Source: Segatella copri
GTDB taxonomy: Bacteria > Bacteroidota > Bacteroidia > Bacteroidales > Bacteroidaceae
Direction of reading: 5' to 3'
DNA: 64,000 nt
Assembly: GCF_949820605.1 (NCBI RefSeq)
Contig: NZ_CATKVU010000006.1
Span: forward strand, 1,596,501 to 1,660,500
Of this stretch, positions 1 through 64,000 are shown piece after piece. A model generated the notes under the pieces. It was not told the DNA's origin. It was given only the letters and a program-made list of their open reading frames with translations, and made no database searches. Made by a program: the position numbers and the translations under genes. Position 1 is the first letter of the stretch. Each line of letters starts with the position of its first letter.

Positions 1-458
1 TTCACTCACTTATCACAGCTATGCGCCACTTCAATCCTACCTTCCATTTCATCGCACCTAAGGAACTCGCCATGCCAGAAGAGTATAAACTATACTGCAA
101 GGAGCACAACATCAAATATGTTGAGCACGAGGACTTTAACGAAGATGTGATTGCAGGTGCCGACATCCTCTACATGACCCGTGTACAGAAGGAGCGTTTC
201 AGCGACCTGATGGAGTATGAACGCGTAAAGAACGTGTATATCCTGAAGCGCGACATGCTCTGCAAGGCGAAGGAAAACATGAAGATCATGCATCCGCTGC
301 CACGCGTGAACGAGATTGCTTACGATGTAGATGATGATCCACATGCATACTATATTCAGCAGGCTCAGAACGGCCTCTATGCGCGTGAGGCTATCTTCTG
401 CCACTGCCTCGGTATCTCGCTCGATGATGTGAAGAACGATAAAAGCATAATTGAATAA
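1..458 (+). CDS. pyrB: Aspartate carbamoyltransferase catalytic chain, C-terminal part
   Basis: Condenses carbamoyl phosphate with aspartate, the first committed step of pyrimidine synthesis, in the cytoplasm. The frame is open from base 3, so the 5' part lies outside the window. The visible part is the aspartate-binding domain, with the family motif [10 protein letters not shown] and a C-terminal segment in which [13 protein letters not shown] matches the end of ATCase. It is followed 129 bp later by pyrI in the same direction, the classic pyrBI arrangement. The annotated product should be read as truncated by the window edge, not as a broken gene. Confidence 0.95.
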
Positions 459-587
459 TGTTGAATGTTGAATGTTAAGTTGCCTAACGGACACCTAACA
501 TGGCCCTCAAGGGCGCAAGCCTCACTCAACATTCAACACTCAACACTCAACATTCAACATTCAACACTCAACATTAAAAAAAAAGAG
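459..587. repeat. Heptamer-repeat inverted repeat in the pyrB-pyrI spacer
   Basis: Copies of TTGAATG (457-477) are answered by many copies of the reverse complement CAACATT/CAACACT (about 524-575). The two arms can pair around a loop holding a small GCCCT..AGGGC hairpin (503-514). The spacer also carries the start region of pyrI. Confidence 0.75.
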
Positions 588-1052
588 ATGGGAAATAATA
601 AAAGTCAATTAGTGGTTGCGGCTATCGAGAACGGTACCGTAATCGACCATATACCAGCCGAAAAGACCTATCAGGTAGTAAATCTGCTCCAGTTGGAGAA
701 GATGGAGACTCCTGTTACTATCGGCTACAACCTGCCAAGCAAGAAGATTGGCAAGAAGGGCATCATCAAGGTTGCCAACAAGTATTTTACCGATGAGGAA
801 ATCAACCGACTCTCTGTCGTTGCGCCTAACATCGGACTAAGTATCATCAAAGACTACGAAATTGTAGAGAAGAAGACCGTCAAGACTCCTGATACGCTGA
901 AGGGCATCGTAAAGTGCAACAACCCTAAGTGCATCACCAACAACGAGCCTATGCAGACCCTCTTCCATACCGTAGACAAAGTGCTCGGTATCGTACGTTG
1001 CCACTACTGCGACAAAGAGCAGCAATTGGGCAAAGTAGAGCTCTGCAAGTAA
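588..1052 (+). CDS. pyrI: Aspartate carbamoyltransferase regulatory chain
   Basis: Regulatory subunit that binds allosteric nucleotides and joins PyrB trimers. The product is 154 residues, the usual PyrI length, starting [10 protein letters not shown]. It has an N-terminal allosteric domain and a C-terminal zinc domain with the four cysteines as CNNPKC and CHYC. I chose the ATG at 588 because a longer in-frame extension to 465 would translate only the heptamer repeat. An AAAAAAGAG stretch lies just upstream. Co-transcribed with pyrB. Confidence 0.95.
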
Positions 1053-1110
1053 TAAAAACAGGTAGTTTATAACAAAAAGTAAGCAATACCACTCAAAATG
1101 TTACGATTTA

Positions 1111-1142
1111 TTTGGTAGTTTGAGAGATATTGCTTATTTTTG
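1111..1142 (+). promoter_or_regulatory. Bacteroidetes-type promoter of glyA
   Basis: TTTG at 1111-1114, a 20-bp spacer, then TATTTTTG at 1135-1142, matching the TTTG / TAnnTTTG consensus. The glyA start is 43 bp further on. Confidence 0.65.
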
Positions 1143-1184
1143 CATCCGATTTCATTAAACATCAACCATAAAAAGTAAAGGGAA

Positions 1185-2465
1185 ATGGTAAAAGATCAAG
1201 AGATTTTCGACTTAATCGAAAGAGAACATCAGCGCCAGCTGAAGGGTATGGAGCTTATCGCTTCTGAGAATTTCGTGAGTGACGAGGTGATGAACGCTAT
1301 GGGTTCTTACCTTACTAACAAGTATGCCGAGGGTCTGCCAGGCAAGCGTTATTATGGTGGATGCCAGATAGTAGACATCGTAGAGAACCTCGCCATCGAG
1401 CGTGTAAAGAAGGTGTTCGGTGCTGAGTATGCCAACGTACAGCCTCACTCTGGTGCGCAGGCTAACGCTGCCGTTCTGCTTGCCGTATTGAAGCCAGGTG
1501 ATACCTTCATGGGGTTGAACCTCGACCACGGCGGCCACCTCTCTCATGGTAGCCACGTCAATACATCCGGTATTCTCTACAACCCTATCGGCTACAACCT
1601 GAACAAGGAGACAGGCCGTGTAGACTACGACGAGATGGAGAAACTGGCTCTTGAGCACAAACCAAAACTGATTATCGGTGGTGGTAGCGCTTATAGCCGC
1701 GAGTGGGATTATGCCCGCATGCGCAAGATTGCCGATGAGATAGGCGCTCTCCTCATGATCGATATGGCTCACCCTGCAGGTCTGATTGCAGCCGGTCTGC
1801 TCGACAACCCATTGAAGTATGCGCACATCGTTACTTCTACTACCCACAAGACTCTCCGTGGTCCTCGTGGCGGTATCATTCTGATGGGCAAAGATTTTGA
1901 CAATCCATGGGGCTTGACTACCAAGAAGGGCGAGGTTAAGAAGATGAGCATGCTCTTGAATTCTGCCGTATTCCCAGGTGAGCAGGGTGGTCCGCTGGAG
2001 CACGTCATCGCTGCCAAGGCAGTAGCCTTCAATGAGAATCTGCAGCCTTCATGGAAGGAGTATGCTACTCAGGTAAAGAAGAATGCTGCCGTACTCGCAG
2101 ATGACCTCATCGGTCGCGGATTCGGTATCGTGAGCGGTGGTACAGACAACCATTCTATGCTCGTAGACCTCCGAAGTAAATATCCAGATCTTACAGGTAA
2201 AGTCGCTGAGAATGCGCTGGTTGCAGCCGACATCACAGTCAACAAGAACATGGTTCCATTCGACAGCCGTTCTGCCTTCCAGACATCAGGTATCCGCCTG
2301 GGTACAGCAGCCATGACCACACGTGGCGCCAAGGAAGATATGATGCATCTCATTGCCGAACTCATCGAGGAGGTTCTGAATGCTCCTGAGGACGAGAAGG
2401 TCATTGCCCGCGTTCGCGAAAAGGTGAATGCTACAATGAAGGATTACCCTCTCTTTGCATACTAA
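1185..2465 (+). CDS. glyA: Serine hydroxymethyltransferase
   Basis: PLP enzyme interconverting serine plus tetrahydrofolate with glycine plus 5,10-methylene-THF, the main entry to the one-carbon pool. The product is 426 residues, the usual length. The PLP lysine sits in [13 protein letters not shown] (K222). The N-terminal [11 protein letters not shown] and the [13 protein letters not shown] motif are diagnostic. It has its own promoter and is closed by a strong terminator, so it is a single-gene unit. It links functionally to fhs at 27412 through folate metabolism. Confidence 0.98.
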
Positions 2466-2489
2466 TCGTTACGAATAAATATAATTACA

Positions 2490-2519
2490 AACTGCGGGCC
2501 TTCCGTCCGCAGTTTTTTG
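2490..2519 (+). terminator. Intrinsic terminator of glyA
   Basis: Perfect 8-bp stem AACTGCGG / CCGCAGTT with a 9-nt loop, running into TTTTTTG. Confidence 0.85.
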
Positions 2520-2555
2520 TTTCATTTAATAAATAATAAAGAAAAGAAAAAATTT

Positions 2556-3374
2556 ATGAAAAAGATGAAAAGCCTACTGCTCATGGCACTTGCGTTGCTC
2601 CCTGCGAGCAAAACTTTAGCACAGACCAACGCCCAAGTTTTCTACGACTTCGGCAGTGACCGCAAGTTTGTTACCCTCACACTCGAAATGTTCAAGCAGG
2701 ACAAATGGGGTAACACTTATTTCTTTGTAGACCACGACTTCAATTACGACAAGATGGACACCAGCAGTCCAAACGTGGCACAGGGTGGTACCTACACAGA
2801 GATTTCACGTGCATTGAACTTCTGGCAGAACAGCCCAATGAAGAACTGGAGCCTCCACGTAGAGTATAATGGTGGTATCACCAAGAACTACCCTATCAAC
2901 AATGCCTGGCTCTTCGGTGTGGAGTATTTCATGCACGACAAGAGTTTCAAGAACACCTTGACACTCCAGGCACTCTACAAGACTATCCGCAAGACCGACC
3001 AGAACGTGCCAATGCAGTTTACTGCTGTTTGGGGATGCAAAGACATCTTTGGATTAAAGGGATTGAACTTTAGTGGTTTCGCAGATTTCTGGTGGGAGAA
3101 TCACGTAAGTATGCTTGACAAGCACGGAAACGTGAAAGAATTCCTCAAGGACAAGGACGGCAACGTCATCAAGGACAAGGACGGCAATCTCATGGCCAAA
3201 ACCACTGCTGAGCACACCGTCTTCACTACTGAGCCACAGCTCTGGTACAACGTAGGCCAGCACTTCGGCTGCGAGAACCTGAGCGTAGGTAGCGAGGTAG
3301 AAATCAGCCACAACTTCGGCAGCAATGCCGGCTGGATGGTTCGCCCTTGCCTCGGTGTAAAGTGGGACTTCTAA
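2556..3374 (+). CDS. DUF5020-family outer-membrane protein
   Basis: 272 residues with a signal peptide (MKKMKSLLLMALALLPASKTLAQ). The mature part is rich in alternating aromatic strands and ends in a terminal aromatic (GVKWDF), which suggests an outer-membrane beta-barrel. It resembles DUF5020, a Bacteroidetes family distantly like Tsx nucleoside channels; that comparison is from memory and the substrate is unknown. The ATG at 2556 is chosen because upstream in-frame TTG sits inside the glyA terminator. A lysine/aspartate-rich loop (residues about 193-210) is a simple KDKDGN repeat. Confidence 0.75.
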   Translation: MKKMKSLLLMALALLPASKTLAQTNAQVFYDFGSDRKFVTLTLEMFKQDKWGNTYFFVDHDFNYDKMDTSSPNVAQGGTYTEISRALNFWQNSPMKNWSLHVEYNGGITKNYPINNAWLFGVEYFMHDKSFKNTLTLQALYKTIRKTDQNVPMQFTAVWGCKDIFGLKGLNFSGFADFWWENHVSMLDKHGNVKEFLKDKDGNVIKDKDGNLMAKTTAEHTVFTTEPQLWYNVGQHFGCENLSVGSEVEISHNFGSNAGWMVRPCLGVKWDF

Positions 3375-3390
3375 TTACGAATTTCTTAGC

Positions 3391-3431
3391 TGCGGAAAAT
3401 TTTCAAAAATTCATTTTGAAAATTTTCCGCA
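3391..3431. terminator. Bidirectional terminator between convergent genes
   Basis: Perfect 18-bp stem (3391-3408 with 3414-3431) around a 5-nt loop, AT-rich in the inner stem. It lies between the DUF5020 gene and the convergent GIN gene. Confidence 0.8.
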
Positions 3432-3474
3432 CTAATTCTTAACCACTTTATATTCTGTTTTTCAATAACTTACG

Positions 3475-4341
3475 TTACTTTCTTACAGTCAATCCGCCAT
3501 CAGAAATTCCTCCGATTCCACCTTTTTTCTTATTGTACTGACGGGTTACACCGCTCAAGTTAACTCCGCCAACGCCCTCGGATGTAGCGTTTACACTTTG
3601 GCAGTCAACCTTGGCTTTCACGCTGCCCACGCCCTCGTTCTTGATAATCAGACTGCCGCCCTTAAACATTCCCAGATTAACAGAGCCTACACCCTCATTA
3701 TCCAGTTTCACACTTCCCATCTCAATCTTAGAGATTTTCACCGAGCCTACGCCTTCGTTATCAATGTTCATATCATCTCCAGCCACATCATCGATATTTA
3801 CCGAGCCAACACCCTCGTTGGTTATCTCCAGTTTGTTGGCAAGAATCTTCCCAATCTTGACAGAGCCTACACCCTCGTTATCGATTTTCAGGCGGTCGCT
3901 ATTAATCGTCTTGGCATAGAATGAACCTACGCCTTCCTGTGCAATCTTCACCAGGTCAGGACTGGTGATATAAATCTTGAGTCTATTCTTTTCAGAGTTA
4001 CACGCGGCAGGCACTTTGAGCTTTCCGGTGAGTCCAATCTTCACCTCGCCGTCACGATAAACCACCTTGAGTTTCTCCTTGAGTTTCTGTACGAACTCAG
4101 CATCCTTGATGGCAGAGTAATCCAATCGAACGCTGCATTCATCGCCATTGTTCTGGGTATAATAAACGCTGGCAATCACATCCACGTCGATCGCCTTGAA
4201 AGGCTTCTCGGTCAAATCACCCTGCGTAAAGTTGAGACTTCCCTTCATTTCACTGGCTGAAGATCCCATACTGCAAGAACTCAAGCCCATTGGGGCAAAG
4301 AATAAAGCGGCAGCCACCGCCCAAATACCAAATTTCTTCAT
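3475..4341 (-). CDS. GIN-domain (DUF2807) lipoprotein with EGVGSV repeats
   Basis: 288 residues from the ATG at 4341 (MKKFGIW). The signal peptide ends in a lipobox (GLSSCS), so it is probably an outer-membrane lipoprotein. The N-terminal half starts with the FKAIDVDVIASVYY segment typical of the GIN 'auto-transporter adhesin head' domain. The C-terminal half is a strikingly regular solenoid: seven or more copies of (N/D)EGVGSVxI spaced 18-22 residues apart, expected to form a right-handed beta-helix. Function is unknown; adhesion or envelope roles are only proposed for the family. A decayed partial copy of this locus lies at 6397-6600. Confidence 0.8.
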   Translation of the reverse strand: MKKFGIWAVAAALFFAPMGLSSCSMGSSASEMKGSLNFTQGDLTEKPFKAIDVDVIASVYYTQNNGDECSVRLDYSAIKDAEFVQKLKEKLKVVYRDGEVKIGLTGKLKVPAACNSEKNRLKIYITSPDLVKIAQEGVGSFYAKTINSDRLKIDNEGVGSVKIGKILANKLEITNEGVGSVNIDDVAGDDMNIDNEGVGSVKISKIEMGSVKLDNEGVGSVNLGMFKGGSLIIKNEGVGSVKAKVDCQSVNATSEGVGGVNLSGVTRQYNKKKGGIGGISDGGLTVRK

Positions 4342-4719
4342 ACTCATATCTAATTTTATGTTTCTAAATAATTGATAAACCGAATACCTTTCTGTTTCGG
4401 AAATCTGATGGTTAGACGTAAGAAGATACATAAAGGTTGCAGGATAAGAGAAAAAATGCAGAAAAAAAAGTGCAACAGAAAGCTGTTCTCACAGGAACAG
4501 CCTCCTGTTCTTACTGAAATAGCCTTCGTTAGTCACTGAAATAATATTCGTTGACTATTGAAGTAAGCCTCACTCCATTTTCAAGCAAGCAACACGCCAT
4601 AACATTAAGGTATTCAAGGAAAAGGCACAAATTCTACAAGGCGTTCCAATAGATTTATTTTTCTCTATCCCCCAATGCAAAAAATTGCCTAAAAATTTGG
4701 AAGTTACAAATTTTCAGCG
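4342..4719. other. Non-coding upstream region of the GIN gene
   Basis: No credible gene. It holds a short hairpin GCTGTTC / GAACAGC (4482-4501), followed by imperfect repeats of a CACTGAAATA-like string. The part from about 4425 to 4560 is repeated in diverged form at 6467-6600. Confidence 0.6.
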
Positions 4720-4797
4720 TATCTTTGCATAAGATTAGCGGCGCTCGGCAATCAGAAAGCAAGCTTTCATTGCACTCACTGACATAATCTTTGCAAA
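4720..4797 (+). repeat. Promoter-bearing repeat, copy 1
   Basis: Starts with TATCTTTGC and ends with TAATCTTTGC, each matching the TAnnTTTG promoter element. Between them is the conserved string GCTCGGCAAT and the inverted repeat GAAAGCAAGCTTTC. A second copy occurs at 31243-31318. Confidence 0.7.
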
Positions 4798-4821
4798 AGT
4801 ATTAATTTAAATGAATCGCGT

Positions 4822-5091
4822 ATGAAGCAGGTAGAAGAAAGATACATCAAAGCCGAAATAGCCAAGTTCACTCCGCAGGAAATGAGGGAGTACGAAACTA
4901 GCAAGATGGCATATCGCGACATCAAGAATTCCGTAGACACCGCCAAGCGTGAAGGTATAGCCGAAGGCATGGAAAAAAGAAGTCTTGAGATTGCCAGAAA
5001 GATGCTGGCAAAGGGCATAGATGAAGCGACGGTAAAGGAAATAACCGGGCTGTCGGTGGAATATATACTGCAGCTAAAAGCAGAAATATAG
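4822..5091 (+). CDS. Rpn/PD-(D/E)XK transposase-family C-terminal fragment
   Basis: 89 residues. [21 protein letters not shown] followed by a charged helical tail and a final [19 protein letters not shown] segment matches the C-terminal part of Rpn (recombination-promoting nuclease, PF12784-type) proteins. The N-terminal catalytic PD-(D/E)XK domain, normally 150-200 residues, is absent. The gene sits directly behind the promoter-bearing repeat, so it could be expressed. It may be a deletion remnant, or an independently made C-terminal form; C-terminal short forms of Rpn proteins are known to counteract the nuclease. The mini-ORF starting at 4811 (ATGAATCGCG) ends in TGA overlapping this ATG. 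Confidence 0.65.
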
Positions 5092-5148
5092 ATTACTTAT
5101 TTGCTGAGCAGAAAATAACAGTAACAACATGTCTTAGATTTTTTTAAT

Positions 5149-5415
5149 ATGACAACATTAGAGTTACAAACAGAATATCAATCACTCGTCAACATAATTG
5201 CCAACGAGGATTACGAGACAATAAGCAAGGCTGTCAAAGCACTGAAGAAAATACTGTCTCCTAACAAGGCTGTGTCTCCCAACAAAACAAAGACTAAGAA
5301 AATAACCAAGGCAGAATTAGTTATAGACCCAAGAATTGCAGCCATGAATAAAGGCATCAACTCGCCAGAGTCATTCGACTACAAAAACGAATACTACAAG
5401 GACTACATGAAATAA
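5149..5415 (+). CDS. Small hypothetical protein, possible orphan antitoxin
   Basis: 88 residues. The first 35 residues (MTTLELQTEYQSLVNIIAN...) form a helical leader of the kind often seen at the start of small Bacteroidetes antitoxin-like proteins. A lysine-rich linker (SPNKAVSPNKTKTKK) and an unrecognised tail follow. No toxin-sized gene is adjacent in the same operon; the next gene is 182 bp away across a palindromic repeat. The assignment as antitoxin is only a guess from composition and context. Confidence 0.45.
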   Translation: MTTLELQTEYQSLVNIIANEDYETISKAVKALKKILSPNKAVSPNKTKTKKITKAELVIDPRIAAMNKGINSPESFDYKNEYYKDYMK

Positions 5416-5480
5416 CGGAATTGAAGTCTCGCATTTGGTTCAAATACGGGCTGAAGACCCAAAAGTTTCAAGAAGCAGCA

Positions 5481-5532
5481 CGCCCTAAAAGGGCAGAAGT
5501 AAGGCAATCCCTGCTTCTGCCCTTTCAGGGCG
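5481..5532. repeat. Palindromic CGCCCT..AGGGC repeat
   Basis: Arms 5481-5499 and 5514-5532 (CGCCCTaaaAGGGCAGAAG and near-complement) pair around 14 nt. Same family as the large palindrome at 51186-51384. Confidence 0.75.
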
Positions 5533-5597
5533 AGTGGAGCCAACTTGCGAAAATTCAGTAACGGAAAATTTGCAGCAGGTTTTAAAAGATTAGAATT

Positions 5598-5789
5598 ATG
5601 ATTTCAGAAAAAGAATTAAATAGCTATCGGCTGACAAGCATGGAAGAGCCAACAGATGAAATGCTGGCTCAGATTATGCATGAGGCTGCCGAAATATACA
5701 ACAGAGAAAACGAAGAAGCTTACAGAAGTTATTTTGCCAATATGCAAAAACAGGCTAAAGAACAACGACAAAAATTCAATTTGAATTAA
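5598..5789 (+). CDS. Small protein, candidate antitoxin to the downstream kinase
   Basis: 63 residues, acidic and helical, rich in Glu/Gln/Lys, with no membrane segment or signal peptide. Its stop codon overlaps the start of the zeta-like kinase gene (TAATG), so the two are translationally coupled. Gene size, order and coupling fit an antitoxin preceding its toxin. I do not recognise the family. Confidence 0.6.
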   Translation: MISEKELNSYRLTSMEEPTDEMLAQIMHEAAEIYNRENEEAYRSYFANMQKQAKEQRQKFNLN

Positions 5790-6397
5790 TGGAGGCAAAA
5801 ATACACAAACCCGTTTTAATTGTCATTGCAGGACCTAATGGTTCTGGGAAGACAACAATAACCAGTCGTGTATTACACCACGAATGGCTAGAAGATTCTA
5901 TTTATATCAACCCAGACAATATTGCACAAAATATGTTTGGCGATTGGAACAATCAAGATGCAGTATTAAAAGCAGCCCAATACTGCCAGGCTCAAAGAGA
6001 AGAATGCCTCAACAATAAACATAGTATGATTTTCGAAACAGTAATGTCCACTGCCGAGAAAATTGACTTTATCAAAAGAGCTAAAGAAGCTGGATTTTTT
6101 ATTCGTCTCTTTTTTGTAGGAACTTCCTCGCCAACAATAAATGCTTCAAGAATTGCTACTAGAGTAATGAAAGGTGGACACGATGTACCGATTACAAAGA
6201 TTATTTCAAGATATGCCAAATCCATCATCAATTGCGAAATAGCATCCCAATACGCCGACCGCACATACGTATATGACAACTCAAAAGACGGTGTAGAAGC
6301 TCAACTTCTTTTCAGAATGACAGAAGGTAAAATATTTAAGGAATACGTGAAGGAGATTCCGGAATGGGCTATAGGCATTGCCAACAAAGAAGAATAG
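5789..6397 (+). CDS. Zeta-toxin-like P-loop kinase
   Basis: 202 residues. Walker A GPNGSGKT at residues 15-22, then INPDNIA, and FETVMST in the position of the zeta substrate-binding glutamate. This fits the zeta-toxin/COG4185 predicted kinase family, whose toxic members phosphorylate UDP-N-acetylglucosamine and block wall synthesis. Target and toxicity here are inferred from family only. It is coupled by a 1-nt overlap with a 63-residue upstream ORF. Base composition is AT-rich relative to neighbouring core genes, fitting acquisition. The stop codon abuts a decayed repeat of the GIN locus. Confidence 0.75.
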   Translation: MEAKIHKPVLIVIAGPNGSGKTTITSRVLHHEWLEDSIYINPDNIAQNMFGDWNNQDAVLKAAQYCQAQREECLNNKHSMIFETVMSTAEKIDFIKRAKEAGFFIRLFFVGTSSPTINASRIATRVMKGGHDVPITKIISRYAKSIINCEIASQYADRTYVYDNSKDGVEAQLLFRMTEGKIFKEYVKEIPEWAIGIANKEE

Positions 6398-6600
6398 CCT
6401 TGAAAGGTTTCTCGCTCAAATCATCCTGCATAAAGTTGAGATTTCCCTTCATTTCACTGGCAGAAGACACATAAAGGTTGCAGGGAAAGAGAAAAAAATA
6501 CAAAAAAGTGAAGCAGGAAGCTGTTCTCACAGGAACAGCCTCCTGTTCTTACAGAAACAGCCTTCGTTAGTCACTGAAACAGTATTCGTTACTCACTGAA
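6397..6600 (-). pseudogene. Decayed partial copy of the GIN locus
   Basis: 6397-6468 matches 4193-4264 (inside the GIN gene) with about 6-7 differences in 72 bases. From about 6467 the match jumps to 4428 onward, including the GCTGTTC / GAACAGC hairpin. About 160 bp corresponding to 4265-4424 (signal peptide and start region) are missing; the junction has the microhomology GAAGA. No coding capacity remains. Confidence 0.75.
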
Positions 6601-7222
6601 ACAGTATTGTTTTCCTGGTTTACTGAACGACCGTAGAGAGTGATAATTTCTTTAACTCCCCTTAACTTCCCCAGATACGAAAGTTCAATCAAATATGCGA
6701 AACTTCAAGTTTTCTGCGTTAATATTTGTTTAAAAATCAGTCCTTTTTCGATATCGTTAACTTCTTTTATCTGATAATTGTTTAACACAACATAAGACGG
6801 GATACCCTACCCCACTCGCTTTTCAAAGATTTCAGCGGTAAGAAAAGAGAAAAAAATGGGACCCTAAAAAAAAGGCACCTCTTTCGGAACCAAAAATAAA
6901 CGCTTAAAATATGTAAAAACGGGCCAAACTCTTAAAATATGTTTATAAAAAGCGAAAAACACCCTTCACCACCCTTCACCCGTAACTATTTGACACATAA
7001 AACGTTAAATAAAAAGGTGAAGGGTGAAGGTTTGAAAACTCTTTTTTATATATACGCGCGGCAAGAGAAAAAATCCGTTTTTTCATTTTTCTGACTTTCC
7101 GGTTTTTCCAAAAATCCTAAAAAAAGAATATATATATAAGATTTAAAATATACCCTTCACCCTTCACCTCGTCACCACAACACATATCCATCATCGTATT
7201 CCCAACATTTGTTTTCCTGGTT

Positions 7223-7348
7223 TATTCTTCGGAAATATCACACTATCTTTCGGAGAAATTCTCGTATTCTTCGGAGATATTCTGCTATCTTTCGGAGATA
7301 TTCTCATATTCTTCGGAGATATTTTGCTATCTTTCGGAGTAATTTTCG
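7223..7348. repeat. Tandem array, six 21-bp units
   Basis: Units alternate TATTCTTCGGAGATATTCTGC and TATCTTTCGGAGATATTCTCA types, so the true higher-order period is 42 bp. Read on the minus strand it gives a seven-residue RISPKDS/RISPKNT repeat. I treat it as a repeat, not a gene. Confidence 0.8.
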
Positions 7349-7498
7349 TGTTATTGATTTCAGAGATAGTTATCATTCGACAAGTGGAAGAGCCAATTCG
7401 TTACCGCCCACCCCAAGCTAACCTCGTGACCATCAGAGCGAAAAACAGCGGATTAACTTTATTTAACAAAAAAACAACTGATTATGAAAAAATTACAT

Positions 7499-7506
7499 TA
7501 AATTTG
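7499..7506 (+). promoter_or_regulatory. Possible promoter of the lipoprotein gene at 7681
   Basis: TAAATTTG followed by GC, matching TAnnTTTG. No clear TTTG lies 19-21 bp upstream, so it is weak evidence. It would give a leader of about 170 nt containing the duplicated GATAGTCAAACTACC motif. Confidence 0.4.
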
Positions 7507-7680
7507 CAATCGTCTAACAGCTCCACTTGTAAGTGTACGCAAGATGATGGATGATAGTCAAACTACCAAAACGATAGTCAAACTACCAAAAAAAACAACG
7601 AGCTGAAGGACAAGAATATAAGTAAATCGTATTAATCAGATTAATCAGAAACAGAAAGTACAATTTAAACTTAAATAGAT

Positions 7681-10080
7681 ATGAAAGTATTCAATTCTAA
7701 GCTTGCTGCCATCGGTTTGGCGGCATTCGTATTCGCATCATGTAGTGACAGCAATAGCGATCCTACAGATGGTTCAAAGATCAACGTAGTTGACCGCACT
7801 ACAATTACGCTTGCATCACAGAATGTAGATAACAGCCGTGTTGTAAACTACAAGAACACAACAGCTAAGGCAAGAAAGTTCTTCCTTAACACAAGAGTAG
7901 AAGACAGCTCTATTTTTCCTGTTTTCAAAGATGCTCCTGAAGAGGAAAACGCAAAGCAGCTCAACAACGCAGCTGACCTTACAAACAAGAACTATGCAAT
8001 TACTAGCAATAAGAGCCTTAACTTCGCTGGTAAGACTATCGAGGGTGCTACTATCTTTGTACACGGAGGCTCTACTTTCGAGTACGATAATACAACAAAG
8101 ATGACCAACACTACCATCGTTTTGCAGAGTAGCGCTACATTGAAATATACCGGCAATGGCGAAATGATAGCTAAAGGCAACACCGTATTCTGCACAGATG
8201 CCAAGAACAAGTTTGTTGCTACTGGTGACATCAACATCAATGGTGAACTTTACGCTAATTTTAAAGGCACTTCAAGCCAGGGCAAGGATTTGACAACAGG
8301 TCTTGGAGCTATCAAAGAAACTACTGCTGCAGAAAAGGCAAAGAGTATCACTCCTACTCAGAAGGTTACTTTCGGTGCTAATGCAAAGGCTTACATCAAG
8401 GGTTCTATCCGTGCCACAGTGTTGAACATCGAGAATGGTGCAAATATTTACACCACATCTAATATCTTCAGCAACGGTACTGTAAACATTAAAAGTCAGT
8501 TAGGCATAGAGGGCTTCCTGAAGGCTCAGGACCTCAACGTAGATGGCTACTTGGCCGCTGGCAAAAACTCTGCCATCAGAGTATTTGGTACTATGAACGT
8601 AAATGACGGTGCTTACATTTCTGCCAACTACATCAATGTCACAAACAACACGAAGGACGAAAAGGGAAAAATTGTCGCAGGCAACGCTACCCTCAACCTG
8701 AATAAGAATTGCTTGATTCGCTTAAGCAACAAGAACGTAATAAACGTCAACAACTTGGTAACAGACAACAGCAACCAGGGTCAGATTGAGTTGGCAGAAG
8801 ACAACGCTGTAGCAGTAATCAAGGCTGATAAGTTCGAAAACAATGGCAATGAGAGAATCCTTTCATTCAAGACCAGTGGCAATAACTCATGTTTTCTGTT
8901 CCAGTTTACAAAGTGCTTCAATGGCTCTACAGAGTTGAATACATTCGAGGATCTTGCTATCCAGGCTACATATATCGACTATGACAAGACTACCCAGAAC
9001 GATATGGTTGACTATAAGGATGAAAACAACACGCACTATGGTTATGAGTGGAAGGGTGATGCTTCACTGTTAGTCGCTAGCAAGAAACTCGATTTGATTG
9101 CATCTTCAGAAGATCCTAGTGACGGTCAGTCTGCAACATGTATTCAGCCAGCGAACGGCTTGCTCTACGTTTCATACCATACTAATGGTAACGATGTAGC
9201 AGGTGGCAACATCGAGGTTGCCAGAATGACTGAAGGTAACAAAAAGTTGACTATCGAGCAAAGCAAGAAGGCTGACAGAATCGACTACAACCACCTGATT
9301 GTTGATGGAAACAAGCTTTACCTCGCTGGTAGCCAGCAGGGCAATGGCTCAGCAGAAGGAACAGCTGTCGGTGCTTTCATGGGTGAGATTGAACTTACTG
9401 GTTCAGGCATTAGCGACAATATGGTACTCAATGCTGTTGACAAGAAGAACAGCAAGATAGATGCCAACTGCGTTGCAGCATTCGGCACAGACCATGTATT
9501 AGCAACAACCAAAGGTTTCTACGTATTCGACAAAGATGGCAACGCTGACCTCTACGGTTCCTCTGTAGGCAAACACGTTGTTACAGTAAACAGCAAGCTC
9601 TATGCATTGACAGAGGATGGCACGTTGAACGTTTACAACAGTTCTAATATGGAAACTGCTGAGAAGACTTACCAAGTTGGTGCTGTTGAGCCAAAGGGTA
9701 ACAAAGCAGTTGTAGCTGTTGACAATAATGGCGACATCTACGTCTGCAAGGGTAAGAACGGTGTAGCTAAGATTTCTGGTAGTACTGTAAATCAGGAGTT
9801 CTTTAAGTGCCCAACAATCTCTAACTCTGCTGATAAAAAGCATCCAGGAGAGGTAGAGGGTTGTGCCAACGGCATTGCAGTTGATGGCAGCTACGTATAT
9901 TTGGCATGCGGTAGCTATGGTCTCGTTGTATTAGACAAGAGTACTGGCACAAAAATCTGCCACCGTAAGGCTCCTAAGGAAAAGTCAGCCAACTATGTAG
10001 CTGTTGATGGTGAGAATATCTATGTAGCATACGGTAAGAGCCGTATCCAGGTATTCAAGCTGACAACAACGAAAGAATAA
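7681..10080 (+). CDS. Surface lipoprotein: beta-helix plus beta-propeller, paralogue 1
   Basis: 799 residues. Signal peptide with lipobox FASC (C21), followed by SDSNSDP, an acidic/serine start typical of surface-exported Bacteroidetes lipoproteins. Residues about 100-460 are repetitive short strands (NGTVNIKSQL, LNVDGYLAAG, GTMNVNDGAY) like a parallel beta-helix. Residues about 465-799 read as a beta-propeller with repeated (V/I)YLACGSYGLVVLD-type blades and end in YVAYGKSRIQVFKL. The downstream gene is a paralogue with the same order. It lies upstream of the polysaccharide genes and might bind or organise the exported polymer at the cell surface; this role is inference from position. Confidence 0.7.
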   Translation: MKVFNSKLAAIGLAAFVFASCSDSNSDPTDGSKINVVDRTTITLASQNVDNSRVVNYKNTTAKARKFFLNTRVEDSSIFPVFKDAPEEENAKQLNNAADLTNKNYAITSNKSLNFAGKTIEGATIFVHGGSTFEYDNTTKMTNTTIVLQSSATLKYTGNGEMIAKGNTVFCTDAKNKFVATGDININGELYANFKGTSSQGKDLTTGLGAIKETTAAEKAKSITPTQKVTFGANAKAYIKGSIRATVLNIENGANIYTTSNIFSNGTVNIKSQLGIEGFLKAQDLNVDGYLAAGKNSAIRVFGTMNVNDGAYISANYINVTNNTKDEKGKIVAGNATLNLNKNCLIRLSNKNVINVNNLVTDNSNQGQIELAEDNAVAVIKADKFENNGNERILSFKTSGNNSCFLFQFTKCFNGSTELNTFEDLAIQATYIDYDKTTQNDMVDYKDENNTHYGYEWKGDASLLVASKKLDLIASSEDPSDGQSATCIQPANGLLYVSYHTNGNDVAGGNIEVARMTEGNKKLTIEQSKKADRIDYNHLIVDGNKLYLAGSQQGNGSAEGTAVGAFMGEIELTGSGISDNMVLNAVDKKNSKIDANCVAAFGTDHVLATTKGFYVFDKDGNADLYGSSVGKHVVTVNSKLYALTEDGTLNVYNSSNMETAEKTYQVGAVEPKGNKAVVAVDNNGDIYVCKGKNGVAKISGSTVNQEFFKCPTISNSADKKHPGEVEGCANGIAVDGSYVYLACGSYGLVVLDKSTGTKICHRKAPKEKSANYVAVDGENIYVAYGKSRIQVFKLTTTKE

Positions 10081-10087
10081 TAACTTT

Positions 10088-10130
10088 TTTGTTCTTCCCT
10101 CACTCTCACATTTGAGTGAGGGAGAACAAA
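10088..10130 (+). terminator. Hairpin after lipoprotein paralogue 1
   Basis: TTTGTTCT-TCCCTCACT pairs with AGTGAGGG-AGAACAAA around a short loop. The downstream U-tract is poor, so it may be a terminator or an mRNA-stabilising stem. Confidence 0.6.
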
Positions 10131-10233
10131 CCTTATTCCAAGCTTAACTAGCATATCAGAAACAAACTAGCTAAAGCTAACTTTAAGGTTATCCGCTAAT
10201 TATCAATAAATAACAACGAAACAGAAAGCTAAA

Positions 10234-12729
10234 ATGAAAGCATTTAATATCAAACTTGCAACATTCAGCTTTGCAGCATTGCTCCTCGCTTCTTGTAGTG
10301 ATAGCAATAACGATAATGGAACAGAAGGATCATCAATCATGAATCCAAAAATCGTTGGTAGCACCGTTGTTTCAACTACAGATGCACAGACACTTGCTAC
10401 TCAGGTAACCAATTACAAAAAGAAAGCTGCAAGTACAACTAAGGCTACAAGAACAATTGATGCCAGCAATACTGATATTTTTGAGGGCGTAATTGATATG
10501 CCGGCAGAACCAGTTGTTCCTGCAGAAGCAATTGACTTGGTCTCAGCTCCACAAGGGACAGCATTATCTGGTAATGTTTTTAAAATTTCATCTGGAAACA
10601 TAGCTCTTACCAATCAATTCCAGATGAGCAATACCGCAACCATCTACGTAGAAAGCGGAGCAACCCTTACCTATAATTATTGGGAAGGTGGCTACAAAAT
10701 CATCGTATTGAAGGGCGGAAAGCTGGTTGATTCATACGGAAATGCTACCAAGCTCTGTGACATAGACAACTATGGTACAATTGAGTTCTCACAGGACAGA
10801 ATAGATATAAACCATACATTTAGAACATCAAAGAATTTGAATGTAGCTGGCAAATACCTTGCGATATCAGGCAAAGCCTATTTCGGCGGAAATGTCACTA
10901 CGAAGGCTCTCTATCCAGGAGGCTCAACCACCAATATCAAAGGAGATTTGCAACTGGGAGAAAATGAAGGATTAAAACTAGATGCTGTAAATGAGGTGCC
11001 AACCAAGATGAATGTGGATGGAAAGATTACAGCAAAAAGACTGGAATTGACAAACGGTTCTATCCTCTACTCAGGATGTGGTGCAGTAATCAATGAGGAA
11101 GTGTACATCACCGACAATACAGCTTTACATGCCAAATACCTGAAGTGTTCAAAATTCATTCAGAATTCAGGAGCCAAACTCATCCTGTCTGACCAGAGTT
11201 ACATCAATTGTTCTGGTGAATTTGCATCATATAACAACGATACCAGTTATAGCATTCTGGAAGGCGATGATGCCAAGGCGGTTATAAAGGCAGATAAGTT
11301 CTTTTTCAACAACGGTGCTCCACAGAATGATGATGCCGGTGAGGAATATTTCCTGGTAAAGATGTTCTCTACCCCAGGAAAAAACAACCCACAGATTGTA
11401 GCAGATGGAACATTCTATGTCAACGGGCAGAAAGCAAATGTAAGATTCACAGATGCCAATATGTTTGTTACAAACGGAGTAACCAAGAACGAGGTGGTTA
11501 TCAACCCAACAACAGATTGCGGTAATCCTGGATGGACAAATCCAAATCCAAAACCATCCCCAGAACCGGAGCCAGAACCAAATCCTACTCCAACACCAAA
11601 ACCAGAGCCAACACCAAATCCTAAACCAGGTTTGGATCTGATTACAACTGTGGAACCGGAACATACACATGAGATTTCAGCAACAGGCATCATGCCGCTA
11701 AACGGTTATCTTTACATGTCATACCACACCAACCAAAACCAGAAAGATAATGCAGATTATTCGCATGGTGGATGTATTGAGGTGATGTCACCAGTTAAAG
11801 ATGACCAGGCTGAGCTGAAACAGTATATTTACGATTCGGCAAGAGATCTCGACTTCAACCATATCCTGGCAACCAAGCTGAACAGCGACGAATATAAAAT
11901 CTTCCTGCCAGGAAGTTCAAACAAGAAGGGTGCTATGCTGGCATACATGGATATCAGAAAAGATCACATGCTGGCTGATGAATCGATGGAAATAACCAGC
12001 AAGGAAGGCGACGAAGTGACCATCAAGCAACCATTGAACTATATACAATTGAAACCTGCAACAGGAGACTATAAGGGTTACGATGAAAACTGCGTGGTAT
12101 ATAACGACAACACCAACCACCTGATTGTTGCAACAACCGAGGGGTATACTGTATATGACGCAACCACAATGAACGAGGTTGAGACATATAGCAAACCAGG
12201 AAAGGCAAAGCATTTGGCTATTGGTAACGGTAAGATTGTTGGTCTCTATCTGAATGAGAGAAACAAAGATACCAAGATAGGTATCCCCGCTACGATTGAA
12301 ATCATAAACGAGAAGACAGAGGACTTCAACGACACCAAGACATTCGACACCAACGTCAAGATAGAGCCTAATGATGGCAAGAATGTAATTGCTGTTAAAG
12401 ACAACAAGATTTATGCTTGCCTCAGTTCTGCCGGTCTCTATGTTTATGATATGAATGGCAACGAGCAATGGCACTACCAGATGCCGTCTCCAAAGAATAA
12501 AGAAGGAAAATGGAAGGCTCTCTGCAATGGATGTTTCGTTGACAACAACTATGTATATCTGGCATACGGCTCTTACGGAATTGTGGTAATCGACAAGAAT
12601 ACACATAAAGTAATTGCACATAGAGCCGTTGAGAAATCAGCCAACTATATCACGGTTCATAATGGATACATCTATGTTGCATACGGACGAAGCCGCATGC
12701 AGGTATTCAAATTGAACCTAGGCAAATAG
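10234..12729 (+). CDS. Surface lipoprotein: beta-helix plus beta-propeller, paralogue 2
   Basis: 831 residues. Lipobox LASC (C21) and SDSNND follow the same pattern as paralogue 1. An N-terminal beta-helix-like part (residues about 100-425) is joined to a C-terminal propeller (about 468-831) by a proline-rich hinge (about 432-466, repeated PEPEPNPTPTPKP). Paralogue 1 lacks this hinge. The last blades (YVYLAYGSYGIVVIDK and YIYVAYGRSRMQVFKL) align closely with paralogue 1, so this is a tandem duplication. The gene is followed by a long hairpin and then the TolC-like gene. It is likely exposed at the surface; the ligand is unknown. Confidence 0.7.
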   Translation: MKAFNIKLATFSFAALLLASCSDSNNDNGTEGSSIMNPKIVGSTVVSTTDAQTLATQVTNYKKKAASTTKATRTIDASNTDIFEGVIDMPAEPVVPAEAIDLVSAPQGTALSGNVFKISSGNIALTNQFQMSNTATIYVESGATLTYNYWEGGYKIIVLKGGKLVDSYGNATKLCDIDNYGTIEFSQDRIDINHTFRTSKNLNVAGKYLAISGKAYFGGNVTTKALYPGGSTTNIKGDLQLGENEGLKLDAVNEVPTKMNVDGKITAKRLELTNGSILYSGCGAVINEEVYITDNTALHAKYLKCSKFIQNSGAKLILSDQSYINCSGEFASYNNDTSYSILEGDDAKAVIKADKFFFNNGAPQNDDAGEEYFLVKMFSTPGKNNPQIVADGTFYVNGQKANVRFTDANMFVTNGVTKNEVVINPTTDCGNPGWTNPNPKPSPEPEPEPNPTPTPKPEPTPNPKPGLDLITTVEPEHTHEISATGIMPLNGYLYMSYHTNQNQKDNADYSHGGCIEVMSPVKDDQAELKQYIYDSARDLDFNHILATKLNSDEYKIFLPGSSNKKGAMLAYMDIRKDHMLADESMEITSKEGDEVTIKQPLNYIQLKPATGDYKGYDENCVVYNDNTNHLIVATTEGYTVYDATTMNEVETYSKPGKAKHLAIGNGKIVGLYLNERNKDTKIGIPATIEIINEKTEDFNDTKTFDTNVKIEPNDGKNVIAVKDNKIYACLSSAGLYVYDMNGNEQWHYQMPSPKNKEGKWKALCNGCFVDNNYVYLAYGSYGIVVIDKNTHKVIAHRAVEKSANYITVHNGYIYVAYGRSRMQVFKLNLGK

Positions 12730-12780
12730 TCAAAGAATGATTGCTCAAAAGGCAATAAGTAATAAAATAAGAAACACCAG

Positions 12781-12816
12781 ATGAATGCAGCTGCAACAGC
12801 TCGCAGCTGCATTCAT
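12781..12816 (+). terminator. Strong hairpin between lipoprotein and export genes
   Basis: Perfect 14-bp stem ATGAATGCAGCTGC / GCAGCTGCATTCAT with an 8-nt loop; flanking AAACAC / TGTTT can extend it. Only a short T-run (TTTAATAA) follows, so partial termination or RNA processing is as likely as full termination. Confidence 0.6.
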
Positions 12817-12834
12817 CGTGTTTAATAACTCATT

Positions 12835-14238
12835 ATGAAGCGAAAAATAATACGATACTCAACAACAGTTCTGCTACTTCTCATGGCAGCACAAAGCACT
12901 ATGGCTCAGACGAAAGGCAAAAAGCCGAAAAGTTTCAGCCCTAAGATGCTCGTATATGAGAATCTGAAGAACGATAATGTACTGAGACACTTCAAACAGC
13001 GCTTCGCACAACTCGACACTCTCATCAAAAACCCTATCTGGGTGAAAGCACCAGTCATAGAACTGGGACTCAACAAACAACATACAGCGGACATCAAAAA
13101 GACTGATTCCCTGTACTGGGCGAAGACGGCACACGAACAACTCGCCCTCAACCGACAAAACGGTCTGGAAGTGACCGGACAGGTTTATGCCCGACCTGAC
13201 GCGTACTTCGATTCTGATGAAGACGATGCAAAAGAGGTATCAAAATATAAGATGAAGGTTCAAGCCGAACTGGGTTGGAACATCATCAACTCGAAGTTCT
13301 ACCAAGGCAAGGAGAAAAGAACAAAAATAGCTCTTGCCAATGAACTCGACCGCTTGCAAATAAAAAAGCGCCAAACTGCAGACATCTATGAAAAGGCAGC
13401 CGATGAGCTGACCGAACAATATAATTTCTATATCGGTACTGTCATAGCACACAGACTGGACAACCTCGACATCATGAACGAAGCGTACCAGTTTATGCTG
13501 GAAAAAGACCGAATCAGCAACGACAAGATGCTGAAAGTGATGAACGAAAAGCTGGAGGCTGAATATGACATCTCCGTGCTCTGCACAGACAGAGATATCA
13601 CCAACAAGCCTATCTACCGCATCAAACCAACCAAGATCGTGGTAGACACAACAGCCCTCTGGAACCATCTGAACCAGGAAAGTCTGGATGCACGCATCAT
13701 GATGGTGAAAGAACAGATTGCTGACAACGACAGCAAGCTGACCAACTATTTAAGCACTACCCGACTCACACCATTCGCAAGATGGTCGAGCTACTGGCAG
13801 AGCAACAACAAGATTTCGAACAATGCCGACGTGGGCGTAAGATTCACCATTCCTATATGGAACGAAACGCCACGCAAACGACAGGCACTGGAGACCCAGA
13901 AGGAAATCATACGCAGCAGCCGCGGTACCGATGTGAAGGAAATAAAACAGTCGGTAGGCATCCTGCTCAAGAAGATAGACAACCTGAACAAGGCTATAGC
14001 CACAGAGGCTTTCCATATAGACCAGACCGGCAAATATATCGAAATGCGGCGGTTTGCCTACCAGAACCAGAAACAGGGATACAACTATCTGATGCGTATG
14101 GACGAATATACGGGACTCCTGGAAAGTATGGAGCGTATGTACAAACTGATGCAGAACCGGGCCCTCGCTATCATCAATATAGAGAAAGCCGTGAGCATCT
14201 ATGACAACAACAACATCTTCAAAGAAATAGAACTTTGA
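12835..14238 (+). CDS. TolC-like outer-membrane export protein
   Basis: 467 residues with a signal peptide (MKRKIIRYS..STMAQ). Long helical segments dominate, and ADVGVRFTIPIWNETPRKRQ (residues about 342-361) matches the GxxxSxPLFxGxxRxxQ strand-turn-helix motif of TolC-family outer-membrane factors. A related but weaker repeat is in the first half (KVQAELGWNII), as expected for the two-repeat TolC fold. It is followed 18 bp later by an HlyD-like gene, the usual adaptor partner. No ABC or RND pump gene is present; the inner-membrane partner is instead a glycosyltransferase. It may be the outer-membrane duct of the polysaccharide system. Confidence 0.7.
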   Translation: MKRKIIRYSTTVLLLLMAAQSTMAQTKGKKPKSFSPKMLVYENLKNDNVLRHFKQRFAQLDTLIKNPIWVKAPVIELGLNKQHTADIKKTDSLYWAKTAHEQLALNRQNGLEVTGQVYARPDAYFDSDEDDAKEVSKYKMKVQAELGWNIINSKFYQGKEKRTKIALANELDRLQIKKRQTADIYEKAADELTEQYNFYIGTVIAHRLDNLDIMNEAYQFMLEKDRISNDKMLKVMNEKLEAEYDISVLCTDRDITNKPIYRIKPTKIVVDTTALWNHLNQESLDARIMMVKEQIADNDSKLTNYLSTTRLTPFARWSSYWQSNNKISNNADVGVRFTIPIWNETPRKRQALETQKEIIRSSRGTDVKEIKQSVGILLKKIDNLNKAIATEAFHIDQTGKYIEMRRFAYQNQKQGYNYLMRMDEYTGLLESMERMYKLMQNRALAIINIEKAVSIYDNNNIFKEIEL

Positions 14239-14256
14239 ATGTAAGGAAACTAGAAT

Positions 14257-15438
14257 ATGAATGAATTCCAATATAACGGCACGCCACAAGAACAGGCGAT
14301 GGCAGACTTGCTGAAGTCGCAGGGTCACCGCCTTGCCAGACAGCAGATTGTCTTTGCCCTGATCTTCCTGCTGGTTATCGTGCTTGCCGCCTACTATATT
14401 GTCACTCGTATGATATGGGCAACCTTCGACGGTTATATAACCCTCGATGAAAACCGTATCAGTGCCGTTGACGACATCTATATTCTTAAGGTGAACAAAG
14501 AAATGGGTGAAGTGGTACATAAGGGAGATACGCTCTACTCTTATGTACTGCTAGGTAATATTGTGAACCAATACGACCCGAACATCCTGCCTTCAGCCGT
14601 AAAGGAGACTCACGACATGGAGGTACAGGCTAAACTCGCACAGCAGGAGATTCCGGTGCTGCGTACCCGACTTGCCGAACTGAGAAAACAGAAAGCCTCT
14701 GAAAGTTCGGACATCTACTACGGTCTTACCGACAACACCAAGCGAAATGCACTGGATGCCGAGATTGCCGAGGTAGAAGAGGAATTGAGAAAGCAGGCTA
14801 ACAAGGTGGAAATCTACGCACAGGCTAAGAACACCACCTTTAACTTCATGAGCCACAGAGGAGCCGGCACCACAAATGCTGCCATGCCTTACTCCAACAC
14901 TAGCATCTACAACCCAAGTCTGGTACACTACTGCTGTGCACCAGCCGATGCTTACATCACAAAAATCAATGTGAGCGACAAAACCCTGGTGTTCAAAAGC
15001 GAGGAGGTGATGGTTATCCAGCATACCGACTATGCAGACTGTCATCTGGGCGTAATCGCATACGTACCCAACGACATGGTGAAGTATATGGAAAGCCCTG
15101 ACGATGCAGACATCATCATCAACAAAGACCTGAAACTGCAGGCTAAGTTGCAGATGGTAGGTCTGAGAGTAGAGGAAATACCAAAGCATCTGCAGAGTAA
15201 CTTCTCGCATGATGCCAACGCAGTGGTTGCCGTCTTCACCCTGAACCCGAACCAGAGAGTACCGGCATGGGTAATGAGCAACAGACTGCCGGTAAGAGTA
15301 AGAGTGAACAAGATTGATGCCATGCTCGATCCGAAGCCACTACCGATGTACACCATCCCAGTGGGCAAGAACGAAAACGTGAAGCGAAGCAACATGATTT
15401 CGAGCGGCAACAATAATCATCAAGATAAAACGGAATAA
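14257..15438 (+). CDS. HlyD/Alg44-like periplasmic adaptor
   Basis: 393 residues. A short cytoplasmic N-terminus is followed by one membrane helix (residues about 30-52), then a split lipoyl-like region (DIYILKVNKEMGEVVHKGDTL and, after the coiled coil, APADAYITKINVSDKTLVFK). A coiled-coil-prone segment lies at about 127-190. This is membrane-fusion-protein architecture. In alginate and related synthase systems, Alg44-type proteins carry the same periplasmic fold. There is no PilZ domain here. Spacing of 18 bp to the upstream gene and 3 bp to the downstream gene indicates one operon. Confidence 0.75.
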   Translation: MNEFQYNGTPQEQAMADLLKSQGHRLARQQIVFALIFLLVIVLAAYYIVTRMIWATFDGYITLDENRISAVDDIYILKVNKEMGEVVHKGDTLYSYVLLGNIVNQYDPNILPSAVKETHDMEVQAKLAQQEIPVLRTRLAELRKQKASESSDIYYGLTDNTKRNALDAEIAEVEEELRKQANKVEIYAQAKNTTFNFMSHRGAGTTNAAMPYSNTSIYNPSLVHYCCAPADAYITKINVSDKTLVFKSEEVMVIQHTDYADCHLGVIAYVPNDMVKYMESPDDADIIINKDLKLQAKLQMVGLRVEEIPKHLQSNFSHDANAVVAVFTLNPNQRVPAWVMSNRLPVRVRVNKIDAMLDPKPLPMYTIPVGKNENVKRSNMISSGNNNHQDKTE

Positions 15439-15441
15439 AGA

Positions 15442-17061
15442 ATGATTGGACTTAGAAGAAACAAACGTGGAGACATGGTGCTCACCATCGATAGCTATAT
15501 AGATATCGACTCGACACCGGACATCCAGTCCGACTACTTCGATTGTGTTTACATCAATACGAAGAGTGAGCGTGCGTTCCATGCTATACTGTATGGAGCC
15601 AGTCCAATCTTATCGTGGAAATGTAGCTACAAACCGATATTCGTCAATACAGCGGTATCGGGAAAGGAACAGATTATCGACTATATCATCGATGCCTATG
15701 TGAGCGACATGAGCAATGAGAAGGTATACGAGATTATTGACAGAATCAAGATGGCAAGACAGAAGTTTGGTGTAAAAAGCGAAACAAGCCGTCCTACACA
15801 GCCTAACCAGCTCTTTGCCAATATTCTGAGATTCCTGCTCTCAAGAGACCAGCGAATCATGGGACACCGACTGCTGGAAAAATCGTCTTTGGGATATATC
15901 AACCCTATCTTCGAGCACTACCACAGTATGGGTCTCTTCCATCTCAACGAGATGTTCATGTTCATCGACTCTATGGTGGAGTACGGTTCACTGCGCATTC
16001 ACCGCTTCCTGCTCAAGGAGCACCTATGCCCTAAGTGTAACCACTCTCACCTGCTCTATACAGAGTGCTGTCCGAAGTGCGGAAGTTCGAACCTGAAGAT
16101 TCAGAACATCATCCACCACTTCAGCTGCGCCAACGTATCGCCGGAAAGCAGCTATAATGTGGGCGGTATGCTCATCTGTCCGAAGTGTCACAAGAAACTG
16201 CGCCACATCGGTGTTGACTATGACAGACCAGCCGTGGTATATACCTGCAACGACTGCGAGAACTCGTTTACCGCGCCTATCACCAAGTCAACCTGCTGCT
16301 ACTGCCAGAGCACCTATCCGGTAAATGCCCTGGTGCCACGAGACGTTGTGGACTACGAGATAACGGAAGAAGGAATCAGAGCACTGACCAACGGCAACAT
16401 CATGTTCAACAACATGGCGAACATCTATGATAACTTCATGGAATATTACCTGCTGATAAACCGACTGCGACGCCAGCTGATGGAAACCTACCGCAAGGAT
16501 GAACTCTCGGTCATGGTAGGCAAGATATGGATTATAGATGATAACAAGGATACCGTAAAGATAAAGGAAAGCATACAGGGCAAGCTCTGTAGAATCTTCT
16601 CCAATCACAAGGTGTCTTACAACAACAATATCTTCTACGTATCCTCTACCCTCTATGAGCAGGGAGAAACGGTGGAAGAGGCTCAGCAGAAATTGAGCAA
16701 GGAGATGTCGGTAGCCATCAGAAAGCTGGCCAACTCGATAGAACCGGACGAGATTATCTGCAGCATGCTGGAAACCAAGACGAAGACCATCGCCAACAAC
16801 TATGACGAGTTCTTCAACAAACTGCAATATGTGGATATGACTCCAGACGACTACTGCCGCTACTCAGAGGAACCTCTGATGAAGGAAGAAGAGAAAAAGG
16901 TGCAGCCGCAGGAAGAGTTGCTCGACACGGAGCCGAAGGAAGATGAAAACGACAAGATACAGAAGCGCATCGTGCTCTACAAGAAACTCGTTGCTATCCT
17001 TGTCACCATCGCAGGTATACTCATACTTATGGTACTCTTAGCACTTACCGTGCTGAGATAA
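15442..17061 (+). CDS. TackOD1-type zinc-ribbon membrane protein
   Basis: 539 residues. Residues about 190-290 carry cysteine pairs CPKC (196/199), CPKC (210/213), CPKC (246/249), CNDC (269/272) and CYC (286/288). With IIHHFSCANVSPE and LRHIGVDYDRP these fit the TackOD1 zinc-ribbon output domain. The N-terminal 190 residues have no recognised domain. Residues about 355-440 form a mixed alpha/beta region, possibly a degenerate nucleotide-cyclase-like fold, but no GGDEF motif is present. An acidic linker and one membrane helix (about 516-538) end the protein. It probably senses or transmits a signal to the adjacent glycosyltransferase; that is inference from gene order. Confidence 0.65.
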   Translation: MIGLRRNKRGDMVLTIDSYIDIDSTPDIQSDYFDCVYINTKSERAFHAILYGASPILSWKCSYKPIFVNTAVSGKEQIIDYIIDAYVSDMSNEKVYEIIDRIKMARQKFGVKSETSRPTQPNQLFANILRFLLSRDQRIMGHRLLEKSSLGYINPIFEHYHSMGLFHLNEMFMFIDSMVEYGSLRIHRFLLKEHLCPKCNHSHLLYTECCPKCGSSNLKIQNIIHHFSCANVSPESSYNVGGMLICPKCHKKLRHIGVDYDRPAVVYTCNDCENSFTAPITKSTCCYCQSTYPVNALVPRDVVDYEITEEGIRALTNGNIMFNNMANIYDNFMEYYLLINRLRRQLMETYRKDELSVMVGKIWIIDDNKDTVKIKESIQGKLCRIFSNHKVSYNNNIFYVSSTLYEQGETVEEAQQKLSKEMSVAIRKLANSIEPDEIICSMLETKTKTIANNYDEFFNKLQYVDMTPDDYCRYSEEPLMKEEEKKVQPQEELLDTEPKEDENDKIQKRIVLYKKLVAILVTIAGILILMVLLALTVLR

Positions 17062-17087
17062 GCCATCAAGAAGAAAGGGAAAAGCGT

Positions 17088-18404
17088 ATGTTTAGCATAG
17101 CAGAACATCTGAACGATTTCTTCGACTGGATCAGCACGCTATCGTTTAGCAGTATCGTGAAAACCTACTGGTTCCTCTTCTTCATCGAGATGCCAAGATA
17201 TTATATCCTGGAATATCTCGTAATCGGAAACCGACTGATGAAGAGAAACCAGATAGATAAAGAGAAAGAATATGCCAAATTCTTCCTGTACCGCGAGAAT
17301 CCACTCGTAAGTATCCTCGTACCGGGAAAGAACGAAGGCAAACATATATTCAAAATGGTGAACTCGCTGGCTGAGCAAACCTACCGCAACTACGAAATCA
17401 TCGTGGTAGACGATGGTAGCGACGACGACACCAAACTGATTTGCAACGACCTCTACCGGGCCGGGTATATTACCCACTACCTGAGATTGGATACAAGAGG
17501 CGGTAAAGCTGCCGCCAGCAACTATGGAGCCCAGATGGCAAGAGGCAAATACATCGTATGTCTGGATGCCGACTCTTCGCTCGACCGTGATGCACTGGAG
17601 AAGATTCTACTCCCCTTCTACATCGACGGAATGGTAAAGGGTGTAGGCGGATGCGTGAAGGTACGCAACTACAAGGAAACCATCTGCTCATCGCTGCAGG
17701 CTTTCGAATACCTGAAGCGAATACAGGTGGGACGTATCGTAACCAGCGAACTGGGTATCTACCACATCATCTCGGGAGCATTCGGAGCCTTCGAAAGAAA
17801 GACGCTGAAAGAAATAGGCTACTGGGATATCGGACCGGGACTGGACGGTGACCTGACACAGAAGCTCCGCAAAGCCGGATATAAAGTGAAATTTGCCGAA
17901 GATGCCATCTGCATGACCAATGTGCCTACCAAATGGTACAAGCTGTATCATCAGCGCATCAGATGGTCGCGCTCGCTCGTGAGATTCCGTCTACGCAAGC
18001 ATGCCGACATTCTGTTGCCTACAAAGAACTGGAGTATCCTTAACTGGTTATCTAATATGGAGAGTGTGGTTTTCGACTGCTTCCTCAATTTTCTGTGGTT
18101 GTGGTATATCATCAAGCTCGCCATCACGTTTAACACGCACATCGTTGAAGTGCTGGCACTGGGCTACTTCATCAGAGTATGCTTCTCGCAGCTTGCCTTC
18201 ATCCTGGTGCTGATGGTTTCAGAAAGAAAGAAAGACGTGTGGTTCCTCTACAGATACCTGCCACTGATGTCGCCTTATACAGGTTATTTCCTGCGTATCG
18301 CCCGCCTGTCGGCTCATCTGCAAGAGATCTTCTTCCGACGTTCTTACAAGGACGCCTGGAATCCAGAGAAGACTTCGCGCTATGCTCAGCTTGAAGGAAT
18401 CTAA
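17088..18404 (+). CDS. Processive family-2 glycosyltransferase (polysaccharide synthase)
   Basis: 438 residues. N-terminal membrane segment (about 22-45), then a GT2 domain with VVDDGSDD (D108/D109), the metal-binding DADSS (D160, D162), GPGLDGDLT at the catalytic-base position (D253/D255) and QRIRW (289-293), the Q/RxxRW signature of processive synthases. Two or three membrane helices follow (about 327-347 and 351-378). This is the layout of hyaluronan, Alg8 and cellulose-type synthases, which polymerise and translocate across the inner membrane. The adjacent dehydrogenase suggests a uronic-acid-type substrate. No PilZ domain is fused. Confidence 0.85.
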   Translation: MFSIAEHLNDFFDWISTLSFSSIVKTYWFLFFIEMPRYYILEYLVIGNRLMKRNQIDKEKEYAKFFLYRENPLVSILVPGKNEGKHIFKMVNSLAEQTYRNYEIIVVDDGSDDDTKLICNDLYRAGYITHYLRLDTRGGKAAASNYGAQMARGKYIVCLDADSSLDRDALEKILLPFYIDGMVKGVGGCVKVRNYKETICSSLQAFEYLKRIQVGRIVTSELGIYHIISGAFGAFERKTLKEIGYWDIGPGLDGDLTQKLRKAGYKVKFAEDAICMTNVPTKWYKLYHQRIRWSRSLVRFRLRKHADILLPTKNWSILNWLSNMESVVFDCFLNFLWLWYIIKLAITFNTHIVEVLALGYFIRVCFSQLAFILVLMVSERKKDVWFLYRYLPLMSPYTGYFLRIARLSAHLQEIFFRRSYKDAWNPEKTSRYAQLEGI

Positions 18405-18411
18405 AAGACCT

Positions 18412-18448
18412 GAGCTACTTGCTGTAACATACTTACAGCAGGGAGCTC
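18412..18448 (+). terminator. Hairpin between synthase and dehydrogenase genes
   Basis: GAGCT..TGCTGTAA pairs with TTACAGCA..AGCTC around CATAC. No U-tract follows, so it is more likely a processing or stabilising stem. Confidence 0.4.
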
Positions 18449-18495
18449 CCAATAAAAGAAATAACATTATATAAAACATAAACAGAATATAGTAT

Positions 18496-19752
18496 ATGAT
18501 AAACAAGTCTTTTGAGTTTAAGATTGGAGTAATAGGATTGGGATATGTTGGTACTCCACTGGCATGCTTATTCTCAAAGAAATACGATACATGGGGTTAT
18601 GACATCAAAGCTGAGAAGGTAGCCAAGTTAGCCAAAAGCGCGATGGAAGACAACAGACCTGTATCCAAAGCTTTGGAACAGGGACTGAAACTGACCAGCA
18701 ATATTGATGACCTGAAGAAGTGTAATGTGTATATTATCGCTGTACCGACACCGGTGAACAAATCGAACAAGCCAGACATCAGTTGCGTGCGCAATGCTAC
18801 AGCTGAGGTTGGCAGGATTCTGAAAGAAGGTGATATCGTAGTCTACGAGAGTACCGTTTACCCAGGTCTGACAGAAGAGGTCTGCGCTCCATTACTGGCA
18901 TCTACATCAGGATTGAAGTTGAACCAGAGTTTCTTTGTAGGCTTCTCGCCAGAGCGCATCAACCCGGGCGATACTGTTCATACCATCGAGAACATCGTTA
19001 AGGTTACCAGCGGTTCTACACCCGAAGCAGCAGCTATCATCGACAGTCTCTATGCTTCAGTACTTACCCATGGCACCTACAGGGCGAAGAGTATCAGAAT
19101 AGCAGAGGCATGTAAACTGATGGAGAACTGCCAGAGAGACGTGCAGATAGCCTTCTTCAATGAGATGGAAAAGATTTTCGACAAGATGAACATCAACATC
19201 GAAGACGTAACGGCGGCAGCTAGCACAAAATGGAACTTCGTGCCAGCTACTCCAGGACTCGTTGGCGGCCACTGCATCGCGGTAGACCCATACTACCTGA
19301 TTAACAAGGCACAGGAGGTTGACGTGGTACCATCGCTGCTCTCTACAGCCCGCGAGGTTAACGAGCAGATGGCGGTATGGATAGCAGGAAAGATAAAGAA
19401 TGCATCTGAAAGCAGAAAGTTCAAGGCTCCGGAGACTAACGTGCTGATTCTCGGCTTCTCGTTCAAGCCAGACAGCGATGATATCAGAAATACAAAAGTA
19501 GCCGATCTCTATATCAACCTGGTAGGAGCAGGTTACAAAACCACACTCTACGATCCATTGGTAGATGTAGAGGAAGTAAAAAAAGATTATAACATTAAGG
19601 TGACAGATGATCCTAAAGTTCTGGAAAAGGAGTACCAGATTGTGGTAATCGGTACCCATCACAAAGTGTTTGACAGTATTGACATGAACAAACTTATCTC
19701 GGATAAAGGATTCATGTGCGACATTTATGGCATTCACAAGCCAAGAAGCTAG
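18496..19752 (+). CDS. TviB/WecC-type UDP-sugar 6-dehydrogenase
   Basis: 418 residues. Rossmann motif GVIGLGYVG (11-19), YESTVYPG, SPERINPGD (151-159) and the catalytic cysteine in LVGGHCIAVDPYYL (C260). SPERINPGD and GGHCxxVDPYYL are typical of the VipA/TviB and WecC branch, which oxidises UDP-N-acetylhexosamines to the uronic acids. Ugd proper has GGSCFPKDT instead. It should supply UDP-HexNAc-uronate, or possibly UDP-glucuronate, to the synthase upstream. It lies 91 bp after the synthase gene and 43 bp before the response regulator. The exact sugar cannot be decided from the sequence. Confidence 0.85.
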   Translation: MINKSFEFKIGVIGLGYVGTPLACLFSKKYDTWGYDIKAEKVAKLAKSAMEDNRPVSKALEQGLKLTSNIDDLKKCNVYIIAVPTPVNKSNKPDISCVRNATAEVGRILKEGDIVVYESTVYPGLTEEVCAPLLASTSGLKLNQSFFVGFSPERINPGDTVHTIENIVKVTSGSTPEAAAIIDSLYASVLTHGTYRAKSIRIAEACKLMENCQRDVQIAFFNEMEKIFDKMNINIEDVTAAASTKWNFVPATPGLVGGHCIAVDPYYLINKAQEVDVVPSLLSTAREVNEQMAVWIAGKIKNASESRKFKAPETNVLILGFSFKPDSDDIRNTKVADLYINLVGAGYKTTLYDPLVDVEEVKKDYNIKVTDDPKVLEKEYQIVVIGTHHKVFDSIDMNKLISDKGFMCDIYGIHKPRS

Positions 19753-19795
19753 AGCTTCAAGACCAGATAGAACCTTTATAATAAACCAGTGAAAA

Positions 19796-20179
19796 ATGGA
19801 AAAGAACAAAGTGCTAATCGTCGATGATATTTCAGAAAATATTGAAACTATTTCTGAAATGATAAAGGACTTTGACATCGACGTGAAAACTGCAAATGGC
19901 GGAAAAGAAGCCATTGAACTGATTGACTCATTCAAGCCGGACGTGATACTGCTCGACTTGATGATGCCAGATGTAACTGGGTGGGATGTAATAGACCATG
20001 TACGCTCTAAATACTCGAAAAGTGAAATGGTCATCATCGTGGTTTCCCTGTTAAGCAACAAGGATAATGTGGATGAATGCTACGAGCTTGGAGTAAACGA
20101 CTACATCACAAAGCCTATCATCAAAGCCCGTCTCACCAGTTCGCTAGACGCTCATCTAAGCAGTCTTGCAAGAGGTTAA
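19796..20179 (+). CDS. Stand-alone response regulator receiver protein
   Basis: 127 residues, a single CheY-like domain. Acidic pair D10/D11, phospho-acceptor D54 in LLDLMMPD, S84 and K106 in YITKP are all present, so it should be phosphorylatable. It has no DNA-binding or enzymatic output domain and no histidine kinase is nearby. It probably acts by protein contact, perhaps on the TackOD1 protein or synthase in the same locus. Its stop codon overlaps the convergent pflA stop codon by 4 bp. Confidence 0.85.
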   Translation: MEKNKVLIVDDISENIETISEMIKDFDIDVKTANGGKEAIELIDSFKPDVILLDLMMPDVTGWDVIDHVRSKYSKSEMVIIVVSLLSNKDNVDECYELGVNDYITKPIIKARLTSSLDAHLSSLARG

Positions 20180-20904
20180 AGTGCCTCTTGCAAGATTGCA
20201 TCTGCATGAGCTATGCGATCACTAGTAGGAGAATCTATGCCTTCCAGCGGGTAGGCAACACCTAGTTTCTCATACTTGTAGATACCCATCGTATGATAGG
20301 GTAAGACATCTATACGCTCAATATTAGAGAGTGTAGAAAGAAAATCGCGCAACTGATAGAGGTATTCATCCTTGTCGGTAATACCTGGAATCAGGATGTG
20401 ACGAATCCATACTGGTTTGTGTATCTCGCTTAAATAACGTGCACAATCCAGTATGTTTACATTAGAATGGCGGGTGAGTTTACGATGCTCTTCATCGTTG
20501 ATATGCTTGATATCAAGAAGAACAGTATCAGTGACGGCCATCAGACGCTCGAATTTATCGAAGAAAGCACCCTCTTTCCTAAATGGTTGCGCTGATGTAT
20601 CAAGACAGGTATTGATGCCACGCTGATGGGCTTTCTCGAAAAGTTCGATGAGAAAGTCTATCTGCATCAGGGCTTCTCCACCACTTACAGTAATACCGCC
20701 CTTGTCACCCCAATAACTCTTGAATCGCTCTGCTTTATCCAACAGGTCATCGGCACTCCACTCTTCTCCTACCCCCGTTTTCCAGGAATCCGGGTTATGG
20801 CAGAACTGGCAGCGCATCGGACACCCCTGCAGGAAAATCAAAAATCTGATGCCTGGTCCATCTACAGAACCAAAGCTCTCTATGCTGTGAACAAATCCTT
20901 TCAT
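20176..20904 (-). CDS. pflA: Pyruvate formate-lyase activating enzyme
   Basis: 242 residues, cytoplasmic radical-SAM enzyme that makes the glycyl radical on PflB. The cluster motif is CPMRCQFC (C28, C32, C35), with VSGGE as the SAM-binding GGE motif and a PflA-type N-terminus SIESFGSVDGPGIR. Its start codon overlaps the stop of a 34-residue ORF (ATGA), which itself follows a 72-residue membrane protein gene; the three form a coupled operon downstream of pflB. The stop overlaps the convergent response regulator stop at a shared TTAA. Confidence 0.95.
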   Translation of the reverse strand: MKGFVHSIESFGSVDGPGIRFLIFLQGCPMRCQFCHNPDSWKTGVGEEWSADDLLDKAERFKSYWGDKGGITVSGGEALMQIDFLIELFEKAHQRGINTCLDTSAQPFRKEGAFFDKFERLMAVTDTVLLDIKHINDEEHRKLTRHSNVNILDCARYLSEIHKPVWIRHILIPGITDKDEYLYQLRDFLSTLSNIERIDVLPYHTMGIYKYEKLGVAYPLEGIDSPTSDRIAHADAILQEAL

Positions 20905-21005
20905 GCGCCGACTTTCTTTTCTTGGTAATTATCCCAAAGAATAAAAGCAAGCCCAGGAACGACTATAAGAGCAGTGACGACACCCAAAAAATCAACTAAA
21001 TCCAT
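20901..21005 (-). CDS. 34-residue membrane microprotein
   Basis: ATG at 21005 gives MDLVDFLGVVTALIVVPGLA and then FILWDNYQEKKVGA: one hydrophobic helix with a basic C-terminal tail. The stop overlaps the pflA start (ATGA) and the upstream gene ends 2 bp before it, so translation is coupled on both sides. Two similar-sized proteins lie at 51033 and 51436. Function unknown; small size makes this a candidate until expression is shown. Confidence 0.6.
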   Translation of the reverse strand: MDLVDFLGVVTALIVVPGLAFILWDNYQEKKVGA

Positions 21006-21007
21006 AA

Positions 21008-21226
21008 TTATTTCTTTTTATTTTTAGACTTTATTATAAAATACATTCCTAATGCAACTATCAAGACCATAAAGAAAACGCCCCAAGCATACAACCTAGT
21101 TCTATCTATATTATCTTGCATAATTCCTGCAAAAATGACACCACCAAGAATGAGCTTGACAACATCAAAACAGAATTTGTAACCCTCTTCATAAAGGGCT
21201 TTCTTTTGTTCATTATTTAGTTTCAT
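21008..21226 (-). CDS. Two-helix small membrane protein (DUF6722-like)
   Basis: 72 residues: a short amphipathic start (MKLNNEQKKALYEEGYKFCF), two membrane helices (about 22-38 and 46-65) and a KSKNKKK tail. It resembles small Bacteroidetes membrane proteins filed as DUF6722; this comparison is from memory. It is the first gene of a coupled three-gene operon ending in pflA. The promoter element TATCTTTG (21231-21238) ends only 4 bp before the ATG, so the mRNA may be leaderless. Confidence 0.65.
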   Translation of the reverse strand: MKLNNEQKKALYEEGYKFCFDVVKLILGGVIFAGIMQDNIDRTRLYAWGVFFMVLIVALGMYFIIKSKNKKK

Positions 21227-21230
21227 ACCG

Positions 21231-21238
21231 CAAAGATA
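21231..21238 (-). promoter_or_regulatory. Promoter element just before the microprotein-pflA operon
   Basis: TATCTTTG on the minus strand, separated from the ATG at 21226 by CGGT. Transcription would begin at or next to the A of the start codon. Confidence 0.5.
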
Positions 21239-21284
21239 GCACTTTTTTCAATACCAAGTTTAAATTTGCAGTTAAATAAGCTAA

Positions 21285-21327
21285 ATTGCCCGCTAAATAT
21301 CCTCGGAAAGAAAATCTAGCGGGCAAT
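21285..21327 (-). terminator. Terminator-like stem after pflB
   Basis: 11-bp perfect stem ATTGCCCGCTA / TAGCGGGCAAT with a 21-nt loop. The T-run is short. Confidence 0.55.
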
Positions 21328-21386
21328 CTATATGTTACAAAGAGACAAGAGAATTCTTCACTCTTCCCTCTTCATTCTTCACTTCC

Positions 21387-23636
21387 TTAGAGTCTCTCGT
21401 GAGCCTGACGAGCGATTACGTCGAGCTGCTGCTCGCGTGTCAAGTCGATGAACTTAACAGCGTAACCACTCACACGGATAGTGAAGTTCTGGTACTCTTC
21501 TTTCTCTGGATGCTCCATAGCATCCTTGAGCTTGTCGATACCGAATACGTTCACGTTCAGGTGGTGAGAACCCTGGTTGAAGTAACCATCCAATACACCT
21601 ACCAATGTCTGGGCACGCTCCTCATCGTTATGACCGAGAGCACCTGGACTGATGGTCTGAGTATTAGAGATACCATCGAGAGCATACTCGTATGGCAACT
21701 TAGCTACTGAGTTCAATGAAGCCAAAAGACCGTTCTTCTCTGCACCGTAAGATGGGTTAGCACCTGGAGCCAAAGGAGCACCGGCTGGACGACCATCAGG
21801 CATGTTGCTGGTGAACTTACCGTATACTACATTTGATGTGATAGTCAAGATAGATGTAGTAGGCTCTGAATTGCGGTATGTATGATGCTTCTTGATCATG
21901 TTCATGAAGGTCTTGAGCAACCATACTGCAATCTCATCAGCACGCTCATCATCGTTACCGTAACGTGGGAAGTCACCCTCGGTCTTGAAGCTGAGAGGGA
22001 AACCAGTCTCATCACGGACGATGTTTACCTTGGCATACTTGATAGCTGAGATAGAGTCAACCACGTGGCTGAAACCAGCGATACCTGTAGCGAAAGTACG
22101 ACGAACATCTGTATCGATGAGCGCCAACTCTGCTGCCTCGTAGAAGTACTTATCGTGCATGTAGTGGATGAGGTTCAATGTCTTCACATAAACGCCAGCC
22201 AACCAGTCCATCATATCCATGAAACGTGGCATGAACTCCTCGTATGTCAACACATCACCCTCAACGGCGCGATACTTAGGACCGCACTGCTCGCGTGTCT
22301 TTGAGTCAACACCGCCAGATACAGCGTAGGTCAAGCACTTAGCCAAGTTGGCACGTGCACCGAAGAACTGCATTTCCTTACCTGTCTGAGTAGCAGATAC
22401 ACAGCAGCAGATGCTATAGTCGTCACCCCAAACTGGACGCATTACGTCATCGTTCTCATACTGGATAGAACTTGTCTTTACAGAAATCAAAGAAGCGTAG
22501 TGCTTGAATGCCTTTGGCAAGCGAGAGCTATAGAGTACTGTCAAGTTTGGCTCTGGTGAAGGACCCATGTTCTCCAATGTGTGGAGGAAACGGAAATCGT
22601 TCTTGGTAACCATTGAGCGGCCATCCTGACCCATACCACCTACTTCGAGAGTAGCCCAAACTGGGTCGCCGGTGAAGAGTTCGTTATAAGAAGGGATACG
22701 GGCGAACTTAACCATACGGAACTTCATGACCAAGTGGTCGATGAGCTCCTGAGCCTCATCCTCGGTAAGAGTACCCTCATTCAAATCGCGCTGGATATAG
22801 ATGTCGAGGAATGTAGAGATACGGCCTACAGACATCGCAGCACCATTCTGAGTCTTCACAGCTCCGAGGTAACCGAAGTACAACCACTGAACAGCCTCGC
22901 GAGCGTTCTTAGCAGGCTGAGAGATGTCGTAACCATACAACTGAGCCATCTCCTTCAAGCCCTTGAGAGCCTTGATCTGCATAGAAACCTCTTCACGAAG
23001 ACGGATTACTTCGTCAATCATCTCACGGTCGCCCATGTTAGCGAGGTCGTTCTTCTTCTCCTCGATGAGGAAGTCGATACCATAGAGGGCTACACGACGG
23101 TAGTCACCTACGATACGGCCGCGACCGTATGTATCAGGAAGACCGGTAAGAATGTGGTTATGGCGAACGAGCTTCATCTCTGGAGTATAAGCATCGAATA
23201 CGCCATCATTATGAGTTTTGCAATACTTGTGGAAGATTTCGTGGAGCTTCTCTGATGGCTGATAGCCATATGTTGTACAAGCCTGCTCCGCCATCTTGAT
23301 ACCACCGTAAGGCATGAAGGCACGCTTCAGAGGCTTATCAGTCTGAAGACCTACCACTTTCTCCAAATCCTTTGTACCTTCACCAATATAAGCAGCACCA
23401 TAAGCTGTCAATCCTGAAACGATTTCTGTTTCCATATCAAGCACACCACCCTTGGCGCGCTCCTCCTTCTGGAGTTCCTTCAACATACCCCAAAGGGTAT
23501 TAGTTGCCTGAGTTGGTTCTGCAAGGAACGACTCATCGCCGTCATAACAAGTGTAGTTGTTCTGAATGAAATCACGAAGATTCACTTCACTCTGCCACAT
23601 GTTTCCTTTGAAACCTCTCCATTCTGTTTTCATCAT
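21387..23636 (-). CDS. pflB: Pyruvate formate-lyase (formate C-acetyltransferase)
   Basis: 749 residues. Converts pyruvate and CoA to acetyl-CoA and formate during fermentation, in the cytoplasm. The glycyl-radical motif is RVSGYAVKF near the C-terminus (G724), and the catalytic cysteine pair sits in [14 protein letters not shown] (about residue 410). Both match PflB. The start is MMKTEW at 23636 (or the second Met, 23633); the longer reading to 23684 is AT-rich leader. Its activase lies downstream in a separate small operon. A small ORF with its own terminator is positioned upstream, which may affect its expression. Confidence 0.97.
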
Positions 23637-23729
23637 TTTGATACTTTTTTTTATAAAGTTAATAATTATATATTTTGCACACACTATCTATTTTGAGTTG
23701 GTTTTATACCTATTATATATAGTAAAATA

Positions 23730-23762
23730 AAAAAGCCCGAACACGTTTGTGCCCGGGTTTTT
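23730..23762 (-). terminator. Intrinsic terminator upstream of pflB
   Basis: On the minus strand AAACCCGGGCAC AAAC GTGTTCGGGCTTTTTT folds into a stem followed by six T residues. It lies between the 39-residue ORF and pflB, so it could end a separate small transcript or act as an attenuator. Confidence 0.75.
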
Positions 23763-23880
23763 AAGCACCTTCATTTGAAGGTGCGTAAATCATGATGTTA
23801 TCGTTCTTTCCGACAGCATCTGTTTTTCCTACATATCCTAAGTTAATTCCCACTTTTAATTTCATGTCTTTTAAATTCAT
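23761..23880 (-). CDS. 39-residue ORF upstream of pflB, candidate small protein or leader peptide
   Basis: Starts MNLKDMKLKVGINLGYVGKT and ends IYAPSNEGA. It is soluble-looking, with no membrane helix. A TAACTTTG promoter element lies 39 bp upstream (23920-23927). Its last codons form a perfect 9-bp hairpin (GCACCTTCA / TGAAGGTGC, 23765-23784) and the stop codon abuts the terminator. I do not recognise the family. It may be a genuine small gene or a leader controlling pflB. Confidence 0.5.
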   Translation of the reverse strand: MNLKDMKLKVGINLGYVGKTDAVGKNDNIMIYAPSNEGA

Positions 23881-23919
23881 TATTTGTAATTGGCTTGCAA
23901 CAGTTTTGCAATGCAGGTG

Positions 23920-23927
23920 CAAAGTTA
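23920..23927 (-). promoter_or_regulatory. Promoter element for the 39-residue ORF / pflB leader
   Basis: TAACTTTG followed by C on the minus strand. No good TTTG is found at the expected distance. Confidence 0.4.
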
Positions 23928-24007
23928 CGACAATAAAATGAGAAAAGAGAAGAAAACCGAAACATTCTTCTCTTTTCTATGAAAAATCATCATTTATGAG
24001 TATCATT

Positions 24008-24697
24008 CTACTGATTCTCAAAAAAATGATTGAGATTTTCGATGAATAATCCGAAACACTTGTCATGAATCTGACGTGTCATGGTAACAGGGTTCTCCGC
24101 ATTCAGAATGGTACCGCTCATTGCCACACCGATGCCCAATTCTGCAAGCGGATCTATATCGTCTGGAGTCAAACCTCCGATGGCTACCATAGGCAGAGAG
24201 ATTTTATTCTCCCTCATCTTCTCAATAATCTGGCGATAACCTTCTATACCCAACACGGGAGAGAGTTTCTCCTTGGTAGTAGTATAGCGGAACGGACCAC
24301 AACCGATATAGTCAGCCCCCTGTTCATGCAAACGACGAATATCATCAAATGTATTGGCTGTGCCTCCGATAATGAATTCATCACCCAGGAGCCTACGGGC
24401 CTCATCAACCGGCATATCATTCTTTCCAAGATGTACACCATCTATCTGTAACTTCTTCACCAGTTCTACACGGTCGTCGAGGATAAAAGTTGCACCGGCA
24501 CCCTCGCAAGCCAACTTTAACTTACGGGCTATAGGCTCAACCTCTTCATCGGTAGCACCTTTCATGCGAAGCTGAACCCAATCACATCCTCCGATAAGTG
24601 CCAGATAGGCTCCTTCGAGATAAGAGAAGCGCTCGTTCTGATGCGTGATAAACTGAAAGCTCGTCTGAAAATGAGCTAATGCTAAAGACTTGTTCAT
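24008..24697 (-). CDS. thiE: Thiamine-phosphate synthase
   Basis: 229 residues, TIM-barrel enzyme joining HMP pyrophosphate and the thiazole phosphate to give thiamine phosphate. WVQLRMK, GVHLGKNDMP, GPFRYTTTK and MVAIGG match the phosphate- and metal-binding motifs of ThiE. No other thiamine genes are adjacent, so it is a stand-alone copy, and a TenI-like role cannot be fully excluded. The RMK (in place of RxK variants) is acceptable for the family. A TATCTTTG element lies 28 bp upstream of the start. Confidence 0.85.
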   Translation of the reverse strand: MNKSLALAHFQTSFQFITHQNERFSYLEGAYLALIGGCDWVQLRMKGATDEEVEPIARKLKLACEGAGATFILDDRVELVKKLQIDGVHLGKNDMPVDEARRLLGDEFIIGGTANTFDDIRRLHEQGADYIGCGPFRYTTTKEKLSPVLGIEGYRQIIEKMRENKISLPMVAIGGLTPDDIDPLAELGIGVAMSGTILNAENPVTMTRQIHDKCFGLFIENLNHFFENQ

Positions 24698-24724
24698 ACG
24701 TACTATAAAATATCAATTCGCTTG

Positions 24725-24732
24725 CAAAGATA
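24725..24732 (-). promoter_or_regulatory. Promoter element of thiE
   Basis: TATCTTTG on the minus strand, 28 bp before the ATG. No recognisable TPP riboswitch is visible in this short leader. Confidence 0.45.
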
Positions 24733-24883
24733 CTACATTCACCCGACAAAATCCTACAATTTACCTTTTTTAAACTTCGTCATTTTCGGCAAAAATAATC
24801 CAAAATAGGCTACAAATTTGCAAAAATAACGAAAAATCCTCATTATTAAACGATTTGTAAACATCATTAAGAGGATTTTTTAT

Positions 24884-24891
24884 TAATTTTG
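24884..24891 (+). promoter_or_regulatory. Promoter element of the GH35 gene
   Basis: TAATTTTG followed by C, 41 bp before the ATG at 24933. A TTTG at 24854-24857 is 26 bp away, longer than the usual spacer. Confidence 0.45.
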
Positions 24892-24932
24892 CAGCCGAAT
24901 TATTAGTTGAAACAAAAAACAATATATATAAT

Positions 24933-27299
24933 ATGACATTATCAACTACAATCAAGACACTCGCCTTTGCCTCTATCCTGGCGTTGGCTCCATCGCAGAT
25001 GATGGCAGCACAGAAAGGCGGTACTTTCACTACTGGAGACAAGACATTCCTCCTTAATGACAAACCATTCGTAGTAAAGGCTGCCGAGTTGCATTACCCT
25101 CGTATTCCTCGCGCTTATTGGGAGCATCGCATCAAGATGTGCAAGGCGCTTGGCATGAATACCATCTGCCTCTATGTGTTCTGGAACATCCATGAGCAGC
25201 AAGAAGGAAAGTTCGATTTTACGGGTAATAACGATGTGGCTGCATTCTGTCGACTGGCTCAGAAGAACGGCATGTACGTGATTGTACGTCCGGGTCCATA
25301 CGTTTGTGCAGAATGGGAAATGGGCGGTCTGCCTTGGTGGCTCTTGAAGAAAAAGGATATCCGTCTGCGTGAGCAAGATCCATACTTCATGCAGCGTGTA
25401 GAAATATTCGAAAAGGAAGTAGGCAAGCAGCTGGCTCCGCTCACTATCCAGAATGGTGGCCCTATCATCATGGTTCAGGTGGAGAATGAATATGGTTCTT
25501 ACGGTAAGGACAAACCATACGTAAGTGCTATCCGTGACATCGTTCGCAAATCAGGCTTCGACAAGGTAAGTCTCTTTCAGTGCGACTGGTCATCCAACTT
25601 CCTGAACAATGGTCTCGACGACCTTACCTGGACCATGAACTTCGGTACAGGTGCCAACATCGACCAGCAGTTTAAGCGTCTCGGCGAGGTTCGTCCTAAC
25701 GCTCCAAAGATGTGTTCTGAGTTCTGGAGCGGCTGGTTCGACAAGTGGGGAGCCCGCCACGAGACCCGTCCTGCCAAAGATATGGTTGAAGGAATGGACG
25801 AGATGCTGAGCAAAGGTATCAGCTTTTCTCTATATATGACCCACGGCGGAACCAGTTTCGGTCATTGGGCAGGAGCTAACTCTCCAGGTTTCCAGCCAGA
25901 CGTAACCTCATACGATTACGATGCCCCTATCAACGAATGGGGATTGGCTACACCTAAATTCTATGAGCTCCAGAAGATGATGGCGAAATACAACGATGGC
26001 AAGAAGTTGCCAGCCGTACCTAAGGCTCCAATGTCTATCATCAAGGTACCGGAGTTCAAGTTTACCGAATACAAGCCTTTGAGCTACGGTATCGGAAAGG
26101 AAAAGGAAAGCAATGCTCCACAGAGCTTCGAAGATATGGATATGGGATGGGGAACCTTAGTTTACGAGACCACAGTTCCTGCCATCGAAAACATATCTAC
26201 TTTGACTGGTGAATTCCATGATTTTGCCCAGGTATATGTGAACGGAAAATATGTTGGCAAGATTGACCGTGTAAAGAATGAGAAATCACTCGAATTGCCA
26301 GCGATGCCACAGGGAGCCCAACTCACCATTGTGGTAGAAGGTATGGGAAGAATCAACTTCGGTCGTGCCATCAAGGATTACAAGGGTATCATCGGCAACG
26401 TAACCCTCACTACACAGAAAGAGGATTGCGAGTTGACTCTCACCCCTACCCGATGGAACAACAGTACCATTGCTGATGATTATCAGACAGCGGTAAAGGC
26501 ACTCGCCATGCCAACCAACAAGATGCGCGGTCTTCAGACCAAAGCAGGCTACTATCGTGGCTACTTCAACATCAAGAAGGTGGGCGATACTTTTATTAAT
26601 ATGGAGGCTTTCGGCAAGGGTCAGGTTTACGTGAATGGTCATGCCCTCGGTCGCTTCTGGCAGATTGGTCCTCAGCAGACCCTGTATCTTCCAGGTTGCT
26701 GGTTGAAGAAGGGAAAGAACGAGGTTATCGTGCTCGATGTAGTTGGTCCTAAGGGCGAGGCTGGTAAGCCAGGTTCCAACGTGGCTCCTACCGCTTTCTG
26801 CCAGGATCATCCAGAACTCGACAAGCTGAATCTCGAAAAGAGCAACAAGCACAACGAGCCTGGCCATCGCATGGATCTGAATTCTGAGACCCCTGTATTG
26901 AAGGGTGAGTTCAAGGCTGGCAACGGCTGGCAGACCATCAAGCTCGACAAGCCTGTAACAGGTCGCTACTTCGCCATCCAGGCAGAAAGCAGCCAGAGCG
27001 GCGACAGTCAGATTGCCCTTGCTGAGGTACATCTTCAGGACGCACAGGGCTACAGAATAGACAGGAATAACTGGGTAGCTTTCTACGCAGATAGCGAAAA
27101 GGGCAACTCTACCCTCGACAAGATGTTCGACCTTCAGGAGAGCACCTACTGGCAGACAGAGAAGGGAGCCAACTTCCCACATCTCGGCATCGTGGATATG
27201 GGCAAGGAAGTTACCATCTCAGCCTTCGAGTACTTGCCATGTGCCGAGCAGGGCGCTCCAGGCAGCGTGAAGGCATTCAAGCTCTATGTAAAGAAATAA
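24933..27299 (+). CDS. Secreted GH35 beta-galactosidase
   Basis: 788 residues. Signal peptide MTLSTTIKTLAFASILALAP..MAA, so periplasmic or exported. The GH35 barrel covers about 35-350: GGPIIMVQVENEYGS holds the acid/base E186 and CSEFWSGWF the nucleophile E263. Later there are galactose-binding-like beta-sandwich domains (about 380-620, with VYVNGHALGRFW) and a C-terminal F5/8-type C-like domain (about 650-788). It removes terminal beta-galactose from host or plant glycans. It stands alone with no SusCD pair next to it. Confidence 0.9.
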   Translation: MTLSTTIKTLAFASILALAPSQMMAAQKGGTFTTGDKTFLLNDKPFVVKAAELHYPRIPRAYWEHRIKMCKALGMNTICLYVFWNIHEQQEGKFDFTGNNDVAAFCRLAQKNGMYVIVRPGPYVCAEWEMGGLPWWLLKKKDIRLREQDPYFMQRVEIFEKEVGKQLAPLTIQNGGPIIMVQVENEYGSYGKDKPYVSAIRDIVRKSGFDKVSLFQCDWSSNFLNNGLDDLTWTMNFGTGANIDQQFKRLGEVRPNAPKMCSEFWSGWFDKWGARHETRPAKDMVEGMDEMLSKGISFSLYMTHGGTSFGHWAGANSPGFQPDVTSYDYDAPINEWGLATPKFYELQKMMAKYNDGKKLPAVPKAPMSIIKVPEFKFTEYKPLSYGIGKEKESNAPQSFEDMDMGWGTLVYETTVPAIENISTLTGEFHDFAQVYVNGKYVGKIDRVKNEKSLELPAMPQGAQLTIVVEGMGRINFGRAIKDYKGIIGNVTLTTQKEDCELTLTPTRWNNSTIADDYQTAVKALAMPTNKMRGLQTKAGYYRGYFNIKKVGDTFINMEAFGKGQVYVNGHALGRFWQIGPQQTLYLPGCWLKKGKNEVIVLDVVGPKGEAGKPGSNVAPTAFCQDHPELDKLNLEKSNKHNEPGHRMDLNSETPVLKGEFKAGNGWQTIKLDKPVTGRYFAIQAESSQSGDSQIALAEVHLQDAQGYRIDRNNWVAFYADSEKGNSTLDKMFDLQESTYWQTEKGANFPHLGIVDMGKEVTISAFEYLPCAEQGAPGSVKAFKLYVKK

Positions 27300-27382
27300 A
27301 TGAAAAGAGGGAGACCGAAAGTCTTCCTTTTTTTATTTTGTTTTTTTATACTTTCTTATTTTAATATATGAATACTTTTCTG

Positions 27383-27390
27383 TACCTTTG
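27383..27390 (+). promoter_or_regulatory. Promoter element of fhs
   Basis: TACCTTTG followed by C. It lies 21 bp before the ATG at 27412 and overlaps an upstream in-frame start (27388), which rules that start out. Confidence 0.55.
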
Positions 27391-27411
27391 CACCATAAAA
27401 CTATTTATTTT

Positions 27412-29076
27412 ATGTTAACAGATATTGAAATAGCTAAATCAGTAAAATTGCGCCCTATCAATGAAGTGGCAGCAGAACTTGGAATTCACGAAGACCAAGT
27501 GGAAAACTACGGCCGTTACATCGCTAAGATTACTACGGACAGAATTGACAGAAACAAGTTTAAGAACCATCATCTCATCCTCGTTACCGCTATCAGTCCT
27601 ACCAAGGCTGGTAATGGCAAGACCACCGTATCCGTAGGTCTCGCCCTGGGTATGCAGAAGATTGGCAAGAAGGCCGTAGTGGCTCTTCGCGAACCATCTC
27701 TGGGTCCTTGCTTCGGCATGAAGGGTGGTGCTGCAGGTGGCGGTTACGCCCAGGTTTTGCCTATGGATAAGATTAATCTCCATTTCACTGGCGATTTCCA
27801 TGCCATTACAGAGGCCAACAACATGATTGCTGCCCTCCTGGATAACTACCGTTTCCAGCACGAGGCAGAGGGTTTCAAGTTGAAGAAGATTCTCTGGCGT
27901 CGCGTGATGGACGTAAACGACCGTGGTCTCCGCCGCATCATCACCGGTATCGGCGATAAGAACGGCATCGAGACAGAGACTGGTTTCGATATCACTCCTG
28001 CTTCTGAAATCATGGCTATCATGTGTTTTGCAACAAGCATCGATGATCTTCATCGCCGTATAGATAACATCCTCTTGGGCATCACCGAAGATGACAAGCC
28101 ATTTACCGTAAAGGATATGGGTGTAGGTGGCAGTATCGTTGCTCTCCTCCTCGATGCTTTGAAGCCAAATCTGGTTCAGACAACAGAGGGTACACCGGCA
28201 TTTGTTCATTGCGGTCCTTTTGCCAACATTGCTCATGGCTGCAATTCCGTCATGGCTACTGCTGCTGCTCTTGAGTATGGCGACTATGCCATTACAGAGG
28301 CAGGATTCGGTGCAGATCTCGGTGCAGAGAAGTTCTATGACATCAAATGCCGCAAAACAGGTTTTCAACCAGACCTCACTGTTCTCGTTGTTACCCTCCA
28401 GGCGTTGAAGATGCATGGTGGAGTAGCTCTGGAAGATATCAAGAAGCCAAACATAGCAGGAATGGAAGCCGGTTATTGGAACCTCGACAAGCACGTAAAG
28501 AACCTGCAGAGCTTTGGTCAGACTGTAGTGATTGCATTCAACAAGTTTGCAACCGATACAGATGAAGAAATTGAAGTATTGCGCAAGCATTGCGAGGAGA
28601 TGGGTTGCGGTTTCGCCGTAAACAGCGCCTTTGCCGAAGGCGGAAACGGAGCTATTGAACTTGCCAACCTCGTAGTGAAGACCATTGATGAGCGTCCATC
28701 AGCCCCTCTCTATTTTGCTTACGATGATAACGATAGCGTTGAGGAGAAGATAGAAAAGGTTGCATTCAATCTTTACGGAGCAGGCAGCGTGACATTGAGC
28801 GATTCTGCCAAGGCGATGATTGAAGAGATCAAGAAGCTGGGTGCTGAAAAGTTCCCTATCTGTATTGCCAAGACTCAGTACAGTTTCTCTACCGATGCCA
28901 AGGCATACGGTCCTACAGAAGGTTTCGAACTCCACGTTCGCGACATCACCGTAAATATGGGTGCCGAGATGATTGTAGTCATCGCTGGTCCTATCATGCG
29001 TATGCCGGGCTTACCAAAGAGTCCACAGGCTGAGCGCATTGATGTAGTAAACGGTGAGATTATTGGTCTTTCTTAA
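27412..29076 (+). CDS. fhs: Formate--tetrahydrofolate ligase
   Basis: 554 residues. ATP-dependent synthesis of 10-formyl-THF from formate, cytoplasmic. The P-loop is [17 protein letters not shown], followed by [20 protein letters not shown], which is invariant in the family. It has its own promoter and terminator. In this fermenter it can use the formate made by PflB, or run in reverse to release ATP and formate. The ATG at 27412 is chosen because the promoter element overlaps the longer frame. Confidence 0.97.
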
Positions 29077-29102
29077 GCACTACAGATTTCACAGATTCAT
29101 AT

Positions 29103-29137
29103 AAAAAAAGCCCAGGGCGTAATGTCTTGGGCTTTTT
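29103..29137. terminator. Bidirectional terminator between fhs and queH
   Basis: AAAAAGCCCA / TTGGGCTTTTT stem with T-runs on both strands, between convergent genes. Confidence 0.8.
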
Positions 29138-29140
29138 CAT

Positions 29141-29746
29141 TTATCTCATACTGAATTCGCAACCACAATATAACTGATTATAGAATTCATTGATTCTCAA
29201 GAGTTCACCTCGGCGATTCTGTAAACCGCCCTTCCGCCAATTCATATCCCACCATTCTACATCAGGATAAGCCTCAACGGCAAGATGACCGGCAGTATCT
29301 ATCTGCCTGATATTCTTCCAGCGCGAAGATGCCAACGTGGTAGTGAGAAGATGAAATCCATGCTCCTGCGCATACTTGGCTGCATGAGAGAGGCGGAACT
29401 GAAAGCAGACAGAACAACGGCCGCCACGCTCGGGCTCATCCTCTAAACCCTTAATAACAGAAAGCCACTCCTGATGATCATACTCATCCTCTACATAAGG
29501 TACATTCTGGGCTTCCAGAAATCGTTTCAGTTCATGTTTACGGACATCATACTCCTGCTGAGGATAGATATTGCTATTACTGAAATATACAGTAGGCTTC
29601 ATACCATTACGAAGCATACATTCTACGATAGCCGCCGAACAAGGTGCACAACAAGCATGCAACAAGACAGCTTGACCTTCAGCCTTGCTTCCATCCGGGA
29701 GAGTAAGTTTTACGTATTTATATTGTTCTTCTACAGGAATCTTCAT
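29141..29746 (-). CDS. queH: Epoxyqueuosine reductase QueH
   Basis: 201 residues. Last step of queuosine tRNA modification. LLHACCAPCS near the N-terminus, GRCSVCFQFRL in the middle and FYNQLYCGCEFS at the end carry the paired cysteines for the iron-sulfur and iron sites of the QueH (DUF208) family, a cobalamin-independent alternative to QueG. Start is the ATG at 29746. No other queuosine genes are nearby. A consensus promoter (TTTG, 19 bp, TACCTTTG) lies about 140 bp upstream. Confidence 0.9.
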   Translation of the reverse strand: MKIPVEEQYKYVKLTLPDGSKAEGQAVLLHACCAPCSAAIVECMLRNGMKPTVYFSNSNIYPQQEYDVRKHELKRFLEAQNVPYVEDEYDHQEWLSVIKGLEDEPERGGRCSVCFQFRLSHAAKYAQEHGFHLLTTTLASSRWKNIRQIDTAGHLAVEAYPDVEWWDMNWRKGGLQNRRGELLRINEFYNQLYCGCEFSMR

Positions 29747-29884
29747 TATTATCAATATTAAATATAAAATATAAAATGTGAACAGCTACTTCTGTTACGA
29801 AGTATTTTCGCTTTGCTTCAAAAAACAAATGGAGTACAATCTCACGACACCCCCCATTTGCCCAAATATATGCGAAAACTAGTG

Positions 29885-29915
29885 CAAAGGTACAACATTT
29901 ATTCGAACCGCCAAA
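29885..29915 (-). promoter_or_regulatory. Consensus promoter of queH
   Basis: On the minus strand TTTG (29912-29915), 19 bp, TACCTTTG (29885-29892). It predicts a leader of about 130 nt in which I recognise no riboswitch. Confidence 0.6.
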
Positions 29916-30007
29916 TTTTTAACGCGTTTTTTTCATCACAATGGTTCAAGCGGCAAACATTTAACTGTATTTTAACACTTAAGCACCAGTTTCGTTATCT
30001 TTAAGAA

Positions 30008-31141
30008 CTATAAATCACGTTTCAGCGTAATAACTGTCAGTTCAGGCCATGCGCCTAGGCGGAAAGGGAAAGAACCACCAATACCCGATGATACATAGAG
30101 CATCTGCTCACCAATGCGGTAAGCTCCGCCCCACTCTTTGAAAGCCATGCGGGCAGGCGTCCATTTACCTATTTTCAATTGTCCGGCATGCGTATGTCCC
30201 GCCAGAGTAAGTTGTATCTTCTTACCAACTACTTCTCTGCGCCAATGGTGAGGATCATGACTCAAGAGGATTTTAAACATATCTGGATTCAACCCCTTCA
30301 TCGCTTTCTTCAGATTACTGCGATTGGTGAAAGGAGGCTGACCGGGATTCTCTACGCCTATTACAGCGATAGATGCCATACCATGACTCACCACATGATG
30401 TTCGTTCATCAGCTGATGCCACCCCAGACTTTCCTGATAACCATAGAGCATACGGCGGTTTCTCTTCAAAGCGCCAATAGAATGATTGTTGCCATATTCA
30501 CAATAATCATGATTTCCCCAGATAGAATAGATGCCATCTGGCGCATGAAGCTGCCCCAGCGTATCCAGATAAGGCTCCACTTCGCTGGCTTGGTTATTGA
30601 CCAGATCGCCCGTAAAGAGAATCATATCGGGTTCTTCATTGTTGGTCGCATCCACCACCTTCTGCACGAAATCATTGCCCGGAGGAAACGAACCGAGATG
30701 AAAGTCGGTAATCTGTACCAGACGGTAACCATCAAAATAAGGTGGCAAGTCGGGCGAGGTAAAGGTGATATGTTTCAGTTCTAACCGCTTCCAACCCTCT
30801 ATAAAGCCGAAGGCAAACCACCCCATTACACCCAAAGCAGGAATCAGAGCAAAGAACCAAGGAAGAAATGCATCGAACAGGATGAAGACAACCTTAGGGA
30901 ATGCCGAGAAAAGTATGGTAGTAAAGAGTACACGGACTGACAACTTATGGAAGAACCCCATCTGCAACCCCACTTCGGCAAGAACAAGTAACAACGAGGG
31001 AACCCACCATAAGATGGCTAGCGGCAAAGGCCACTCACTCACCCCGATGTGCCAAAGCCAAAAGTCGGGCAGGAATGCCAGAACCGACATGACTACTATA
31101 TAGAATATGGATCTTAATATCTTTTTTAATACCTTCTTCAT
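30008..31141 (-). CDS. Membrane-anchored calcineurin-like metallophosphoesterase
   Basis: 377 residues. Three to four membrane helices in the first 115 residues, then a metallophosphoesterase domain with metal motifs TDFHLG, FTGDLVN, GNHDYC, LSHDPHH and AGHTHAGQ, all intact. This is the YkuE/YaeI-like group; relatives hydrolyse phosphodiester or UDP-linked lipid substrates, but the substrate here is unknown. It is a single gene divergent from the repeat and serine hydrolase gene to its right. The domain faces either side of the membrane depending on topology, which I cannot fix. Confidence 0.85.
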   Translation of the reverse strand: MKKVLKKILRSIFYIVVMSVLAFLPDFWLWHIGVSEWPLPLAILWWVPSLLLVLAEVGLQMGFFHKLSVRVLFTTILFSAFPKVVFILFDAFLPWFFALIPALGVMGWFAFGFIEGWKRLELKHITFTSPDLPPYFDGYRLVQITDFHLGSFPPGNDFVQKVVDATNNEEPDMILFTGDLVNNQASEVEPYLDTLGQLHAPDGIYSIWGNHDYCEYGNNHSIGALKRNRRMLYGYQESLGWHQLMNEHHVVSHGMASIAVIGVENPGQPPFTNRSNLKKAMKGLNPDMFKILLSHDPHHWRREVVGKKIQLTLAGHTHAGQLKIGKWTPARMAFKEWGGAYRIGEQMLYVSSGIGGSFPFRLGAWPELTVITLKRDL

Positions 31142-31242
31142 TGTTTTTCTTTATAACCGGGTACAAAGGTACGATAATTCATAGACAATACAAAATAAAT
31201 TTAAATATATTTTCAATGTTTTGCTATTTGAGAAGATTGCAT

Positions 31243-31318
31243 TATCTTTGCATAAGATTTGCTGCACTCGGCAATATGAAAGTAAACTTTCATTGCACTC
31301 GATTGCAAAATCTTTGCA
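31243..31318 (+). repeat. Promoter-bearing repeat, copy 2
   Basis: TATCTTTGCATAAGATT, CTCGGCAAT, the inverted repeat GAAAGTAAACTTTC and a final AAATCTTTGCAT. It parallels copy 1 at 4720-4797 over its whole length and lies 19 bp before the next gene. Confidence 0.7.
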
Positions 31319-31336
31319 TAAGAAAAATTAAATAAA

Positions 31337-32650
31337 ATGGCACGACGACTAAGAAAAAAACGCATAGCAATCATATTGCTTACCTTTACAGCAATCGTAG
31401 GATGGACTACACACAGCTGTGTATCTCGCTGTACATCAGCATCAGACAAGAACAAGGCGGCAGATTCGCTCCCTAAGGTTCATATCAACGATTCCATCTC
31501 AAATGCCCTGACAGAGGGGAAGGAATATCATGAGATGGACTCGGTAATAGAAAGGTATCTCAAGAGATGGGAAATCAATGGAGCCCAACTCGTCATCACC
31601 CGCAACGACTCGCTACTCTATGCCCGCGGATTCGGAATGGCGGATAAGGAGCGAGGCATCAGAATGGAGCCTAACATGCTGATGCGCTTCGCCTCCGTAT
31701 CGAAACTGATTACAGCCGTAGGTATCATGAAATTGCAGGAGATGAAGAAACTCAAGCTGAACGAGAAGGTGTTTGGCGAAAAGGGAATCCTGCGCGATAC
31801 CGTTTACAACAACAGTATCAAGGACAAGCGATATTACGATATCACCGTAGAACAACTGCTGCGCCATCAGGCTGGTTTCAACAATTATGCCGGTGATCCT
31901 GTATCTTCCACCCGCTACATCATGATGCAGAACCATCTCAAAACGCCACCTGATCACCCTACCCTGCTCAAGATTCTCTTGAAGCGCCACTTGGGTTATA
32001 CTCCTGGCGAAGGCAAATGCTACAGTAATCTGGGCTACATGATTCTCTCCATGATCATAGAGAAGAAGAGCGGAATGAAATATGAAAACTTCATACAGAA
32101 GTATGTGCTCCACCCTGCCGGCTGCTACGACATGCATATTGCGGGAACTTACTTAAAGGACCGCCGACCTAACGAGACGAAGTACTACATGCACCAGGGC
32201 AGCATCCCTGTATATGAATACAACAACAGTGGACGACTGGTGGAGAAATGCTATGGTGACACCGACCTTCCCCGCCTGTCGGGTGCAGGAGCCTGGTGTG
32301 GTTCGGCAGCCGAGTTGAGCCGTTTCATAGCCAGCATCGATGGTTTGCCACATGTCAAGGATATCCTCAGCAAGAAGAGTATCGAGTTTATGACGCGCGA
32401 GCAGGCTGACCACCAATACTCTATCGGTTGGAACTATACACCAAAGAGCGACAAACCATGGATTCGTACCGGTTCGCTGGCAGGCACATCAGCCATCGTC
32501 CTGAAATATCCGGATAACCAATGCTGGATTCTCATCACGAACACATCTACATGGAAAGGCCACGGCTTCTCTAACGATACTATAGCTTTCTTCGAGAAAC
32601 TGAGAAAGAAATATATGACAAACATGCCAAAGAAAGACTTGTTCTTATAA
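31337..32650 (+). CDS. Serine hydrolase, beta-lactamase class C / penicillin-binding-like
   Basis: 437 residues. A basic N-terminus and one hydrophobic segment (about 10-26) with a possible lipobox (THSC). The catalytic SxxK is FASVSKLITA, the YxN motif is YSNLGY and RTGSLAG replaces KTG. This fits the class C beta-lactamase / esterase / D-aminopeptidase superfamily (PF00144). The HTG-like triad variant RTG occurs in non-lactamase members, so resistance should not be assumed. It is expressed from the repeat just upstream and ended by the hairpin at the edge of the IS element. Confidence 0.85.
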   Translation: MARRLRKKRIAIILLTFTAIVGWTTHSCVSRCTSASDKNKAADSLPKVHINDSISNALTEGKEYHEMDSVIERYLKRWEINGAQLVITRNDSLLYARGFGMADKERGIRMEPNMLMRFASVSKLITAVGIMKLQEMKKLKLNEKVFGEKGILRDTVYNNSIKDKRYYDITVEQLLRHQAGFNNYAGDPVSSTRYIMMQNHLKTPPDHPTLLKILLKRHLGYTPGEGKCYSNLGYMILSMIIEKKSGMKYENFIQKYVLHPAGCYDMHIAGTYLKDRRPNETKYYMHQGSIPVYEYNNSGRLVEKCYGDTDLPRLSGAGAWCGSAAELSRFIASIDGLPHVKDILSKKSIEFMTREQADHQYSIGWNYTPKSDKPWIRTGSLAGTSAIVLKYPDNQCWILITNTSTWKGHGFSNDTIAFFEKLRKKYMTNMPKKDLFL

Positions 32651-32656
32651 AACCAG

Positions 32657-32693
32657 AGAGGGTGTGTCATAAGTCTGTGACGCACCTCTTTTT
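32657..32693. terminator. IS left end folding as a terminator
   Basis: GGTGtGTCA / TGACgCACC stem with an 8-nt loop and a following T-run. It stands 7 bp after the serine hydrolase stop and could end that transcript. Confidence 0.65.
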
Positions 32694-32774
32694 ATTTTTT
32701 GCCTTTTCACAGATACGAAATCTTTAAAAAACATTTTTATTTACAACAAAGCCCAAACTTTCACAAGCTCGGGC

Positions 32775-32805
32775 TTTGCCTTTCCGCAAAAGATTTGTAT
32801 CTTTG
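32775..32805 (+). promoter_or_regulatory. Consensus promoter of the IS transposase
   Basis: TTTG (32775-32778), 19 bp, TATCTTTG (32798-32805), 19 bp before the ATG. The -33 element overlaps the AAAGCCC / GGGCTTT hairpin (32748-32777), which may limit incoming transcription. Confidence 0.75.
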
Positions 32806-32823
32806 CAGAAAACTTCTTTAAGT

Positions 32824-34380
32824 ATGGCAAAGATACAAATAAAATCTGAAACTCGGCACGAATTGAGCTTTTTTCCTAACTCTTTCGATGATTATGTGCC
32901 AAAAGACAGCAAAGTTCGTATGGTGGATCGTATTGTTCGCAGTATGGACATCAACCCTCTCATGGATACCTATGATGGGATTGGTGCTCCTCCTTATAGT
33001 CCGAAGATGCTTCTAAGTTTAGTTGTTTTTGCCTATATCAATGGCATTTATTCCTGTCGTGGCATAGCGGACGCACTTAAATACGATGTTCGCTATATGT
33101 GGATTTGTGGAGGTAAGCAATTATCTTTCGCAACAATCAACCGCTTTAGATCCCATCATATGATTAAATGCATCGACTTTTATTTTGATGCAGTCGTCTC
33201 CATATTGGTTGAAAAGGGCGTGATTAGTCTGGAGGAACAATATGTTGATGGTACTAAGATAGAGTCGAAAGCAAACAAGTACACGTTTGTATGGAAGAAG
33301 ACTGTGGAAAAGAACAGGGCTAAGCTCTTGGAAAAGACCTCTGCTGCATTGGCTCAGATAAAAGAACAAATTCGCCTGAATGGCGGGAGTGACATTAAGG
33401 AAGAAGACAGCGAGCCAGCCACTTTCGCCAAGGATGTAGAGAGAAGTGCACGTTTGTGTGAGAGGCAAGTGAAGAACCTTCCTAAGGCAAAGCTTACAGG
33501 AAGAGAGAAGCAAAAGCTAAATACTCAGATAGATCACTTGTTCAAAGCCTCGGACAAACTGCGCGAGTATGAAAAATCACTGGATATACTGGGCGAGAGA
33601 AACTGTTACTCCAAGACTGATCCTGATGCGACCTTCATGCGCCTCAAGGAAGATGCCATGAACAATGGGCAGACAAAGCCTGCCTATAACCTTCAAATTG
33701 CGACAGAGAATCAATATTGGACGAATTTCGCCCTTTATCCCAATCCAACAGACACCCTGACCTTCAAGCCTTTTTTGGATAAGTACAAGAAAAGATATGG
33801 AAAGCAATCCAAGAGCGTCACCGCAGACTCAGGGTATGGCTCGGAGGAGAACTACGAGTACCTAGAGATGGAAGAAATGGTGGGTTATGTAAAGTACAAC
33901 TGGTTTCACAAGGAACAGCATAAGCCTTTCAAGGAGGATGCCTTCAACCAAGCGAACTTCTACTACAACAGGGATGATGACTATTATGTCTGCCCCATGG
34001 GACAACACATGGAACCTTGTGGACAACGGCAAACGAAAAGTGCCTCCGGCTATGTGTCTGTCATTACATTATATAGAGCACAACGATGTGATGGATGTCC
34101 GCTTGGAAGTCTCTGCAAGAAATCCAAAGGCAACAGAACCATATATGTCAACCATAAACTGAATGCATATAAAAAGGAAGCCTTCCTGCTACTAACGTCT
34201 GAAGAGGGCTTGAAACACAGAAGCCAGCGACCGATAGAGCCGGAAGCTGTATTTGGGCAGATGAAGGCAGATATGCATTATAAGCGATTCAGGCATTTTG
34301 GAATGGACAAGGTTTACATGGATCTAGGATTGTTCGGAATGGGATTCAATTTGAAGAAATATTTGGGTATAAAACGATAA
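32824..34380 (+). CDS. IS1182-family transposase
   Basis: 518 residues from the ATG at 32824 (MAKIQIKSET). N-terminal DUF772 region (YSPKMLLSLVVFAYINGIYS) and a DDE domain with YVDGTKIES, VTADSGYGSEENY and the terminal PEAVFGQMKADM carrying the last acidic residue. A cysteine-bearing insert (CDGCPLGSLC) is normal for the family. The frame is intact, so the element may be active. The start choice follows its promoter, since the upstream reading from 32776 overlaps the promoter. Confidence 0.93.
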   Translation: MAKIQIKSETRHELSFFPNSFDDYVPKDSKVRMVDRIVRSMDINPLMDTYDGIGAPPYSPKMLLSLVVFAYINGIYSCRGIADALKYDVRYMWICGGKQLSFATINRFRSHHMIKCIDFYFDAVVSILVEKGVISLEEQYVDGTKIESKANKYTFVWKKTVEKNRAKLLEKTSAALAQIKEQIRLNGGSDIKEEDSEPATFAKDVERSARLCERQVKNLPKAKLTGREKQKLNTQIDHLFKASDKLREYEKSLDILGERNCYSKTDPDATFMRLKEDAMNNGQTKPAYNLQIATENQYWTNFALYPNPTDTLTFKPFLDKYKKRYGKQSKSVTADSGYGSEENYEYLEMEEMVGYVKYNWFHKEQHKPFKEDAFNQANFYYNRDDDYYVCPMGQHMEPCGQRQTKSASGYVSVITLYRAQRCDGCPLGSLCKKSKGNRTIYVNHKLNAYKKEAFLLLTSEEGLKHRSQRPIEPEAVFGQMKADMHYKRFRHFGMDKVYMDLGLFGMGFNLKKYLGIKR

Positions 34381-34545
34381 AACTCAATTTTGTTTTTTTT
34401 ATCGTCAGGGATAACTATGCCCTTTTGTGAACTTTGGGGCTGTTTTGTTATCGATAAAACAAGAAAAGTAAAGTTTCTATACAATATAATAAGATTCCCT
34501 TTGTGAAGAAAGACTACGATTCAACTAGAATATACAGAAACACAC

Positions 34546-34584
34546 AAAAAAAAGGGTGCGTCACAGACTTATGACACACCCTCT
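34546..34584. terminator. IS right end folding as a terminator
   Basis: On the minus strand GGGTGTGTCA / TGACGCACCC followed by eight T residues. It is the first terminator after the TonB-dependent receptor gene at 34624. Confidence 0.75.
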
Positions 34585-34623
34585 TTATATTAATGATATG
34601 TTGTCTGAAAAGATAATTATACC

Positions 34624-37600
34624 TTAGAATGTATACTTCAAACCAACCTGGCCACGCCAGCGGCTGTAGTATGAGCTAGGATACTTGAGAGGCATATCAG
34701 ATGAGTTAGCAAACTGGAACACGCCATCACCCTTGTACGTGATAGGAGAAATAATCTCGCTGTTATAACCACTACTGAAGGTACGGCCCCAATCCTTGTT
34801 CAGGAGGTTAGCCACGTTCATGATATCCAAAGTAAGTTCCAAAGCATGTACATACTTACCTGTACGGATGCCAAACTTCTGACCGAAGTGGAAATCGAAA
34901 TGACTTTCGAACGGCAAGTTAGCACCATAACGCTCGAAGTACTCACCACGATGATCCTTCACATAGTCTGTAGTAGCAAGCCACTGCTTCAAATTAGCAC
35001 GCTGCTGCTCAGCAGTATAAGCATCAGTACCCAAGAACTGCATTTGGTCTACCTGCGCATCTGTAGGGATGAAAATCAAGTCATTACTTGTACCATTATC
35101 TCCGTTAATATCTCCACTATAAACGAGAGAGTAAGGAGAACCGCTCTGACCCTGATAGATAAGACCTACTGTAGTGGTAAACAACTTGTTGGTTCCCCAG
35201 TTGAAGTGATAGAAAGCAGAAGCCTTCACTGTATGAGGCACATTATAAGCACTATTAGCCAACTCTGGGTTGTTTGAGAAGCGATAAGTATGCGTATTAC
35301 GCCAGTTGCTCTGAGCAACAGATGAGGTCATACTGCTTACAGACTCTGAGTGAGTGAATGTATAAGATGCATTCAGATCAAGACCGAACGCAAAGTGCTT
35401 AGCTGCAGACAAAGACAGGCTGTAGCTGTAGCCCTTGCTGGTATTATACATTGCATAGATGTTGTTAAACGACTTAGCATCTGCCACCTTTGTATAAAGA
35501 GGACGGTTATCCCAGTTCATGTAAGAGGTCTGAGACAAGGTCTTACCAGTCTCCTCATAAGCCAAGTTCTTGTAATAAACATCATTCAGACTCTTGCTGA
35601 AGATACCCTCAGCAGTCCAGTCGATACCCAGGAGATTGAAATCGAAACCAAGATTAACACGCATAGACTGAGTGAACTTGAAATCCTTGTCAAACACATT
35701 GATCAGCTGGCTACCGAGAGCCTTCAGTTTATCTGCATTCTGAGTCTGCTTGTTAGGATCCATGATGAGCTGCACATCAGAATTATTTTTTGCAGAGTAA
35801 GAAGATGTCTGCACACCAGTATTCGTAAAGTTGTTGCTCAACCAGACGAAAGGAATACGACCAGTGAATACACCGATACCTCCACGAAGGATATATTTGC
35901 GGTTCTTCTCAATATCCCAACGGAAACCTACACGAGGGCTCCACATTGGTGTACTGGCAAGTTTCTGATTGGTTTTGAAACCATATCCCTTACCTGCTGC
36001 CCACTCATTGAATTTAGCATTCTCGGTAGGCGTATCAAAGAACAGAGGCATATCCATACGGAGACCATAGGTGAGCTGGAAGCTGTCTGTCACATCCCAC
36101 TTGTCCTGTACATAAAAGCCCAGCTGAGCTGCACTAAACTCTGGTGCCCAACGAGGATTACCAGTCACCTCAACATTAGCCTGTGTGAAGTAGAAGTTCT
36201 TGATATACTTACCATCACCTCCAAAACCATCAGCTCCACAACCCTTATAATAATTTAGGAAGTCGTCTGGAGTATCAAAATAATAGCATCCATAGAGATT
36301 CTGAAGGAAGAGGTTAGAGAACTTGTAAAGCTCATTATGTGTACCGAATGTCAGTGTATGATTCCCCTTGAACCATGTAAAGTTATCTTCGAGGGTATAA
36401 ATGTCCTGATTCAATCCATTAGCCATTGAGGAATATTCATTACCGATATTCATGGTACCATTTCCTACCTTATAGATAGTGATAGAGGGCGCTGGCTTAC
36501 CAGAAGTACGCTCATCACGAACACGAACGTAAGATACGCGTGCCTCATTGCTCAGGTTTGGTGAGATGCGGCTCTGCAACTCTGCGGCGAAAGAATGAGT
36601 TTTAGATTTGAAATCATACAAGTGATCGGTAGTATTCAATGTAGCAATACCACCCAGACCAAGCGTCTGCTTAGCATCAACATAACTCCAACGTACAGAG
36701 AACTTGTTGAACTCGTTGATATTCCAATCCAACTTCAAACCAGCTTTCTGGCTCTTCACGTTCTTATCTTTATCTGCCCATGAAGTTGCATAATCATAAC
36801 CCTGACGGTTAGCCAAGTCATAAATCTTAGACATCAAGTCCCTAGCCAAATCCGGATTAAACTTAACATCTGGAGAATCGATGGTATACTGAGTTGGGTA
36901 CGACTTTTCTGAATTCTCATAGTTTGCGAAGAAGAAGAGTTTGTTCTTGATAATTGGACCACCGAGCGTAAATCCGAACAAAGTTTCCTTCTCATCATCA
37001 TAAGGCTGAGCATAGGTACCATCCATATTCTTATAATGACGACCTACCAAATCCTGGTTGTTCCCATAGAAATAGCCACTTCCATGGAAGTCATTGGTAC
37101 CGCTCTTGGTTACCGCGTTGATGGCACCACCGGTAAAACCACCCTGGCGAACATCGAAAGGAGCGATATTTACCTGAATCTGGTCAATAGTCTCCATAGA
37201 AACAGGCTGAGATCCTGCCTGACCACCATTACTGCCATTAGCAGTAAGACCGAACACGTCGTTATTCATCACACCATCAATCTGGAATGAATTATAACGG
37301 TTGTTCATACCGGCGAATGACATAGAGCCAGACTGTCCGTTTGTAGTAAGCTGTGGATTCAGGCGAGCCACATCCGCAATACTGTGCGAGATAGAAGGCA
37401 TATCAGCTATCTGCTGAGCATTGATACTCATGGCCGCACCGGTCTTCGTACCATTCAGACCAGCCTTACCCGAAACAACAACCTCCTGAAGCTGCTTGGC
37501 ATCTTCCTGAAGAGAGCAAGAGAGATTTTGGCTTTCACCCAAGTTCAGACTGACATTGTTGAAAACCTTGTCCTTATATCCGATATAAGAGATACTTACC

Positions 37601-37830
37601 TTGTAAGGACCACCTGGACGCATACCCTGAATAGTATAGCGACCATCTACATTTGTTACAGCACGATACACAGTACCAGATGGCTGGTGTGTAGCAGTAA
37701 CAGTAGCCCCAATAACGGTTTCGCCATTGGAAGAAATTTTACCACTAATGCCTGAAGTGGTAATCTGAGCCATTGCCGAAGTCACCATGAAGGCGAGCAA
37801 AGCCAGAAGTAGTTGCAATCTTTTCTGCAT
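34624..37830 (-). CDS. Oar-like TonB-dependent receptor, paralogue 1
   Basis: 1068 residues from the ATG at 37830 (MQKRLQLLLALLAF, signal peptide ending AMAQ). Carboxypeptidase-regulatory-like domain (about 22-105), plug domain (about 110-240; APFDVRQGGFTGGAINAVTKSGTN) and a beta-barrel ending RWRGQVGLKYTF. It is of the Oar/OmpA-related type, without a SusD partner. It imports or exports an unknown ligand across the outer membrane. The next gene upstream is a nucleotide phosphodiesterase and then a close paralogue. It has its own promoter (37916-37945). Confidence 0.9.
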   Translation of the reverse strand: MQKRLQLLLALLAFMVTSAMAQITTSGISGKISSNGETVIGATVTATHQPSGTVYRAVTNVDGRYTIQGMRPGGPYKVSISYIGYKDKVFNNVSLNLGESQNLSCSLQEDAKQLQEVVVSGKAGLNGTKTGAAMSINAQQIADMPSISHSIADVARLNPQLTTNGQSGSMSFAGMNNRYNSFQIDGVMNNDVFGLTANGSNGGQAGSQPVSMETIDQIQVNIAPFDVRQGGFTGGAINAVTKSGTNDFHGSGYFYGNNQDLVGRHYKNMDGTYAQPYDDEKETLFGFTLGGPIIKNKLFFFANYENSEKSYPTQYTIDSPDVKFNPDLARDLMSKIYDLANRQGYDYATSWADKDKNVKSQKAGLKLDWNINEFNKFSVRWSYVDAKQTLGLGGIATLNTTDHLYDFKSKTHSFAAELQSRISPNLSNEARVSYVRVRDERTSGKPAPSITIYKVGNGTMNIGNEYSSMANGLNQDIYTLEDNFTWFKGNHTLTFGTHNELYKFSNLFLQNLYGCYYFDTPDDFLNYYKGCGADGFGGDGKYIKNFYFTQANVEVTGNPRWAPEFSAAQLGFYVQDKWDVTDSFQLTYGLRMDMPLFFDTPTENAKFNEWAAGKGYGFKTNQKLASTPMWSPRVGFRWDIEKNRKYILRGGIGVFTGRIPFVWLSNNFTNTGVQTSSYSAKNNSDVQLIMDPNKQTQNADKLKALGSQLINVFDKDFKFTQSMRVNLGFDFNLLGIDWTAEGIFSKSLNDVYYKNLAYEETGKTLSQTSYMNWDNRPLYTKVADAKSFNNIYAMYNTSKGYSYSLSLSAAKHFAFGLDLNASYTFTHSESVSSMTSSVAQSNWRNTHTYRFSNNPELANSAYNVPHTVKASAFYHFNWGTNKLFTTTVGLIYQGQSGSPYSLVYSGDINGDNGTSNDLIFIPTDAQVDQMQFLGTDAYTAEQQRANLKQWLATTDYVKDHRGEYFERYGANLPFESHFDFHFGQKFGIRTGKYVHALELTLDIMNVANLLNKDWGRTFSSGYNSEIISPITYKGDGVFQFANSSDMPLKYPSSYYSRWRGQVGLKYTF

Positions 37831-37915
37831 GTTGTTTTGATTCTTTTGTGAATAAATAAAGAGAGAACCGCGCACCTCGTACCGTGTGCATTCACTCTTA
37901 TAAACAAATATGTTG

Positions 37916-37945
37916 CAAATATAAACATTTTTTTTGAGACAACAA
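37916..37945 (-). promoter_or_regulatory. Promoter of TonB-dependent receptor 1
   Basis: On the minus strand TTG (37943-37945), 19 bp, TATATTTG (37916-37923). Leader of about 80 nt. Confidence 0.55.
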
Positions 37946-38078
37946 GCAAAAAACAGAGAAAAATGACAGAATACACCAAAAAATATGCAAATAAACGAAA
38001 AAAAATGCACTTCCCTCGAAAAAGAGAAGTGCATCGCGATAGAATTATTCTAATGGGAACTCTTCCCATGCATCAAAC

Positions 38079-39269
38079 TTATTTCAACAAATCTTTGACC
38101 TCTGACAAATTACCATCATTGGCAGCAGGTTTGATTGAAAGGAGATAATTAAGCAAAGGATAAACATCTACGTTTTTAAAGACTTTATCCTTAACATATC
38201 CTTTTTTAAAATCAGGGCCAGCTGCACGGAATAGGACATGCATATCGCTATAAGTTGGATCAAAGCCATGATTTCCGGCTAAGACCTCATTCTTATCACT
38301 GGGTACCCAACCTATGTCTGTAGTAACAACAATGTCGGCAATGTTCTCATTTGTACCATAATTTAAATAGGCAGGCATTTCTGATTTACGCCATGCTCTA
38401 ATATGAGGTACCTTAGAAAGAGCTTTCAGTATTTTATTTTCACATCCCTTATTGGTATATATCATCGTAGGAAATCCCATTGCTATGTTTTTGTACCATG
38501 ACTTATCCAAATAATGGGTCAGATTTATGATACGTTCATTCGAGTTACGGTCCATACCATGGTCTGCTGTCACAATCAGGTTCACATTTTTACCATCGGG
38601 CATCTTCTGGATATCTTTCCATAACTGTCCGAGAAGGCAATCTAAGGTCTCTACTTGCATACGGGTTTGCCTACTCTCAGGACCATAAGTATGACCTGAA
38701 TGGTCAGGCTCATCAAAATAAGCCATGATAAGCTGTGGGCGCTTATCTTCCGGCATTTTGAGCATCCGCTCTATTTCTGCTATTCGCTCAACATAAGTCA
38801 GCAACGGTTTCTGCTCATAATTATAATAGATATCAGGATAAGTGCCCTGTATGGCAACATCTGAGCCAGGCCAATAAACCACGCCTACCCGCTTTCCCTG
38901 TCGTTTGGCGGTAATCCAAACAGGTTCACCTCCCCAGAAGCGGGGATCCATTTTTGTTGTTTTATCACCTAAACTAAACACCAGTCCACTCTTTTTATCA
39001 AGAAATTTATTGGCTATAATTCCATGATGATCAGGAACCAAGCCCGTTGCCAGAGTATAATGGTTAGGGAACGTAACAGATGGAAACGAAGGCTGCATAA
39101 TAGCTTTTACTCCATCCTGTGCCAAATTGTCAAGAAAAGGCGTATCATACATCTCGGGATAATCCCAACGGCATCCGTCTAAGGAAATTATCACGGTTCG
39201 ATGTTCCTGTGCCAGACTTACAGAAAAGGGAGCCAGGAAAGAAATCAATAATAATAATATTTTTTTCAT
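38079..39269 (-). CDS. Nucleotide pyrophosphatase/phosphodiesterase, alkaline phosphatase superfamily
   Basis: 396 residues with a signal peptide (MKKILLLLISFLAPFSVSLAQ). Metal-binding D31 (ISLDGCRWD), nucleophile T66 in PSVTFPNH, and AYFDEPDHSGHTYG and TADHGM complete the two-zinc site of ectonucleotide pyrophosphatase/phosphodiesterases. It would hydrolyse extracytoplasmic nucleotides or phosphodiesters. It is sandwiched between two TonB-dependent receptor genes in the same direction, so one receptor may carry its substrate or product; this is inference. A terminator separates it from the receptor gene upstream. Confidence 0.88.
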   Translation of the reverse strand: MKKILLLLISFLAPFSVSLAQEHRTVIISLDGCRWDYPEMYDTPFLDNLAQDGVKAIMQPSFPSVTFPNHYTLATGLVPDHHGIIANKFLDKKSGLVFSLGDKTTKMDPRFWGGEPVWITAKRQGKRVGVVYWPGSDVAIQGTYPDIYYNYEQKPLLTYVERIAEIERMLKMPEDKRPQLIMAYFDEPDHSGHTYGPESRQTRMQVETLDCLLGQLWKDIQKMPDGKNVNLIVTADHGMDRNSNERIINLTHYLDKSWYKNIAMGFPTMIYTNKGCENKILKALSKVPHIRAWRKSEMPAYLNYGTNENIADIVVTTDIGWVPSDKNEVLAGNHGFDPTYSDMHVLFRAAGPDFKKGYVKDKVFKNVDVYPLLNYLLSIKPAANDGNLSEVKDLLK

Positions 39270-39292
39270 TATGATCTATTTTATTTGAAACC

Positions 39293-39330
39293 AAAAAGGG
39301 GATGTACTGCCAAACAGAAGAACATCCCCC
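39293..39330 (-). terminator. Terminator of TonB-dependent receptor 2
   Basis: GGGGATGT / ACATCCCC stem, with TTTTT following on the minus strand. Confidence 0.75.
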
Positions 39331-39358
39331 AAATATAACTGTACTTATGGACTAATAC

Positions 39359-42300
39359 TTAGAATGTATACTTCAAACCAAGCTGACCGCGCCAGCGGCT
39401 ATAATAGTCGTCATAAGAACGCATTTCGTAATTACCTGGGTGCAGGAACTGGAACTGTCCGTTACCACTGTAAGTAACAGGAGAATAGTATTTAGCTGCA
39501 CCTGTTGATGTATAGCGACCCCACTTCTTATTGAACATGTTACCCACATTCAATACATCAAATGACAATTCTACAGAATGAACCTGAGCACCAACCTTGA
39601 ACTTATAGGTCTGAGCAAGATGGAAGTCGAAGTGACTCTCGAATGGCAAGTTATCAGCATAACGCTTGAAGTATTCACCACGATGCTTGCTCATATAGCC
39701 ATCATTGGCAATCCACTCTCTGAAGTTTTTCTTCTGCTCTTCAGCAGTATAGTTCTTATTAGCCTTAAACTGCATCTTATCAATCTGCTCATCTGTTGGG
39801 ATAAACATCAAATCGTTACCATTAGAACCATCCTGGTTCAAATCACCATAATAGTACAAACTATAAGGTGAACCAGAAGTACCTGTATAGATAAGACCTA
39901 CTGTAGTATTCCAGTGCTGGGCGTAATCCTTATGATAGAAGGCAGAAGCCTTGATCTGGTGAGGCACATTGAATGCAGTGAAACCGAGCTCAGGTGAGTT
40001 AGGATTCTGATATGTATAATTGTAGTTATAGTTTGACTGAGCTACTGAAGATGTACCGCAGTTAACAGACTTTGAGCGTGAATAGCTGTAAGATGCAGCC
40101 AGATCCAAACCGAAGTCAAAGTGCTTAACAGCAGACAAAGACAGATTGTAACTGTATCCCTTGCTGGTGTTATCCAACATATATACATTAGCAAACTTCT
40201 TCAAGTTAGCATCTTCTGTGCTGGTAACCTTTTGGAACATTGGACGATTGTCAAAAGCCAAAGACGCATAAGTCTCGCCCAATGTCTTACCAGCCTCAGT
40301 ACGGGTCAAATCCTTATAATAGATATCATTCAGATTCTTTGAGAGAACACCCTCCAAAGTAAAGTCAATACCTGCTAATGTAAAATCAAGAGCAAGGTCA
40401 AGACGCAAGTTCTGAGTAAACTTGAAGTCCTTAGCAAATACATTTACTGTCTGGTTACCTGATGCAGCCAACTTAGCAGTATTCTCACTCTGCTTGTAAG
40501 GATCAACGATAAGACTTACGTCATTGAGTTTACCCGTATTCTGCTTACCCTCTTTAAGGCCAGAAGAACCATAAACATTATATACAGAAGTCTGGATACC
40601 AGTATTTGTAAAGTTGTTGCTCAACCATACGAATGGGATACGACCGGTAAAAATACCAGCACCACCACGGAGAATCATATTATGCTCCTTCTCGATATTC
40701 CAACGGAAGCCTACACGTGGAGACCACATCGGAGTGCTGCTCAACTTATGGTTTGTAACAACATTCCATCCCTGCTTGGCAGCAGAAGCATTAAACTCAG
40801 CATTCTCAGTAGGAGTATCAAAGAACAATGGGATATCCATACGCAAGCCATAAGTCAACTCAAAATTAGGAGTAACATTAAACTTATCCTGTGCATAGAA
40901 ACCAATCTGACCAGCAGCAAACTCTGGAGCCCAGCGAGGATCACCGGTTACTGCTACATTGGCAGAACCGAAACGATACTGGTTCAATGTGTTGTAATAT
41001 GTAATTTCACCTGTTTTTGAATTAACAGACTGAGCAACTGTCTGTCCATTAGCAAACATTTTGAAATCATCAAAATTGTTGAAATAATAAGTACCATAAT
41101 TATCCTGGATAAAGAGGTTCTTAAACTTGTAGTACTCTCCATGAGTACCGAAAGTCAGAGTATGATTGTTCACATACCAGTTCAGATTATCTGTAAAGGT
41201 GATGATGTCCTGATTCAGAGAGTTTGCTGTAGAAGAACGCTCTGTACCGAGACAGAGAGTACCACCACCCACATTCTTAATCTGAATCATTGGTGCAATA
41301 CCCTTTGGATCACGATGATCTCTTACAGATACATAAGAAGCCTGGAACTGATTATTTATCTTGTCGCTGAAAGAGCTGTTCAATTCTGCAGTAAAAGTAT
41401 TAGTCTTTGAGATGAAATCAAACTGATAATCAGAAGCATTCAGATAACTGGCAGAACTATTGCTGTTCAACTGCTTAGCATTAACCATGCGCCAGCCAAA
41501 AGTAGCCTTATGCTTGTCGTTGATATTCCAGTCGAGCTTTACACCAGCCTTGTCACTCTTAGTATAATTCTTAGGATTATTATATGAAGCATTGTAACCC
41601 TTTTCCTTCAGGATAGAAAGCACTTCATCGGCAATATTAAAGCCTTCTGTTCCTAACTTTGAAGCCTCAGAACCATAACCATAGTTATTTGGATATTCCT
41701 TGTTTGACTTCTCGTAGTTTGCAAAGAAGAACAACTTGTTCTTGATGATAGGACCACCAAGAGTTACACCATAACGATAGTCTGTTTCATCATCATATTT
41801 CTGGCTATCCTTGCCATTCATCAAAGTATACTTAGAACCTATCAGGTCTTTGTTCAACCAGTTGCCATAAACAGATCCATGGAAGGTATTGGTACCCGAC
41901 TTAGTGATGGCATTGATGGCACCACCAGTAAAACCAGACTGACGGACATCAAAAGGAGCCACGCTCACCTGTACCTGATCAATAGTCTCTGTAGAAATAG
42001 GCTGAGTACCAGCCTGACCACCATTCTGACCATTAGAAGTGAGACCGAAAACATCGTTGTTTACGGCACCATCAACCTGGAAGCTGTTATAACGGTTATT
42101 AACACCAGCAAAAGACATTGCTCCAGACTGAGAGACACTTACCATAGGATTCATGCGGGTGATATCACCGATACTATGACTGATAGAAGGCATATTGGCT
42201 ATATCCTTGGCACTATAGCTGGCAGCAGCACCAGTCTTGCTGGCATCCAAGCCTAACTTACCCTTAACAACCACTTCACCTAAAGCATGTGCATCCTCTT

Positions 42301-42622
42301 CCAACTGAGTTGAAAGGTCTGACATTTCACCAAGTTTGAGTGTTACATTCTTGATTTCCTTGGTTTTGTAACCAATGTAGGAAATCTCTACCGTGTAAGG
42401 ACCACCAGCGCGCATACCCTGAATAGTAAAGCGGCCTACGCTGTTAGTCACAGAACGATAAACAGCACCTGTTGGCACATGGGTCACTGTAACAGTTGCA
42501 CCTATTACATCTTCACCATTAGCTTTAATCAAACCTTTGACGCCAGATGTAGTAATCTGCGCAATGGCTGTGGAAACCATAAAGGACAACAAAGCCACAA
42601 ATAAAAAAAATCTTTTCTGCAT
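39359..42622 (-). CDS. Oar-like TonB-dependent receptor, paralogue 2
   Basis: 1087 residues. Signal peptide MQKRFFLFVALLSFMVSTAIA, CarboxypepD_reg-like domain, plug and barrel in the same order as paralogue 1, with long identical blocks (SISHSI, NRYNSFQ, APFDVRQ, FFDTPTENA, RWRGQLGLKYTF). The two are an old duplication. There is no SusD-like gene. Its promoter element TAATTTTG is at 42684-42691, 61 bp upstream. Confidence 0.9.
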   Translation of the reverse strand: MQKRFFLFVALLSFMVSTAIAQITTSGVKGLIKANGEDVIGATVTVTHVPTGAVYRSVTNSVGRFTIQGMRAGGPYTVEISYIGYKTKEIKNVTLKLGEMSDLSTQLEEDAHALGEVVVKGKLGLDASKTGAAASYSAKDIANMPSISHSIGDITRMNPMVSVSQSGAMSFAGVNNRYNSFQVDGAVNNDVFGLTSNGQNGGQAGTQPISTETIDQVQVSVAPFDVRQSGFTGGAINAITKSGTNTFHGSVYGNWLNKDLIGSKYTLMNGKDSQKYDDETDYRYGVTLGGPIIKNKLFFFANYEKSNKEYPNNYGYGSEASKLGTEGFNIADEVLSILKEKGYNASYNNPKNYTKSDKAGVKLDWNINDKHKATFGWRMVNAKQLNSNSSASYLNASDYQFDFISKTNTFTAELNSSFSDKINNQFQASYVSVRDHRDPKGIAPMIQIKNVGGGTLCLGTERSSTANSLNQDIITFTDNLNWYVNNHTLTFGTHGEYYKFKNLFIQDNYGTYYFNNFDDFKMFANGQTVAQSVNSKTGEITYYNTLNQYRFGSANVAVTGDPRWAPEFAAGQIGFYAQDKFNVTPNFELTYGLRMDIPLFFDTPTENAEFNASAAKQGWNVVTNHKLSSTPMWSPRVGFRWNIEKEHNMILRGGAGIFTGRIPFVWLSNNFTNTGIQTSVYNVYGSSGLKEGKQNTGKLNDVSLIVDPYKQSENTAKLAASGNQTVNVFAKDFKFTQNLRLDLALDFTLAGIDFTLEGVLSKNLNDIYYKDLTRTEAGKTLGETYASLAFDNRPMFQKVTSTEDANLKKFANVYMLDNTSKGYSYNLSLSAVKHFDFGLDLAASYSYSRSKSVNCGTSSVAQSNYNYNYTYQNPNSPELGFTAFNVPHQIKASAFYHKDYAQHWNTTVGLIYTGTSGSPYSLYYYGDLNQDGSNGNDLMFIPTDEQIDKMQFKANKNYTAEEQKKNFREWIANDGYMSKHRGEYFKRYADNLPFESHFDFHLAQTYKFKVGAQVHSVELSFDVLNVGNMFNKKWGRYTSTGAAKYYSPVTYSGNGQFQFLHPGNYEMRSYDDYYSRWRGQLGLKYTF

Positions 42623-42683
42623 ACCTTAAAATAAATAATTAAATAATACGGGATATAATCCCCTCTTATATTGTTATCGTTTG

Positions 42684-42691
42684 CAAAATTA
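42684..42691 (-). promoter_or_regulatory. Promoter element of TonB-dependent receptor 2
   Basis: TAATTTTG followed by C on the minus strand. The upstream TTTG-like string is 25 bp away, so the match is partial. Confidence 0.4.
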
Positions 42692-42750
42692 ATAAAAAAA
42701 TCTCTTTTAATTGTTACAAAAGCATGAAAAATAGTATTTTATAATATAAA

Positions 42751-42782
42751 AAAATCTGCGTTAAGCAAATAACGCAGATTTC
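42751..42782 (-). terminator. Terminator of the ABC transporter operon
   Basis: AAATCTGCGTTA / TAACGCAGATTT stem with a short loop, T-rich on the downstream minus-strand side. Confidence 0.75.
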
Positions 42783-42839
42783 CTTTAATTTGTTATTTAT
42801 AACAGGGGTTTGCTTATAGTTTTTTCGGGGTTGGCTCCC

Positions 42840-44039
42840 CTACTCCTTTCTCTGCCAGATGCTCATCACCTTGCGACGGATGGCTACGATGTTCAGAATT
42901 GAAACGATCAGGAACAGGAGCAGACCTAGGGCGACGGCTGGAAGCATGGTGCCCTCGTCGATATCAGGGAAGAGGGTTTCGATGAAGCCCATGTAATAAT
43001 CGCGGAGGAAGAAGAGGATGATCCATGCGATGATGAGTACCACGATGTTCAGCGCAATGGTGAGCACCTGATATGGTTTTGCTACATTGTTCGGACTGTA
43101 GCCTATCAGAAGAAGATTCTCTAACTTAGAAGAATTCTTCTGAACCAACAGATAGATGCTGAGCATCAGAATGTAGAAGCTCAAAACGGAGATAACCAAA
43201 CCGATAATCATCACCATCGATACCATCATGCGGAGGAAATAGGTAGTTTTCTCAGCATCCAGCTTGTCTGTCTCTACCTCATAACCATTATCATCCAGGT
43301 ATTTGGTGATGTTCTCGTCTCCCGGGTTTCCTACCTCTACAATGAGACGGTTAGGGTCGCTCTTCTGGTTTGGAGCGAATTCCTGGTTGCTCCAGTCCAT
43401 GAATGCCTGTGGAACGAGGATGGTGTTGAGTCGCGAAGAGAAACCGATAACCTTTCCCTTGAACTGCTCTTTCTTGCCACCAGCCTGAATCTGGATATTG
43501 AAATCAATCATGCCCATCAGTCCATCGCTGATTTTAGGGAGCGAATGACTCTGGGCGAAACCGAAGTTATACATATTAATATAGGTACGCGGGAGGATGA
43601 TTGGCACCTCCTGAGTTCCCGGCGTATATTTCCAGTCCTTGAGCGGCACATCAACAAAACCGTCAGGCACACTCTCGAAGAAGAGTTCGCTGTTCAGAAC
43701 GTTCACGCCGTTTACACCCATCTGGGCATCTACTTTATATTCTGTAGAGGTGAATTTTCCTATCTTCTTTACAAACTTCTGGCCTCCGATTTCATCGATT
43801 TCAGAACCGGAGAAGGTATTGGAACGGCCGCTGATGGTATTTCCCATACCTATCTTCTTGCTCATGATGAGGTAGTCGGCTTTCATGAAACTGTCTTGCT
43901 GAGTGAAGACAGGCAGCACGTCTTTATAAAACTGAAAGCCGAAAAGAACGATGAGCATACCGAAGAGACTGGCGAAGGCAAAGCCCGCAAACTGAGGTAT
44001 GCTGATATGCTGACGCAATAATTTCCAAACCAAATTCAT
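42840..44039 (-). CDS. ABC transporter permease, FtsX/MacB-like
   Basis: 399 residues. One N-terminal membrane helix (about 18-40), a large extracytoplasmic domain (about 45-265, MacB_PCD-like) and three C-terminal helices (about 270-300, 325-350, 365-385). This is the type VII mechanotransmission layout of MacB, LolCE and FtsX. The start overlaps the ATPase stop by 4 bp (ATGA), so it is its partner. The substrate is unknown; the lipoprotein gene two positions upstream may be part of the same envelope process. Confidence 0.85.
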   Translation of the reverse strand: MNLVWKLLRQHISIPQFAGFAFASLFGMLIVLFGFQFYKDVLPVFTQQDSFMKADYLIMSKKIGMGNTISGRSNTFSGSEIDEIGGQKFVKKIGKFTSTEYKVDAQMGVNGVNVLNSELFFESVPDGFVDVPLKDWKYTPGTQEVPIILPRTYINMYNFGFAQSHSLPKISDGLMGMIDFNIQIQAGGKKEQFKGKVIGFSSRLNTILVPQAFMDWSNQEFAPNQKSDPNRLIVEVGNPGDENITKYLDDNGYEVETDKLDAEKTTYFLRMMVSMVMIIGLVISVLSFYILMLSIYLLVQKNSSKLENLLLIGYSPNNVAKPYQVLTIALNIVVLIIAWIILFFLRDYYMGFIETLFPDIDEGTMLPAVALGLLLFLIVSILNIVAIRRKVMSIWQRKE

Positions 44040-44680
44040 AATCTAAATATATGTTCATAGTTTAAGTCCATGTGCTTACCGATACTGGTTACGATGACGC
44101 CAGCCCCCTGCTCCTTCGCTTCGGTCATCATGATATCTGCCATGATGCGCGAATTGTTGTCGTCGAGGTGACTGATAGGCTCATCAGCCAGAATGAAGTC
44201 GAAAGGCTGACAGAGCGCACGCATCATTGCCACACGCTGCTGCTGTCCGAACGACATTCTGCCGATTTTGGCATCTACCTTATCAGCAATACCGAGCATA
44301 TCAAACCATTTAAGAATCTGCTCACGCGTCTTGAATCCGGTTATCTTGTTCTTAATTTCTACATTCTCCAGGGCAGTAAGCTCAGGGAAGAGACGGAGTT
44401 CCTGAAAGAGATGGCTGATATGACGCTTGCGCATCTCTACCCAGTCTTTCACCTTGTAGTTGGCGGTAACATCATTGTCGAACATCACGCTTCCGCTGTA
44501 GTCGTGACGATAGCCGAGCACATAGCTGCAGAAAGTACTCTTTCCGCTGCCACTCTCTGCCTCGATAAGATAAAGATGACCTTTCTCGAAGGTAACATCC
44601 TGCTTCCATATCTCCGAATCCAGGTCGTTGCGCTGGGCAAAAACCTGTGGGAGAACGGAATGAAGCTGAATCTTTTCCAC
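44036..44680 (-). CDS. ABC transporter ATP-binding protein
   Basis: 214 residues. Walker A ESGSGKST, signature MSFGQQQR and Walker B FILADEP are intact; LFQELRLFPELTALENV is the Q-loop region of the LolD/MacB-type group. It powers the permease encoded 4 bp downstream. It is preceded at 18 bp by the DUF4836 lipoprotein gene, and probably co-transcribed with it and rsmE. Confidence 0.92.
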   Translation of the reverse strand: MEKIQLHSVLPQVFAQRNDLDSEIWKQDVTFEKGHLYLIEAESGSGKSTFCSYVLGYRHDYSGSVMFDNDVTANYKVKDWVEMRKRHISHLFQELRLFPELTALENVEIKNKITGFKTREQILKWFDMLGIADKVDAKIGRMSFGQQQRVAMMRALCQPFDFILADEPISHLDDNNSRIMADIMMTEAKEQGAGVIVTSIGKHMDLNYEHIFRL

Positions 44681-44698
44681 TTTTTTTATGTTTAATGT

Positions 44699-46096
44699 TT
44701 AATCTTTTACCTTTAAAGTATAGACCACCGAAGTAAGATTTCCGAAGACAGGGGTGAGCAGGCCGGTTACGGTAGAGATGGCATCATTCTTGCCCGAGCC
44801 GTCACTATCAGAACTTTTGGCGAGATTAATGATCATTGCCAGTTTCTGACCGACGATGAGCTTCTGAATCTTTGCATCTATCGGATGATTACTTGGTTTC
44901 ACGGCATATTGCGCCATCAGCTGGTCGCTTCCGCTAAAGAACTGCTTGTCATCCGTCACACCGAAATAGAACGAGGTTTTGCCGTCGGTATAGAAGTAAG
45001 CATTCTTACCCCAATTGGCTATCTTCGCACCAGCCGGACATGAAGTTTTCCAATAATCAACATCGCCCAGCCACTTGGCATGCGACAGTTTAGCAGCCAT
45101 CGTCATCTGCATGTTGTTATCCGTAAGCGAAGGCATCACGATAGCCATATCCCCATCCACACTACGGATGATATTATCCATGTCAATGGCCTGGTTGATA
45201 CCCATCAGAAGGGTCTGAAGGCTGCGGTTGCTCTGCATCATCGGCAGGAACTGCTCGCCCTTTACGTTCATGAAGATACCCGCCAGGGCATCAGCAGGCA
45301 TCGACTTAACGTAGTTGCCTTTAATCGGACGATAGGTTTGAGCCGCCTTCTTCAGAGCCTCATCTATTTCTTTATTAAAGGAGAAGGTTTCTCCCTTCAC
45401 CTGCAGGATACCATCTTTTACGTCCATCACAGCAGCAATCACTACCTGCGAAGGGTCGGTATCTTTAGGAGCACCAAGGGTAAATGGAGCAACGAACTTC
45501 TCCGGCAGCGCCTGAGCCTGAGCCACCATAGCCATAGGCGAAGTGATGGTTTCCAGTCGCTCGAACATAGGCGATGCGGTAATACCTTCGTCCTCATCAG
45601 CCTTCAGATATTTCACCATCTGCTGCTGGAGCTGGGCCTGCGCATCGGCTACAACCGGTCCCATAACGAGGAGTGCCTGATCAGAAAAGCCGACCAGCCA
45701 CGAATTTTTCAATACAGAGAAATGAAAGCCTTTGCGCTCCTTCACCTCTGTAGCGATATGCTGTTTGGCAAGCGAAGCAAGCCAGTCTTCTACATCGCCC
45801 TCATCGCTCACCTTGGCACAAAGTCCGAGGTTGCCATCAGCACTCTCAAAGAGGAATATCTTCTCTGAGATGTCGATGCCACATTTCGATGCATCCTCAA
45901 CGTGCAACAGAGACTTGAGCATTCCCGCCTTGTCTTCATCGCTTTTGCCGGATGCCATCTGCTGCATGTCAACAGAGATGAGCGCAGTACTTTTCTTTGG
46001 AATGGCATTGAGATAGTCAGTGCCCGAGCATGAGCTCAGCAATCCCAATACGACAGCCAAGCACATGAACATCAAACTCTTATACAATCTTTTCAT
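44699..46096 (-). CDS. DUF4836-family lipoprotein
   Basis: 465 residues from the ATG at 46096 (MKRLYKSLMFM). Signal peptide with lipobox LSSCSG, then IPKKSTALISVDMQQMASK-like start typical of DUF4836, a Bacteroidetes family of unknown function. The start is 14 bp after the rsmE stop and the end 18 bp before the ABC ATPase gene, which places it in one operon. A role in the envelope together with the exporter is possible but not shown by the sequence. Confidence 0.8.
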   Translation of the reverse strand: MKRLYKSLMFMCLAVVLGLLSSCSGTDYLNAIPKKSTALISVDMQQMASGKSDEDKAGMLKSLLHVEDASKCGIDISEKIFLFESADGNLGLCAKVSDEGDVEDWLASLAKQHIATEVKERKGFHFSVLKNSWLVGFSDQALLVMGPVVADAQAQLQQQMVKYLKADEDEGITASPMFERLETITSPMAMVAQAQALPEKFVAPFTLGAPKDTDPSQVVIAAVMDVKDGILQVKGETFSFNKEIDEALKKAAQTYRPIKGNYVKSMPADALAGIFMNVKGEQFLPMMQSNRSLQTLLMGINQAIDMDNIIRSVDGDMAIVMPSLTDNNMQMTMAAKLSHAKWLGDVDYWKTSCPAGAKIANWGKNAYFYTDGKTSFYFGVTDDKQFFSGSDQLMAQYAVKPSNHPIDAKIQKLIVGQKLAMIINLAKSSDSDGSGKNDAISTVTGLLTPVFGNLTSVVYTLKVKD

Positions 46097-46110
46097 CACA
46101 CTAGTAAATA

Positions 46111-46866
46111 TTATAAAGCTCTTGCCAGATGGCACATATTGACAGCCACCAATCCTGCTGTTTCCGTACGGAGGCGACTGGTGCCAAGCGAAACACTCTC
46201 ATATCCGTTTTCCAGAGCCAGTCTCACCTCATCGATAGAGAAATCGCCCTCAGGTCCTACCAGCACGGTGATGTCATCAGTACCCTCCTGGGCTGCTCCG
46301 GCAGAATCATCAGCTGGACATGACTTGGAAATCTCGGCAAAAAAGTCTTTCTTTTCTATCTCCTCATAACAATGGCAGATAAACTTTCTGCCATTGCGGG
46401 GAGCCGTAATAAAATCTTTAAAGTTCTGCAGTTCGTTGACCACAGGTTTCCAAGCCTTGTGGCTCTGCTTGACGGCAGAAACCACAATCTTGTCTATGCG
46501 GTCTATGCGGATGACCTTGCGTTCAGAGAACTTGCAGTTGAGGAAAGAGATTTCATCGAAGCCGATTTCCGTAGCCTTCTCTGCCATCCATTCAATGCGG
46601 TCCATCATCTTTGTTGGGGCGATGGCCAGGTGAATGTGTCCGCGCCAGGCAGGCTGCTGCGGCATAACCTCCTTCACCTCATAGATGCACCGTTTGTTGG
46701 TAGCCAGCGAAACTTCTGCACGGTAGAACACCCCCTTGCCATTCATCAGGAACAATTCGTCCCCCGCCTGGATACGCAAAACCCTGAGTGCATGAGTAGC
46801 CTCTTCCTGAGGCAGTTCTGTCTGTGTAGCCGCATCTGGCACATAGAAAAATCTAACTTCTTTCAT
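46111..46866 (-). CDS. rsmE: 16S rRNA m3U1498 methyltransferase RsmE
   Basis: 251 residues. SPOUT-family methyltransferase for U1498 of 16S rRNA, cytoplasmic. HALRVLRIQAGDE near the N-terminus is the PUA-like part; VGPEGDFS and LGTSRLRTETAG form the SAM-binding knot. It carries an insertion of about 20 residues (SCPADDSAGAAQEGTDD) before the knot. First gene of a run to the ABC permease. Confidence 0.95.
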   Translation of the reverse strand: MKEVRFFYVPDAATQTELPQEEATHALRVLRIQAGDELFLMNGKGVFYRAEVSLATNKRCIYEVKEVMPQQPAWRGHIHLAIAPTKMMDRIEWMAEKATEIGFDEISFLNCKFSERKVIRIDRIDKIVVSAVKQSHKAWKPVVNELQNFKDFITAPRNGRKFICHCYEEIEKKDFFAEISKSCPADDSAGAAQEGTDDITVLVGPEGDFSIDEVRLALENGYESVSLGTSRLRTETAGLVAVNMCHLARAL

Positions 46867-46926
46867 TTCCTCTTATTGTTACTTTTTCTTCTTAATTTTC
46901 TATTATTCCGTAAGAATATCCTTTAA

Positions 46927-47490
46927 TTATTCACTTTTTTTGCCTTTGCGGCGCTCTATCTCATCACGAATGGCTGAGGCTGTTTCGTAATCTTCTTCAT
47001 TAATGGCACAATCCAATGCTTTTTCGAGCATCTGGTCTGGCAAAGCAAAAATAGGTACCGCACAAGAAGTCGAACTCATATCATTTTTATTAAAAGGAGT
47101 AGAAATTTCCTTTATAACCAGCTCTGTTGTATACATTTCTATATCCGCAGCCACAGACAACAACACAGCCTGGTCAGTCTTGATGCTCATACGTTCATTT
47201 GTGATTTTATTCACAAGAGTAGCATATACTCCCCTCTCTGGCGTAGCATCGAATTCGAGATAGAAATCGTCTACATTTTGCCTGTCAAATAGTGTCCAAA
47301 GTACAGAGATCACATCATTTTTAAAATCAGAAGTTTTCGAATTACATGCCTTCAGCTGCTCTGCTACATAATCATTAGTCATAATAGACAAAGCTCTTTT
47401 TTCGGATTCGTCTACCAAACTAATAATACATGTCCCGGAAGCTTCCGGAATGCCAAAGCAGGCAGCGAGTTTAAGTTTGTACAACATCAT
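46927..47490 (-). CDS. Bifunctional-nuclease (BFN/DUF151) plus UVR motif protein
   Basis: 187 residues (starts at the first of two adjacent Met codons). Residues about 40-130 look like the BFN domain (ALSIMTNDYVAEQLKA.., RMSIKTDQAVLLSVAA), and the C-terminus (LEKALDCAINEEDYETASAIRDEIERRKGK) is a UvrB/UvrC interaction motif. The combination is common in Bacteroidetes. Catalytic activity of such small BFN proteins is unproved. Confidence 0.75.
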   Translation of the reverse strand: MMLYKLKLAACFGIPEASGTCIISLVDESEKRALSIMTNDYVAEQLKACNSKTSDFKNDVISVLWTLFDRQNVDDFYLEFDATPERGVYATLVNKITNERMSIKTDQAVLLSVAADIEMYTTELVIKEISTPFNKNDMSSTSCAVPIFALPDQMLEKALDCAINEEDYETASAIRDEIERRKGKKSE

Positions 47491-47578
47491 TATGTACCCT
47501 TTCTTTATTTAAATTTATTTATATTCTTACGTAACATTCTGTTTTTACTCTCGCGTTGAGTATGACACTTTTTCTTCC

Positions 47579-48880
47579 TTATTTCTGTTCTTTCTTCGGA
47601 CGGAAGAGGACAGCAAAGGCTACAGCTACCACGAGCGCATAACCGGCAAAGATGAACCAGCAGGTTTTCCAGTCACCCATCAGGTAGCCATCATCTGTCC
47701 AGTGGCAGTAATGGTTGATGACCATACCTGCGAGAATGGTTCCGATAGATGCTCCCAGACCGTTGGTCATCAGCATGAACAGACCTTGAGCCGATGCTCT
47801 TACCTTCACATCACATTTCTGGTCTACAAACAGACCGCCCGACACATTGAAGAAGTCGAAGGCTACACCGTAAACGATGCATGAGAGGATGAAGAAGGTA
47901 ACACCCGGAAATGCAGGATTGCCCAATCCGAAGAAACCGAATCGCAAAACCCATGCCATCATGGCGATGAGCATCACAACCTTGATGCCATAACGCTTCA
48001 GGAAGAACGGAATGAGAAGGATGCAGAGCGCCTCGGCCACCTGAGAGATGGATACCAGGAGCGTAGCATTGTTAGCTGCAAAAGTATCGAGCATCGCAGG
48101 ATCGCCCTTGAAACTGGTAATGAACGGAGTGGCATAGCCATTGGTTACCTGCAGACTCATACCGAGCATGCAAGAGAAGATGAAGAACATCGCCATCTCA
48201 CGGCTCTTGAAGAGTTTGAAGGCATCAACCCCCCATGTCTCTACCCAGCTCTTTGTCTCTTTCTTCACAATAGGACAGGCTGGCAATGAGAAGCAATAGA
48301 GGAAGAGAAGAATGCTGAGCACACCCGATACCAGGAACTGATAATGGGTATACTGGAACTTATGGGCGTTCTCGCTCAACAGGAATGAGAATGAACCGTT
48401 GTCCCAGGTAGCACAGTTCACAATCCACATCGTGAGGATGAAACCCACGGTTCCAAACACACGGATTGGCGGAAAAGCCTTCACGGTGTCGAGCCCGTTG
48501 CTCTTCAATATACTGAATGCCGAAGTATTTGACAATGCCAATGTAGGCATATAGAAAGCCACGCTGAAGGTATAAACGGCAATAAACATTGCCTCATTAG
48601 GAGTCTGACTAGCCTGTCCCATACCGAACAGACCTATCATGGCTGCTCCTGCCAAAAGGTGACAATAGCCCAAAAGACGTTGCGGCTGGATATACTTATC
48701 TGCCACAATACCCATCAATGTAGGCATAAAAATAGATACGATTCCCTGAATGGTATAGAACCAGGAAATCTCGGCACCCATCCCAGCCTTGCCGAGATAG
48801 TTGCCCATAGACGTAAGATAAGCTCCCCAAACTGCAAACTCCAGGAAGTTCATCACTGCTAGGCGTACTTTCAGATTCAT
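47579..48880 (-). CDS. Nucleoside permease, NupG/NHS-type MFS transporter
   Basis: 433 residues with 12 predicted membrane helices. The N-terminus (VRLAVMNFLEFAVWGAYLTSMGNYL) and QGIVSIFMPTLMGIVADKY match the nucleoside:H+ symporter (NupG/XapB) family. It imports nucleosides across the inner membrane. A TATCTTTG promoter element lies 35 bp upstream, between it and the divergent chromate-type transporter genes. The substrate range cannot be judged. Confidence 0.88.
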   Translation of the reverse strand: MNLKVRLAVMNFLEFAVWGAYLTSMGNYLGKAGMGAEISWFYTIQGIVSIFMPTLMGIVADKYIQPQRLLGYCHLLAGAAMIGLFGMGQASQTPNEAMFIAVYTFSVAFYMPTLALSNTSAFSILKSNGLDTVKAFPPIRVFGTVGFILTMWIVNCATWDNGSFSFLLSENAHKFQYTHYQFLVSGVLSILLFLYCFSLPACPIVKKETKSWVETWGVDAFKLFKSREMAMFFIFSCMLGMSLQVTNGYATPFITSFKGDPAMLDTFAANNATLLVSISQVAEALCILLIPFFLKRYGIKVVMLIAMMAWVLRFGFFGLGNPAFPGVTFFILSCIVYGVAFDFFNVSGGLFVDQKCDVKVRASAQGLFMLMTNGLGASIGTILAGMVINHYCHWTDDGYLMGDWKTCWFIFAGYALVVAVAFAVLFRPKKEQK

Positions 48881-48914
48881 AGTTTAATGTCTTTTTATTA
48901 TATAATATTAGCTG

Positions 48915-48922
48915 CAAAGATA
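48915..48922 (-). promoter_or_regulatory. Promoter element of the nucleoside permease gene
   Basis: TATCTTTG followed by C on the minus strand; no clear TTTG at the expected distance. Confidence 0.45.
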
Positions 48923-48996
48923 CAAATTTTCGGGTAAAAAGCACACGATTTTGAAGATTATCCGCATGAAAGCTAGCATATTTAACAAATTATGTG

Positions 48997-49004
48997 TATT
49001 TTTG
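48997..49004 (+). promoter_or_regulatory. Promoter element of the chromate-type transporter genes
   Basis: TATTTTTG followed by C, 50 bp before the first ATG; the context resembles the glyA promoter. Confidence 0.45.
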
Positions 49005-49053
49005 CAGCCGATTTCAACAGATATAAGAGAAAAATAATATAGAAGCAACAGAT

Positions 49054-49581
49054 ATGTTAGTAAAATTTTTCCTCACGTGCAATAAAATCGGGGCTTTCAC
49101 GCTAGGCGGAGGCTACGCCATGATACCGATCATGGAACAGGAATTTGTAGACAAGAACAAGTGGATGGACAAGCAGGAGTTCATGGATATCATGGTAGTG
49201 GCTCAGACCACTCCGGGCATCTTCTCCATCGATATGGCGAGTCATATCGGCTATAAGCTGAAGGGAGTCTGGGGAGGCATTGTGGGTGCCATTGGCATAG
49301 CCCTGCCTTCTATCATCGCCATTCTCATCATCGCCATGTTCTTCCAGCATTTCAAGGACAATTATTGGGTGGGCAAGTTCTTCATGGGTGTGCGCCCTGC
49401 CGTGGTAGCGCTCATTGCTGCGCCTTGCTTCAAGATGGCAAAGACGGCAAACATCAACCGCTACAACATCTGGATTCCCGTTGTCTGCTGTCTGCTGATT
49501 GCAGCTTTCGGTATCTCCCCTATCTACATCATCATCGCAGCCGGTGTGCTGGGCTGGCTCTATGGAAAGGTAAAAAAGTAA
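49054..49581 (+). CDS. Chromate-transporter-family protein, first half
   Basis: 175 residues, about five or six membrane segments. FFLTCNKIGAFTLGGGYAMIP and AQTTPGIFSIDMASHIGYK match the ChrA half-domain (PF02417): the GGGYAM and QxxPG motifs. A second half is encoded 23 bp downstream, so the pair likely forms a heterodimer. In gut anaerobes the true substrate need not be chromate. Confidence 0.9.
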   Translation: MLVKFFLTCNKIGAFTLGGGYAMIPIMEQEFVDKNKWMDKQEFMDIMVVAQTTPGIFSIDMASHIGYKLKGVWGGIVGAIGIALPSIIAILIIAMFFQHFKDNYWVGKFFMGVRPAVVALIAAPCFKMAKTANINRYNIWIPVVCCLLIAAFGISPIYIIIAAGVLGWLYGKVKK

Positions 49582-49603
49582 AAAGGTAAAAAATATAGAG
49601 ATT

Positions 49604-50176
49604 ATGCTATTTCTAAAGTTATTTCTGATATTTACCAAGATTGGTACATTTAATTTTGGTGGCGGATATGCGATGCTTTCGCTCATCCATAACGAGACGG
49701 TAGTGAAGAACCATTGGCTTACCAATGCTGAGTTTACGGATATTGTGGCTATCAGCCAGTCTACACCGGGACCTATCGGCATCAACTGTGCCACCTACGT
49801 AGGTTATACCGCCTGCCTTCACGACGGCTATCCTACCTGGGCAGCCTGTCTGGGTTCGGTATTGGCTTCGCTCTCCATCATGTGGCTGCCTTTCATCATC
49901 ATGATTCTCATCAGCCACTATCTGATTACGCACAAGGATTCTAAAATCGTAAAGGATATCTTTGCGGGACTCCGCCCAGCCATCATCGGACTGATAGCTG
50001 CTGCCGCCGTTCTCCTGATGAATAAAGAGAACTTCGGATCACCAACCGACAATCCGTTTGTCTTCGGAGCAAGCATCGTGCTGTTTCTGGCTGCTTTCTA
50101 CTTCACAAAATTCAGAAAGACCAACCCTATCCTGCTGCTTTTCATCTGCGGTATCATCGGAATGGTTATCTTCTAA
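49604..50176 (+). CDS. Chromate-transporter-family protein, second half
   Basis: 190 residues, with the same motifs (FTKIGTFNFGGGYAMLS, SQSTPGPIGINCATYVGY) and about five or six membrane segments. It is homologous to the preceding gene, as in other two-gene ChrA systems. The two halves would have opposite topologies. Followed by a terminator-like hairpin. Confidence 0.9.
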   Translation: MLFLKLFLIFTKIGTFNFGGGYAMLSLIHNETVVKNHWLTNAEFTDIVAISQSTPGPIGINCATYVGYTACLHDGYPTWAACLGSVLASLSIMWLPFIIMILISHYLITHKDSKIVKDIFAGLRPAIIGLIAAAAVLLMNKENFGSPTDNPFVFGASIVLFLAAFYFTKFRKTNPILLLFICGIIGMVIF

Positions 50177-50251
50177 ACATCGCCCTGCGGTCTGAACCAA
50201 CGGCCTCCAGCCGATGGGAAAGACAAGGGGCTGATGCCTTCAGATAGGGAC

Positions 50252-50282
50252 AAAAAAAATTGATTGTCTCACGACAACCAAT
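50252..50282 (-). terminator. Terminator of the candidate sRNA
   Basis: 10-bp stem with one G-U pair and a GNRA-type loop followed by U8. In the plus direction the stem has only four downstream T residues and could also stop chromate-transporter transcripts. Confidence 0.75.
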
Positions 50283-50320
50283 CTTTTATTAACCTTAATA
50301 ATCTAATACCATGAAAAACA
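50252..50320 (-). ncRNA. Candidate small RNA of about 70 nt
   Basis: A consensus promoter on the minus strand (TTG 50353-50355, 19 bp, TACCTTTG 50326-50333) is followed about 60 nt later by an intrinsic terminator: AUUGGUUGUC, a GUGA tetraloop, GACAAUCAAU and eight U residues (50252-50282). No protein-sized ORF lies between; the only one has five codons. Promoter and terminator with no gene between suggest an sRNA. Confidence 0.55.
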
Positions 50321-50382
50321 CGATGCAAAGGTACAAATAATCTTGTAACCTGCAATAGTTTATAGCAAAAAACTTCAAGAAT

Positions 50383-51030
50383 TTAACTCTCCTTAAAAGT
50401 TTTACCATTCCAGTTAAATTTTCTTTGCACTTTTATTGCATTTACAGCCTTCTTATCGTCAGCAGACACGAAAGGTAAAGCCAAGCGCACTACGAGGCTG
50501 TTTTCATGTTGCAGGAGCAGAGCACTCACGATTTTGAGTTCAATTTTCCCCTTGAGTTCCTCAAACTTAGCCTCGCTCATCGTATCGGGTTTGGCAATAA
50601 GTCCGGAAGCCAGTTGCTGCAAAGATTTTCCATCGAAAATTCTGCTGGCATCCTGCTCTTGCCAATCCTGATTAAAGAGATAGAGTTCGCTCTCCTTCTC
50701 TACTCCGTCAAAAGTCTTCACCACGCAAAGCAGCGAATCGCCGTTAGCCGATGGCAGTTTCTTCATCTGCAAAGTAGCGTTCTTACTCGTTCTCAACTGG
50801 GCGAAATCAGCAGTCAGCGTATCCATCACACTCGTTTCGCCTAACAGATTCTTCACTTCCGCCTTCACTCCCATCTCCTGCAGCTCAGTAAATTCCAACC
50901 GCAGGTTGTGGTTGAGATAAGGCACAACAGAATCGGGCATCGAAACCAGCAAGTCCTTCATCGACTTGGCTTCCATGCCCAAGCTTGCCATCATCAGGCA
51001 AGCGCATAATATATATTTTATCTTCTTCAT
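50383..51030 (-). CDS. DUF3256-family exported protein
   Basis: 215 residues with a signal peptide (MKKIKYILCACLMMASLGMEAK). The KDLLVSMPDSVVPYLNHNLRLEF start is characteristic of DUF3256, a Bacteroidetes family of unknown function. I chose the ATG at 51030; a GTG at 51033 would overlap the upstream stop. It lies 2 bp after the 34-residue microprotein gene, so translation is likely coupled. Confidence 0.8.
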   Translation of the reverse strand: MKKIKYILCACLMMASLGMEAKSMKDLLVSMPDSVVPYLNHNLRLEFTELQEMGVKAEVKNLLGETSVMDTLTADFAQLRTSKNATLQMKKLPSANGDSLLCVVKTFDGVEKESELYLFNQDWQEQDASRIFDGKSLQQLASGLIAKPDTMSEAKFEELKGKIELKIVSALLLQHENSLVVRLALPFVSADDKKAVNAIKVQRKFNWNGKTFKES

Positions 51031-51032
51031 CA

Positions 51033-51137
51033 CTACAATTCCTTAGACCACTTCTTTCCCCAAGGAGTAAAGAGCCATGCAAGAAAGGCCAATGCTACTA
51101 TTGAACACACGGCAAAAGTTAAAGCTAATGTATTCAT
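51033..51137 (-). CDS. 34-residue membrane microprotein A
   Basis: MNTLALTFAVCSIVALAFLA then WLFTPWGKKWSKEL: one hydrophobic helix and a W-rich basic tail with the WGKKW motif. Closely similar in length and tail to microprotein B at 51436. It is coupled to the DUF3256 gene downstream. Confidence 0.65.
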   Translation of the reverse strand: MNTLALTFAVCSIVALAFLAWLFTPWGKKWSKEL

Positions 51138-51185
51138 TTTTGAAGCCTTTAAATTATTTACTAAATTTCACAAGTATGCTCCACA

Positions 51186-51384
51186 CGCCCTGAAAGGGCA
51201 GAAGCTCCTAGCCCAGGGCAACACCCTGGGTATGCGATATAGAGATGGTACTAACGCCCTGTAAGGGCAAAAGCTTCTATACAGCAGCTATATTTTAAAG
51301 CTTTTGCCCTTACAGGGCGTAGGGCTAATACAACTATTACCCAGGGCGTTGCCCTGGGTTAGAAGCTTCTGCCCTTTCAGGGCG
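51186..51384. repeat. 199-bp nested palindrome of CGCCCT..AGGGC repeats
   Basis: Arms in order A-B-C-C'-B'-A'. A (51186-51206, CGCCCTGAAAGGGCAGAAGC) pairs with A' (51364-51384), B (51210-51231, a CCCAGGGC..GCCCTGGG unit) with B', C (51255-51276) with C'. Each arm is itself a small hairpin. It lies between the two 34-residue microprotein genes. Confidence 0.85.
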
Positions 51385-51435
51385 TGCCGGGAACATTAGT
51401 TCAGAACACAAAGGATTCTGCAGCAATACCAACCA

Positions 51436-51540
51436 TTAGAGATCCTCCAAGAATTTCTTACCCCATTTTGTATGAAGCCAAAGTGCCATGGCACCAGCAA
51501 CGACCGTAATCGTCGCATAAATCATGACTAATCCTTCCAT
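51436..51540 (-). CDS. 34-residue membrane microprotein B
   Basis: MEGLVMIYATITVVAGAMAL then WLHTKWGKKFLEDL: one hydrophobic helix and the tail motif W..KWGKKF, paralogous to microprotein A. A perfect promoter (TTTG, 20 bp, TAATTTTG) lies just upstream, strong support that it is expressed. Confidence 0.7.
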   Translation of the reverse strand: MEGLVMIYATITVVAGAMALWLHTKWGKKFLEDL

Positions 51541-51557
51541 ATTTCTCTATTTTCCGA

Positions 51558-51589
51558 CAAAATTACGGAAAATAAATGTAACTTGCAAA
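51558..51589 (-). promoter_or_regulatory. Consensus promoter of microprotein B
   Basis: On the minus strand TTTG (51586-51589), 20 bp, TAATTTTG (51558-51565), 18 bp before the ATG. Confidence 0.75.
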
Positions 51590-51902
51590 TGATTTGCTCA
51601 TTTTCTTTCGAAATTTAACCTAAAAAAGACGAAAAAGAGGAAAGCGCTTCATTACGAAACACTTTCCTCTAATTATCTAATCATTAATCGTACAATCTTC
51701 TTTCAGAAGAGATTTATTCCTCTACAGCAGCCTGCGCCGCAGCAATATTATCAGTATGGGAAGCCCTTTCCGTAGGTTACTCTAAACATAGGATAATATT
51801 TCCTTCTGTCTATGTAAAGGCTTTACACCTTATTATATTTATATACATATTTATATATATAGTTAATTCATTATCTATTTTTCATGAAATCGTGATGGAT
51901 GA
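51590..51902. other. Non-coding junction between core genes and the mobile element
   Basis: Contains a stem AGAGGAAAG / CTTTCCTCT (51636-51670) that is a likely terminator. Otherwise no gene is visible. The core-to-element boundary probably lies here, but I see no attachment-site repeat. Confidence 0.5.
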
Positions 51903-52331
51903 TTACGCATTCTTTTTCTGCAACGGCATAGGCACATCCACATTTGAGTTCTTGCCACCAAGCATTTGGATAGTTTCCTTCAATGCTTGCACCTGTCCCT
52001 TTAGAAATATAATCTCCTGGTCTTTTGCATCAGCAAGGCTCTGTTGTCGTTTCTTATATAGGATTGCTGCATCCTCTTCCTGCGCCACGCCTACAGTTTC
52101 TTCTTTAGCAACGTAGCCTTCGCCGCCATTCTTCATGTATTTTGTTCCGCCATAGAAGAAATCAATAGTTACACCGAGAGCATCACAAATTTTCTCCAAC
52201 ATGCCAGATTTAACATCCTGCACCTTGAAGGCATTGCTCAAGTTTGGCTGAGTCATATTTAGTTTTTCTGCCAAATCAACGATGCTCACTTTACTTTTTG
52301 ATAAAGCCTTACGCAACTCCAATCCATTCAT
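51903..52331 (-). CDS. XRE-family repressor with C-terminal coiled coil
   Basis: 142 residues. Helix-turn-helix at about 5-60 (IVDLAEKLNMTQPNLSNAFK), then a linker and a coiled-coil-prone segment (about 95-125). It is divergent from the replication genes, the usual place for an element repressor. Two direct repeats TTATCAGC(C/T)TTT in the shared 148-bp region are candidate operators. A role in maintaining quiescence or copy control is inferred from position. Confidence 0.75.
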   Translation of the reverse strand: MNGLELRKALSKSKVSIVDLAEKLNMTQPNLSNAFKVQDVKSGMLEKICDALGVTIDFFYGGTKYMKNGGEGYVAKEETVGVAQEEDAAILYKKRQQSLADAKDQEIIFLKGQVQALKETIQMLGGKNSNVDVPMPLQKKNA

Positions 52332-52364
52332 ATTTATTTATATTATAGTTAATTAATCATAAAT

Positions 52365-52409
52365 TTATCAGCCTTTATTAATAATATTATCAGCTTTTTA
52401 TTATCTTTG
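52365..52409. promoter_or_regulatory. Candidate operators and promoter of the element
   Basis: Direct repeats TTATCAGCCTTTATTA (52365-52380) and TTATCAGCTTTTTATTA-like (52388-52404), centre spacing 23 bp. The second runs into TATCTTTG (52402-52409), so a repressor bound there would block the rightward promoter. A second possible box, TACGTTTG, is at 52449-52456. Confidence 0.45.
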
Positions 52410-52479
52410 CACTCGAAATAACGAAATAGTAACGTTCTTAAAACGAAATACGTTTGCAAATATACATAAAAAATACAAT

Positions 52480-52785
52480 ATGAGCAAGAATAACTTTGAA
52501 ATTTTAACCGAAGTTTATTCAGGAACCTCAATAGGCGAAAGAATAAAAAAGAGGGAGCAAGTCATCAGCGACTACCTCAACGTGTATGGGCAACTCATCC
52601 TGAACAAGGTGCTGAAACCAACCCCTGTGATGGAACACCTTGCCAAGAAATACAACTTTTCTCGCTGTGGTGTCTTGAAGATACTGAAGGAAGCAGGAAT
52701 ATATCATGGGCGTTCAAATCCTGTGGTATATCCAAGTGAGTTGAACAATAAAACAGAAATTTATGGAACAGCGAATCGTGTTTGA
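52480..52785 (+). CDS. Small helix-turn-helix-like protein
   Basis: 101 residues, no signal or membrane segment. KVLKPTPVMEHLAKKYNFSRCGVLKILKEAGIY (about 50-80) has the look of a helix-turn-helix. First gene of the rightward operon, divergent from the repressor, and overlaps the next gene by 23 bp in another frame. I do not recognise a specific family. Confidence 0.6.
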   Translation: MSKNNFEILTEVYSGTSIGERIKKREQVISDYLNVYGQLILNKVLKPTPVMEHLAKKYNFSRCGVLKILKEAGIYHGRSNPVVYPSELNNKTEIYGTANRV

Positions 52786-53041
52786 GGACAAGAATGTCAG
52801 TTACAAGACATTTCTTGAAGACTTAGCTACTTTCCTGGCACCAAAGATTGCGCTCTTGATAAAGAATCCTCCAAAAAAGTATTATAGTGAGCGAGAAAGT
52901 ATGAGAGTGTTCGGTTCAGGGAATGTGCGCCGTTGGATTAAGGAAGGCAAGCTCAAACCTTTTTCCAAGAGAAAGGGAAAGACAGAATACAAAGTCAGCG
53001 ACCTTCAGGAGTTACACCGAAGAGAGCAAGACTACTTTTAA
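52763..53041 (+). CDS. Excisionase/MerR-like helix-turn-helix protein
   Basis: 92 residues. YYSERESMRVFGSGNVRRWIKEGKLKPFSKRKGKTEYKVSDLQELHRRE is the winged-helix pattern of excisionase-type (HTH_17) proteins: a recognition helix, then basic residues and a beta wing. It overlaps its upstream neighbour by 23 bp. Likely regulator or recombination directionality factor of the element, though no integrase is in the window. Confidence 0.65.
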   Translation: MEQRIVFEDKNVSYKTFLEDLATFLAPKIALLIKNPPKKYYSERESMRVFGSGNVRRWIKEGKLKPFSKRKGKTEYKVSDLQELHRREQDYF

Positions 53042-53052
53042 AGCAAAGAGCA

Positions 53053-53343
53053 ATGTACAGAATCAAAAGATATTATCAAGTAGCAGAGAAGCAACCTTGG
53101 CTTATAGACCTCCTCGTGAAGTTGAAGCCTTCGTACTTTGCCCCTTGCCAAGGCATAGAAGAGTGCAAGCTTGCACTCCACAACCTAGGCGAGGACATAA
53201 AAAAGCAAGAGCTAAGTTGGAAAAGAGGAAAATTTCTCCTTTCCTACATACGAGACATAACAGAGAAAGACGATGAAATCATCATCAGCTACAAAGGCGG
53301 CAAGCCCTGCGTGTCTTTCAAAATAGAGGAATCAAAAGCTTAA
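53053..53343 (+). CDS. Hypothetical protein of the replication operon
   Basis: 96 residues, basic, with no recognised domain. It starts MYRIKRYYQVAEKQPWLIDLLV and has a beta-rich end (DDEIIISYKGGKPCVSFKI). Spacing of 11 bp to the upstream and 5 bp to the downstream gene shows it belongs to the operon. Confidence 0.55.
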   Translation: MYRIKRYYQVAEKQPWLIDLLVKLKPSYFAPCQGIEECKLALHNLGEDIKKQELSWKRGKFLLSYIRDITEKDDEIIISYKGGKPCVSFKIEESKA

Positions 53344-53348
53344 GAATC

Positions 53349-54686
53349 ATGAACATAGTAGACAACAGTTGGATCAAGTTGCCCCGCAACTTTGTGAATT
53401 GGAGTTGGTACCATGACGCAAACATGGTGCAACTATACCTGTACCTCCTTCTCAACGCAAACGTTTATGATGTAAAGTACAACGACATCACCATCAAACG
53501 TGGCGAATGCCTTGTTTCCCTCAACCATTTATCTAAGGAAACTGGGATTTCATTGCAGAAGCTTCGAACAGGGCTCACAAGACTCCAGCGCACCAAAGAA
53601 ATCGAATATAAGAAGTTGCAGAATGGAAGAATCATCGTTCTTGTCGATTTCAACAAGTTTCAGCCTATCGGAATAGACGAGGCTGCTCCAGATTGGATAA
53701 AGTTATATCGTAAGATTTGCGATTGGGGTTGGTATCATGAGCCAAACATGGTGCATTTGTATGTGTACTTCATGTTGAAAGCAAAATTAGTCATAAACAA
53801 CGACAGCAGAAGTGAAGCATGGCAGCTCAATTCCACCTTGCGTTTATTGACAAAAGCAACCGGCATTTCCGAGAAGAGCATCAGAACTTGTCTAGCCAGA
53901 TTACAACGAACTGGCGAAATCTCGTATTTACCAGGGGTGGCACATAAGCAAAGCGTCATAACTCTCTGTAATTATGATAGTTACCAAGCTGCAAAAATTT
54001 CAACTAACACAGTGTTAACACAAGAGAGGCACAATAATATAGAATCCGTGTCAGAACATAACAACTCACAAATATCGGCACAAAAAGAACGAGGCATAAC
54101 TCGCTGTAATTATGATAGTTACCAAGCTACAAAAAATTTAACTAACACGGTACTAACACAGGAGCAACATAGTTCTAACACGGTACTAACACAGGAGCAA
54201 CATAGTTCTAACACGGCTTTAACAACACTAAAAGAATATAAGAATAAAAGAATAAAAGAAATAAAGAATATCGACGACGACATCGCGCACGTGCGTGAGG
54301 GGGATTTCGTCGAAGTTTTAGAAGTGACCGAGGTGGAGAAAGAAAACGAGCAAAAGAAATCAAACAAAGAAAATTTTGCCGACCTCGTGAAGTCAGAAAC
54401 CACATGGTTGACTGCCATTCAGAAGAAATTCAAGCTCCTCACATCAGAGGCAGTGAAGAACAAAGTTGACGAGTTCGAGATTGAACTAGTCTGCCGTGGC
54501 AAGGATAAGCATGAGGATATGAAAGACTTCAAGTGTCATTTCTGCGACTGGCTTGAAAAGAATTTGAGAACTATCAACCAACCTCAGGCTTCCAACCGTT
54601 CCCCATCACCAACCTCAGAGCGTTGGAGCGGCGAGAAGTTTGTACCAAAAAGTTCGGAAGGAGGCATCTATGAAGGAAATTTCTAA
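53349..54686 (+). CDS. Phage-type replication organiser with duplicated N-terminal domain
   Basis: 445 residues. Two copies of a winged-helix DnaD-like unit: about 8-104 (WIKLPRNFVNWSWYHDANM) and 118-215 (WIKLYRKICDWGWYHEPNM), each ending in a trailing HTH segment and a FNKFQ/YDSYQ motif. A variable repeated linker (about 210-300) and a C-terminal domain (WLTAIQKKFKLLTSEAVKNK, about 350-415) follow. Such proteins bind the origin and recruit the helicase loader, which is the next gene and overlaps by 17 bp. Two DNA duplications of 138 bp and 33 bp lie in the linker. Confidence 0.7.
   Translation: MNIVDNSWIKLPRNFVNWSWYHDANMVQLYLYLLLNANVYDVKYNDITIKRGECLVSLNHLSKETGISLQKLRTGLTRLQRTKEIEYKKLQNGRIIVLVDFNKFQPIGIDEAAPDWIKLYRKICDWGWYHEPNMVHLYVYFMLKAKLVINNDSRSEAWQLNSTLRLLTKATGISEKSIRTCLARLQRTGEISYLPGVAHKQSVITLCNYDSYQAAKISTNTVLTQERHNNIESVSEHNNSQISAQKERGITRCNYDSYQATKNLTNTVLTQEQHSSNTVLTQEQHSSNTALTTLKEYKNKRIKEIKNIDDDIAHVREGDFVEVLEVTEVEKENEQKKSNKENFADLVKSETTWLTAIQKKFKLLTSEAVKNKVDEFEIELVCRGKDKHEDMKDFKCHFCDWLEKNLRTINQPQASNRSPSPTSERWSGEKFVPKSSEGGIYEGNF
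53957..54226 (+). repeat. In-frame duplications in the replication gene linker
   Basis: A segment beginning CATAACTC recurs after 138 bp (53957 and 54095). Inside the second copy a 33-bp unit (TAACACGGTACTAACACAGG...) is repeated two and a half times (54143-54226). Both periods are multiples of three. Confidence 0.8.
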
Positions 54687-55293
54687 CATGGGGTTCACCC
54701 CAGAGCTGTGCTTTGAGCATCTGCGCTATCATTTCGCCCAAGAGGTGAAAAAGAGAGAGAAGTCTTTCGTTGCCGAACCATCCCAGATGGAAAGCATGAA
54801 AAAAGTCGCCTCGTGGTTAACAACCGGAAAGGAGCACTGCTGGCTTGTCCTCAACGGCATCACAGGCAACGGAAAGACCACCTGCGTGAAGGGGATGCGA
54901 AGCTTCATCAACTGCTGTAAGATTCCCGATCCTAGCAATGGCGAAGGCAGCGTGTTCAGCTCCAAGGCAGGAATCTGGCTAGTCACGGCTAGAGAACTCT
55001 ACCAGATGTTCGTAAGTAACAAGCCCAAGTTTGAGCGATGCGCCAACACCTACATCCTCGCCATCGACGAGCTAGGAACGGAAGAAACGGACTTCTGCGA
55101 GTACGGGAACAGATACAAGCCCATCGAGCAGCTGTTGTCGTATCGCTACGACAAGATGCTCCCGACCATCATCACCACCAACTTGCCGATGGCAGACATA
55201 CGCCCGAAATATGGTGACAGGCTTGCGGAAAGGCTCAACGAGCTGATGGAAGTGGTACACATGCCAGACATCAACTTCCGCAAGATTCACTAA
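54670..55293 (+). CDS. DnaC-like helicase loader ATPase
   Basis: 207 residues from the ATG at 54670 (MKEISNMGF). Walker A GITGNGKTT, Walker B ILAIDELGTE and sensor-1 TIITTNLP are visible, fitting the DnaC/IstB AAA+ group. It lacks an IS21-type transposase neighbour, and its gene overlaps the replication organiser, so the loader reading is preferred over IstB. It would load the host replicative helicase onto the element's origin. Confidence 0.85.
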   Translation: MKEISNMGFTPELCFEHLRYHFAQEVKKREKSFVAEPSQMESMKKVASWLTTGKEHCWLVLNGITGNGKTTCVKGMRSFINCCKIPDPSNGEGSVFSSKAGIWLVTARELYQMFVSNKPKFERCANTYILAIDELGTEETDFCEYGNRYKPIEQLLSYRYDKMLPTIITTNLPMADIRPKYGDRLAERLNELMEVVHMPDINFRKIH

Positions 55294-55406
55294 AAAACGT
55301 AAAAAACAACGCTCAGGACGACTTTTCCGAGGCAAGCAATAAATTCCTCACAGAAACAAACAAAACGTCTCAAATCGCAAATAAAGCGGCAAAAATTAGG
55401 TTTTAC

Positions 55407-56447
55407 ATGGAAGAATACAAAACAATTTTGGAGAAAACAGATGGAGGACTGGATATTTTCAGCTATTATCTGGGTAAGGAGTGCTTGAAGAAAAAGTTCA
55501 AGAGCCCCTTCAGAAGTGGCGACAACCGTCCGTCCTGCCATCTGTATCTCAACGAGCCTCCAGGAGAGCAAGCCTACTACTATCTCCAGGACTTTGGCGA
55601 CAGCAGATGTAGCGGCAACGCCTTTGCAATCGCTGCAAGGGTGCTGAACATGAGCATCCGCAATGATTTCAAGGCCGTATTGGAGAGAATCGACCAGGAT
55701 CTGTGCCTGGGAGTCTTTGAGGAGAACAAGGGAAAGTATTCCTCAAAGCCCCAGTTCAACAGAGCTGCCATCAAGCAAGAAATCAGCAAGAACAAGACAT
55801 CAAGTATCAAGACTTTCATGCCTGTCATACAAGAATTTATGTCTTGGGAACTAGAGTATTGGAACAAGTATGGAATCGATGTCAACACCCTACGTCGCTA
55901 TCATGTTCACAGCCTAAGAAGCGTGACTTTCTATAAAGCCGACGGCAAGAGTTTCAACATATTTGGTTCCAAGGCCATCCCAGCCTACGGCTATTTCTTC
56001 AACGACATGAAGGGCATCAAAGTATATCGTCCTAAGGCAGAAAACAGATTTCTGTATGGCGGCGACCTGCCAACGCCATATGTGTTTGGATGGGAACAGT
56101 TGCAAGAAAACGGCGACATGGTGTTCATCACTGGTGGAGAAAAGGATGTCCTGTCCCTTGCTTCCCATGGCTACAATGCCATAGCATTCAACAGCGAGAC
56201 GGCAAAGATACCTGCAGACAAAATAAAGCTGCTTTCCCAGAGGTTCAGAAAAATTATATTTCTTTACGATTCTGATACTACAGGCATCAAGGAATCCAAG
56301 AGCAGAGTGGAAGAGCACAATGGCAATTACAACGTTTTCAGATTGGAGTTACCTCTCAGCGGAACCAAGCAAGAAAAGGACATTAGCGACTATTTCGCCT
56401 TAGGAAGAACGACACAAGACCTACAAAAGTTAATAAACAAGATGTAG
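55407..56447 (+). CDS. Toprim-domain DNA primase
   Basis: 346 residues. The first part (FKSPFRSGDNRPSCHLYLN..YYLQDFG) resembles the CHC2-like N-terminus without the zinc cysteines in standard form. The Toprim domain (about 230-330) keeps the key acidic residues: FITGGEKDVLSL and IIFLYDSDTTG. It probably primes replication of the element with the upstream loader. A helicase domain is absent. Confidence 0.82.
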   Translation: MEEYKTILEKTDGGLDIFSYYLGKECLKKKFKSPFRSGDNRPSCHLYLNEPPGEQAYYYLQDFGDSRCSGNAFAIAARVLNMSIRNDFKAVLERIDQDLCLGVFEENKGKYSSKPQFNRAAIKQEISKNKTSSIKTFMPVIQEFMSWELEYWNKYGIDVNTLRRYHVHSLRSVTFYKADGKSFNIFGSKAIPAYGYFFNDMKGIKVYRPKAENRFLYGGDLPTPYVFGWEQLQENGDMVFITGGEKDVLSLASHGYNAIAFNSETAKIPADKIKLLSQRFRKIIFLYDSDTTGIKESKSRVEEHNGNYNVFRLELPLSGTKQEKDISDYFALGRTTQDLQKLINKM

Positions 56448-56470
56448 GAACATCATGATGATAAAAGTAA

Positions 56471-57118
56471 ATGAGTAAAACGAATAAATATTTAACAATC
56501 ATGAACAAGCAAAAGAACGGAAAAGCACTGCATTTGGAACACGCAGCAGAAGAAATCTGCTTTGAGTCCTTGACAGTGAAAGATCAAGAAAAACTGCAAG
56601 AATTTGGCATAAATCCTTCCTCGATACCAGAAGAAGTATATTCCATCGACTGTAGCAGCCTGAACAGAGTGTGGCACGGAATAGGAATGAGAAACGTACA
56701 CGGAGGCGTGGAGTTCATCAGCCTGACGGAGATGAAAAGACCAACGACAATTCATCGCAAGGGCATCACATTGCAACCTTCTAAAAAAGGCTCAGTCGCT
56801 AGTTGCTGCCTTTTTAGTAATTTCATGGACTATCTGGCCTATCTCTCTTTGTCGAAGGACGGCAAGATTGCACTCCCCAAGGAATGCGATTGCATCATCC
56901 TCAACCACCATTTCAACCTCTCTCACTTTCTCGTAGAAAGCGAGGAGTACGAGGAAGTGAACCTGTTCTTGCCCAACAGTTCAGCAGGAAAGGTGCTAAC
57001 GAGAACCATCATGGACAGAAATCCGGCCGCAGTGGACTGGTCGGGAAGCTACATACACTTTCAGAGCCTTCGCTCATACGCCTATTACAAGTTCATAAAA
57101 AACAAAGAGAGCCTATGA
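56471..57118 (+). CDS. Toprim-like protein lacking the catalytic acids
   Basis: 215 residues. The region after NFMDYLAYLSL, with CDCIILNHHFNLSH and YEEVNLFLPNSSAGKVL, follows the pattern of Toprim proteins of Bacteroidetes mobile elements, in which one would expect a DND or DxD where NSS stands. If so it is inactive as a primase and perhaps a structural partner of the primase encoded just before it. The family match is by pattern only. The start may be the Met at 56501 rather than 56471. It overlaps the next small gene by 4 bp. Confidence 0.5.
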   Translation: MSKTNKYLTIMNKQKNGKALHLEHAAEEICFESLTVKDQEKLQEFGINPSSIPEEVYSIDCSSLNRVWHGIGMRNVHGGVEFISLTEMKRPTTIHRKGITLQPSKKGSVASCCLFSNFMDYLAYLSLSKDGKIALPKECDCIILNHHFNLSHFLVESEEYEEVNLFLPNSSAGKVLTRTIMDRNPAAVDWSGSYIHFQSLRSYAYYKFIKNKESL

Positions 57119-57222
57119 AAATAGTGGGAATAGCATTCGGTGTTGCCGTCATTGGCATCATCATCGCCTTCATCTACGAGATCAAGTTCACTTACAGAGA
57201 TGGGGACTTATGGAAAAAGTAA
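57115..57222 (+). CDS. 35-residue membrane microprotein
   Basis: MKIVGIAFGVAVIGIIIAFI then YEIKFTYRDGDLWKK: one hydrophobic helix with a charged tail. Start overlaps the upstream stop (ATGA) and the stop abuts the next ATG (TAAATG), so it is tightly coupled inside the operon. Confidence 0.6.
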   Translation: MKIVGIAFGVAVIGIIIAFIYEIKFTYRDGDLWKK

Positions 57223-57825
57223 ATGATATTAAACGCAAACCTTATGAGAAATAACGGAATCCTTAACATTGACGTTGCTAGGGCAGATTTGCCCATGCAA
57301 CCAGAATATTGGATAGAAGAGACTTACGTATCAAGATACGAGAAACTTCTTAGAGTGATAGAAAAGAAGACCTCTTTTCTGCCATATCGCAACACAAAGG
57401 TCATCAGGGAAATTTCCTTTGAGGTTCCAGCATCCACCACACTGGAGCAAATAAAGGAAGTAAGTCTGGCATTTGAAAAAAGATTCAAGGTATCATGTTT
57501 TCAAATCAGCATAGATCGCTCTGTGCAGGTAGCCCACCTGTTGTTTGCCTGGATAGACATGGAAACAGGCAAGGCCGTCAAGCTCGATGCCAACACCTTG
57601 AAGCGTGCCACAGGTATTTTTCTGAGAAGACTTAAGCTTCCTCATCCCAAGGACTATGACAAATGGATAAGATATGTCCTTATCGATGCCTATGAGGAAT
57701 GTCCAGATGTCTTCAAGCAACAATACAGAGCCATTTGCAAGGAAGACAAAGAGACTGAAAGCAATTGCATTATCAGAGATGCCCTTGCCTATGCCGAACT
57801 TATGTGCAAAGGGCAAGCAAAGTAA
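57223..57825 (+). CDS. Hypothetical protein of the element
   Basis: 200 residues (or 193 if the Met at 57244 is used). No signal or membrane segment. A central stretch (VAHLLFAWIDMETGKAVKL) with alternating hydrophobic residues suggests an alpha/beta fold; no family is recognised. Last gene of the rightward replication operon, ended by a strong bidirectional hairpin. Confidence 0.55.
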   Translation: MILNANLMRNNGILNIDVARADLPMQPEYWIEETYVSRYEKLLRVIEKKTSFLPYRNTKVIREISFEVPASTTLEQIKEVSLAFEKRFKVSCFQISIDRSVQVAHLLFAWIDMETGKAVKLDANTLKRATGIFLRRLKLPHPKDYDKWIRYVLIDAYEECPDVFKQQYRAICKEDKETESNCIIRDALAYAELMCKGQAK

Positions 57826-57849
57826 AATAGCACCGAAATATTTCAAATA

Positions 57850-57886
57850 GAGTAGATGTAGGGGATTACTCCCCTACATCCTACTC
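57850..57886. terminator. Bidirectional hairpin terminator
   Basis: GAGTA-ATGTAGGGG / CCCCTACAT-TACTC stem with a six-base loop between convergent operons. Confidence 0.8.
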
Positions 57887-58002
57887 TATTGTTCTATAAA
57901 AGCAATCTTTTCCCTTTTATACAGTGAGTAGGCAACACGTCCTACCAAGTCACCCTCATACCTTACCAATTCCTCATAAATGAAGTTATAGTGCTTTGCC
58001 AT
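57886..58002 (-). CDS. 38-residue hypothetical protein
   Basis: MAKHYNFIYEELVRYEGDLV then GRVAYSLYKREKIAFIEQ. Helical and charged, with no membrane segment. The pattern of an EELV..DLVGxxAYSLYKxxKIxFI string recurs in small proteins of Bacteroidetes mobile elements, from memory. It overlaps the upstream gene by 17 bp. Confidence 0.55.
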   Translation of the reverse strand: MAKHYNFIYEELVRYEGDLVGRVAYSLYKREKIAFIEQ

Positions 58003-58198
58003 GCTGCCTATTGCTTAGTACACGTTCAAAGATAGCATTAATGCTATTCTCTGTAAATGTTTGACTATAGGTTTTACCTTGGACATGAGTGTCCACGGTA
58101 AACCCCATAGGTGAGACATTCTTGTTGTTCTGCCCTATCTTATATTTTCTCATCCTCTCGTTAGCCTTGAGGATTGTCTCTTCTGATACCTTACACAT
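57986..58198 (-). CDS. Small hypothetical protein
   Basis: 70 residues from the ATG at 58198 (MCKVSEET); a GTG at 58210 would add four residues. Soluble, with mixed charge. A consensus promoter lies 42 bp upstream. Unrecognised. Confidence 0.55.
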   Translation of the reverse strand: MCKVSEETILKANERMRKYKIGQNNKNVSPMGFTVDTHVQGKTYSQTFTENSINAIFERVLSNRQHGKAL

Positions 58199-58239
58199 AT
58201 TTTTTGCCACAAAGGGACTTTATTAAATTTATTCCGCTG

Positions 58240-58271
58240 CAAAAGTACGATAAATAATTCTAATCTCCAAA
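58240..58271 (-). promoter_or_regulatory. Consensus promoter of the small leftward operon
   Basis: On the minus strand TTTG (58268-58271), 20 bp, TACTTTTG (58240-58247). Confidence 0.7.
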
Positions 58272-58304
58272 CTTTTATGAGTTTTAATGGCTTACAAACA
58301 AAAA

Positions 58305-58331
58305 ACTCCTGATTCTCTCGAACCAGGAGCG
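58305..58331 (-). terminator. Short hairpin terminator
   Basis: CTCCTG / CAGGAG stem; on the minus strand it runs into a T-run complementary to the AAAAAA at 58300-58305. Confidence 0.55.
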
Positions 58332-58385
58332 TTGAACCTTATATATAATGATTTTGCAATTTAAACTACAGGATTTGCCATTAAA

Positions 58386-58547
58386 CTATAGTGAATGGTC
58401 ATGGAGCCAAGCCTTCTGGGAATAGCTTAGTCTATCCCAGTTGGTCTTAGAGCGTCTTCTTTTCTTTTTATTTCCACCACCAACTACCGCTTCCACGGTT
58501 TTCTTGCCGAGCCAACCGGCAAATGCCAAAGTTAATAAAGCCTCCAT
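58386..58547 (-). CDS. 53-residue basic small protein
   Basis: A hydrophobic glycine-containing start (MEALLTLAFAGWLGKKTVEA), a very basic middle (GGGNKKKRRRSK) and a tail NWDRLSYSQKAWLHDHSL. It follows the exported protein gene by 12 bp on the same strand. Unrecognised. Confidence 0.55.
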   Translation of the reverse strand: MEALLTLAFAGWLGKKTVEAVVGGGNKKKRRRSKTNWDRLSYSQKAWLHDHSL

Positions 58548-58559
58548 AATCGTAACGTT

Positions 58560-59279
58560 TTATTTGTTAATACTAAATGTTCCTACAGGGATGGCTGTAG
58601 CCGTGATGATTGACATGTAGAAGATGCCATACTCTCCTGGCTCTGCCTCAGATGCTGGAATTTCCAAGAGATAGCTTTGGTTTCCATATTTATGACCTGT
58701 GAAAGCTACATATCCTCTCTTCTTGGTTTCTGCGCTGCCTATCAAGGCAGGCTTGAACTCCATCCATTGAATTCTTCTGTCCTTCTTTGATGCTTTGAAA
58801 CGTACAATGCGGTAAATCTCCATTGGATCGTACTCGTTCTTCTCTCCCTTGATGAGTAAACGGATGCCATTGCTTGCATTCTTTACGGTGTAGGCAGACT
58901 TGCCACCTGCGAAAGCAATGTCCATTCCTTCTGCTCCAGCGAGGGTGTTCACAGCATCGGCAGCTTGTCCTACTCCAGCTGCTGTTCCCATCACACGAAC
59001 ACCATTAATTATACCAGAAGCACTTCCAGAAGTACTGGCACCTATCATACCTCCTGCAAACCCCAAGTCTCCGACAGCTCCTGCTATCTTGGCAAATTTG
59101 CCGAATTTATTCTGATGCTTGGAAATCATTCCGTCCTCTTTTGGGAGCGCATCAAAAGTAGAATCACTTGTGAGCACGCAATAGCTGTTAATAAACTCAG
59201 GCTCTGGAGCCGTTACCTGTTGTGCAAATCCTGTGGAAGTTGCAGCCAACATCATCATTGATGCAAAAATTTTCTTCAT
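58560..59279 (-). CDS. Exported protein with glycine/alanine-rich hydrophobic segment
   Basis: 239 residues with a signal peptide (MKKIFASMMMLAATSTGFAQ). Residues about 60-125 are a small-residue-rich hydrophobic stretch (GAVGDLGFAGGMIGASTSGSASG), unlike an ordinary membrane helix and reminiscent of glycine-zipper segments. The C-terminal half is beta-rich and ends TAIPVGTFSINK. Consensus promoter upstream. No family recognised. It is divergent from parA, and the only secreted protein in this element. Confidence 0.6.
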   Translation of the reverse strand: MKKIFASMMMLAATSTGFAQQVTAPEPEFINSYCVLTSDSTFDALPKEDGMISKHQNKFGKFAKIAGAVGDLGFAGGMIGASTSGSASGIINGVRVMGTAAGVGQAADAVNTLAGAEGMDIAFAGGKSAYTVKNASNGIRLLIKGEKNEYDPMEIYRIVRFKASKKDRRIQWMEFKPALIGSAETKKRGYVAFTGHKYGNQSYLLEIPASEAEPGEYGIFYMSIITATAIPVGTFSINK

Positions 59280-59310
59280 ATTACTTATGTTTTAAGAACT
59301 TTTTCTGATG

Positions 59311-59342
59311 CAAAGGTACAAAAAAACATTTATATAAGCAAA
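59311..59342 (-). promoter_or_regulatory. Consensus promoter of the exported protein gene
   Basis: On the minus strand TTTG (59339-59342), 20 bp, TACCTTTG (59311-59318), 32 bp before the ATG. Confidence 0.7.
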
Positions 59343-59357
59343 TAATTAAATAAATAT

Positions 59358-59388
59358 TTTGCTATATTAATAAATAATTATATCTTTG
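59358..59388 (+). promoter_or_regulatory. Consensus promoter of parA
   Basis: TTTG (59358-59361), 19 bp, TATCTTTG (59381-59388). It lies back to back with the promoter at 59311-59342, and the AT-rich space between may hold ParA or partner sites. Confidence 0.7.
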
Positions 59389-59440
59389 CAGTCAAATATC
59401 ATTATTTAATAATATCTTTATATAAAAATATAACGCAATT

Positions 59441-60232
59441 ATGAAACATTACGCAAAGATTATTTCCTTCGCCAACCACAAAGGTGGCGTTGGTAAGACA
59501 ACGACAACAGCAAGTATGGGTTCAATCCTCGCCTCCAAGGGTTACAAGGTTCTCTTGGTAGATTTGGATGCCCAGGCAAACCTCACCAGTTCACTCTTGA
59601 AGAAAGAGGTCTCCACCACCATCTATGATGGCTTGAAATCCCAGTCCTCCACCTCCCTTTATATATATAAGGTACGTGAGGACATCCGTTTGGACATGAT
59701 ACCAGCCGATTTGAACCTAGCCCAGGCAGACTTGGAGTTGGCAGGAAAGATGGCGAGAGAGAGAATCCTCTCGGAGTTGTTGGAGAACTACAAGAGCGAG
59801 TACGACTACATCCTCATCGATTGCCCACCTTCCCTTGGGTTGCTCACCCTGAATGCCCTCACGGCATCCGACTATGTGATTATCCCTTTGGTAGCAGAAG
59901 TCTTGCCATTTAACGGATTGAAGATGATCTTCGACTTCATCAACCAAATCAAGAAGTTCCTCAATCCAAAGGTAAACATCTTCGGTATCGCCATTACTCG
60001 ATGGGAAGGAACGAAGCTCAGCAAGAACATCGAGGAAGGTTTGAGAAAGCAGCTGGACGATTTAGTGTTCACGACAAAGATTCGCAAGAATGTCACCATC
60101 GCCCAGGCACCATTGGAGGCAACGAACATCGTTGACTACGACAAGAAAAGCAATGGCGCACAGGACTACATCGCCCTGACCGAGGAGTTTTTGGAGAGAA
60201 TGGTATTAAACAATGTAACCATCAGCAAGTAG
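59441..60232 (+). CDS. parA: ParA-family partition ATPase
   Basis: 263 residues. Deviant Walker A KGGVGKTTTT (about 14-23), VDLDAQANLT and DYILIDCPPSLGLLT are the defining motifs. It lacks the long N-terminal DNA-binding domain of type Ia, so it is a type Ib/Soj-like protein. With the next gene it should segregate the element, evidence that it replicates as a plasmid at some stage. Confidence 0.95.
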   Translation: MKHYAKIISFANHKGGVGKTTTTASMGSILASKGYKVLLVDLDAQANLTSSLLKKEVSTTIYDGLKSQSSTSLYIYKVREDIRLDMIPADLNLAQADLELAGKMARERILSELLENYKSEYDYILIDCPPSLGLLTLNALTASDYVIIPLVAEVLPFNGLKMIFDFINQIKKFLNPKVNIFGIAITRWEGTKLSKNIEEGLRKQLDDLVFTTKIRKNVTIAQAPLEATNIVDYDKKSNGAQDYIALTEEFLERMVLNNVTISK

Positions 60233-60250
60233 AACGTAAAATTAGCAGTT

Positions 60251-60589
60251 ATGTCAAAGAGCATCAATTCAAACGCAATGGATTCCCTGTTACAAGGGTT
60301 GACAGGGAAGACCGAGGAACAAGAAGCTGTTCCTACACAAGAATGTCCTAGCGAGGCTCCTTCACCTACCAGGCGAAAGGAGAAACCACGCTATGAGGTA
60401 ATCAGCACCATGGTTGATCCAGATGTGATGAGTAAGGTACGAACCATCGCCGACATCGAGGGAGTGGCCATCAAGGAAATCATCGGAGTTGGCCTCGATA
60501 TGTTTATCCGCAAGTATGAGGAGCTTCATGGAAAGGTGCGTGTGAAAAAGCCCAGAAAAGGGGATATTTCCCAAATCTTCAACTCGTAG
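60251..60589 (+). CDS. ParB-like partner, DUF3408/ribbon-helix-helix-type protein
   Basis: 112 residues. A disordered start (about 1-45), then a basic ribbon-helix-helix-like end (YEVISTMVDPDVMSKVRTIADIEGVAIKEIIGVGLDMFIRKY). The position 18 bp after parA and the small size fit the centromere-binding partner of type Ib partition systems. It resembles DUF3408 proteins encoded next to ParA in Bacteroidetes conjugative elements. Confidence 0.7.
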   Translation: MSKSINSNAMDSLLQGLTGKTEEQEAVPTQECPSEAPSPTRRKEKPRYEVISTMVDPDVMSKVRTIADIEGVAIKEIIGVGLDMFIRKYEELHGKVRVKKPRKGDISQIFNS

Positions 60590-60707
60590 GCATCGTTCCC
60601 CTTCCTCCCAGTGCGGCAGCAGGTTTAATAATCTATACCTGAAAACACCGAGGGGTGAAAGGGGGCGAGAAGCCCCATTAACAAACGATACCACCATCAA
60701 GAACACC

Positions 60708-61658
60708 TTGACCCACGCAAGCGTATTCTCGGGGATAGGCGGAGCGGAGCTTGCAGCCTCCTGGATGGGATGGAAGAATCTCTTCCATTGCGAGATACAG
60801 CAGTTTCCAAGGCAAGTTCTTGACTATTGGTTTCCAAATTCAGAAAGTTATGAAGACATCACCAAGACAACCTTCACGAAGTGGAAGGGAAAAGTCGATG
60901 TTCTCACAGGCGGATTTCCCTGTCAGCCCTTCAGCTATGCAGGAAGCAGAAAAGGAGCGGAAGATGACCGCTACCTCTGGCCTGAAATGCTACGAGCGAT
61001 TCGGGAGATACAGCCCACTTGGGTCGTTGCTGAAAACGTTGTTGGCATCACGACGATGGTACAACCCAGCAGTGTCACTGAAATGGGACGTTCAGACTTT
61101 CTCTTCGAAGAAAGTGTTGTATGTAGAGAAGAATACAGGTACATCCTCGATGCCATCTGTGAAGACATTGAGCGAGAAGGATATGAAGTCCAACCGCTTG
61201 TTATTCCAGCTTGTGCCACAGGAGCGCCCCATAGAAGAAACAGGATATGGATTGTTGCCCACCGTACAGACACAGGGCTTGAAACGTTGCAACAAGAAGG
61301 GCAAGACGGAGTTTCTGCCCCTGCACCTCCTCCCTACGCCTACAGCTGCGGAGGCGACCAAGTACACCACCAAGCTCAATTCCAAGAGCCAGATGGGAAT
61401 GGGACTGACAGCCCTTGCCATGAACGGCAAGCTGCCATCACCGAAGAAAGTAGCAGAGGAAACCGGGGGTTCACAGGGTTCCCGTCAGTTCAACCCACTA
61501 TATGCAGAGGAGATGATGGGCTTCCCTTCGATGTGGACGACCTTGCCATTTCTGAAGGAAAATGGAGAAAGGAATCCATAAAGGCATACGGCAATGCCTG
61601 GGTTCCGCAAGTGGCTTTGGAGATATTCAAGGCCATAGAAGAGTATAATAACAATTAA
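60708..61658 (+). CDS. C5 cytosine DNA methyltransferase
   Basis: 316 residues with a TTG start. Motif I FSGIGGAELAA, motif IV GGFPCQPFSYAG with the catalytic cysteine, motif VI ENVVGI, motif VIII-like HRRNRIWIVA and motif X AYGNAWVPQVALEIF are in the right order, so the enzyme is complete. It modifies a sequence on the element or host; the target region (about 195-280) is unlike any I recognise. No restriction endonuclease is adjacent. The start assignment relies on motif I following directly; the frame stays open upstream. A second long frame overlaps most of the gene. Confidence 0.88.
   Translation: MTHASVFSGIGGAELAASWMGWKNLFHCEIQQFPRQVLDYWFPNSESYEDITKTTFTKWKGKVDVLTGGFPCQPFSYAGSRKGAEDDRYLWPEMLRAIREIQPTWVVAENVVGITTMVQPSSVTEMGRSDFLFEESVVCREEYRYILDAICEDIEREGYEVQPLVIPACATGAPHRRNRIWIVAHRTDTGLETLQQEGQDGVSAPAPPPYAYSCGGDQVHHQAQFQEPDGNGTDSPCHERQAAITEESSRGNRGFTGFPSVQPTICRGDDGLPFDVDDLAISEGKWRKESIKAYGNAWVPQVALEIFKAIEEYNNN
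60751..61581 (+). CDS. Overlapping gene in the second frame of the methyltransferase
   Basis: 276 residues in the +1 frame, fully inside the methyltransferase gene. From about residue 78 it reads like a known phage methylase-associated pattern: SGLKCYERFGRYSPLGSLLK, then RLLFQLVPQERPIEETGYGL, LPTPTAAEATK, SQMGMGLTALAMNGKLP and RQFNPLYAEEMMGFPSMWT. Similar blocks occur in phage cytosine-methylase-type proteins, by memory. Both frames thus appear protein-coding. The true start within 60751-60980 is uncertain. Function unknown. Confidence 0.55.
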   Translation: MQPPGWDGRISSIARYSSFQGKFLTIGFQIQKVMKTSPRQPSRSGREKSMFSQADFPVSPSAMQEAEKERKMTATSGLKCYERFGRYSPLGSLLKTLLASRRWYNPAVSLKWDVQTFSSKKVLYVEKNTGTSSMPSVKTLSEKDMKSNRLLFQLVPQERPIEETGYGLLPTVQTQGLKRCNKKGKTEFLPLHLLPTPTAAEATKYTTKLNSKSQMGMGLTALAMNGKLPSPKKVAEETGGSQGSRQFNPLYAEEMMGFPSMWTTLPFLKENGERNP

Positions 61659-61670
61659 AGAACAAGACAG

Positions 61671-61916
61671 ATGAGAAAATTTTTCAAAGACAACATTTGG
61701 CTATTTGCCATTGTCGCCGCAATCTTGGTCATACAAGGTATATTGGGCTATTACAGGAAGAACCAAGTTGCCGAAATGAACAGACTTTCCGGGAAAGAGA
61801 ACGTAAAAGGCCGTGACATATCACGTACCATAGATGAGTTCAAGTATAAGGGAAAGACCTACACCTTTGTCATCTATGAGAGAGGTGTAAACATGGAAGT
61901 AAGAGAACTAAAATAA
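61671..61916 (+). CDS. Small single-helix membrane protein
   Basis: 81 residues. One membrane helix (about 9-27), then a short outer or inner domain with beta-strands (FKYKGKTYTFVIYERG). It starts 12 bp after the methyltransferase stop. Unrecognised. Confidence 0.6.
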   Translation: MRKFFKDNIWLFAIVAAILVIQGILGYYRKNQVAEMNRLSGKENVKGRDISRTIDEFKYKGKTYTFVIYERGVNMEVRELK

Positions 61917-61924
61917 GTTGCACA

Positions 61925-62200
61925 ATGGAAAAAGTTGACATATTTGACCAAGAAATTGGCAGGGCAGCCATAGAATGCAACGGCAACCTTGTAGTGGTTT
62001 TCAATGGCAAGAAAGCATTTTGGTTCAAGGAACAAATCGAGAGTTTTGTAAAAGAGCATCCCGAAGCACCTCTTCCACTCTCTGTGTTTTGCGTGGCAGT
62101 CTCGAAAGTAGGCGAACCTTGCAAGTACAAGAGCACAGGCAATTCCTTCAGTTTTGTGGCTAGAAGCGTTTCTCGCAGTGAAGCATTGTCGGAATATTAA
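61925..62200 (+). CDS. Small hypothetical protein
   Basis: 91 residues, alpha/beta composition, with no signal or membrane segment. It lies 8 bp after the previous gene in the same operon. Unrecognised; no conserved motif visible. Confidence 0.55.
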   Translation: MEKVDIFDQEIGRAAIECNGNLVVVFNGKKAFWFKEQIESFVKEHPEAPLPLSVFCVAVSKVGEPCKYKSTGNSFSFVARSVSRSEALSEY

Positions 62201-62218
62201 GCAATACCAGAAATCAAG

Positions 62219-62662
62219 ATGAAAGTCATATTATTACCAAAAAATGTTTGGGGATGCACAGGAATAGATTGTTATAACAATATCCCAGAGTGCTATCCCC
62301 ACAGAGCATTCTTCATAGAATGCGAAATGTCCATAATTCCTCGAAAAGGAGAATTCATCATGCTCTCCGACTACGAAGACATGATATTCAAGCAGCTTTA
62401 CTGCCAACTATCCAATTCCGACAGTGACCTGCACTTACTATTGGAAGAGATTCGAAAAGAAGACGTCAGGACACCATCCTACCTAAGGAACGTAAAGGAG
62501 CTAGAAGACAAGTCTCTCCTGCATATGGTGGTGTATGGCGACGAGCATGAAGAAATTTTCAACGAAGGATTGACGGATTATCGCTGGCTTGTGGAAGAAG
62601 TAACCTATAAGATAGGATATTCTGGTGAGACAGTGTTTGTTACCATATCTCACACATATTAA
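62219..62662 (+). CDS. Small acidic hypothetical protein
   Basis: 147 residues, acidic. FFIECEMSIIPRKGEFIML is a strand-rich motif; the middle is helical and glutamate-rich. Last gene of the methyltransferase operon, closed by a strong hairpin. Unrecognised. Confidence 0.55.
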   Translation: MKVILLPKNVWGCTGIDCYNNIPECYPHRAFFIECEMSIIPRKGEFIMLSDYEDMIFKQLYCQLSNSDSDLHLLLEEIRKEDVRTPSYLRNVKELEDKSLLHMVVYGDEHEEIFNEGLTDYRWLVEEVTYKIGYSGETVFVTISHTY

Positions 62663-62667
62663 TAACA

Positions 62668-62715
62668 AAATAGTCTCTGTTTTTAGTGTAAACACTCCAA
62701 AAGCAGAGACTATTT
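62668..62715. terminator. Terminator of the methyltransferase operon
   Basis: AAATAGTCTCTG / CAGAGACTATTT, a 12-bp perfect stem with a 24-nt loop. Confidence 0.75.
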
Positions 62716-62818
62716 CGCTACAGAAAATAGAGAGTCCCTATTGTATTTTACAGAAATCAACAGTAGTGGGGGTGTAATTTAAACTGTGTCAAGGCTTGTT
62801 CTTAACTTTCATTCCCAC

Positions 62819-62848
62819 TCCCTGCTGGGGGCATGCCCCCAGCAGGGA
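62819..62848. repeat. Perfect 30-bp GC-rich palindrome
   Basis: TCCCTGCTGGGGGCA joined directly to its exact complement, with no loop. It lies 20 bp beyond the 3' end of the IS256-type transposase gene. Confidence 0.85.
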
Positions 62849-62867
62849 AGCCTTTTCGGCTGCAAAG

Positions 62868-64000
62868 TTACATAATTTTAAATCTATCTCCAAATTTTAT
62901 TGCCATTTGTTGAGAAATTTGTCCCCAATTTGCCAGTGGCATAGTCCATTTCTTACGGATGTTGCGGTAAGCTAAGTACACAAGCTTCTCCAAAGAATTA
63001 TCCGTAGGAAAGACCCCTTTAGTCTTTGTGACCTTTCTTACCTGTCTGTGATACCCCTCAACCGTATTGGTCGTATAAATGAGTTTACGGATGGTTGGAG
63101 TATATTGGAAATACTCTGTCAGACGTTCCCAATTGTCACGCCATGACTTGATGACAATTGGGTACATCTCTCCCCACTTAGACTCTAACAGGTCTAAATT
63201 AGCAGCAGCGGAGTCTTTGTTTACTGCACCATATACTGTTCTTAAATCCTTGATAAACTCCTTTTGATGCTTACTGCCAACATACTTGATAGAATTGCGT
63301 ATCTGATGGACAATACAGAGCTGCACAGAACTCTCAGGAAATACGCTTTGGATGGCATCCGGGAAGCCTTTGAGACCATCAATACAACAAATCAAGATGT
63401 CTCGAACACCACGGTTCTGAAGATCCGTAAGAACTTCTAGCCAGAAGTTAGCTCCTTCACTCTTAGACACATACATACCTAACAGTTCTTTTTGGCCTTC
63501 CTTGTTGATACCAAGAATGTTGTAAATGGCTCGTGTGACAGCTCTGCCATTCTCATCCTTTACCTTATAATGGATAGCATCAAGCCAGCAAATGGCATAT
63601 ACAGGATCGAGCATGCGAGACTTCCAGGCGGTGATTTCGGGTAATACACGGTCTGTTATAGAGCTGATTGTATCGGCTGATAGAGTTGTGTTGAACTCAC
63701 GCTCAAAGTAGCTGCTGATGTCACGTGTGCTGGTGCCCATGGCGTACATCTCAATAATCTGGTCTGCCATGCCATTGGCAAGAATAGTCTCACGCTTCTT
63801 TACGGTCTCAGGTTGGAAAGTTCCGTCTCGGTCACGAGGAGTCTCTATAGTGACCTCACCATATTTTGTTTGAACCTTCTTACTCATCTTACCATTACGA
63901 CGGTTGCCGGAAGAGCGTTCCTCTTCACTTAAATGAGCGTCCATCTCACCTTCGAGAGCTGAGTTGAGAATACGCTCTAACAATGGAGCTAATGCTCCGT
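62868..64000 (-). CDS. IS256-family transposase, 3' part
   Basis: About 377 residues visible. The frame stays open to the window edge (GALAPLLERIL...), so the true start is outside. The family features are the start LERILNSALEGEMDAHL, the DDE residues in CWLDAIHYKV, CIDGLKGFP and NTVEGYHRQ, and the RNIRKKW end. There are no stops or frameshifts in the visible part. The sequence GGGGGTGTAATTTAAACTGT at 62768-62787 may be the near terminal repeat; the other end is not in the window. It stands just right of the plasmid-like element. Confidence 0.93.
   Translation of the reverse strand, partial: GALAPLLERILNSALEGEMDAHLSEEERSSGNRRNGKMSKKVQTKYGEVTIETPRDRDGTFQPETVKKRETILANGMADQIIEMYAMGTSTRDISSYFEREFNTTLSADTISSITDRVLPEITAWKSRMLDPVYAICWLDAIHYKVKDENGRAVTRAIYNILGINKEGQKELLGMYVSKSEGANFWLEVLTDLQNRGVRDILICCIDGLKGFPDAIQSVFPESSVQLCIVHQIRNSIKYVGSKHQKEFIKDLRTVYGAVNKDSAAANLDLLESKWGEMYPIVIKSWRDNWERLTEYFQYTPTIRKLIYTTNTVEGYHRQVRKVTKTKGVFPTDNSLEKLVYLAYRNIRKKWTMPLANWGQISQQMAIKFGDRFKIM

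Follow-up and report, generated by a model that had tools for sequence, protein, structure and literature searches.

A Segatella copri operon for a putative TolC/HlyD-coupled polysaccharide synthase with a TackOD1 protein as its proposed control subunit

A run of eight genes between positions 7681 and 20179 of the window (the whole 64-kb stretch of DNA that was analysed) combines a TolC-type outer-membrane channel protein, an HlyD-like adaptor, a TackOD1 protein and a GT2 synthase, and these four genes are a conserved unit in Bacteroidales. We favor the explanation, which we regard as probable though well short of certain, that the operon serves to synthesise and export a polysaccharide and that the TackOD1 protein controls the synthase. 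A broader reading, to which we give slightly less than an even chance, is that TackOD1 proteins form a class of subunits, so far unrecognised, that receive signals for TolC/HlyD-coupled polysaccharide synthases. An ancestral c-di-GMP signal would have been received through a GGDEF domain that is not an enzyme, the system would have been rewired to a phospho-receiver in bacteria without c-di-GMP through reciprocal fusion and fission of the receiver and N-domain, and in one clade the TackOD1-receiver pair would have outlived the synthase and would now serve another target.

Layout and conservation of the operon

All eight genes lie on the + strand and are separated by 153, 105, 18, 3, 26, 91 and 43 bases, with gaps of only 18, 3 and 26 bases between the core genes (12835-18404). 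The initial annotation had described this gene set on a single strand with short core gaps, and every gene was located as described. The first two genes encode putative lipoproteins, whose signals were assessed by eye only. The first is an open reading frame for a putative surface lipoprotein of 799 aa (7681..10080, +), and the C-terminal part of this protein is made of propeller-like repeats that match PQQ_2 and LVIVD in Pfam under the cut-off. The second (831 aa; 10234..12729, +) has a DUF5074 region that scores 27.4 bits against a Pfam cut-off of 27.2. Of the 14 full Bacteroidales loci, in which one genome is represented by two separately counted contigs, 9 encode relatives of this protein 5' of the channel gene. 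A hairpin of 15-17 pairs (12780..12817, +), found by pattern match only, is located between the second lipoprotein gene and the channel gene and is possibly a partial terminator. Since it splits the lipoprotein genes from the remaining genes, there may be two expression units. No tRNA was found within the 64-kb window.

The nearest named relative found is Segatella copri iA622 (L001), in which the same eight genes occur in identical order. A species-genome collection was scanned once with a TackOD1 alignment, which returned 52 loci (L001-L044 from Bacteroidales and L045-L052 from others). The full set of OEP, HlyD, TackOD1 and GT2 genes is found in 14 of the 44 Bacteroidales loci (L005 and L006 are two contigs of one genome). 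A receiver gene lies alongside in 13 of the 14, encoding a longer receiver of ~340 aa in five Bacteroides-type loci, and a dehydrogenase gene is present in 11. The remaining 30 Bacteroidales loci consist of TackOD1 followed by a receiver gene only (lone pairs). GT2 is present in seven of the eight loci from other groups, and L052 has no GT2 in the locus. The proposal that the synthase, HlyD-like and TolC-type genes belong together and are not side by side by chance therefore holds up, as all four genes occur in 14/14 full loci and the gene order is identical in further genomes.

Linkage was also determined in five genome samples searched with the Pfam TackOD1 model alone, which were drawn regardless of linkage but around genomes already found. 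Genomes with TackOD1 above the cut-off numbered 30 of 301 in the family of L001, 10 of 296 in its phylum (Bacteroidota), 11 of 349 in Pseudomonadota (the phylum of L050), 6 of 194 in Verrucomicrobiota (L051) and 4 of 35 in Omnitrophota (L046). After one genome drawn twice was dropped, these samples comprise 62 different TackOD1 genes; pairs such as L045/L054 and L050/L055 are one locus fetched twice and were counted once. By the gene models, a GT2 of the window's family lies within 7 kb of 46 of the 62 genes, across four phyla and usually with an HlyD gene (in L173 the GT2 is on the opposite strand, and in L163 it is 4.2 kb away). The lack of co-occurrence that the initial annotation had named as refuting its proposal is not seen. 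The other 16 are TackOD1-receiver pairs from a single clade without a synthase, and they make up 16 of the 30 in the family sample. In the reverse search, in which at most five candidates per genome were scored, 14 of the 301 family-sample genomes had a member of the GT2 family at E <= 1e-100, and all 14 are TackOD1-positive. The gene order varies: it is TackOD1-GT2-channel-adaptor in L150, the adaptor lies 3' of GT2 in L149 and L160, and the dehydrogenase gene lies 5' of TackOD1 in L164-L167. These differences indicate that the linkage is more than one inherited arrangement.

TolC and HlyD proteins usually work with pumps, and for this reason the pair could serve an unlinked ABC or RND pump, with the GT2 gene a neighbor by chance. 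We consider this highly improbable because the linkage of GT2 to TackOD1, mostly with an HlyD gene, recurs in four phyla and several gene orders, and because Pfam identified no ABC or RND pump protein among the eight locus proteins. Moreover, none of 30 lone-pair genomes has this GT2 (E <= 1e-30) or this HlyD (E <= 1e-10), while full-locus genomes have them in 13/13 cases for GT2 and 5/5 for HlyD; many lone-pair genomes are drafts, so that single absences carry little weight. The two lone pairs included in the tree fall within the full-locus Bacteroidales group with a support of 96, which suggests that the synthase was lost from the lone pairs.

Export proteins, synthase and likely polymer

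The channel protein (12835..14238, +) scores 21.5 bits against Pfam OEP, slightly short of the cut-off of 22, and because of this weak score its structure was modelled as a further test. The model, built from 14 sequences with a pLDDT of 76.1, contains a pair of beta hairpins and two ~65-residue helices and is predicted to follow the TolC plan. Foldseek returned 38 PDB matches at E <= 0.001, with modest TM-scores of about 0.3-0.5, whose titles and lengths identify them as TolC-type outer-membrane factors, although a few titles (5azo, 5azp, 5azs, 5ng5 and 9j3d among them) give just a membrane protein or a whole pump. These matches back the assignment. The HlyD-like periplasmic adaptor (14257..15438, +) scores 18.9 bits against HlyD_3, under the cut-off of 22.2, and is assigned from this score, the family alignment and a single N-terminal membrane helix (hydrophobic stretch at residues 31-49).

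Outside Bacteroidota, the HlyD profile finds an adaptor in 13 of 19 loci and Pfam adds those of L150, L159 and L162; the candidate in L163 has no Pfam match, and no adaptor was found in L148 and L154. The window-type channel profile matched none of these 19 loci. A channel candidate above the OEP cut-off is present in L150, and candidates in L152, L155, L156, L173, L174 and L186 were obtained through matches to large proteins of L045-L049. Where scanned, these query proteins score 19.3 (L045) and 13.0 (L049) against OEP, under the cut-off, or give no match (L048), and the L173 candidate has no OEP match in Pfam. Channel candidates outside Bacteroidota are partial, present in part of the loci and less certain.

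The synthase (17088..18404, +) scores 106.9 bits against Glycos_transf_2, and the motifs Q-x-x-R-W, D-A-D and G-x-D-G-D are invariant or nearly so across 21 sequences. Hydrophobic helices are found at its C-terminus, where just two stretches pass a simple hydropathy cut-off. The best named model is PgaC/IcaA (TIGR03937, an equivalog), whose cut-off of 422.3 is not reached (162.1), and relatives of solved structure include the chondroitin, heparosan and hyaluronan synthases. Viral contigs searched with the GT2 yielded no relative. Judged from its sequence, the protein is a membrane GT2 with processive-type motifs. It could instead be non-processive and glycosylate a lipid or the surface lipoproteins, with the channel exporting a short glycan; the lipoprotein genes that head the operon in 9/14 full loci and the two C-terminal stretches speak for this. 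We regard it as improbable given the near invariance of the three motifs and given PgaC/IcaA as the best named model, even if below its cut-off.

The nucleotide-sugar 6-dehydrogenase (18496..19752, +) matches the Pfam UDP-sugar dehydrogenase domains with 110.7, 89.6 and 70.3 bits and exceeds the cut-off of the subfamily model TIGR03026 (368.6 against 189.8). Its top model is TviB, a UDP-GlcNAc 6-dehydrogenase (NF011729, an equivalog), with a score of 383.5 that does not reach the cut-off of 592. TviB is also the best model for 9/9 other locus dehydrogenases tested, which cover several types of Bacteroidota locus as well as a single locus from Pseudomonadota, and all ten scores, including that of the window, are under the TviB cut-off. 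Among proteins of solved structure, its closest relatives are a putative UDP-ManNAcA dehydrogenase and Cap5O. A dehydrogenase gene outside the Bacteroidota loci was found only beside the core of L152, on the opposite strand. The aminouronate polymer proposed in the initial annotation fits a dehydrogenase that is best matched by TviB, but this is no proof. These scores are consistent with such a polymer in the loci that have the gene, where the enzyme would supply a UDP-HexNAc uronate.

Alginate synthesis by Alg8-Alg44 likewise involves a synthase, an HlyD-like adaptor and an enzyme for the uronate precursor, whereas its adaptor carries PilZ and its outer-membrane proteins are of another kind. 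The operon could thus be a diverged alginate-type system in which the TolC-like protein replaces AlgE/AlgK and TackOD1 only stabilises the complex, and the joint occurrence of synthase, adaptor and uronate-forming dehydrogenase agrees with this. We find it very unlikely. Among the nine window proteins scanned, PilZ has no match at E <= 0.1 and the Pfam matches include neither an AlgE-type barrel nor an AlgK-type TPR protein, so that the comparison with alginate made in the initial annotation is not borne out. The dehydrogenase also scores TviB and a UDP-ManNAcA dehydrogenase above GDP-mannose dehydrogenase, and the solved relatives of the GT2 include the synthases named above, with PgaC as its best named model.

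The TackOD1 protein, its receiver and c-di-GMP

The TackOD1 protein (15442..17061, +) scores 148.3 bits against Pfam PF18551, well above the cut-off of 32. It is composed of an N-domain (~1-120), the TackOD1 zinc domain (124-307), a GGDEF-like domain (~322-472) with neither a catalytic motif nor an I-site, and a C-terminal membrane helix (516-534). The cysteines are invariant in TackOD1 alignments. Profile-profile comparison of the window-type C-terminal domain alone gave no match to GGDEF (0.5%) or to the bridging set (0.9%), the window-type N-domain gave no match to receivers (under 1%), and Foldseek with the TackOD1 model returned nothing at E <= 0.001 (best 2.2e-3). The GGDEF-like fold in the window is predicted from the structure model and from its position, and bridging sets also back GGDEF. 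A SPOR-like tail was suspected by eye on the Bacteroides-type TackOD1 proteins and was not confirmed by Pfam.

The last gene encodes a stand-alone response-regulator receiver (19796..20179, +) that scores 88.7 bits against Response_reg and has D10, D11, D54, S84 and K106. These five phosphorylation residues are all kept in 39/39 aligned stand-alone receivers, which were chosen by a score >70 and a length <200 aa. The response regulator was merely listed in the initial annotation and may be the input to TackOD1. The window encodes N-domain and TackOD1 in one protein and the receiver in a gene of its own. The reverse is found in L168, L169, L170 and L172, where TackOD1 is joined to the receiver and the N-domain is the product (109-119 aa) of a small separate gene that lies between those for HlyD and TackOD1. 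These small proteins match the N-domains of other TackOD1 proteins (99.1%, E 1.8e-18) and those of the Prevotellaceae type (91.2%, E 1e-6). In a fifth receiver-fused locus, L164, the sequence ends where the N-domain gene would stand. This reciprocal fusion is the strongest sign, from sequence comparison, that the receiver and the TackOD1 protein work together. TackOD1 and the receiver are also paired in 30/30 lone pairs, in which the receiver starts 14-129 bases past the last sense codon of TackOD1. In L029, the operon is followed by genes for a receiver protein and a hybrid histidine kinase. No same-strand receiver gene was found in L175-L185 (11 loci, of which two have truncated flanks) or in L030, L047-L049, L165-L167 and L171; in L047 and L048 a gene for a receiver-like protein is on the opposite strand. 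Tested genomes among these loci without a same-strand receiver gave no GGDEF enzyme.

A search for GGDEF enzymes at E <= 1e-10 was negative in all 38 Bacteroidota genomes examined and positive in 20 of the 22 other genomes. At the aligned place of the canonical GGDEF I-site, 19 of 21 TackOD1 proteins whose genomes have GGDEF enzymes carry RxxD, against 2 of 39 whose genomes gave none (60 proteins; the incomplete L179 was dropped and L164 was counted by its receiver-bearing copy only, the second copy having no R at this place). The window's protein has SNHK at this place. The exceptions are L050 and L158, which lack RxxD despite enzymes, and L171 and L172, which keep it without enzymes. RxxD is also absent from L160 and L163 of the Verrucomicrobiota sample, whose genomes gave no GGDEF enzymes. 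Fisher's p of 2e-11 for this contrast ignores kinship and is not usable as such. A tree made by a quick method from 55 of 92 alignment rows (omitting mainly Bacteroidales rows and including two of the 30 lone pairs) contains just 2-3 independent contrasts with a median sign test p of 0.5, and the I-site pattern is therefore not independent statistical evidence. Outside the five samples, RxxD is present in L052, which has no GT2 in its locus; together with the 16/30 TackOD1 genes without a synthase, this indicates that TackOD1 has some further role too.

The initial annotation had treated the TackOD1 protein as a component of the export system, a view that the data do not favor; it looks like a signal-receiving subunit. 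Another reading takes it as a metal- or redox-responsive protein or a scaffold, with a receiver that belongs to another pathway. The invariant cysteines and the many loci in which no receiver gene was found are compatible with this, and TackOD1 has been described from archaea and some bacteria with a function termed obscure in the available part of that study (PMC5847659). We hold this reading to be rather unlikely in view of the receiver fusions, the RxxD-bearing GGDEF-like domain in relatives and the 30/30 TackOD1-receiver pairs.

Proposed mechanism and comparison with known systems

For control of the synthase by the TackOD1 protein, we infer the following sequence of events, in which the polymer, the direction of transport, the receiver-TackOD1 contact and the activation are all proposals. 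A histidine kinase would phosphorylate the receiver, which would bind to the TackOD1 protein, with the N-domain as a possible docking site. This cytoplasmic control subunit, with its zinc domain and non-catalytic GGDEF-like domain, would then permit polymerisation and extrusion by the GT2, which would polymerise at the inner membrane and extrude the chain itself. The HlyD-like adaptor and the TolC-like channel would conduct the chain through the periplasm and outer membrane, and the two lipoproteins may handle the polymer at the surface. The product would probably contain N-acetyl-hexosaminuronic acid. Relatives in c-di-GMP-using phyla keep the c-di-GMP binding motif, so that c-di-GMP is their probable switch, as it is for PelD. 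Across Bacteroidota the motif has largely disappeared, and many loci there have an intact phospho-receiver, either fused or the product of an adjacent gene, that would take over.

Pel export uses proteins other than the window's types. The likeness to PelD lies in the predicted GGDEF-like fold without a catalytic motif; the window's protein differs in that RxxD is missing from the I-site, and PelD, in the available part of the source, carries GAF and not TackOD1 (PMC10519070). The nearest proposal found to the window operon is XcsAB-TolC of cyanobacterial cellulose synthesis, in which a GT2 synthase, an HlyD-like adaptor and a TolC-like channel are proposed to act jointly; the accessible portion of a 2025 review presents it as a model without experimental validation whose genes are not in one operon (PMC12430437). 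According to the same portion, the XcsAB-TolC synthase has PilZ, whereas the window's GT2 has no PilZ match and lies in one operon with the other genes and TackOD1 (PMC12430437). The bgsBA mixed-linkage glucan operon of rhizobia likewise encodes a GT2 synthase and an HlyD-like protein under post-translational control, but, as far as the extracts of that paper go, c-di-GMP is bound by the synthase itself and the operon has two genes (PMC9495663). Archaeal response regulators share the REC-TackOD1 architecture, with TackOD1 as the output domain, and differ in that those covered in the available text sit in type IV pilus loci (PMC5847659). The initial annotation knew of no described system with this exact gene set, and no description was found either in the open-access literature searched, which mostly does not cover subscription papers.

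If the proposal is correct, a role would be assigned to TackOD1, whose function the available part of the source describes as obscure (PMC5847659). The TolC/HlyD polysaccharide route, said in the accessible portion of the review to want experimental validation (PMC12430437), would have a case in one operon, and the operon would illustrate how a c-di-GMP-controlled machine can be retained and rewired by gut bacteria that gave no GGDEF enzyme match. All three points can be tested in a culturable commensal, because these eight genes are also present in Segatella copri iA622.

A hairpin within the operon and the flanking genes

A hairpin of 15-17 pairs lies at 12780-12817 of the window, between the gene for the second lipoprotein and the channel gene, and two expression units could arise from the operon, split at this hairpin. 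Upstream of the locus, a Zeta-toxin-like kinase is encoded at 5789-6397 (PF06414, 44.9 bits), and a lipoprotein-like ORF on the minus strand (3475-4431) contains many near-identical EGVGSVKI-type repeats that on visual inspection look like a GIN-type domain. On the minus strand at 20176-23684, genes for pyruvate formate-lyase and its activase, recognized by eye, are convergent with the receiver gene and the overlap is 4 bases.

Possible signal inputs at related loci

On the 3' side of the related TackOD1 locus L029, genes for a receiver protein of 339 aa and for a hybrid histidine kinase of 710 aa that contains PAS are found (14857-18041), and the latter is a candidate upstream kinase for the TackOD1-GT2 system. 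After locus L175, a large membrane protein (9772-11691) was seen by eye to have a PP2C-phosphatase-like end; it is another possible input route.

Variant TackOD1 loci

One genome (L164) has two TackOD1-GT2 copies on opposite strands (3659-6335 and 17143-19914, a span of about 16 kb); TackOD1 carries an intact receiver in one copy and the N-domain in the other. No GT2 was found in the L052 locus despite the presence of a TackOD1 protein carrying the RxxD motif (3102-4268), and this genome has GGDEF enzymes. In 30 Bacteroidales genomes (L004, L007-L027, L034-L036, L038, and L040-L043) the TackOD1-receiver gene pair occurs alone, without the synthase or adaptor. In the five such loci viewed, genes encoding a RibF-like protein and a small cysteine-rich protein were seen by eye near the pair.
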